Shown one piece after another: positions 1 through 23,832 of a DNA stretch of 23,832 nt (position 1 is the stretch's first letter; every line of letters begins with the position of its first letter). Below the pieces are notes generated by a model. The model was not told the DNA's origin, ran no database searches, and saw only the letters and a program-made list of their open reading frames with translations. The translations under genes were made by a program, and so were the position numbers. The DNA is from a virus, in the IMG/VR virus record IMGVR_UViG_3300011414_000002, positions 1 to 23,832 of that record. One strand, written 5' to 3'.

Positions 1-28
1 AGTCTGCCGGCCAGCACCAAAAAGTCTT

Positions 29-331
29 TCAACTCCCCCGGTTCCATGAATGTTTTGGATCGAGCGGCTCCCCACGAATGTTGGAGCCTCTGATCACCAC
101 CACACCACCGTTACGCCTCTTCCCATTTGAATCTTCCTTGATCGTGTTGTCGCAGGAAGGGCAAAGGGTACGGAGATTTTTCAAATCGTCTTTTCCACCA
201 GCACGACGACTGACAATGTGATCGACTATGCTACCCCAACGCCGGCATACCACGCAACGGTAGCGGTCGCGGCATAGTACGTCCGCCCTTAATTCCATCC
301 ACGCTTTCGTTTTGTAGTAAGGGTCAGACAT
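29..331 (-). CDS. HNH endonuclease (about 100 aa)
   Basis: Small stand-alone HNH nuclease. Two zinc-knuckle pairs are visible, C26-x2-C29 and C57-x2-C60, with the catalytic-type His in VDHIV (H38) and an Asn in LKNLRTLC (N52). The last His of the classical CxxCH ending is replaced: the sequence runs CPSCDNTIK, so the third HNH residue is uncertain. In tailed phages such proteins often lie next to the terminase genes and assist packaging-end cleavage; here the gene points out of the left edge, so that neighbour cannot be seen. On the minus strand a GGAGGAG lies about 15 nt before the ATG, a rather long spacing. The in-frame start at 331 is the only good one. Family call is firm; the packaging role is inference. 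Confidence 0.88.
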   Translation of the reverse strand: MSDPYYKTKAWMELRADVLCRDRYRCVVCRRWGSIVDHIVSRRAGGKDDLKNLRTLCPSCDNTIKEDSNGKRRNGGVVVIRGSNIRGEPLDPKHSWNRGS

Positions 332-838
332 TCATCCAGCCAACAATCTCCTCCCGCGCGAGCGAGAGAATGTTTGGCGCGAATATCTACTCAAGAACAG
401 GAAAAGGGAAGATACAAAAGAATGCTGTTCTGCTCGACCGGGGAAACTCCCCACGCGGAAGCGCGCTGCCTCCAAACTTCACTTTGGACCAGATTTCCGA
501 AACTCTTCTAGGTATTTTATATTTATATTTTTTTCCTAGAAACTCTTAGAAATAGAGGAAAAAGTGAAGGTGGAGGCACGCGAATTCCCTTTTGATTTCA
601 GTAAACGTGGGTTTTGTTTCTACCAACACACTCGCAAGACGGGTTGACCGCGTGTGAAAATTTCCTCCTTTCGTTCTCATCTGTTCTGCTGTTGTTCCCA
701 ACTTTCTCCGTCACATCCGTCGCGCGCTGGTAGGCATGTTGGAGCCGTCGCGCGTCTTACGCGCCTCCAATCCTCCAAAAAACCATGTGATCAGCCGAAA
801 CCCAATTCCCCCGAAATGCGAATCAATTTTGGGGGAAT
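332..838. other. 0.5 kb non-coding region between HNH and primase genes
   Basis: No convincing gene: short open frames here lack ribosome-binding sites and recognisable products. It contains a GGGG-AAACT-CCCC hairpin (about 440-452), the large inverted repeat listed separately (462-582), a TTGACC box at 644-649, a hairpin GCGCGT-CTT-ACGCGC at 750-764 flanked by TTGGAG (739-744) and CTCCAA (765-770), and a long hairpin at the end of the primase gene (804-839). This density of symmetric elements suggests a control or replication-origin region, but no repeated DnaA-type boxes are apparent and the role is inference. Confidence 0.6.
462..582. repeat. Large imperfect inverted repeat around an AT-rich core with nested direct repeats
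   Basis: The left arm (462-485, containing GCCTCCAAACTTCACTTT) is nearly the reverse complement of the right arm (561-582, AAAGTGAAGGTGGAGGC then ACGCG). Inside, ATTTC (493-497) and CTAGG (508-512) mirror CCTAG (535-539) and GAAAT (549-553). The 9-mer GAAACTCTT instead occurs twice in the same direction, at 499-507 and 539-547. The centre (513-534) is almost pure A/T. This could be an origin-type unwinding element, an operator pair, or a bidirectional regulatory site. The symmetry is directly seen; the function is not known. Confidence 0.6.
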
Positions 839-839
839 T
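804..839 (-). terminator. Long hairpin at the primase stop codon, possible terminator
   Basis: AATTCCCCCGAAAT (804-817) pairs with ATTTTGGGGGAATT (826-839), a 14 bp stem with one G-U pair and an 8 nt loop. It begins at the stop codon of the minus-strand primase gene. There is no run of U on either side, so it is a weak intrinsic terminator by rule. It may instead be an mRNA 3'-end stabiliser. Confidence 0.4.
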
Positions 840-3022
840 CAATGGGAGCGTGTTCGCCGCGCGTATTCGAGGACATCCATGGGGTCAGTTTTGGTCGAAA
901 GATCGGCCACGGAGGTGTTGATCATCTCCTGCTGGTTGGTAATAAACCGTCCACCATAGACATCCGACTTTCCCCATTTGCGCTTCCAAATCTTCTCTTT
1001 CCCGATATGCCATTTCTTGAGCTTGGCGATCTTCCGGATGGTCGCCGGACGCTCCAGCCGGTCGACGTTCTGGCGCCCTTCGTAGATGATTTCCCGGATA
1101 AGCCGGATCAGATCGAGGTCGATAATCACCACTGGCCGATCACCAGCCTCTTCCGCGATCCTATCGAGGATTTCCGACACCAGCGTCATTCCCGGTGAAA
1201 AGCCTTCCTCAATCACTTCCCGTTTGGCCTCTGACCATGGTGAATTATCTCCTCGCATCACGCTCGGATTGGTCTTCAGCCATTCGTTGGCGTACCACTT
1301 TATGATACGAAGCCCGCGACGGTCATTGAGCCACTCGTTGAAGCTGATCCAGTAGGACGGCTTAACCTTCTGTTCCGTCACTTTCGGAACGAACCATCGC
1401 CGGTCATCAGCTGACAGCTGGATCGCGCGAAGCGAGTTAGAGCAGGCGAAGATATGGAGCCAGTTTTCGATCTCATACGAAGCCTGGTATTTCTTGTTAA
1501 CATTTATCGTTCGATCTGTGATGATGCTTTTGAGCTTGTTGTAGGCTCTCGCGGAATGGCCCGCGTAAATCTCGTGTACCACCGCGAGCCGCTTGTGGGC
1601 CGACCAATAGTTGAAGCTGCTTTCAACGATGTCTTCCTCGGACGGGAAAGACGTGTTGTCATTACCAACCAAGGGCGCCAAAATCTTTTCACCCAACGTT
1701 CCTTTCCCAACGCCTTGCTCTTCTGATATCAACAAGCACCCATAGAGCATCTTAATATCTGGCCGCGCAATAAGGGTAGCGCACCAGCGCCACAGCTCCT
1801 CGCGGTCTTTAGGCTCCGGGCAAAGCCGCTCCATATATTCGAGGAACGGCCCAATATCACCTTCCTCCGCTCTTATCAGCGTGGGCATATGGGTGTTGAT
1901 ACACATCCGGTCGCCCTCGATATAGAGCCCAGACGTAGCGGCTGGCGTATAGCGAAGTGACACGCCCTTAGATGCGCTCTCCTGCTTTAACAGCCGCGCG
2001 GTATCGTCAACGCCGGAATACGGCCGGACGCTGTTGTTAAACTCCGGTCCAGTCCAAATCCGGTTGGGCCAATCCCGGTGAACGAAGATTTCCGGCTGAA
2101 CACAATGGAACCACTCTTCCGCAAAGTCGTGTTTGATGATGACGGTTTTCTTTCCTACCACCTCGGTGGCGTAGGTCGCGGCGAAGAACAAGTGGCGAAG
2201 CTCCGGCCCAGCATATTTGCCTTCCGCGTCCCAGAACGTCTTCGGCATTGGATCGGCCATATCCCATCCCAGCGGCCATCGCTTATCGAACATGACGCCT
2301 TTAATCGAGCCGCCATAGTTCCGGGAAATGTCCTTCATAGCCGCCTTGCCGGGAAAGTCGTTGTCGCAGACATAGACGCATTCTGTTGGCCGATAGCGTC
2401 TGATCTCATCATAGTTGCAGCGGTGGGGCGCCAACGCTCCTCCGATAGCACCCCAATGCTCGAATTGCTTCAGCTCCGAATACCACGGGTGATCAGCGGC
2501 AACATTAGCCGCCGCATGCGCGGCTTTCGCGCCTTCGTGAATCATCAGTTTGGTCGGCCGGAGCGGATTAAACTTGGGCTTCCAGAACGGCAGCTTGCCG
2601 CCCGGTTCCATCGGTCGCCACTCACCATCGTCGAATAGCGTGTGAGGGATATACGCCTTGCCGTCAGGAACTGTCCGCCGTTCCTGTAGCATGATAATGT
2701 CACCGGTCAGATCGCTATAGAACGCGAACACATCTTTGGGGTCGACGCCTGTATTGCGGAGCCACTTCTTGAAAGCCGCCTCTGAGGCTTCGACTGGCTT
2801 TGGCCAATTCGACTTGATCACAGCCTCTTTGATGGCCTTGGCTTCCTCCTCGGTGGGCGCGTATTGTTCGAGGGTGACTGTGACCTCACCATCAGCCGCG
2901 ATCCGAATGAGGCACTTTTCGTGATAGTATTTCCCGACATACGCCCGGACCATCGCCGTCCGGAAATTGAGCACGTCAGCACCGATGCGCTGGTAATACG
3001 CCGTAATTGCATCAGGCAGCAT
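839..3022 (-). CDS. Phage primase-helicase (Toprim plus SF3/D5-like ATPase)
   Basis: Bifunctional replication protein of 727 aa: primer synthesis and unwinding at the fork. A Toprim-like half shows IHEGAKAA (about 161-168) and VCDND followed by PGKAA (about 218-228). The C-terminal helicase half has Walker A SEEQGVGKGT (433-442), Walker B LAVVHEI (479-485), a sensor-like segment HIFACSNS (523-530) and an arginine-finger candidate in DDRRWF (539-544). This order matches P4/D5-type phage primase-helicases. GAGGAG lies just before the ATG, and the start overlaps the end of the upstream zinc-ribbon gene by 11 nt, so the two are co-translated. The gene runs opposite to the other replication genes at 3.4-13 kb, giving two replication transcripts from a divergent centre. 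Confidence 0.9.
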   Translation of the reverse strand: MLPDAITAYYQRIGADVLNFRTAMVRAYVGKYYHEKCLIRIAADGEVTVTLEQYAPTEEEAKAIKEAVIKSNWPKPVEASEAAFKKWLRNTGVDPKDVFAFYSDLTGDIIMLQERRTVPDGKAYIPHTLFDDGEWRPMEPGGKLPFWKPKFNPLRPTKLMIHEGAKAAHAAANVAADHPWYSELKQFEHWGAIGGALAPHRCNYDEIRRYRPTECVYVCDNDFPGKAAMKDISRNYGGSIKGVMFDKRWPLGWDMADPMPKTFWDAEGKYAGPELRHLFFAATYATEVVGKKTVIIKHDFAEEWFHCVQPEIFVHRDWPNRIWTGPEFNNSVRPYSGVDDTARLLKQESASKGVSLRYTPAATSGLYIEGDRMCINTHMPTLIRAEEGDIGPFLEYMERLCPEPKDREELWRWCATLIARPDIKMLYGCLLISEEQGVGKGTLGEKILAPLVGNDNTSFPSEEDIVESSFNYWSAHKRLAVVHEIYAGHSARAYNKLKSIITDRTINVNKKYQASYEIENWLHIFACSNSLRAIQLSADDRRWFVPKVTEQKVKPSYWISFNEWLNDRRGLRIIKWYANEWLKTNPSVMRGDNSPWSEAKREVIEEGFSPGMTLVSEILDRIAEEAGDRPVVIIDLDLIRLIREIIYEGRQNVDRLERPATIRKIAKLKKWHIGKEKIWKRKWGKSDVYGGRFITNQQEMINTSVADLSTKTDPMDVLEYARRTRSH

Positions 3023-3191
3023 CGCGCTTCTCCTCTTTCCTACGCTCGCGTGCGGCTTTCTTCAGCCGGGTATCGGCGCAAACGTGGCAGGACAGCGCGA
3101 GCTTTCGCCCGGTCTTATCCTTTAGCATTCCTGTGGCGCGACGGCCGCAGAAGCATTGACCAAACTCCTCGAATGTGTAAGCCTTGTCCAT
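3012..3191 (-). CDS. Small zinc-ribbon protein
   Basis: Protein of 59 aa with a four-cysteine ribbon, CFCG then SCHVC, and a very basic C-terminal tail (KKAARERRKEEK). The chosen ATG at 3191 has AGGAGG on the minus strand at good spacing; an upstream in-frame ATG at 3242 has none. It precedes the primase-helicase and overlaps its start, which suggests a DNA-binding accessory of replication, by context only. Not assigned to a named family. Confidence 0.65.
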   Translation of the reverse strand: MDKAYTFEEFGQCFCGRRATGMLKDKTGRKLALSCHVCADTRLKKAARERRKEEKRDAA

Positions 3192-3357
3192 GGCATGGGC
3201 CTCCTCAACCCGGCGCTCCTTATCCTTGGATCGCCAATACAAGAAAAGAGTTGACCGCAGAAAACAGGTAAAAAAGTCACAACAACGGGTAAAAAACTTC
3301 TTTTTCTGTTTTTCGTTTTCGGATTATATCCAACGCGCTGAGAGGGGAATATCAATC
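3192..3357. promoter_or_regulatory. Divergent intergenic region with paired GGTAAAAAA boxes
   Basis: Separates the minus-strand primase pair from the plus-strand replication block, so at least two outward promoters should lie here. GGTAAAAAA occurs at 3267-3275 and 3288-3296, 21 bp apart, about two helical turns, as expected for a dimeric binding site. TTGACC at 3251-3256 sits in GTTGACCGC, which recurs at 643-651. T-rich DNA followed by GGATTATATCC (3320-3330) precedes the first plus-strand gene. I could not fit a clean -35/-10 pair. Confidence 0.5.
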
Positions 3358-3891
3358 ATGACGGAAGACGAAGTGCGGGCACGCATTGCGGAAGCGCGTG
3401 ACCTTGAGCTCACCATCAAAGACTTAGAGGAGCGGCTACAAGCCGCCAAATCCAGCCACAATACGCTGGTGACGGAAATCCTCCCGGATATGCTCGATGA
3501 GCTTGGGAATGATGTGCTAGGCTTTCCGGCGCAGGGCAATCAGAAAGGCTTCGATGCCAAGTTGACACCATTCTATTCCGCGAATATCGCGGCGGCTTGG
3601 TCGCCGGAGCGTCGCAACGAAGCCTTCGCCGCGCTCCAAAAGGTTGGCGCAGAAAATCTGATCAAGACCCAAATCCAAATCGACTTTCCCCGGAATAACC
3701 ATGCCGAAGCAAAGGCCATGGTCGACGCTCTAACAAAAATGGGCTGCCGTCCGACGATCAAGGAGACGGTTCACCCCCAGACGCTTCAGGCGTGGCTCCG
3801 GGAGGAATACGAAAGCGGACGCCCACTCCCACCACTCGAAACCATTGGCGCGCGGATTGGCCGCATCGTCAAGATCAAGGAGCGATCATGA
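3358..3891 (+). CDS. Conserved phage protein of unknown function with N-terminal coiled coil
   Basis: Protein of 177 aa. Residues about 5-45 are heptad-like (LELTIKDLEERLQAAK). The C-terminal part contains HPQTLQAWLREEYESGRPLP and ends IGRIVKIKERS, a pattern I associate with a conserved phage protein next to replication genes; no activity is known to me. The start at 3358 has GAGAGGGGA upstream; the longer open frame upstream has no ribosome-binding site. It overlaps the next gene by ATGA. Likely a replication accessory by position, unproven. Confidence 0.75.
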   Translation: MTEDEVRARIAEARDLELTIKDLEERLQAAKSSHNTLVTEILPDMLDELGNDVLGFPAQGNQKGFDAKLTPFYSANIAAAWSPERRNEAFAALQKVGAENLIKTQIQIDFPRNNHAEAKAMVDALTKMGCRPTIKETVHPQTLQAWLREEYESGRPLPPLETIGARIGRIVKIKERS

Positions 3892-4673
3892 GCAAGAAAG
3901 AATTGGCTGAAGTGAAGACCGGGATGCTGGCTCTGGCAGAGGAGCAAGGCCGGATCGCGCAGGAGCAAGACGACGACACCGACAGTCGCCGCTCTATTCC
4001 GATGATCAAAATCCTGCAGACGCTCTCGCCTGCCTGTAAGAAAAACGGAGCGTCATACGTTCCGGGAGCGGAGCCGGGATTGCTCCACATCAATATGTTC
4101 TCTCCGCCGCTCCGGCAGTCCGTCGAGTTCATCCATTGTGCGCTGTCCATCTCTTGGAACGAATGGGTGCCGCGCGAGCGCGGTGGTGGCTTCGCCGGTC
4201 AGCACTTCGGCGGTAGCGCGGACGCGCCTCCGAACCTTCCCGGTTTGCGGAAGGCGCAAGACCCAGACGTACGGATGCCGCGTTGGTTCCGTGGCGACAA
4301 TGAGTTGATCTATACCCGCACCCATATCGGCTTGGTGCTGGATAGCGGCATTGTGGTTCCCTTCGCCTTCCCGATGACCATGACGGGCATTGCTATCTCC
4401 CGGACGTGGAAGGGTCAGATCAACATCCAGTCCCAAATCTGGGCGAGGGACAACGATCTGCTGGCGGCTCCTCCTTATGTATCGGTCTGGAGGATTGCTA
4501 CCACAGAGCGGACCAATAACAAAGGTTCATTCTTCGTCCCGCAAATCTCCTTCGTTCGTGGCCTCAAGTCGGGAGAGGATGATGATGTGTTCGCCATGGC
4601 GGTTCAGCTCGCGAAGGCTGAAGTGAAAGTCGAACACGTCGCTGACGTTCCGGTTGAAGAACCGGCGTTCTAG
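3888..4673 (+). CDS. Putative replication accessory protein, SSB-like candidate
   Basis: Protein of 261 aa, start fixed by an ATGA overlap with the upstream stop. The N-terminus is charged. A conserved-looking core follows: RRSIPMIKILQTLSP, PGAEPGLLHINMF, WVPRERGGGF. The end is acidic (EDDDVF to VPVEEPAF) and finishes with Phe, reminiscent of the acidic tips by which single-stranded DNA-binding proteins recruit partners. No OB-fold motif can be proved by eye. Family identity is unknown; an SSB role is inference from the tail and from the neighbouring primase and polymerase. Confidence 0.7.
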   Translation: MSKKELAEVKTGMLALAEEQGRIAQEQDDDTDSRRSIPMIKILQTLSPACKKNGASYVPGAEPGLLHINMFSPPLRQSVEFIHCALSISWNEWVPRERGGGFAGQHFGGSADAPPNLPGLRKAQDPDVRMPRWFRGDNELIYTRTHIGLVLDSGIVVPFAFPMTMTGIAISRTWKGQINIQSQIWARDNDLLAAPPYVSVWRIATTERTNNKGSFFVPQISFVRGLKSGEDDDVFAMAVQLAKAEVKVEHVADVPVEEPAF

Positions 4674-4674
4674 C

Positions 4675-4798
4675 GGGGAGTGGTCTTTCGCCGGGTTGAT
4701 GCTGCGGTCAAGGTATCAGATCGGATTGCCGTTCCCTTCTTCCGGCGACATCCGATTAGCCGCTCAGGCGAAAGCGTAAGTCGAGGCCGCGAGCCACT
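4675..4798 (+). ncRNA. Structured intergenic RNA candidate, copy 1
   Basis: The whole gap between two genes folds. Outer pairs are AGTGG (4679-4683) with CCACT (4794-4798) and CTTTCGCC (4685-4692) with GGCGAAAG (4767-4774), 8 perfect pairs. Inside are two hairpins: TGATGCT/GGTATCA (4697-4703/4712-4718) around a GCGGTCA loop, and ATCGGAT/ATCCGAT (4720-4726/4750-4756) extended by GCCG/CGGC. CTGCGGTCA and AAGGTATCAG recur in a second intergenic RNA at 15633-15740. It may be a cis-regulatory or self-processing RNA. No known class matched. Confidence 0.5.
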
Positions 4799-5029
4799 AT
4801 GCCGCACTTGGAATTCACTCCGCTGTTCAGGCTAAAAGACGGAACGCAAACGTGGGGCGTAACATGCGCCGATTACAATTTTGTTGTTACCGGAAAAGGC
4901 AACAACTGGCACGCGCACTACTCCCACATCAGCACGCCGGACGTACCGCTACAAATTGGCGGCACCTATCTCGACCAGTACCAGGCAGCAGTCGCCTGTA
5001 CAAGACTACTCGTTAGGCTGCTCAACTGA
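4799..5029 (+). CDS. Hypothetical protein (76 aa)
   Basis: Not recognised. Aromatic, beta-rich composition (TWGVTCADYNFVV, NNWHAHYSHIS) with a helical end (QYQAAVACTRLLVRLL). Its ATG begins at the 3' strand of the structured RNA upstream, and only a weak GAG precedes it. Translation could therefore be controlled by that fold. It is retained because it fills the gap between two well-supported genes and has coherent composition. Confidence 0.55.
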   Translation: MPHLEFTPLFRLKDGTQTWGVTCADYNFVVTGKGNNWHAHYSHISTPDVPLQIGGTYLDQYQAAVACTRLLVRLLN

Positions 5030-5041
5030 GGAGAATGTTGT

Positions 5042-5398
5042 ATGTTACAAAATATCGCTCTCAAGATGAAGTTCAGCGCGGCTCGAAAACAGCAAAGACC
5101 GCTGTTCAGAGATCATGATGGTAAGCCTTACTACAAAGGCAATCCCATCCACATCAATGGTGATGACGTCTTTATCGAAGGCGAGGAAAGCCTAACAGAC
5201 GTTCAATATTCAGTGTCTCGTGTCGAGCTATTCCGTGACTGGGGCCACAGAGCGGTTTGGGTGAAGCTGGGTGATTATTTTTGGCCAGCAGAAACGATCC
5301 GCAAGAATGTGGATCAAGTTGATCCAATAACAATCAATAGGAATGGTCGCAGTCGTGATCCGTTCTATTGGCTCACCAAGGAGACTGGCAACCTATGA
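5042..5398 (+). CDS. Hypothetical protein (118 aa)
   Basis: Not recognised. Basic N-terminus (KMKFSAARKQQRPLFR) followed by a beta-rich region (VFIEGEESLTDVQYSVSRVE). GAGGAGA lies about 7 nt before the ATG. It ends in an ATGA overlap with the FAD/NAD-binding protein gene, so the two are translationally coupled. Confidence 0.65.
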   Translation: MLQNIALKMKFSAARKQQRPLFRDHDGKPYYKGNPIHINGDDVFIEGEESLTDVQYSVSRVELFRDWGHRAVWVKLGDYFWPAETIRKNVDQVDPITINRNGRSRDPFYWLTKETGNL

Positions 5399-6270
5399 TC
5401 ATCGGAGCGGGAATGGCAGGGCTGCTTGCGGGCAATATGCTTCGCTGGGCAATCCAAGAGGCGAAAGAAAGCCTCCCCAACAACCACAGCGCGGTCCTAC
5501 GTTTCCGCTCCACCCTTGTGGGTGACGTTCTCGGAATTCCGTTCCGGGAGGTCACGCTGCTCAAGCACGTCCTATCCACGTGGGATAATCCAATCGCTGA
5601 CGCGCTGTCTTATTCCTACAAGTGTACCGGCGTGCGCCGAAGCGATAGGAGCATCATCAAAAGAGATGAGGTGGCCAAACGCTACATCGCGCCGCCAGAC
5701 CTTATCCAGCGGATGGCGCAACGCTGCGACATCATCTATGGCTCGCGGTTCGTGGCGGCTCTTGGCGCTCCATTCATCTCGACGATACCGATGCCCGACT
5801 TGATGGCGGCACTCGATTACAAGCCGCGCCCGGTCTTCATGTATCGTCCCGGCTGGAACATCACCGCCACCATCGACGATTGTGATGCCTATGTCAGCCT
5901 CCTGATCCCGGACGAAGACGTTCCGATTGCCCGCATCTCGATCACCGGCAACCAGCTCATCGTCGAGTGCTATGAGGAGCCGGAAGACACGATGGATATT
6001 GCCGTGATGGCTGCAGACTTTCTCGGCATCAAGGCGCACAACCTCGAAGACATAACGATGACCAATCAAGCCTATGGGAAGATTGTCCCCATACTGGAAG
6101 AGGAGCGGCGCGACTTCATCTATTGGGCATCGACATATCACAACATCTATTCGCTCGGACGCTTCGCAACGTGGCGTCCCGGTCTACTACTCGATGACCT
6201 CGTCAACGACATCAGGCTAATCGAACGTTGGGTGAATGGAGACCAATATGCGAGAAAGCGGCTGGCTTAA
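5395..6270 (+). CDS. Rossmann-fold FAD/NAD(P)-binding oxidoreductase-like protein
   Basis: Protein of 291 aa starting directly with the dinucleotide-binding loop MIIGAGMAGLLAG, a GxGxxG motif at residues 4-9. The start at 5395 is set by an ATGA overlap and places the motif at the N-terminus, as in FAD-dependent oxidoreductases; an earlier in-frame ATG would add nine unrelated residues. The rest (RPVFMYRPGWNITATIDDCDAYVSLLIPDED) shows no catalytic signature I can name. Substrate unknown. It lies before an FkbM-type methyltransferase and ThyX, itself an FAD enzyme, so a role in nucleotide or DNA modification is possible but unproven. Confidence 0.7.
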   Translation: MIIGAGMAGLLAGNMLRWAIQEAKESLPNNHSAVLRFRSTLVGDVLGIPFREVTLLKHVLSTWDNPIADALSYSYKCTGVRRSDRSIIKRDEVAKRYIAPPDLIQRMAQRCDIIYGSRFVAALGAPFISTIPMPDLMAALDYKPRPVFMYRPGWNITATIDDCDAYVSLLIPDEDVPIARISITGNQLIVECYEEPEDTMDIAVMAADFLGIKAHNLEDITMTNQAYGKIVPILEEERRDFIYWASTYHNIYSLGRFATWRPGLLLDDLVNDIRLIERWVNGDQYARKRLA

Positions 6271-7006
6271 ACGGCAGATCAAGGATGCGCGCGGCAACAT
6301 TCGCTGGATACGGCAATTCGGCTTAGGCGGCACGCTGCTCGACTTAGGCGCCAACGTTGGCGAAGCCGCCATTCAGGTCATCGACCAATTCGACCGCATC
6401 ATCTGCGTCGAAGCCAACCCGGCAACGGCGGAGACTGCGCGCGAGCGGATCGCTGGCTATGAGCGGATCACCCTCATCAACCGGGTGGTGGCGCCATACG
6501 ACAACATCAGCTATTATGTTTCCAACCCGTCGCCCAACTCACTCGGAGCGACTGCGCGGCGGGAGAAGCGAAGCGCGCTGCGAGAGTATTTCGAGGTTCA
6601 GTCCATCTCCTTCCGAAGCCTCTTGGACAAGTACCAGCCGCGCTGTATCAAGATGGACATCGAGGGGAGCGAATTTGATATCCTGAAAGACTACCAGCTG
6701 CCGGCTTGCGTCGAGTGGCTGGTGGTAGAGTTTCACGGCTTCCGGCCACTGGCCAAGAACATCGCTGAGCAATTTGTTAAGCAAGGCTATAAGCTCGTCA
6801 ACCCGAAGGCGCTGTCAGCAGTATGGACGCTGACGACGCTTTGCTTTCACAGAGGAGGAGGAGAAGATGAAAGTCAGGCTGATCAACTACACCGGAAAGG
6901 GCACCGCCGAACCGCAGATCGAAGCGGCGAAGCTGTTAGTGTACACAAAGAACACCCGGCTCACGCAGGGGAAGGAGACGGAGCGGCTAATCAACGAGAA
7001 GAGTGA
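6248..7006 (+). CDS. FkbM-family SAM-dependent methyltransferase with overprinted tail
   Basis: Protein of 252 aa. SAM motif I LLDLGANVGE (about 30-39), an acidic ribose-binding site in ICVEANPAT, and the FkbM signature IKMDIEGSEFDIL. The start at 6248 has GGAG at good spacing; an ATG 12 nt earlier lacks one. The recognisable fold ends near VWTLTTLCFHRGGG, at the ribosome-binding site of thyX. The frame then continues 140 nt into thyX out of frame, adding a low-complexity charged tail. Loss of the original stop is the simplest explanation. FkbM enzymes are O-methyltransferases; the substrate here is unknown. Confidence 0.85.
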   Translation: MRESGWLKRQIKDARGNIRWIRQFGLGGTLLDLGANVGEAAIQVIDQFDRIICVEANPATAETARERIAGYERITLINRVVAPYDNISYYVSNPSPNSLGATARREKRSALREYFEVQSISFRSLLDKYQPRCIKMDIEGSEFDILKDYQLPACVEWLVVEFHGFRPLAKNIAEQFVKQGYKLVNPKALSAVWTLTTLCFHRGGGEDESQADQLHRKGHRRTADRSGEAVSVHKEHPAHAGEGDGAANQREE

Positions 7007-7622
7007 AGGCGAGCTTTTGCGGGAGCTGGACTACATCGCCAAGACCATTCGCAGCTCTTGGGAGTTCATCGACTACACGTTTGAGATCGTCGATGTCACG
7101 CGCGCGTTCACCCATCAATTCGTCCGGACGCGCACCGGCAGCTATGCGCAGCAGTCGCAGCGTAGTACCAACATGGAAGGCTTTGGCGTCTATGTACCAA
7201 AGACCGTCCGCGACAACCGGGCGGCTATGTTCCATTGGGGAGAGGCCATCGCCGCTATCGAGCGCAACTACCTAACGCTGATCAGGCTGGGCATCCCGAC
7301 TGAAGACGCGCGCGGGCTGCTTCCGACGAACATCCTCACCAGCATCATCGCCAAGTTCAACCTCCGGACGGTCGCGGATATTTGCGCGAAGCGCGACAAC
7401 CTCCGGGCGCAAGGCGAGTACACAGAGGTGGTCCGGGCGATGCGGGAGTGCGTCTATGAGGTCCACCCTTGGGCCAAGAGCTTCATCGAGCCGGAGCGGA
7501 CGCAGACGCCAGCCATCAACACGCTGCTGAAGGATTGGCTTGGTAACGCCACGCCCGTCTCGAAGCCGATGATCAACGACGCGCTGAAGGAGTTAGACGC
7601 ACTCAAGGGAGTGTGGGGATGA
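6867..7622 (+). CDS. thyX: Flavin-dependent thymidylate synthase ThyX
   Basis: Converts dUMP to dTMP with FAD and methylene-tetrahydrofolate, supplying dTMP for phage DNA synthesis. At 251 aa it is of normal ThyX length. The signature appears as AFTHQFVRTRTGSYAQQSQR (residues 80-99), corresponding to RHRxxSxNxxSxR, with the His of RHR replaced by Thr and the final Tyr absent. WEFIDYTFEIVDVTRAF precedes it as in the family. A strong AGGAGGAGGAG ribosome-binding site precedes the ATG. It overlaps the methyltransferase tail upstream and the HAD gene downstream (ATGA). Family is sure; the RTR variant is worth noting. Confidence 0.88.
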   Translation: MKVRLINYTGKGTAEPQIEAAKLLVYTKNTRLTQGKETERLINEKSEGELLRELDYIAKTIRSSWEFIDYTFEIVDVTRAFTHQFVRTRTGSYAQQSQRSTNMEGFGVYVPKTVRDNRAAMFHWGEAIAAIERNYLTLIRLGIPTEDARGLLPTNILTSIIAKFNLRTVADICAKRDNLRAQGEYTEVVRAMRECVYEVHPWAKSFIEPERTQTPAINTLLKDWLGNATPVSKPMINDALKELDALKGVWG

Positions 7623-8047
7623 AAGCCGTTCTCTGCGACATCGACAACACGCTCTCGCTCGCGAGCTGGCGCAACCAGTACAAGGGCGATTGGGACACCT
7701 ATCACAAGCTCTCGACTGATGATGAGCCGGTCAGTGAAATCATCGAAGCCGTCAACGCGCTGGCCGCCGCAGGCATAGCCGTCATCATCATCACGGCTAG
7801 ACCGGAGCGTTGGCGCGGCATTACAATCGAGTGGCTATCGCATCACCGGGTGGCCGGAGACGGTCTGTTGATGCGCCCGGATGATGACTGGCGACCGTCG
7901 CCAATTGTTAAGATGGAGCTGGCTGTGAGCCACTTCGGTCCAGACCTAGCTGACCACGTCTCGCTCGTCATCGATGACCGGGATGATGTGTTGGAGGCGT
8001 TCCGCGCGTTAGGCATAACCTGTATTCAATCGTGGGTGGGCAAATGA
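7619..8047 (+). CDS. HAD-superfamily phosphatase, PNK 3'-phosphatase-like
   Basis: Protein of 142 aa with all four HAD motifs: DIDNT (D7 nucleophile, D9 acid/base), IIITARP (motif II), a Lys in IVKMEL (motif III) and VIDDRDD (motif IV). Size and motif spacing resemble the phosphatase domain of T4-type polynucleotide kinase and phage 5'-nucleotidases. If it removes 3' or cyclic phosphates, it could act on the cyclic-phosphate ends made by the downstream hammerhead RNAs; that link is speculation. It overlaps thyX and the next gene by ATGA. Confidence 0.82.
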   Translation: MKAVLCDIDNTLSLASWRNQYKGDWDTYHKLSTDDEPVSEIIEAVNALAAAGIAVIIITARPERWRGITIEWLSHHRVAGDGLLMRPDDDWRPSPIVKMELAVSHFGPDLADHVSLVIDDRDDVLEAFRALGITCIQSWVGK

Positions 8048-8448
8048 AGGTTCCAGAACGTCTCGCGGCTCTCGGTCAGCTGTTCGAGGAGCGCAACAAG
8101 CTCTATGGCGACAACTACAAGAATTTTGGGAAGGTCATGATTGGCCTCTTCCCGAAGGGCGTCAACCTAGCGACGGAGGAGGAGTTCAACCGCTTCTGTC
8201 TATTTGTCCAAATCGTTCACAAGGTATCGCGTTATGCGCAAGCGATGCGCGACGGCCACGCTGACTCGCTAGACGACTTGTCGGTGTACGCGCAGATGCT
8301 GCAGGAGTATGACTATGATTCGCGTGAAGATAAATCTCCCGTTGGATATGTACAACCGGGCATACAGTATCGCTGGGAGGAGAAAGACAAATCTGAGCGC
8401 GCTGATCCGAAAGGCGCTATCTTCAGAAATCGAAAGGGCAAGCGATGA
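8044..8448 (+). CDS. MazG-like / DUF6378-type protein
   Basis: Protein of 134 aa. The all-alpha core has the look of phage nucleotide pyrophosphohydrolase-like proteins: LFEERNKLYGDNYKNFG, VQIVHKVSRYAQAM and DSLDDLSVYAQMLQEYD. Members of this group act, or are assumed to act, on nucleotides. The core ends near residue 91. The remaining 43 residues overlap a ribbon-helix-helix gene in another frame and look like overprinted sequence. Start by ATGA overlap. Confidence 0.7.
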   Translation: MKVPERLAALGQLFEERNKLYGDNYKNFGKVMIGLFPKGVNLATEEEFNRFCLFVQIVHKVSRYAQAMRDGHADSLDDLSVYAQMLQEYDYDSREDKSPVGYVQPGIQYRWEEKDKSERADPKGAIFRNRKGKR

Positions 8449-8560
8449 CACCGGAGATAATTCCCTACAGGGACCATGTTGTGATCGAGGGTCAGGTGGT
8501 GAAGCGCAAGAACCTCTCGCCGCTCCAATGGCTGGAGTTTTGGGAACGCCAGATGGATAA
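8315..8560 (+). CDS. Ribbon-helix-helix DNA-binding protein in an overlap
   Basis: Product of 81 aa whose first 45 residues read as a classic MetJ/Arc/CopG fold: a strand MIRVKINLPLD, helix MYNRAYSIAGRRK, then NLSALIRKALSSEIER. AGGAG at 8303-8307 is 7 nt before the ATG. The gene lies wholly over the end of the MazG-like gene and the first 116 nt of the next gene, in the third frame. Residues after about 50 look overprinted. A small regulator of this operon is a reasonable inference. The domain pattern and ribosome-binding site make it real despite the overlap. Confidence 0.65.
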   Translation: MIRVKINLPLDMYNRAYSIAGRRKTNLSALIRKALSSEIERASDDTGDNSLQGPCCDRGSGGEAQEPLAAPMAGVLGTPDG

Positions 8561-8642
8561 CCTGATGCTCGACGCACGGGCGGAAGGCTATGAGGAAGGC
8601 TTTGAGGCCGGTTATGAAAAAGGAAAGGAAGATGCGCTATGA
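8445..8642 (+). CDS. Hypothetical small acidic protein (65 aa)
   Basis: Not recognised. Begins by ATGA overlap with the MazG-like gene. The C-terminal half carries a repeated pattern EGYEEGFEAGYEKGKE, typical of helical phage accessory proteins. Ends by ATGA overlap with the next gene, so coupled in translation. Confidence 0.7.
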   Translation: MTPEIIPYRDHVVIEGQVVKRKNLSPLQWLEFWERQMDNLMLDARAEGYEEGFEAGYEKGKEDAL

Positions 8643-8992
8643 GCGACAATGACGTAATCACGATGCATTCGCCGGGAGGCGGCGTATTGCTGATCATCAA
8701 GACGGATGGCACCATCGTGTTTGGTCCCAACTTCACGACCACGGACGCGGCATCGCTCGAATTCTGGAACATCTTGAAGGCGCAGTTTCCCGGCTTCCGC
8801 GCCAAGGAGCTGTTCCCGGATGAGACCCACCGCGACCGGATCGCGCGGGCGCTCTACAATGCCGACTGGCAAGGCTCCCCAAACCAACGGCAAATGTCTG
8901 ACGCTCACTTCGAGCGGATGAAGTCAGTCATGTACGACAAGATGGCGACGGCGGTGATCAGCGAGTTGAACCGTGATCGCGTTCGTCTTTGA
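8639..8992 (+). CDS. Hypothetical protein (117 aa)
   Basis: Not recognised. N-terminal beta-rich part (GGGVLLIIKTDGTIVFGPNF) and a helical C-terminus (ALYNADW to MSDAHFERMKSVMYDKMATAVISEL). ATGA overlap at the start and a 20 nt overlap with the exonuclease gene at the end place it inside the replication operon. Confidence 0.65.
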   Translation: MSDNDVITMHSPGGGVLLIIKTDGTIVFGPNFTTTDAASLEFWNILKAQFPGFRAKELFPDETHRDRIARALYNADWQGSPNQRQMSDAHFERMKSVMYDKMATAVISELNRDRVRL

Positions 8993-9509
8993 TACGGAGA
9001 CAACAGCACTAATCGAAAACCGGACGGTGCGGGATGAGATGCTGCCGGAGGTCATAGAATTCTATGGGTGTGTGGCAGACCTATCGAGCGGGGAGATACT
9101 CAACCAAGTTGAGTATCTAATCAAACCGCGCCGTCCGGTCCCAGAGCTGGTGACGAAGATCACCGGGCTGACAACTGAGCAACTGGCCTCCGCTCCTTCG
9201 TGGGCGGAGGTCTTTCCGTCGATCAGGGAATTGATTGAGGCGTCAGAGGCGGTCATCGCTCACAATCTTTCTTTCGACAAAGAAGTGGTAGACATCGAGT
9301 GCGGGAGGATTGGGGCGACGGTACGTTGGCCGGTCGACCTGATATGTACGGTCGAGCAGTCGCTCCACATCAAAGGCATCCGGCTTTCCATGACGCACCT
9401 TCACGAATATCTTTTTGGGGAAGGCTTCGAGGGTGCTCACCGCGCGCGAACCGACACGATGGCGCTCCTCCGTTGCTCAACGGAAATGTTCAAGAGAGGT
9501 TGGCTATGA
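8973..9509 (+). CDS. DnaQ-like 3'-5' exonuclease (proofreading type)
   Basis: Protein of 178 aa in the DEDD exonuclease superfamily. Exo I DTET (D7, E9), Exo II AHNLSFD (H97, D102) and Exo III HRARTD (H156, D161) make it the DEDDh type. It starts with GTG at 8973, giving MIAFVFDTET directly. It resembles the epsilon subunit, and the DnaE-type polymerase encoded 0.35 kb downstream has no exonuclease domain, so this is probably its separate proofreader. Confidence 0.9.
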   Translation: MIAFVFDTETTALIENRTVRDEMLPEVIEFYGCVADLSSGEILNQVEYLIKPRRPVPELVTKITGLTTEQLASAPSWAEVFPSIRELIEASEAVIAHNLSFDKEVVDIECGRIGATVRWPVDLICTVEQSLHIKGIRLSMTHLHEYLFGEGFEGAHRARTDTMALLRCSTEMFKRGWL

Positions 9510-9712
9510 GCGACATCGTAGAACGGCTGCATGATCTGCTGACGGCAGTCTTGACCGAGTTTCAACGCGCGGTGATAATCGAAGCTGTAGACGAGATTGG
9601 GCGGCTACGGATTGCTTTGCGGCTCGCAATCAAATCCGGCACGGCCAAAACCGAATTGTTGCAAAAGGCTGCTGACGAAATCGAGCGGCTGGAGTCAGAG
9701 GTCACCAGATGA
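9506..9712 (+). CDS. Hypothetical small helical protein (68 aa)
   Basis: Not recognised. Entirely helical, with a coiled-coil-like C-terminus (LLQKAADEIERLESEVTR). ATGA overlaps on both sides place it in the replication operon. Could be a small oligomeric adaptor; no function claimed. Confidence 0.65.
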   Translation: MSDIVERLHDLLTAVLTEFQRAVIIEAVDEIGRLRIALRLAIKSGTAKTELLQKAADEIERLESEVTR

Positions 9713-9864
9713 AACGCAAGCCCGGTAACAGTCGATTGGTTTACGATAAGAAGCGGCGAACGATCATCACCATTTGGACGCCATGGTGGAAGCGTGCGTG
9801 GCATCCTTACGCGATAGGGATGTTGGCTGTGGCTATCATCGTCTTGATATTGATGCTGCTATGA
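9709..9864 (+). CDS. Small single-TM membrane protein (51 aa)
   Basis: Short gene framed by ATGA overlaps with both neighbours. A basic N-terminus with KKRR is followed by WTPWWKRAWHPYAIG and one C-terminal membrane segment (MLAVAIIVLILMLL). Orientation is probably N-in by the positive-inside rule. It lies directly before the polymerase gene. Function unknown. Confidence 0.65.
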   Translation: MKRKPGNSRLVYDKKRRTIITIWTPWWKRAWHPYAIGMLAVAIIVLILMLL

Positions 9865-12710
9865 TCCGCACTGGCTACAGCTTCAATTCGGCAGTCGGCC
9901 ATCTCAAAGATGTGATGTCCCGGCTGGTCGAGATAGGTTGGACGGTCGCGCCAATAGCCGATACCAACAACACATTCGCTTTCGTGAAATGGACGAAGCT
10001 CGCGAAGAAAGCCGGACTGCGCCCGGTCTATGGGGTGGAGCTTCCGATCAGCGAGCACATCGGCAAGAAGCGTCAAGTGCTCGACTGGTGGACGTTCCTC
10101 GCCAAAGATAGCCTCCGGCCGCTCCACGATCTGATCGAGGAGGCGACTGACGAGATGGGCCTCACCTACCCTTCCGCGCTGGCCGCGAAAGGCGTCATCA
10201 AAATCTCCGGGCCAGCGGTTCGCGTCGACCAGCTCCGCCCGGTGGATGACTTCTACATGGGGCTGTCTCCCGCGCTCCCGCGCGCGCTTAGGAAAGTCTC
10301 CGGCTTTCCGAAGCTCGCTATGAACGCCAACCGCTACCCGCGCGAGACTGATCTGGAATTCTACCGGGTGCTGCTCGGCAAGTTTCGCTCCTCCTCTCAG
10401 ACCTATCCGCAACACATCCTCTCCGATCAAGAATGGCTCGCCATCATGAAGGATGAGGAGGCGCTGAGCAACCGCGACCGGGTGCTGGCGTCCTGTACTG
10501 CTCCGCTGAGGAAGGCCAAGCTGATCGTCCCGGAGAAGCCGCTGACGCTTCGAGAGATGTGTGAGGAGGGTGCTAAAAGGTTAGGTGTGGACCTTTCCAA
10601 CCCGGTCTATGCTCAGCGGCTAGACCGCGAGCTGGCGCTGATCGATGAGAAGCAATTTGAAGACTATTTTTATGTGATCGCTGACCTGATGGATTTCGCC
10701 CGCACCCGGATGATCGTTGGTCCCGCGCGCGGAAGCTCCTGCGGCTCTCTGGTCTGCTACCTGCTCGGCATCACAGCCATCGATCCCATTCCGTTTAACT
10801 TACTATTTGAAAGATTCATCGACACGACGCGGACTGACCTCCCGGATATTGACCTGGACTTTTCCGATACCAACCGCCATAAGATTTTCGAGTACATCGA
10901 ACAGAAATACGGCTATGGACGCTCCGCCCGGTTGGGGACTGTCGGTCGCTTCCTCCCGCGCTCCGTTCTCAGTCAGGCTGGTGTCGCGCTCCGCATCCCA
11001 AAGTGGAAGATCGAAAAGGTTCTTGACAACATCATCGTCCGGTCTTCCGGCGATAGCCGCGCGCTCCAGCAGCTTGAGGACACGCTCCGGGAGCGAGACG
11101 CTGGCCAAAGGCTACTGAAAGATCACCCTGAGATTTTGATAGCGGCGAAGATGGAAGGCCACCCGTCAGTCTCCTCCCAGCACGCAGCCGGTATCGTCCT
11201 AACCCAAGAGCCGGTGCGGGAGTTTGTCGCGGTCGACGCCAAGACCAAATGCGCGATGTGCGATAAGAAAGACGCTGAGGAACTCAACCTGTTGAAGATT
11301 GACGCGCTGGGGCTGACGCAGCTTTCGATTTTCGAGCGCACGCTGGAGCTGATCGGTCGACCGCCAACCTCAGCCGCCCGGTTCCTCGAACAGCTCCCGC
11401 TCGATGACGTGAAGGCGTTCAACGTTCTTAACGCAGGGCACTTCGCCGGCATCTTTCAGTTCATGGGCAGCGCGCTTAAGTCTCTCACCCGGCAGGTGAC
11501 GATAACCTCGATCAGCGACATCATCGCCATCACCGCGCTGGCGCGTCCCGGACCACTCGCCTCCGGCGGAGCGCAGGACTGGTGCAACCGGAAGAATGGC
11601 GCTGAGGTCACGCTGCCGCATCCGATCTTTGAACCGTATCTCCGGGACACGCTAGGCGTCGTGATGTACCAAGAGCAGGTGATGCGCATCGGGCGGGAGG
11701 TTGGCGACCTGTCGTGGGAAGACGTCACCGCGCTCCGGAAGGCGATGAGCCGGAGCCTTGGCAAAGAATTCTTCAACCAGTATGGCGACCGCTGGAAGGA
11801 TGCCGCAGAGAAGAAAGGCGTGCCGCGTTCCGTGCTTGATAAGGTCTGGGACGATCTTTGCGCCTATGGGTCGTGGAGCTTCAACGCCTCCCACGCCGTC
11901 GCCTATGGCTTCGTCTCATACTGGTGCTGCTGGCTGAAGGCTCACCACCCGGTCGAGTTTGCCGCCGCCACGCTCGATGCTGAGAGCGATCCGATGCGAC
12001 AGATCCAACTCCTTCGCGAGCTGAAGGCGGAAGGCATCGGCTATGTGGCAGTCGACCGTGAGCGAAGCGAGACGCGGTGGCTGCCTGCTGGCGATACGCT
12101 GATTGGACCGCTCACAAATATCAAAGGCATCGGACCACGCAAGGTGGTCGAAATAATGGAGCACCGGCGCGATGGAACGGAGCTGAAGCCTGCTCTCAAG
12201 AAACTACTCGACGCGGCGAAAACGCCAATTGATAGCATCTACCCGGTCGCTGATCGCTTCGCGCAACTCCGCCATACGCTGCCATTCGAGATAACCCGCG
12301 ACATCACTCCGGTGATCGACATCCAACCCGGCTTTGAAGGCATCGTCCAGACTGTCGCAGTCGCCATTCGTATCGTCCCGCGAGATGAGAATGAAGAAAT
12401 CCTAATCGCCAAACGCGGCGGTCGCCGCGCCCATGGACAGACGCGCTACCTCAACTTGTTCGTCCAAGACGACAGCGATGAAATCTATTGCAAGATTTCC
12501 ACGCGCGACTTTGAGCGGCTAGGTCTTCCTGTGATCGAAAAAGGGCGCAAAGGCAAATCGCTCTACATTCTCAACGGCTGGGTGCCGCGCGACTTCAGGA
12601 TGATTCAAATCCGACAGATAACCTACGTTGGAGATATGGATGATGATCGACGGCAATCTGGGAGCGATCTTCCAGAAGAAGCTGCCGCTGGTTCATTGGC
12701 AGCGAATTGA
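9861..12710 (+). CDS. dnaE: DNA polymerase III alpha-type polymerase (DnaE-like)
   Basis: Replicative C-family polymerase of 949 aa. The true start at 9861 is set by the ATGA overlap; the longer open frame upstream runs over the small membrane-protein gene. Motifs: GPARGSSCGSLVCYLLGI (about 288-304), PDIDLDF (328-334, catalytic D329 and D331), HAAGIVL, LLKIDALGL (third Asp near 481), ALARPGPLASGG, YQEQVMRI, SFNASHAVAYGFVSYW, and a C-terminal OB-like region. The N-terminal PHP domain keeps its outline (GYSFNS to LRPVYGVEL), but metal ligands seen in HSDYS and TDHGN are replaced (RTGYS, ADTNN). It is therefore probably inactive as a nuclease. Proofreading is likely given by the DnaQ-like gene upstream. 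Confidence 0.93.
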   Translation: MIRTGYSFNSAVGHLKDVMSRLVEIGWTVAPIADTNNTFAFVKWTKLAKKAGLRPVYGVELPISEHIGKKRQVLDWWTFLAKDSLRPLHDLIEEATDEMGLTYPSALAAKGVIKISGPAVRVDQLRPVDDFYMGLSPALPRALRKVSGFPKLAMNANRYPRETDLEFYRVLLGKFRSSSQTYPQHILSDQEWLAIMKDEEALSNRDRVLASCTAPLRKAKLIVPEKPLTLREMCEEGAKRLGVDLSNPVYAQRLDRELALIDEKQFEDYFYVIADLMDFARTRMIVGPARGSSCGSLVCYLLGITAIDPIPFNLLFERFIDTTRTDLPDIDLDFSDTNRHKIFEYIEQKYGYGRSARLGTVGRFLPRSVLSQAGVALRIPKWKIEKVLDNIIVRSSGDSRALQQLEDTLRERDAGQRLLKDHPEILIAAKMEGHPSVSSQHAAGIVLTQEPVREFVAVDAKTKCAMCDKKDAEELNLLKIDALGLTQLSIFERTLELIGRPPTSAARFLEQLPLDDVKAFNVLNAGHFAGIFQFMGSALKSLTRQVTITSISDIIAITALARPGPLASGGAQDWCNRKNGAEVTLPHPIFEPYLRDTLGVVMYQEQVMRIGREVGDLSWEDVTALRKAMSRSLGKEFFNQYGDRWKDAAEKKGVPRSVLDKVWDDLCAYGSWSFNASHAVAYGFVSYWCCWLKAHHPVEFAAATLDAESDPMRQIQLLRELKAEGIGYVAVDRERSETRWLPAGDTLIGPLTNIKGIGPRKVVEIMEHRRDGTELKPALKKLLDAAKTPIDSIYPVADRFAQLRHTLPFEITRDITPVIDIQPGFEGIVQTVAVAIRIVPRDENEEILIAKRGGRRAHGQTRYLNLFVQDDSDEIYCKISTRDFERLGLPVIEKGRKGKSLYILNGWVPRDFRMIQIRQITYVGDMDDDRRQSGSDLPEEAAAGSLAAN

Positions 12711-13029
12711 GACTGGTGGAACCGGACGCGGCATCCCGGATTTGAACGGATGCTATGCTGGCGTCGAAGTCTGGATTGAGAATAAGAAAGTCAGCGGCCA
12801 CAAAGTCCACACGATGGACCCACAACAGGTTGCTTGGTTAGAGCGGCGCGTGCGTTATGGCGGTCGCGCGTTTGTCGCTGCGCGCAAAGTTGAGACGAAT
12901 GAATTTTGGTTGTTGCCGGCTTCGTCCGCGCGTCTCCTCCTCGATAAGCAGCGCGTGATGGATGTTCCGTTCCTCTACTATGGCCATGACTGGCGGCAAA
13001 TCGCTTCGATCCTTTTTGGACCAGTTTAG
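12640..13029 (+). CDS. PD-(D/E)XK nuclease, VRR-NUC / resolvase-like
   Basis: Protein of 129 aa. Catalytic core GIPDLNG (D34) followed by VEVWIENKK (E47, K49), the D...ExK pattern of VRR-NUC and Holliday-junction-resolvase-like phage nucleases. QQVAWLERRVRYGGRAFVAAR follows, as in the family. The ATG at 12640 has GGAG upstream; it overlaps the polymerase end by 71 nt. Probably resolves branched replication or recombination DNA. Last gene before a promoter-type gap. Confidence 0.8.
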   Translation: MMIDGNLGAIFQKKLPLVHWQRIETGGTGRGIPDLNGCYAGVEVWIENKKVSGHKVHTMDPQQVAWLERRVRYGGRAFVAARKVETNEFWLLPASSARLLLDKQRVMDVPFLYYGHDWRQIASILFGPV

Positions 13030-13347
13030 CCTCCCGGCCCAGGCTTTCCCGGCAGTCCCGGAAGTGACCCACCGCTAAGTGGTTGATCCCGGCTATGAAC
13101 TTTTCCTCTTTTTTCGCAATTTTTTTGTTTTCAAAAAATCAGAAAAGGAGGATATTTAACTCAAGAAAAAGAAACGCCATACAGACTTCGCCCTCACAGT
13201 GGCTCCCCCGAAAAGGAGCGGTTACGGGAAGGGACGGAGAGTGCGCGGAGTAAAGGCAAAAAGTTAAGCGCCAGTTTCCTTCCGGTCTTACTCCTTCGCG
13301 AGCGAGAGGAAGAGGCGGTCAAAACAGAAAGCCCACGCGCACTCTAA
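13030..13347. other. Non-coding gap with AT-rich hairpin, likely promoter region of the ribozyme operon
   Basis: Follows the nuclease gene. Contains CCAC-CGCTAA-GTGG just after the stop. Then comes a markedly T-rich block with TTTTTTG (13121-13127) pairing with CAAAAAA (13132-13138), flanked by CTTTTC (13100-13105) and GAAAAG (13142-13147). Further on is a GCTCC/GGAGC hairpin near 13202-13220. An AGGAGGAT at about 13147 has no good start codon after it. A 52-codon frame at 13095-13253 lacks a ribosome-binding site and was not annotated. A promoter here would serve the accessory operon; no clean -35/-10 pair could be assigned. Confidence 0.5.
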
Positions 13348-13425
13348 GGCGAAACGAAAAGAGCGGCGGAAAATTCTCCGCCGCTTTTTTCGTCCGGCCG
13401 GGTGGCTCCCGGTCGCTGATGAGCC
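13348..13425 (+). ncRNA. Type II hammerhead ribozyme 1 (terminator-like stem III)
   Basis: Core: GGC (13348-13350), GAAAC (13351-13355), long stem III 13356-13370/13377-13391 with loop AAATTC, GTC (13392-13394), stem I 13395-13415 with loop TGGCT, CTGATGA (13416-13422), GCC (13423-13425). Predicted cleavage is after C13394. Stem III has 15 pairs instead of 5-6, and its GC-rich part ends in CTTTTTTC, so it also looks like an intrinsic terminator. It lies before the peptidase gene, whose ribosome-binding site AGGAGGA follows at once. Stem II is open and only 3 bp. Confidence 0.92.
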
Positions 13426-13446
13426 AGCCATTAGGAGGAAGATACG

Positions 13447-13926
13447 ATGCCAAAGATTCAGACGACAGGCTTCAGCGTAGACTTCATGAACCTTCAGCGT
13501 GAGTCGCAGTACCGCTTCAACGAGACGAACGATTGCACGGTGAAGGCTCTCGCGATAGCGTGTGAGCTTCCTTACTCCACCGCCCACGCGCTTCTGAAAG
13601 CGAAGGGACGGAAAGACCGCCACGGCTTCCACATGTACAAAGTTTATGACGTGGCGCGCGAGCTTGGGTTTGAAGAGAGGCGGATTTGGGATCACCAAGA
13701 GTTCATCTCAAAGTATCCCGGCATCCACAAGAACCTTCGGCACGTGACGACGCATCACCCGCGTCGTTTCCCGAAGGCGTTTGATCCTTCGAAGACCTAC
13801 ATGCTGCTGACGACCGGCGGACGTCACGTGCTAGTCGTTAAGGGCGGCAAGGTCCACGATTGGACGGTTAACACCTCGATGAGGATTAGCTCCATCGTCG
13901 AGATCGTAAGGCGAAACGCGGCATGA
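13447..13926 (+). CDS. Papain-like / C39-type cysteine peptidase candidate
   Basis: Protein of 159 aa. NDCTVKALAIA places C30 at the head of a helix, as in papain-like enzymes. GGRHVLVVKGGKVHDW supplies H127 and D138 on adjacent strands, so C-H-D forms a plausible triad. No signal peptide, so it should act in the cytoplasm. It might process phage or host proteins, or be a transglutaminase-like member. AGGAGGA precedes the ATG. Its last codons lie inside ribozyme 2: the stop TGA (13924-13926) is in the stem III loop, so RRNAA at the C-terminus is dictated by the ribozyme core. Confidence 0.7.
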   Translation: MPKIQTTGFSVDFMNLQRESQYRFNETNDCTVKALAIACELPYSTAHALLKAKGRKDRHGFHMYKVYDVARELGFEERRIWDHQEFISKYPGIHKNLRHVTTHHPRRFPKAFDPSKTYMLLTTGGRHVLVVKGGKVHDWTVNTSMRISSIVEIVRRNAA

Positions 13927-13967
13927 GCGCCGCGTCCGGCCGGGTGGCACCCGGTCGCTGATGAGCC
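13910..13967 (+). ncRNA. Type II hammerhead ribozyme 2 (stop codon in loop III)
   Basis: GGC 13910-13912, GAAAC 13913-13917, stem III GCGGC/GCCGC (13918-13922/13929-13933) with loop ATGAGC, GTC 13934-13936, stem I 13937-13957 (9 bp closed by T-A, loop GGC), CTGATGA 13958-13964, GCC 13965-13967. Cleavage expected after C13936. The upstream gene's stop codon lies in loop III, so a terminating ribosome would cover GAAAC and stem III. Confidence 0.94.
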
Positions 13968-13986
13968 AGCCAACAGGAGACGGAAA

Positions 13987-14217
13987 ATGAACGTAAGGCA
14001 ACTCAAAGCCGCGCTTGAGCGGTTCGATGACGATGATGAAGTTTTCTTCTCTTACAACTATGGCGACCGTTCGCACACGATGGTCGCCGCTCCGGTCGCG
14101 CACGTCGAGGAGGAGGTTGTTGTCCACTCCGCCTATCACAATATGATGATGGTTGTGGGTGATGACGAACGCTATGATGACGACGATACGGCTGACGCGG
14201 TCGTGGTGCTGTCATGA
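13987..14217 (+). CDS. Conserved small phage protein (76 aa)
   Basis: MNVRQLKAALERFDDDDEV resembles the start of a widespread small phage/bacterial family in which a short helix with an acidic loop is followed by strands. The core VFFSYNYGDRSHTMVAAPV and acidic end DDERYDDDDTADAVVVLS fit that pattern. Function unknown. AGGAGA lies before the ATG; ATGA overlap with the next gene. Confidence 0.7.
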   Translation: MNVRQLKAALERFDDDDEVFFSYNYGDRSHTMVAAPVAHVEEEVVVHSAYHNMMMVVGDDERYDDDDTADAVVVLS

Positions 14218-14399
14218 ACCGCTATTTTGAATCGCGCGAGGAGCGCGCCAAGATGCGGATCGAACGGTTGGAGGAGAAGCTGAAACGACTTCAGGATGAG
14301 ATGGTTCACGACTATGACGCCATCCGCTCTACCAAGACCGCCATCGTGCGTTGGAAGAAAATCATTCGAGATATAGAAGAGGCGAAACGCGGCATCTAG
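14214..14399 (+). CDS. Small coiled-coil protein (61 aa)
   Basis: Highly charged helix throughout (EERAKMRIERLEEKLKRLQDEM). Start by ATGA overlap. The C-terminus EEAKRGI is encoded by ribozyme 3 sequence, and the stop TAG (14397-14399) spans the loop/stem III junction. Function unknown; likely oligomeric. Confidence 0.7.
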   Translation: MNRYFESREERAKMRIERLEEKLKRLQDEMVHDYDAIRSTKTAIVRWKKIIRDIEEAKRGI

Positions 14400-14437
14400 C
14401 CGCGTCCGGCCGGGTGGCTCCCGGTCGCTGATGAGCC
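14381..14437 (+). ncRNA. Type II hammerhead ribozyme 3 (stop codon in stem-loop III)
   Basis: GGC 14381-14383, GAAAC 14384-14388, stem III GCGGC/GCCGC (14389-14393/14399-14403) with loop ATCTA, GTC 14404-14406, stem I 14407-14427 with loop TGGCT, CTGATGA 14428-14434, GCC 14435-14437. Cleavage expected after C14406. Compared with copy 2, the loop differs but both stems are intact. The stop codon of the coiled-coil gene is inside the fold. Confidence 0.94.
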
Positions 14438-14455
14438 AGCCACAGGAGAAGGAAA

Positions 14456-14536
14456 ATGATCAGACTAGCATTCGAGGTTATCGCTTCGCTTCCAATCCCA
14501 CTCTTCATCTTCGCGCTTTGGCTTCTCACCAACTGA
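14456..14536 (+). CDS. Membrane micropeptide (26 aa)
   Basis: ATG 14456 follows AGGAGAAGG at ideal spacing right after ribozyme 3. The product is almost one membrane helix (ASLPIPLFIFALWLL) and stops at 14534-14536, 11 nt before the next start. Its strong ribosome-binding site and fit between neighbours argue that it is translated. Function unknown. Confidence 0.6.
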   Translation: MIRLAFEVIASLPIPLFIFALWLLTN

Positions 14537-14547
14537 AGGAGGGTAAC

Positions 14548-14751
14548 ATGCCGATCACAGTCAACACGTTCGACTATGAGTTCAGCCACGGTCGCTCTCC
14601 TCGCGGGCGCGGCCACTGGGCATTCTTCTTCGACCGCCGCGCGCGGATCGAAGATGCGTATTGGGTCGAAGGCTACTACACAGAGGCCAAGCGATTGGCC
14701 AGGCTGGAGGCTCAGCGTCGTGGCGTTTGTGAAGTCTTTGTAGGGAGCTGA
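14548..14751 (+). CDS. Hypothetical small protein (67 aa)
   Basis: GGAGGG precedes the ATG at 14548; an upstream in-frame ATG inside the ribozyme is rejected. The composition suggests a compact alpha/beta protein: PRGRGHWAFFFDRRARIEDA, then YYTEAKRLARLEAQRRG and CEVFVGS. It resembles small phage proteins of unknown function. Not recognised further. Confidence 0.65.
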   Translation: MPITVNTFDYEFSHGRSPRGRGHWAFFFDRRARIEDAYWVEGYYTEAKRLARLEAQRRGVCEVFVGS

Positions 14752-14753
14752 AG

Positions 14754-14954
14754 ATGTCGGACACAACCATGAAGGTCTACAACGCGCTCAAGGACAACGG
14801 CTATACGGTCGCGTTCCGCCGCGCTCGCTTCGTCAAGATGAACTCAATCGGGCAGGAGATGCACGAAATTGAGTACACCAACGACCTCGGTGAGCCTGAG
14901 AAGGGCATCGTGTACGTCTGGCAAGAGAACGGCGTTTGGAAAGGAGACTTCTGA
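14754..14954 (+). CDS. Hypothetical small protein (66 aa)
   Basis: Not recognised. Mixed alpha/beta composition (KVYNALKDNGYTVAFRRARF, GIVYVWQENGVWKGDF). A GAGCTGAAG precedes the ATG two nt after the previous stop. It ends TGATG, sharing one base with the next start. Confidence 0.6.
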   Translation: MSDTTMKVYNALKDNGYTVAFRRARFVKMNSIGQEMHEIEYTNDLGEPEKGIVYVWQENGVWKGDF

Positions 14955-15043
14955 TGGAGATGTACGATTGTTGCGAAAAGGTCGTGGCCTATATCGCAAT
15001 CACCGGAATGGTGGGTGTGATCTTCGTCTGGGTCTTTTCGTAA
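14954..15043 (+). CDS. Membrane micropeptide (29 aa)
   Basis: ATG 14954 overlaps the previous stop by one base and is preceded by AAGGAG. A short polar head with two Cys (MYDCCEKVV) and one membrane helix (AYIAITGMVGVIFVWVF). The stop TAA (15041-15043) sits one nt before ribozyme 4. It parallels the 26-residue peptide after ribozyme 3. Function unknown. Confidence 0.55.
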   Translation: MEMYDCCEKVVAYIAITGMVGVIFVWVFS

Positions 15044-15044
15044 A

Positions 15045-15103
15045 GGCGAAACGCGGCACGCTCGCCGCGTCCGGCCGGGTGGCACCCCGGTCGCTGAAGA
15101 GCC
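15045..15103 (+). ncRNA. Type II hammerhead ribozyme 4 (CTGAAGA core)
   Basis: GGC 15045-15047, GAAAC 15048-15052, stem III GCGGC/GCCGC with loop ACGCTC, GTC 15069-15071, stem I 15072-15093 with one extra C opposite the loop side, CTGAAGA 15094-15100, GCC 15101-15103. Position 7 of the core is A instead of T, the one core base known to tolerate any nucleotide. Cleavage expected after C15071. Confidence 0.92.
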
Positions 15104-15121
15104 AGCCAACAGGAGGAAGAT

Positions 15122-15628
15122 ATGACTGACAGTTTGCTCGCAATCCTCGATAAGCTCGAAGTGCTCCCGCGCGATAGCGATGCGCTCACGATTGATACCG
15201 GCTTCGCGAAGGCGGCTGACGCCTTGGCGTTCATGCTAGGCGGGAACGCGCGCGTAACGTTCCGCAGCAAGAAGACCGGCGACCGCTTCACCTACCGGAT
15301 CGCGGTATGTGACGGCAAGCCTGACCTCTTCTTTGTCGCGGTCTTAACCGGCCCAGACAACACTTCTTCGTTCCAGTATCTCGGAACGATCCGGCGCGGC
15401 TTCGCGGGCGACCGCTACGCCCATGGCGTCAAGTCGAGGATCGGCGCTGACGCTCCGTCCGCGCGCGGCTTCGCTTGGGTCTGGGCGCAGCTCCAAGGTG
15501 GCGGCATTCCTTCGGCCGTCGAGATATGGCACGAAGGGCGTTGCGGACGTTGCGCGCGTCCGCTGACGGTTCCGGAGAGCATCCGCACCGGCTTCGGTTC
15601 GGAGTGCGCCGGCAAGCTTGGCTTCTGA
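15122..15628 (+). CDS. DUF6011-type zinc-knuckle protein (168 aa)
   Basis: The C-terminus HEGRCGRCARPLTVPESI followed by TGFGSEC carries three Cys (141, 144, 162) in the pattern of the DUF6011 C-terminal module, common in phages and alphaproteobacterial genomes. The preceding body (FQYLGTI, KSRIGADAPSARGFAWVW) also fits long members of that group. Function unknown; a metal-binding nucleic-acid protein is likely. AGGAGGAAG from the ribozyme 4 tail precedes the ATG. Confidence 0.78.
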   Translation: MTDSLLAILDKLEVLPRDSDALTIDTGFAKAADALAFMLGGNARVTFRSKKTGDRFTYRIAVCDGKPDLFFVAVLTGPDNTSSFQYLGTIRRGFAGDRYAHGVKSRIGADAPSARGFAWVWAQLQGGGIPSAVEIWHEGRCGRCARPLTVPESIRTGFGSECAGKLGF

Positions 15629-15632
15629 CGGG

Positions 15633-15740
15633 TGGTCTCTCATCCTGTCGGTCAGCGTGGGGGTCGATAGCTCCCAGAAAGATAACCTGCGGTCATCCGT
15701 CAGATTGGGTTTTCTGCCGTCCAAGGTTATCAGCCCACGC
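15633..15740 (+). ncRNA. Structured intergenic RNA candidate, copy 2
   Basis: Between the DUF6011 gene and the next small gene. GCGTGGG (15655-15661) pairs with CCCACGC (15734-15740). GATAACCT (15681-15688) pairs with AGGTTATC (15724-15731), enclosing CGG/CCG and CAGA/TCTG pairs. CTGCGGTCA and AAGGTTATCAG match the structured RNA at 4675-4798, but here an extra stem-loop lies between them. TGGTCT follows the stop codon closely in both. It sits between hammerhead copies 4 and 5 but lacks their core. No known class assigned. Confidence 0.5.
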
Positions 15741-15792
15741 AAAGGAACGTTCCGGCGGAGCCGGAGTTGAGATAGAGGAAAGGAGTACCATC

Positions 15793-16011
15793 ATGGATCC
15801 ATTCGACCGCGACGTGACTGTGACGCTTTCGACCTCTCAATGGTTAACCGTCCAATGTGCGCTGTCTGACGCGAGAATGTGGAACACCACTCACGGCTTT
15901 CCTACCCTCGCTGACGACATCATGAAGCTGAAGACGGCTCTTGCTGAGCAGACCGATCAGGCGCTCAACGCAGCGTTCCACGCTCAGCACCGGCCAACTC
16001 AAATCCAGTAA
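15793..16011 (+). CDS. Hypothetical protein (72 aa)
   Basis: Not recognised. Helical: VTLSTSQWLTVQCALSDARM, ADDIMKLKTALAEQTDQALN. AAAGGAG lies before the ATG at 15793; the long open frame upstream is incidental. The stop ends two nt before ribozyme 5. Confidence 0.68.
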   Translation: MDPFDRDVTVTLSTSQWLTVQCALSDARMWNTTHGFPTLADDIMKLKTALAEQTDQALNAAFHAQHRPTQIQ

Positions 16012-16012
16012 A

Positions 16013-16070
16013 GGCGAAACGGCGGAGCAATCCGCCGTCCGGCCGGGTGGCTCCCGGTCGCTGAAGAGCC
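16013..16070 (+). ncRNA. Type II hammerhead ribozyme 5 (CTGAAGA core)
   Basis: GGC 16013-16015, GAAAC 16016-16020, stem III GGCGG/CCGCC with loop AGCAAT, GTC 16037-16039, stem I 16040-16060 with loop TGGCT, CTGAAGA 16061-16067, GCC 16068-16070. Cleavage expected after C16039. Stem III changed from GCGGC/GCCGC of copies 2-4 to GGCGG/CCGCC with pairing kept, which is compensatory evidence for the fold. Confidence 0.94.
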
Positions 16071-16092
16071 AGCCAAAATATAGGAGTGGGGC

Positions 16093-16275
16093 ATGGAAGC
16101 AAAAGACTTGCTTCTGGGAGAGCTTATCCACGTCAAGGCGGATAAGCAACGCGTGGGCTTCATCGAGCGGATATTTGATGATGGCCTGTTAATCGTCCGT
16201 TGGTGCGATAGCGGTTGGGTTGGTACCATCGGAGCGGAGTTAGTTGAACCCCACATGGAGCACGAATGGCCATGA
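16093..16275 (+). CDS. Hypothetical small beta-rich protein (60 aa)
   Basis: Short strands (LLGELIHVKADKQRVGFIERI, LLIVRWCDSGWVGTIGAELV) suggest an SH3-like barrel. AGGAG lies before the ATG, 22 nt after ribozyme 5. ATGA overlap with the next gene. Function unknown. Confidence 0.65.
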   Translation: MEAKDLLLGELIHVKADKQRVGFIERIFDDGLLIVRWCDSGWVGTIGAELVEPHMEHEWP

Positions 16276-16850
16276 GCCCAAACTACCGCGCCAAGCGTGC
16301 TTGGCGTGAGGATGATATTCCTGACTTCCTCAAAGTTGAGAACCGGAATAAACCTATCAAGAAGAAACGGCCGCGCGCGAGCGCGACCGTAACGCCCGCG
16401 AAGGCGGAGCTGCCGCCGCTCCCGGCAGCACTCCGTTGGGCGGACGATACTGGAGGCGAAGGCGGCTTCCAGATCGACGAAGGCGTTGTGCCGCGACGTT
16501 GGGCAGATTATCCGGACACGATCCGGATGATTTGGGAACGTCTCACAACAGTAGCGGAGCGGCGGGAGGTTCACAAAGAGGCTTTCGTCACCATGATAAA
16601 AGAGAAGCGCGCTGCGGCTCCGAAGAAGCCAACCTTCGGAGGCGACTTGTTCATCATCGAGGTTCTGCGCAACCGTAAGCTCGACACCAAAGCCGGCAAA
16701 CGATTTGCGGCGATGGTCGAGTATATGAAGGCCAATCCAAAAGCGTCAGTCGCGGACGTCATCGCCAATACGGGATGGAAATTCGCGGACTACAAATGGG
16801 CGCTGGAGAATAAGTACATCAAAGTCAATACCACCACGTTGGGTGCCTAG
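16272..16850 (+). CDS. Hypothetical basic protein with C-terminal helical domain (192 aa)
   Basis: Start by ATGA overlap at 16272; an ATG two codons earlier is the alternative. Basic low-complexity N-terminus (KPIKKKRPRASATVTPAK), then a helical region. The C-terminus KASVADVIANTGWKFADYKW could be a helix-turn-helix. Its last codons overlap the 5' strand of the tRNA-like fold. Function unknown; DNA binding is inference. Confidence 0.7.
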   Translation: MSPNYRAKRAWREDDIPDFLKVENRNKPIKKKRPRASATVTPAKAELPPLPAALRWADDTGGEGGFQIDEGVVPRRWADYPDTIRMIWERLTTVAERREVHKEAFVTMIKEKRAAAPKKPTFGGDLFIIEVLRNRKLDTKAGKRFAAMVEYMKANPKASVADVIANTGWKFADYKWALENKYIKVNTTTLGA

Positions 16851-16924
16851 CTGGCAGCTATCCGCACCCCGCGCTGGCTGCATAAGGATGCGGAAGTGTC
16901 TGGGTGCAAATCCTGGACCCCAAC
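16838..16924 (+). ncRNA. tRNA-like fold with oversized anticodon loop
   Basis: Cloverleaf-like pairs: GTTGGG (16838-16843) with CCCAAC (16919-16924); TAGC/GCTA (16848-16851/16857-16860) with a TGGCA loop; CCGCA/TGCGG (16862-16866/16889-16893) with a 22 nt loop; and a T-arm-like hairpin TCTGGG-TGCAAAT-CCTGGA (16899-16917). The T loop resembles TTCAAAT. The anticodon loop is far too long for a working tRNA and no CCA end is encoded; the 22 nt loop can fold its own CTGCAT-AAGG-ATGCGG hairpin. It may be a degenerate tRNA, a tRNA mimic or an unrelated structured spacer. Confidence 0.3.
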
Positions 16925-16932
16925 ACTCAAAA

Positions 16933-16993
16933 GGCGAAACGGCGGGAGCAATCCCGCCGTCCGGCCGGGACGGCTCCCGGTCGCTGATGAGCC
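16933..16993 (+). ncRNA. Type II hammerhead ribozyme 6
   Basis: GGC 16933-16935, GAAAC 16936-16940, stem III GGCGGG/CCCGCC (one pair longer than copy 5) with loop AGCAAT, GTC 16959-16961, stem I 16962-16983 ending in an A-T pair where other copies have T-A or T-T, loop CGGC, CTGATGA 16984-16990, GCC 16991-16993. Cleavage expected after C16961. The extra stem III pair and the A-T swap are paired changes. Confidence 0.94.
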
Positions 16994-17010
16994 AGCCATA
17001 GGAGAAGGAA

Positions 17011-17391
17011 ATGTCAGAGCTTACCATCACCAACGATGACGAGCGGCGCGATGCGGTTATGCGGGCTGCGAAGGCTTACGATAAGTTGTACGAAGAAATC
17101 CACAACAAGGATGCTGAGATAGCGCGTCTCAGCATCGACCTCGAATCAGTACGCGGCCAGATTGTTCAGCTGGAGCTTTGTATCGCGCAAGAGCGGAACC
17201 GGACGGAGATGCTTCAGAACGAACGCGATGATGCGATCCTGGAGAAGTCAACGCTTCACGTCATGTTCCATAACCTCAAGGCGCAACTCGACGCCTTCGT
17301 GCTTCCGCTGCCGGAGCTTCCCGCCGCCACGCGGAAGAAGACCAACGGGAAGAAAGAGGAGGCGACCAATGACGACACGAAACCTAACTGA
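17011..17391 (+). CDS. Coiled-coil protein (126 aa)
   Basis: Long heptad region (IHNKDAEIARLSIDLESVRGQ to NLKAQLDAF), then a proline-rich hinge and a basic tail KKTNGKKEE. AGGAGAAGG from the ribozyme 6 tail precedes the ATG. The last 23 nt overlap the next gene. Function unknown; probably a multimeric structural or adaptor protein. Confidence 0.72.
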   Translation: MSELTITNDDERRDAVMRAAKAYDKLYEEIHNKDAEIARLSIDLESVRGQIVQLELCIAQERNRTEMLQNERDDAILEKSTLHVMFHNLKAQLDAFVLPLPELPAATRKKTNGKKEEATNDDTKPN

Positions 17392-17584
17392 GCTGGAAGA
17401 CCGAATGCTTGAGTCCATCGTCGACAAGTGCGGCATCGACAACGTTCTGCTGGCGCTCTCAGTTATGTGCGGCGATAAGTCAGTCCACGTCGCAGTCGCT
17501 TGGCAAGACCCCCACCTTGCGAAGCGGTGGTGTACCGTCGCGGATGATCTATCGGCTATCGTCCCGAAGGCGGCAAACTTATGA
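17369..17584 (+). CDS. Hypothetical protein (71 aa)
   Basis: ATG 17369 has AGAGGAGGCG upstream inside the previous gene. Helical product, LTELEDRMLESIVDKCGIDNVLLALSVM (read in two overlapping helices), then VAVAWQDPHLAKRW. The stop lies three nt before ribozyme 7. Looks like a small phage protein; not recognised. Confidence 0.65.
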   Translation: MTTRNLTELEDRMLESIVDKCGIDNVLLALSVMCGDKSVHVAVAWQDPHLAKRWCTVADDLSAIVPKAANL

Positions 17585-17587
17585 AGA

Positions 17588-17645
17588 GGCGAAACGGCGG
17601 AGCGATCCGCCGTCCGGCCGGGTGGCACCCGGTCGCTGATGAGCC
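17588..17645 (+). ncRNA. Type II hammerhead ribozyme 7
   Basis: GGC 17588-17590, GAAAC 17591-17595, stem III GGCGG/CCGCC (17596-17600/17607-17611) with loop AGCGAT, GTC 17612-17614, stem I 17615-17635 (9 bp, loop GGC), CTGATGA 17636-17642, GCC 17643-17645. Cleavage expected after C17614. Starts three nt after a stop codon. Confidence 0.95.
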
Positions 17646-17665
17646 AGCCATGAAAGGGATATACC

Positions 17666-18028
17666 ATGAAGCGTCTTATCATCATACTCGACGACAAAGC
17701 TGAAATCGACTTCAGCAAAACTCTCGGTGCCACCGTCTCAGGCGCGAAAGACTTCAAGATTGAGACGATGACCAACGGCCATTCGCAGCCGCCGATCAAG
17801 CGTCACCGTCCGGGCGGAGGGAAGACCGCGCTGACGGTCGTGATGGGTCACTTCGCTCCGTCCGCGATCTTCGACAACGCGACGGCCGTCAAGTGGCTCA
17901 AGGAGGAAGGCTATGCTGCGAACACCATCAACAGCGCAATCTCGGAGCTGGTGAAGGCCGGCAAGCTCAAGCGGCTTGGTAACAGCAAGTGCCAGTTCAT
18001 CGCGCCGTTGTCGAAGGGACTGTCATAA
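17666..18028 (+). CDS. Hypothetical protein with winged-helix-like C-terminus (120 aa)
   Basis: N-terminal strand MKRLIIILDDKAEIDF, a linker rich in basic residues, then FDNATAVKWLKEEGYAANTINSAISELVKAGKLKRLGNSKCQF, quoted here only as overall extent: a helix-turn-helix with a following wing fits well. Could be a regulator or DNA-binding adaptor. AAAGGGA precedes the ATG. The stop TAA abuts ribozyme 8. Confidence 0.68.
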   Translation: MKRLIIILDDKAEIDFSKTLGATVSGAKDFKIETMTNGHSQPPIKRHRPGGGKTALTVVMGHFAPSAIFDNATAVKWLKEEGYAANTINSAISELVKAGKLKRLGNSKCQFIAPLSKGLS

Positions 18029-18086
18029 GGCGAAACGGCGGAGCGATCCGCCGTCCGGTCGTTTGGCTATCGACCGCTGATGAGCC
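18029..18086 (+). ncRNA. Type II hammerhead ribozyme 8 (rewritten stem I)
   Basis: GGC 18029-18031, GAAAC 18032-18036, stem III GGCGG/CCGCC with loop AGCGAT, GTC 18053-18055, stem I CGGTCG/CGACCG (18056-18061/18071-18076) with loop TTTGGCTAT, CTGATGA 18077-18083, GCC 18084-18086. Stem I differs on both strands from the other seven copies yet pairs perfectly, while the core and the GGCT of loop I are unchanged. Cleavage expected after C18055. Confidence 0.95.
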
Positions 18087-18107
18087 AGCCATAGACAGGA
18101 GACTAAA

Positions 18108-19175
18108 ATGAAGCAGGGTCGCACACTCCAACAGCTGCTTGAGGAAATCGTCCGCCAGCAGGAGACCAAGCGAGACTTCATCGCAGATACCCGCAATCTT
18201 GAATTCGATGAGCTGCGGTTGAACATGGCCGACAAATCGTTCCCGGTGAACGAAATCGCCCATGAGCAAATCGCGGGCCACGTCAAAATCCCGCGACCGT
18301 ATTATGACCGGATGCGGCAAGAGGAGCCGGAGCTGTTCGCAACGAACGTCAACACTTGGTTCCGGAAATATCCGGCTGTGCGAATGATCCGGACGCTCGA
18401 TGATGGTGCGCGTTCGTTCCTCTCGAATTCCTACCGCTCGCTGGACAACAGCGATCTGTTGGAAGCTGCGTTGCCGCCGCTCCTCGACAGAGGCGTGGAG
18501 GTTATGAGCTGCGACGTCACCGACCGGAAGCTGTACTTGAAGGTCGTTGATCAGCGGATCAAGCGCGACCTCCCGGTGGGTTGGTCGATGAACAATCGCG
18601 GCCACCAACACTTCGATACGGTGTGCCCCGCGCTTGTGCTCTCCAACTCGGAGGTAGGTTGCGGAGCGTTGAGCGTCCAGACGTCAGTATGGACCGGCGG
18701 CTGTACCAACCTCATGGTGATCCAGGAGCGGTCGCACCGGAAGGCGCATCTTGGTTCGAAGCTCGATCTGGGCGATGACGTTTACAAGATGCTCTCCGAC
18801 ACGACGAAGAAGCTGACGGACGCGGCGCTGTGGGCGCAGATCAAAGATGTCGTCGGGCTGGCGTTTGACCGCGCGCAATTCGACGTCACCTGCGATAAGC
18901 TCGAAGCGGCGGGCAAAGATCTGATCGAAGGTGATCCGGTTAAGACCGTCGAAGTGGCGCAGCGTCACTTCGGCTTCAACGATACGGAGCGCGGTAGCAT
19001 CCTCCGCCATCTCATCTCCGGCGGTGATCTGTCGCGTTACGGTCTGCTCAACGCTGTGACGCGGACGGCGGAAGACCTCGACAACTATGACCGCGCTTCG
19101 GAGTTTGAAGCTCTGGGCGGGAAGGTGCTGGAGCTGCCGCGCGCGGATTGGCGCCGGATGGCCGAAGCTGCGTAA
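18108..19175 (+). CDS. DUF932 phage/plasmid-like protein
   Basis: Protein of 355 aa of the DUF932 group (phage and plasmid-like, often near replication genes). Typical features: an N-terminal region with IPRPYYDRM, RSFLSNSYRSLDNSDLLEAA in the centre, then DTVCPALVLSNSEVGCGALSV and TGGCTNLMV. Normal length. The molecular role of the family is not settled. AGGAGA lies before the ATG, after ribozyme 8. It is the first gene of the last mRNA made by ribozyme cleavage. Confidence 0.88.
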   Translation: MKQGRTLQQLLEEIVRQQETKRDFIADTRNLEFDELRLNMADKSFPVNEIAHEQIAGHVKIPRPYYDRMRQEEPELFATNVNTWFRKYPAVRMIRTLDDGARSFLSNSYRSLDNSDLLEAALPPLLDRGVEVMSCDVTDRKLYLKVVDQRIKRDLPVGWSMNNRGHQHFDTVCPALVLSNSEVGCGALSVQTSVWTGGCTNLMVIQERSHRKAHLGSKLDLGDDVYKMLSDTTKKLTDAALWAQIKDVVGLAFDRAQFDVTCDKLEAAGKDLIEGDPVKTVEVAQRHFGFNDTERGSILRHLISGGDLSRYGLLNAVTRTAEDLDNYDRASEFEALGGKVLELPRADWRRMAEAA

Positions 19176-19182
19176 CGAAAGA

Positions 19183-19255
19183 CCGGCGGCCGGGAGCAAT
19201 CCCGGTCGCCTCCTTCGAGCATAGACGATAGCGGTGGCGGCTATCGCGTATGCTC
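19183..19255 (+). other. Two strong hairpins after the DUF932 gene
   Basis: Hairpin A: GGCGGCCGGG (19185-19194) with CCCGGTCGCC (19201-19210), loop AGCAAT, 10 bp. Hairpin B: GAGCATA/TATGCTC (19217-19223/19249-19255) and CGATAGC/GCTATCG (19226-19232/19240-19246). The AGCAAT loop equals loop III of ribozymes 5 and 6, but GTC and CTGATGA are missing, so it is not a hammerhead. No U-tract follows either hairpin. It may be a relic, a processing site or a stabiliser. Confidence 0.5.
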
Positions 19256-19289
19256 GCAGTGAGCATGCGTCCGTGAATGGGGAAATACC

Positions 19290-19778
19290 ATGGAGAACCT
19301 TAGTGCCAAAGAATTAGTTCGTGCGTACAATGAGCTTGCTGAACAGTTAGGTCTTAAACCAGTCAAGAGGTTTACAGATCGCGCGGTTGGCATTAAGCGG
19401 ATCACAGCTTTGAGGCAACAGCAAAGCGTGTCCCAAAAAGAGGAGGTGCTTGACAACCAGGCTATCATCGTTCCAACAACAACAGAAGAAGAGGATAGTG
19501 AAATGAGTACCACGAAGAAGAAGATCATCGATCAGTTCCAGTCGCGAGATAAGACGCTGCGACAAAAAGCAGTCCATTGTCTAGTCGGATCACTCAACCG
19601 TCCTGTGCTGAGGAAGGAGCTGAGCAGGACGCTCTACGGCCGAACCGCCGGATATGAAGGGAAACTTCAGATGGTGCTGAAGGGTGTCCAAGTCGACATC
19701 GAGAAGCGGAAGGTGCCTGTCAAGTTCGTTTCGGAACGGACGGAAGAAGGTCTTGCGTATTCCCTGAAGACGAAATGA
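19290..19778 (+). CDS. Hypothetical two-part protein (162 aa)
   Basis: Residues 1-45 (AKELVRAYNELAEQLGLKPV, then RFTDRAVGIKRI) resemble the short N-terminal helical segment seen in DUF3489-like and other phage proteins. An acidic linker TTTEEEDSEM follows, then a basic alpha/beta domain (LNRPVLRKELSRTLYG, YEGKLQMVLKGVQVDI). A second in-frame ATG lies near residue 72 after AGTG only, so the long form is preferred; GGGGAAA precedes its ATG. Function unknown. Confidence 0.65.
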   Translation: MENLSAKELVRAYNELAEQLGLKPVKRFTDRAVGIKRITALRQQQSVSQKEEVLDNQAIIVPTTTEEEDSEMSTTKKKIIDQFQSRDKTLRQKAVHCLVGSLNRPVLRKELSRTLYGRTAGYEGKLQMVLKGVQVDIEKRKVPVKFVSERTEEGLAYSLKTK

Positions 19779-19855
19779 TGGAGGTTCTGATCCCGCTCTT
19801 TTACTTCATCTGGGTCTTGGCCCTGTGTTGGTGGTTCTTGAGCCGGATCGACTAG
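19775..19855 (+). CDS. Membrane micropeptide (26 aa)
   Basis: ATGA overlap with the previous stop. MMEVLIPLFYFIWVLALCWW then FLSRID: one membrane helix with a short charged end. Similar in design to the peptides at 14456 and 14954. Ends just before a hairpin. Translation is plausible by coupling; function unknown. Confidence 0.5.
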   Translation: MMEVLIPLFYFIWVLALCWWFLSRID

Positions 19856-19863
19856 ACAACTTG

Positions 19864-19887
19864 GCCGGGAGCGCGAATGCTCCCGGC
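19864..19887 (+). terminator. GCCGGGAGC/GCTCCCGGC hairpin before the SNF2 gene
   Basis: A perfect 9 bp stem with loop GCGAAT followed by TCCTTTCC, which is pyrimidine-rich but not a real U-tract. It is followed by GGAGCCAGCCC at the start of the next gene, sharing GAGCCAGCC with the tail of all eight hammerheads. It may be a weak terminator or the remains of a ninth element. Confidence 0.35.
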
Positions 19888-19914
19888 TCCTTTCCTAACA
19901 AATGGAGCCAGCCC

Positions 19915-21366
19915 ATGTACGTTCCTATCAAAGTACCATACGCCCACCAAGAGGAGGCGCTGCGACGCCTTCGCGGTCGCCGCCACTTCGGTCTGCTGAT
20001 GGCTATGCGGACTGGGAAGACCAAGACGGTGCTTGACGACTTTGGCCGCCTAGAAGACGAGAGCAAGGTGGAAAGCCTCCTCGTCATCGCTCCGGCCGGT
20101 GTCTACCACACTTGGGAAAAGGCCATCGAGGATCACGTCAGCGTCGACCTCCGGGAGCGCATGCGCGTTATGTCCTGGGTGTCCGGGCGAACCTCTGAGA
20201 GCCAGCTGAAACGTTTCCTCAGCTACGATGGCCCGCGCGTCTTCCTCGTCAACATCGAAGCGTTGTCAGTTGTCAAAGACGCGAAGGCGGCTTGCGTCGC
20301 CTTCCTCTCTCAGCGGCCGACAATGCTGGTCATCGACGAAAGCACCGCGATGAAGAACCACCGCGCCAAGCGGACCAAGTTCATCATGGAGGAGCTGAAG
20401 CCGCTCGCGGCATATCGTCGCATCCTCTCCGGACTACCCACACCCAAGTCTCCGCTCGATCTGTACACTCAGTTCACATTCTTGGATGAGGGTATCTTCA
20501 ACTGCCGGAACTATTACGCCTTCCGCGCGCGGTACGCGAAGATGGAACGCCGCTTCATTGGCGGTCGCTACATCGACCTGGTTGTTGGGTATCGCGATGT
20601 TGATGAGCTGGCGCGGCTGATAGCTCCTCACAGCTATCGCGTCACGCTGGAAGACTGCTATGACCTCCCGCCGAAAATCTACCAGCGCCGGGAAGTGCCG
20701 CTGAGCAAGCAACAGAAGAAGGTCTATGATGACGTCAAGGAATACGCGACCGCTCTACTCGCGAGCGGCGATCACGTTTCCACAAAGCTGGTGATCGACC
20801 AAATCCTGAAGCTCCACCAGATCGCCTGCGGTCACGTCACCGATGAGAATGGGGTCATCCACATGATCCCTCACCGGCGGATTGACGCGCTCATCGACTT
20901 GTTAAGCGAGCACGAAGGCAAGACGATCATCTGGTGCTCCTACGATGTGGACATCCGGGCGGTCGCAAAGGCTATCGAAGAGATGGAGGCTACCCCAGAG
21001 CAGCCGGATAAGCGTGTGCCGGTCGCGCGGTTCTGGGGCGGCAACGTCTCGACTAGGGAGGAGGAAGAAAGCGCATTCGTCAACGATCCTAACGTGCGCT
21101 ATATGGTGGCTACCGCGAGCGCGGGCGGACGCGGGCGGACGTGGACCTGTGCTGATATGGTCGTCTACTATTCGAACACCTATGACCTCGAACACCGGGC
21201 GCAGTCGGAGGAGCGAGCCCAAGGCGTTGATAAGGTACGCAGCGTGCTATACGTCGATATGGTGGCGCCGGGAACGGTCGATGAGAAAATCCTGGCGGCG
21301 CTGAAGGCGAAGATCAACATGGCCTCCGCGATAACCGGAGACGATTGGAAGGAGTGGCTGGAATGA
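19915..21366 (+). CDS. SNF2-family DNA helicase/translocase
   Basis: Protein of 483 aa with two RecA-like lobes. Lobe 1: HQEEALRRL (Q-motif region), Walker A AMRTGKT (30-36), LLVIAPAGV (Ia), LVIDESTAMKN (Walker B, DEST at 141-144), LSGLPTPKSP (III). Lobe 2: KTIIWCSYDVDI (IV), YMVATASAGGRGRTW (V), AQSEERAQG (VI). Uses ATP to move along duplex DNA; phage members are thought to help replication, recombination or counter-defence. GGAG precedes the ATG. ATGA overlap with the next gene. Confidence 0.9.
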   Translation: MYVPIKVPYAHQEEALRRLRGRRHFGLLMAMRTGKTKTVLDDFGRLEDESKVESLLVIAPAGVYHTWEKAIEDHVSVDLRERMRVMSWVSGRTSESQLKRFLSYDGPRVFLVNIEALSVVKDAKAACVAFLSQRPTMLVIDESTAMKNHRAKRTKFIMEELKPLAAYRRILSGLPTPKSPLDLYTQFTFLDEGIFNCRNYYAFRARYAKMERRFIGGRYIDLVVGYRDVDELARLIAPHSYRVTLEDCYDLPPKIYQRREVPLSKQQKKVYDDVKEYATALLASGDHVSTKLVIDQILKLHQIACGHVTDENGVIHMIPHRRIDALIDLLSEHEGKTIIWCSYDVDIRAVAKAIEEMEATPEQPDKRVPVARFWGGNVSTREEEESAFVNDPNVRYMVATASAGGRGRTWTCADMVVYYSNTYDLEHRAQSEERAQGVDKVRSVLYVDMVAPGTVDEKILAALKAKINMASAITGDDWKEWLE

Positions 21367-21644
21367 GTTCAAAAAGAGAATACATGCAGGCGTACTATCG
21401 AGCGCACCCGGAAAAATGGGAAGGCTACTATCCAAGAAACAGGGACCGCATCTTGAAGCGCAACAAGGAGAAATATGCAGCCAACCCAGAAAAAGCAAGA
21501 GCAGCCGCAAAAAAATGGAGAGATGCAAATCCAGATAAAATGAAAGCATATCATAGAAAAGTTCAAGAGCTGGTCCGCTGGGCGCGAGCCGCAAAGGAGT
21601 TAGGTCTAATCCCAAACATGGAGAAAGAAAATGACGGAGCTTAA
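21363..21644 (+). CDS. Basic repeat-containing protein (93 aa)
   Basis: Short related units: YRAHPEKWEGYYPRNRDRIL, YAANPEKARAAAKKWRDANP, DKMKAYHRKVQELVRW. Units of this kind occur at the N-termini of some phage HNH proteins, but no HNH domain follows here. The DNA is clearly more A-rich than its neighbours, which suggests separate origin. Start by ATGA overlap with the SNF2 gene. DNA binding is likely from charge. Confidence 0.6.
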   Translation: MSSKREYMQAYYRAHPEKWEGYYPRNRDRILKRNKEKYAANPEKARAAAKKWRDANPDKMKAYHRKVQELVRWARAAKELGLIPNMEKENDGA

Positions 21645-22098
21645 TCTAGGCGTGCGGGGAGCGAAGCGTGCATCGAGCCTCCCAGGCTACCCGCGCGATT
21701 TGCTAAGGCGCGCCATGGAGATGTTTCCAGAAATAAAAGACGCAGAGGTGATGTGGGGGTTACTACACCCGGAACTGAGCACAGACAACTTGAATGCCAT
21801 CGGCGTCAGCTGGACTGCGAATGAAATGCGCAACTTGACATTTCAAATTCGGCCAAAGAAACTGGAGAGCGCGACGGAAAAAGAGAGCCGCAAAAAGGCG
21901 CTCAAGGCGCAAGTCCAAAAAGTCGTGCTGCTCGACCTCGTCATGCCGAACGGAAAGCCGCTGCGCGATTGTAAGGGCAAAGACCTCACGCGCATCGGCG
22001 GTTGGGCTGGCAAGCTCGCCAAGATGCTCAAGCCGAATGAGATTGTGGGGAAGGTTCTCAAAGAGAGCACCATCAGAAAAGTATGGAGCGGAAGATGA
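21631..22098 (+). CDS. Hypothetical protein (155 aa)
   Basis: Not recognised with certainty. Starts within the end of the previous gene after GGAGAAAGA. Contains LKAQVQKVVLLDLVMPNGKP followed by LRDCKGKDLTRIGGWAGKL, which looks like a compact C-terminal domain of unknown role. Ends by ATGA overlap with the next gene. Confidence 0.68.
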   Translation: MTELNLGVRGAKRASSLPGYPRDLLRRAMEMFPEIKDAEVMWGLLHPELSTDNLNAIGVSWTANEMRNLTFQIRPKKLESATEKESRKKALKAQVQKVVLLDLVMPNGKPLRDCKGKDLTRIGGWAGKLAKMLKPNEIVGKVLKESTIRKVWSGR

Positions 22099-22280
22099 TC
22101 GACGAAATCGGTGAGGCGATTAAACGCAAGGATGAGGTCAAGCTCATTCAGCTTTGCGACGACGCGGAAACCCGGCGTGAGGTTTTTCGACGGCTGATTG
22201 AGTGGAGGAATAAAGAAGACGAAAGGAGAGACAGAAGGAATGCGCGCCGCAGAGAGATAAGAAAGGAGAAGCGGAAATGA
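22095..22280 (+). CDS. Small basic helical protein (61 aa)
   Basis: ATGA overlap sets the start at 22095; an ATG 12 nt upstream is less likely. Helical, IGEAIKRKDEVKLIQLCDDA, and a very basic tail with many Arg (EDERRDRRNARRREIRKEK). Probably binds nucleic acid. Function unknown. Confidence 0.62.
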   Translation: MIDEIGEAIKRKDEVKLIQLCDDAETRREVFRRLIEWRNKEDERRDRRNARRREIRKEKRK

Positions 22281-22453
22281 CACCGGAGGAAAGAGAGGCG
22301 CTGTGGCGTCGATATGAGGAGCTTGGCGAGAAGCTGAATGCCCAAACGTCTTGGGGAGCAGCGACCTCCGTCATGTTGGAGGAGCGCCAAGCAATCCTCC
22401 GCAACCTGCGGCTGAATAAGAAGCCGCGCAACGGCAACTACCTCGGAGACTAA
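22277..22453 (+). CDS. Small helical protein (58 aa)
   Basis: ATGA overlap with the previous gene, GGAGAAGCGG upstream. Product MTPEEREALWRRYEELGEKL and VMLEERQAILRNLRLNKKP: two amphipathic helices, probably a helical hairpin. Ends two nt before the nuclease gene. Function unknown. Confidence 0.6.
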   Translation: MTPEEREALWRRYEELGEKLNAQTSWGAATSVMLEERQAILRNLRLNKKPRNGNYLGD

Positions 22454-22455
22454 GA

Positions 22456-22794
22456 ATGGATCCACTAACATGGACCGTGAAGGCGACGGTTGAACGTATC
22501 GTTGACGGTGATACGTTCGTTGCGAAGCTCGATCTGGGATGGGGTATCTATCACAGCGAGATTAAAGGATGCCCCTGCCGCATTCGCATCCTCAACTACA
22601 ATACGCCGGAGCGGACCAGCCCGGACTATCAACGAGCAATCGCGGCTATCGCGGCTATCATCCCGGTTGGGACGATGGTGTGGGTGGTCTCGCATCGTCT
22701 CGATAGTTTCGGACGCGCGTTGTGCGATGTGATCCTGAAGGATGGCACCAACCTGTTGACTAGGTTGCCGGCCGAATGGGTTGTTGCTGCCTAG
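22456..22794 (+). CDS. Staphylococcal-nuclease-like protein
   Basis: Protein of 112 aa with the SNase OB-fold signature: VERIVDGDTFVAKL (D17, D19) and RIRILNYNTPER, where R44, T50 and E52 match Arg35, Thr41 and Glu43 of staphylococcal nuclease. The calcium ligand Asp40 is Asn49 here. FGRALCDV supplies the second Arg (R87). No signal peptide, so it acts inside the cell. Activity may be altered by the Asp to Asn change. Last plus-strand gene; its end overlaps the convergent minus-strand gene by 35 nt. Confidence 0.85.
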   Translation: MDPLTWTVKATVERIVDGDTFVAKLDLGWGIYHSEIKGCPCRIRILNYNTPERTSPDYQRAIAAIAAIIPVGTMVWVVSHRLDSFGRALCDVILKDGTNLLTRLPAEWVVAA

Positions 22795-22945
22795 CGATAC
22801 AAACCAGCGCCGCTTTCATCTGGGCTTCCGTCAGCCCGATGATGGCGGCGCGTCTCCGGAATTCCTCCGGACCAAGCTGGTTGTAGAGCGTAGTGACTTG
22901 CTGACAGGAGAGCGTCAGCTGGGCGAGGAGAGTTAGCGTTATCAT
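22760..22945 (-). CDS. Small protein at the end of the lysis cassette (61 aa)
   Basis: Hydrophobic N-terminus with a Cys (MITLTLLAQLTLSCQQ) that could be a signal or a poor lipobox, followed by a helical part (EEFRRRAAIIGLTEAQMKAA). ATGA overlap with the upstream gene shows it is part of the lysis operon. An Rz1-like spanin partner is possible but unproven; no proline-rich tail is present. Confidence 0.55.
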   Translation of the reverse strand: MITLTLLAQLTLSCQQVTTLYNQLGPEEFRRRAAIIGLTEAQMKAALVCIARQQQPIRPAT

Positions 22946-23172
22946 TTACCAAGACCTGGAAGGAAGCGGATGAGGAAATCAGCCAAGGCTCCGCCCAACC
23001 CGGCGACAATTAGGATGGCCCACTTCGCGCCTTTCGCTTGCGTCATGATATTGTGAAGCTCATCGACCTTTGTCTTCAATTCTTTTAGCGTCTCATCAAT
23101 GTGACGCTCACGAAGCTCCAACCGCAATTCGAGCTTCGCCAGCCGCTCGCTCTCCGTCTCTGACCGGCTCAT
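22942..23172 (-). CDS. Coiled-coil plus C-terminal TM protein, XhlA-like candidate
   Basis: Start at 23172 by ATGA overlap; product 76 aa. N-terminal coiled coil (ESERLAKLELRLELRERHID, ELKTKVDELHNIM) and one C-terminal membrane helix (WAILIVAGLGGALADFLIRF). This layout resembles small hemolysin/holin-associated proteins of the XhlA type. Works probably with the holin encoded upstream. Confidence 0.7.
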   Translation of the reverse strand: MSRSETESERLAKLELRLELRERHIDETLKELKTKVDELHNIMTQAKGAKWAILIVAGLGGALADFLIRFLPGLGK

Positions 23173-23645
23173 CTCCCAATCATCCTCTTGACGCGCTCCG
23201 TGAAGTTGCCGGCTCCCGAACCGCTCCTCAAAAGAATTGGCGCCGCACCACACAGCGCGCCAACGAGCAGGTATGCCCATTCGGTGGTAGAACCGGAAGA
23301 CGGATAACGGGTGCCCGCGTCCGCGATGAAGTGGAGGTAGAACGGAATTCCAAACTGATGCCAGACCAAGACGAACAGCTGGGAGTAGAGCACCGTCATA
23401 TACGCGCGCGTCAGTCCCGGCGACACCCGCATCGTTTGCTGAAGGCTCTCGAAGGTCTTGGTCACCGCGTCGTCTCCGGATCGCTCAACCTCGGACGCGG
23501 ACGCGATCAGCGCCTGCTCGACCTTCGCCTGAAGCTCTGCTTTGCTAATCTCTTTGTTCTGGTACGCGATGAAGGCGTCACCAACCTTATTGATGAGTGG
23601 ACCGGCTAGGCCGGTGGCGATGGAAGAGATGATGCCTGCTATCAT
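23169..23645 (-). CDS. Holin, 3-TM gene-transfer-agent type
   Basis: Protein of 158 aa: hydrophobic N-terminus (MIAGIISSIATGLAGPL), a helical middle (SKAELQAKVEQALIASASE), then membrane segments near 82-104 (VLYSQLFVLVWHQFGIPFYL) and 122-138 (YLLVGALCGAAPILL). SPGLTRAYM before the second segment matches the 3-TM holin family described from gene transfer agents. It permeabilises the inner membrane at lysis. ATGA overlaps with both neighbours. Confidence 0.78.
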   Translation of the reverse strand: MIAGIISSIATGLAGPLINKVGDAFIAYQNKEISKAELQAKVEQALIASASEVERSGDDAVTKTFESLQQTMRVSPGLTRAYMTVLYSQLFVLVWHQFGIPFYLHFIADAGTRYPSSGSTTEWAYLLVGALCGAAPILLRSGSGAGNFTERVKRMIGR

Positions 23646-23832
23646 CGGATCAGCGTCCTATAGCGCGCGAGGAGGAAGATGAAAGCCAGCAGCATCGTAT
23701 ACCATCCGCTTGGTAACCACGATTTGAATTCTGCTGCCAGCTCCGGCTGACTGGTCACCACATCGACAATCAGCGGCGCCAACTCGACGATGAAGCCGAA
23801 GATGGCGATCAGGTATCCGACCGCGATTGTGA
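23642..23832 (-). CDS. Partial membrane protein at window edge
   Basis: Only the last 62 codons are in the window. Two membrane segments (VGYLIAIFGFIVELAPLIV and WYTMLLAFIFLLA) are separated by a short acidic loop and followed by the end RYRTLIR. ATGA overlap with the holin start. Probably a further holin or lysis component; the 5' end lies outside the window. Confidence 0.6.
   Translation of the reverse strand, partial: TIAVGYLIAIFGFIVELAPLIVDVVTSQPELAAEFKSWLPSGWYTMLLAFIFLLARYRTLIR

Follow-up and report, generated by a model that had tools for sequence, protein, structure and literature searches.

The function of hammerhead ribozymes in bacteria and phages has been in question since 2011, and the viral locus described here raises this question for a whole array of them. 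The window (the entire stretch of DNA analysed, which is the complete 23,832-base IMG/VR contig IMGVR_UViG_3300011414_000002) was reported in a first-pass annotation to carry eight type II hammerheads with intact cores, all in the same orientation and used as punctuation in one operon. Are these elements hammerheads, and what would they do to the transcript?

The covariance-model search proposed with that annotation was carried out with cmscan against RF02276 (Hammerhead_II). It gives eight matches, every one on the + strand, and these are the only matches in the entire record. Copies 2–8 score 42.7–53.6 bits, above the gathering score of the family (37 bits), and copy 1 falls 0.3 bits short of it (36.7 bits, E 3.2e-4). 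A structural descriptor built from stems I, II and III and the core finds the identical eight elements in the window and has no hit in 1.5 Mb of shuffled sequence. The word CTGANGAGCCAGCCA is present exactly eight times in the window, with no mismatch. The core required by the family (CUGANGA, GAAA and an NUH cleavage triplet) is intact in all eight copies, as GAAA, GTC and CTGATGA or CTGAAGA; the second form, with A at position 7, is found in copies 4 and 5. Position 7 is the variable position of the hammerhead core. Stems I and III are closed by loops and stem II is open, which is the type II layout.

Copy 1 (13347–13433, predicted cut after 13394) has an exceptionally long stem III (13355–13392) of 15–17 bp, 15 of them inner pairs recognized by the descriptor. 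This hairpin is GC-rich, with an A-tract and a T-run, and resembles an intrinsic terminator. The seven regular copies lie at 13909–13975 (copy 2, predicted cut after 13936, 48.5 bits), 14380–14445 (copy 3, after 14406, 53.6 bits), 15044–15111 (copy 4, after 15071, 43.2 bits), 16012–16078 (copy 5, after 16039, 49.2 bits), 16932–17001 (copy 6, after 16961, 45.1 bits), 17587–17653 (copy 7, after 17614, 48.6 bits) and 18028–18094 (copy 8, after 18055, 42.7 bits). The end of GTC falls exactly on all eight cleavage positions that had been predicted in the first-pass annotation.

The stems vary as expected of paired RNA. In stems I and III of the seven regular copies, 12 cells are altered on both sides, compared with 4.6 in shuffles; 96.9% of the cells are paired, and pairing is lost when the partners are slid. 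Stem I of copy 8 carries compensatory changes, a C–G and a G–C pair having become U–A and a G–U pair G–C. Stem II does not vary in the window; elsewhere it does, as complementary triplets. The regular copies also have a loop I–tail pseudoknot (UGGC:GCCA, save one end pair in copy 6) that is assumed neither by the Rfam model nor by the descriptor. Its complementarity, taken over the 285 distinct loop/tail types of related loci, is 8.22, versus 6.93 ± 0.17 after permutation (maximum 7.33); judged from these sequences, the pseudoknot covaries across related loci. When folding is computed without it, the hammerhead fold lies 1.8–3.2 kcal/mol above an alternative fold, a deficit that the pseudoknot may reverse. 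With the Rfam matches, the covariation and the pseudoknot taken together, the identification of the eight elements as type II hammerhead ribozymes is as strong as sequence allows.

The position of the copies relative to the genes is equally regular. Five of the eight start 0–3 nt after the preceding stop codon, two contain it and one (copy 6) is 82 nt away, behind a non-coding spacer; the next start codon lies 17–22 nt past stem II in every case. The copies that contain the stop are copies 2 and 3, with TGA at 13924–13926 and TAG at 14397–14399 in the loop of stem III. The description of all copies as intergenic is thus correct for six and not strictly so for these two.

The same placement is found outside the window. 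Coding sequences cover 17% of the 72 ribozymes in seven annotated Streptomyces phages, versus 84% for random placement, and an annotated start lies within 30 nt of 56 of them (8.2 expected). Among 163 other IMG/VR copies, the median gap to the upstream stop is 3 nt, and a Shine–Dalgarno sequence and an ORF come next in 83%, compared with 19% at random. All 53 loci with at least two copies have a single orientation per array. These figures strongly support the view of the ribozymes as punctuation. As each copy is fitted in between one gene's stop and the next gene's ribosome-binding site, one long message would probably cut itself into smaller ones.

No terminator-like site was found on the + strand inside the array, and promoter-like matches there are close to chance level, in line with one long transcript. 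The latter result also bears on the alternative that the ribozymes are pure insulators, trimming the 5′ leaders of transcripts from separate promoters, one per cassette, so that no long transcript is divided. Promoter-like or repeated motifs (GTGATACTGT, TGTGCAAGTGTGACA) do end just before the ribozyme in about one-third of the copies in R4-like phages. However, the upstream stop lies within or right next to seven of the eight window copies, which have no motif of this type, and we consider such trimming quite unlikely. The idea that every window copy has its own promoter in front was considered and is unsupported.

Self-cleavage would divide the transcript of the + strand into seven internal pieces and a 3′ piece. 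Piece 1 (13395–13936, 542 nt) contains the ORF 13447–13926 (phrog_3754, unknown function); piece 2 (13937–14406, 470 nt), the ORFs 13987–14217 and 14214–14399; piece 3 (14407–15071, 665 nt), the ORFs 14456–14536 (26 aa), 14548–14751, 14754–14954 and 14954–15043 (29 aa); piece 4 (15072–16039, 968 nt), the ORFs 15122–15628 (DUF6011, phrog_20259) and 15793–16011; piece 5 (16040–16961, 922 nt), the ORFs 16093–16275 and 16266–16850; piece 6 (16962–17614, 653 nt), the ORFs 17011–17391 and 17369–17584; and piece 7 (17615–18055, 441 nt), the ORF 17666–18028. The 3′ piece starts (18056–19778) with the ORF 18108–19175 (phrog_1362, unknown function), followed by later genes that include an SNF2-type helicase (19825–21366). 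The predicted internal mRNAs of 441–968 nt thus carry one to four genes, as first proposed, if the 26-aa and 29-aa ORFs are counted. The spacers 15629–15792 and 16851–16931 match no Rfam family and fold barely better than their shuffles (z −1.4 and −1.7), and were dropped as candidates for further structured RNAs.

Arrays of this kind are not confined to the window. Seven R4-like Streptomyces phages have 9–14 RF02276 copies each, on the early-gene strand (nine in R4 and fourteen in Jevington), which are unannotated in the stretches examined. The core is intact, by inspection, in 71 of the 72 copies, and in most cases a gene start follows directly. Seven window copies have a CGGCCGGG-type stem I that is found in R4 too, and one window copy is 86.6% identical to R4 over 67 nt. 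Eight copies are consequently no record, and the suggestion that so many were unprecedented does not stand, clustered phage hammerheads having been published in 2011 (PMC3088659). Our search of open-licence papers for hammerheads in Streptomyces phages returned nothing relevant. The occurrence of such arrays in cultivable phages makes the purpose of the ribozymes an ordinary laboratory experiment.

The window as a whole has no Megablast match among phage records, and a protein search with ORF 15122 found no close relatives. Relatives of the DNA polymerase were found by a search with an alignment as query. The array is absent from the closest of them and is thus not needed by the replication module. 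One of these relatives has about 1 kb in place of the entire 6.8-kb segment, which marks the array segment as a variable accessory island. Ribozyme similarity between phages is equal for the two sides, 0.73 where conservation is limited to the upstream gene and 0.72 where it is limited to the downstream gene. Genes are thus exchanged on either side of the ribozyme, and the idea of a tight link to the downstream gene only was dropped.

Such mobility could also point to a role at the level of DNA, the near-identical direct repeats being recombination joints or a spreading repeat, with ribozyme activity incidental. The window copies are unusually alike (mean identity of stem I 0.86, against 0.62–0.70 within other arrays), the array lies inside a segment that is missing from one relative (L304), and the equal similarity on both sides fits as well. 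A DNA-level role nevertheless leaves unexplained the compensatory changes and the covarying pseudoknot, the intact cores of the Streptomyces-phage copies, and the fit between stop codon and Shine–Dalgarno sequence; it appears unlikely.

Large arrays of one orientation and the strict stop–ribozyme–Shine–Dalgarno layout point to mRNA processing. We therefore favour, with fair confidence, functional ribozymes arranged in tandem in an early or accessory operon, whose transcript would cut itself into mRNAs of one to four genes with a uniform leader. The likeliest role suggested by these sequences is to cut a polycistronic early transcript while it is being made. Folding would proceed during transcription from stem III to stem I and from there to stem II and the loop I–tail pseudoknot, and each folded copy would cut itself 3′ of GUC. 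The chemistry of hammerhead cleavage and its end groups are established. The upstream piece would keep the stem III hairpin at its 3′ end, with a 2′,3′-cyclic phosphate, and the downstream piece would begin with a 5′-OH on stem I, shortly followed by the Shine–Dalgarno sequence. All mRNAs would share this hairpin-first leader, regardless of the sequence upstream. We infer that cutting takes place in the cell and is constitutive, that the RNA ends are protected, and that the phage benefits because small accessory cassettes become independent in stability or expression.

Translation of the upstream gene runs into copies 2 and 3, whose folding could thus be delayed by ribosomes. In a stronger version, each copy would be a regulated switch: whether it cuts would be decided by ribosomes that complete the preceding gene, or by a ligand or a protein. 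Stops lie inside or right before the window ribozymes, such that termination would place the ribosome over stem II or III, and stops overlap stem II in another locus (L305). Yet the copies have no aptamer-like extension, their short stems are near the consensus of fast hammerheads, and tight packing alone accounts for the overlaps; regulated switching is very unlikely. More tentatively, the ribozymes may be the phage's own insulators, making the accessory cassettes of the early operon independent of their neighbours at the mRNA level (a standard 5′ leader and an own 3′ end), so that gain, loss or exchange of cassettes would leave expression unaffected; where the stop is inside the ribozyme, translation of the upstream gene would modulate cutting.

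Neighbouring hammerheads on the same strand are also the circle-making arrangement of retrozymes and viroids, and paired cutting and ligation could yield circular or spliced phage RNAs; a PNKP-type phosphatase domain encoded on the fragment (7613–8047) could act on such ends. However, a search for circular or spliced products of tandem arrays found none (PMC3088659), and the R4-like phages with the largest arrays lack this domain. The formation of such products is extremely improbable. The domain occurs in the window and in one ribozyme-bearing relative (G026) and in no R4-like phage, and RNA end-healing was discarded as a general partner.

Processing of phage transcripts by hammerheads is not a new idea. 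Perreault et al. (2011, PMC3088659) proposed it for the hammerhead clusters that they described in prophages. Self-cutting was seen in vitro for tandem arrays of three bacteria and in E. coli for one array, and 4 of 18 consensus hammerheads tested were inactive in vitro. In their clusters, as in the window, several hammerheads of one orientation flank phage genes or short blocks of them. Their constructs are about 2 kb, whereas the window has eight copies in 4.7 kb and R4-like phages have 9–14, and the stop–ribozyme–Shine–Dalgarno rule is quantified in the present analysis. The R4-like phages (Arquatrovirinae: R4, Sentinel, Spernnie, VieEnRose and relatives) likewise have RF02276 arrays in the early region; they differ in that copies are diverged within one phage, some stand behind promoter-like motifs, and the genes are not closely related to those of the window. 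The window shares with RF02276 the core, closed stems I and III, open stem II and the loop I–tail pseudoknot; copy 1 departs by its very long, terminator-like stem III and its score just under the threshold. The HHphage ribozyme of haloviruses HF1/HF2 likewise precedes a phage gene start, by 13 nt, with a mapped 5′ end at most 3 nt from the cut (PMC3088659), and differs by its single copy, variant core and archaeal host. Finally, the synthetic RiboJ (from the sTRSV hammerhead), which increases the expression of a gene placed downstream (PMC6206723), likewise leaves by self-cutting a uniform hairpin-first 5′ end before a ribosome-binding site. RiboJ is engineered and stands directly behind a promoter, whereas the window copies lie inside an operon, abutting stops; they may work like RiboJ, yet are not members of its type. 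The array would be a natural counterpart of this insulator and, if so, phages have long used what synthetic biologists reinvented.

A covariance search of the entire 23,832-base record against all Rfam families returned eight matches to Hammerhead_II (RF02276), all on the + strand, and no further hammerheads. The matches start at 13347, 13909, 14380, 15044, 16012, 16932, 17587 and 18028 (copies 1–8). Seven of them score 42.7–53.6 bits; copy 1 (13347–13433), at 36.7 bits, misses the gathering score by 0.3, for which an exceptionally long stem III is the probable cause. A strict descriptor requiring the three stems plus the core recovers the same eight copies in the window and finds nothing in 1.5 Mb of shuffled sequence; a chance origin is excluded. 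Both searches bear out the eight type II hammerheads proposed in the first-pass annotation, and the GTC ends exactly at every cleavage position that it named (after 13394, 13936, 14406, 15071, 16039, 16961, 17614 and 18055).

Each copy has the order GGC-GAAAC-hairpin III-GTC-hairpin I-CTGANGA-GCC-AGCC. Among the seven regular copies, stem III alternates between GCGGC:GCCGC and GGCGG:CCGCC types; 12 cells carry changes on both sides, where shuffles give 4.6. Pairing holds in 96.9% of cells and drops to 22–52% if the partners are slid. Paired changes are seen in stem I of copy 8, and stem II is invariant in the window. The UGGC of loop I is complementary to GCCA in the tail, so that a pseudoknot, a known feature of type II hammerheads (PMC3088659), could form; the hammerhead fold is calculated to lie 1.8–3.2 kcal/mol above an alternative fold when this pseudoknot is ignored. 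Between loci the pseudoknot partners differ widely (e.g. UGGGCA with UGCCCA, GUGACA with UGUCAC), and the loop I–tail pairing score is 8.22 versus 6.93 ± 0.17 with exchanged tails, kinship among loci not being removed from this comparison. All eight copies are intact ribozymes of type II, constrained at the RNA level.

The copies, all in one orientation, are fitted between a stop codon and a ribosome-binding site. The next start codon lies 17–22 nt past stem II in all eight, with a Shine–Dalgarno sequence in between. Five copies begin 0–3 nt downstream of a stop codon, two hold the stop of the upstream gene in the stem III loop (13924–13926 and 14397–14399) and one is preceded by an 82-nt spacer. 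An 82-codon open frame (13099–13347), containing GGAGG, ends at copy 1; it has no ATG, GTG or TTG start, and the gene before copy 1 is therefore uncertain. Two very small ORFs, of 26 aa (14456–14536, directly downstream of copy 3) and 29 aa (14954–15043), resemble single membrane-spanning peptides. The spacers at 15629–15792 and 16851–16931 are non-coding and match no Rfam family; their predicted folds are stable, not significantly so.

Similar placement is found in other IMG/VR contigs, sampled by an exact-pattern scan, among the matches listed, which is no measure of prevalence. With ORFs called by simple rules, without curated genes, 135 of 163 other copies are followed by a Shine–Dalgarno sequence plus ORF (83% versus 19% for random positions); scored on the opposite strand, 17 of the 163 qualify. 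The median gap from the upstream stop to the ribozyme is 3 nt. Across the phage loci compared, each of the 53 with at least two copies keeps a single orientation; some of these loci are from related phages. Whole-record searches of 30 contigs from the matches listed gave at most 10 copies per contig (10 in G022, 9 in G006 and 8 in G014).

The genes that we take as real between about 3.2 and 22.8 kb of the window, itself probably a fragment, are all on the + strand. A terminator scan of the array found no terminator-like site on this strand, and promoter-like matches there stay close to chance level, so a single transcript spanning the whole array is plausible. Stem III of copy 1 (13355–13392), an A-tract, GC-rich stem and T-run, looks like a bidirectional intrinsic terminator; the scan lists it on the − strand only, we think because the T-run is counted as paired on the + strand. 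If it terminates, the copy 1 cut would be reached by read-through RNA only.

Hammerhead cleavage leaves 5'-OH and 2',3'-cyclic phosphate ends, and PNKP-type phosphatases are able to remove the latter. The window encodes a PNKP-type HAD phosphatase domain at 7613–8047 (Pfam PF25109, E 3e-22), also present in the ribozyme-bearing relative G026 and not found in R4-like Streptomyces phages. The array transcript would divide into the predicted pieces, each with stem I at its start and stem III at its end. By analogy with RiboJ, a synthetic sTRSV hammerhead insulator whose insulation is accompanied by higher transcript and protein levels (PMC6206723), each piece might gain a uniform protected leader. 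Tandem arrays of this kind cleave in vitro, one also in E. coli (PMC3088659).

A blastn search with one window copy matched 59 phage records, all Streptomyces phages. Seven of these, searched as whole records, carry 9–14 RF02276 copies each (nine in R4, fourteen in Jevington). Every copy falls within a region from about 40 to 51 kb and on the minus strand, which also bears the early genes; the stretches inspected have no ribozyme annotation. By inspection, allowing GTT and GTA triplets, the core is intact in 71 of 72 copies, the exception being CTGA to CCGA. Annotated CDSs cover 17% of ribozyme length; ribozymes placed at random are covered to 84%, and to no less than 72% in any of 1000 trials. 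An annotated start lies within 30 nt of 56 of the 72 copies (8.2 expected, maximum 18). The copies within these R4-like phages are mutually diverged, and roughly a third follow promoter-like or repeated motifs. Upstream of the ribozymes in the R4-like loci (L266–L272) are the sense-strand repeats TGTGCAAGTGTGACA and GTGATACTGT, some at fixed spacings of about 14–15, 20 or 38–41 nt; GTGNNANTG has 9–16 sense matches per locus versus 1–3 antisense. Such motifs resemble promoter or repressor sites; in the copies that follow promoter-like or repeated motifs, self-cleavage would act to trim a leader. Four of these arrays (L267, L268, L271 and L272) open with two back-to-back hammerheads 1–3 nt apart, which would free an RNA of ~68 nt.

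The closest IMG/VR relatives of the window by DNA polymerase (L299–L304, 52–62% identity) have no type II hammerhead within the DNA searched. L304 has the order polymerase, homologue of 12628–13029, SNF2-type helicase (19825–21366 in the window), the last two only about 1 kb apart; the window has 6.8 kb with eight ribozymes in that place, and the array therefore sits in a variable accessory segment. In a more distant relative (L087/G026), two hammerheads lie between the polymerase and a homologue of the 18108–19175 gene. In locus L305 (2072–3120, − strand), three type II hammerheads form an independent array, and two of them flank a homologue of the window gene 13447–13926; stem II there is GTC/GAC, overlapped by stop codons. 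Similarity among the eight window copies is unusually high, consistent with recent amplification or gene conversion. R4-like phages have a stem I resembling that of the window although their genes are not close to the window's; this suggests horizontal spread, to which convergence could contribute.

Clustered hammerheads flanking prophage genes were described by Perreault et al. in 2011, who proposed the same transcript processing (PMC3088659). The window array is of the same kind and is a large new example. Among open-licence papers, we found no published report of hammerhead arrays in Streptomyces phages. To the earlier clusters the present analysis adds a quantified placement rule, covariation of the pseudoknot within arrays, and the finding that cultivable Streptomyces phages carry arrays of 9–14 copies.
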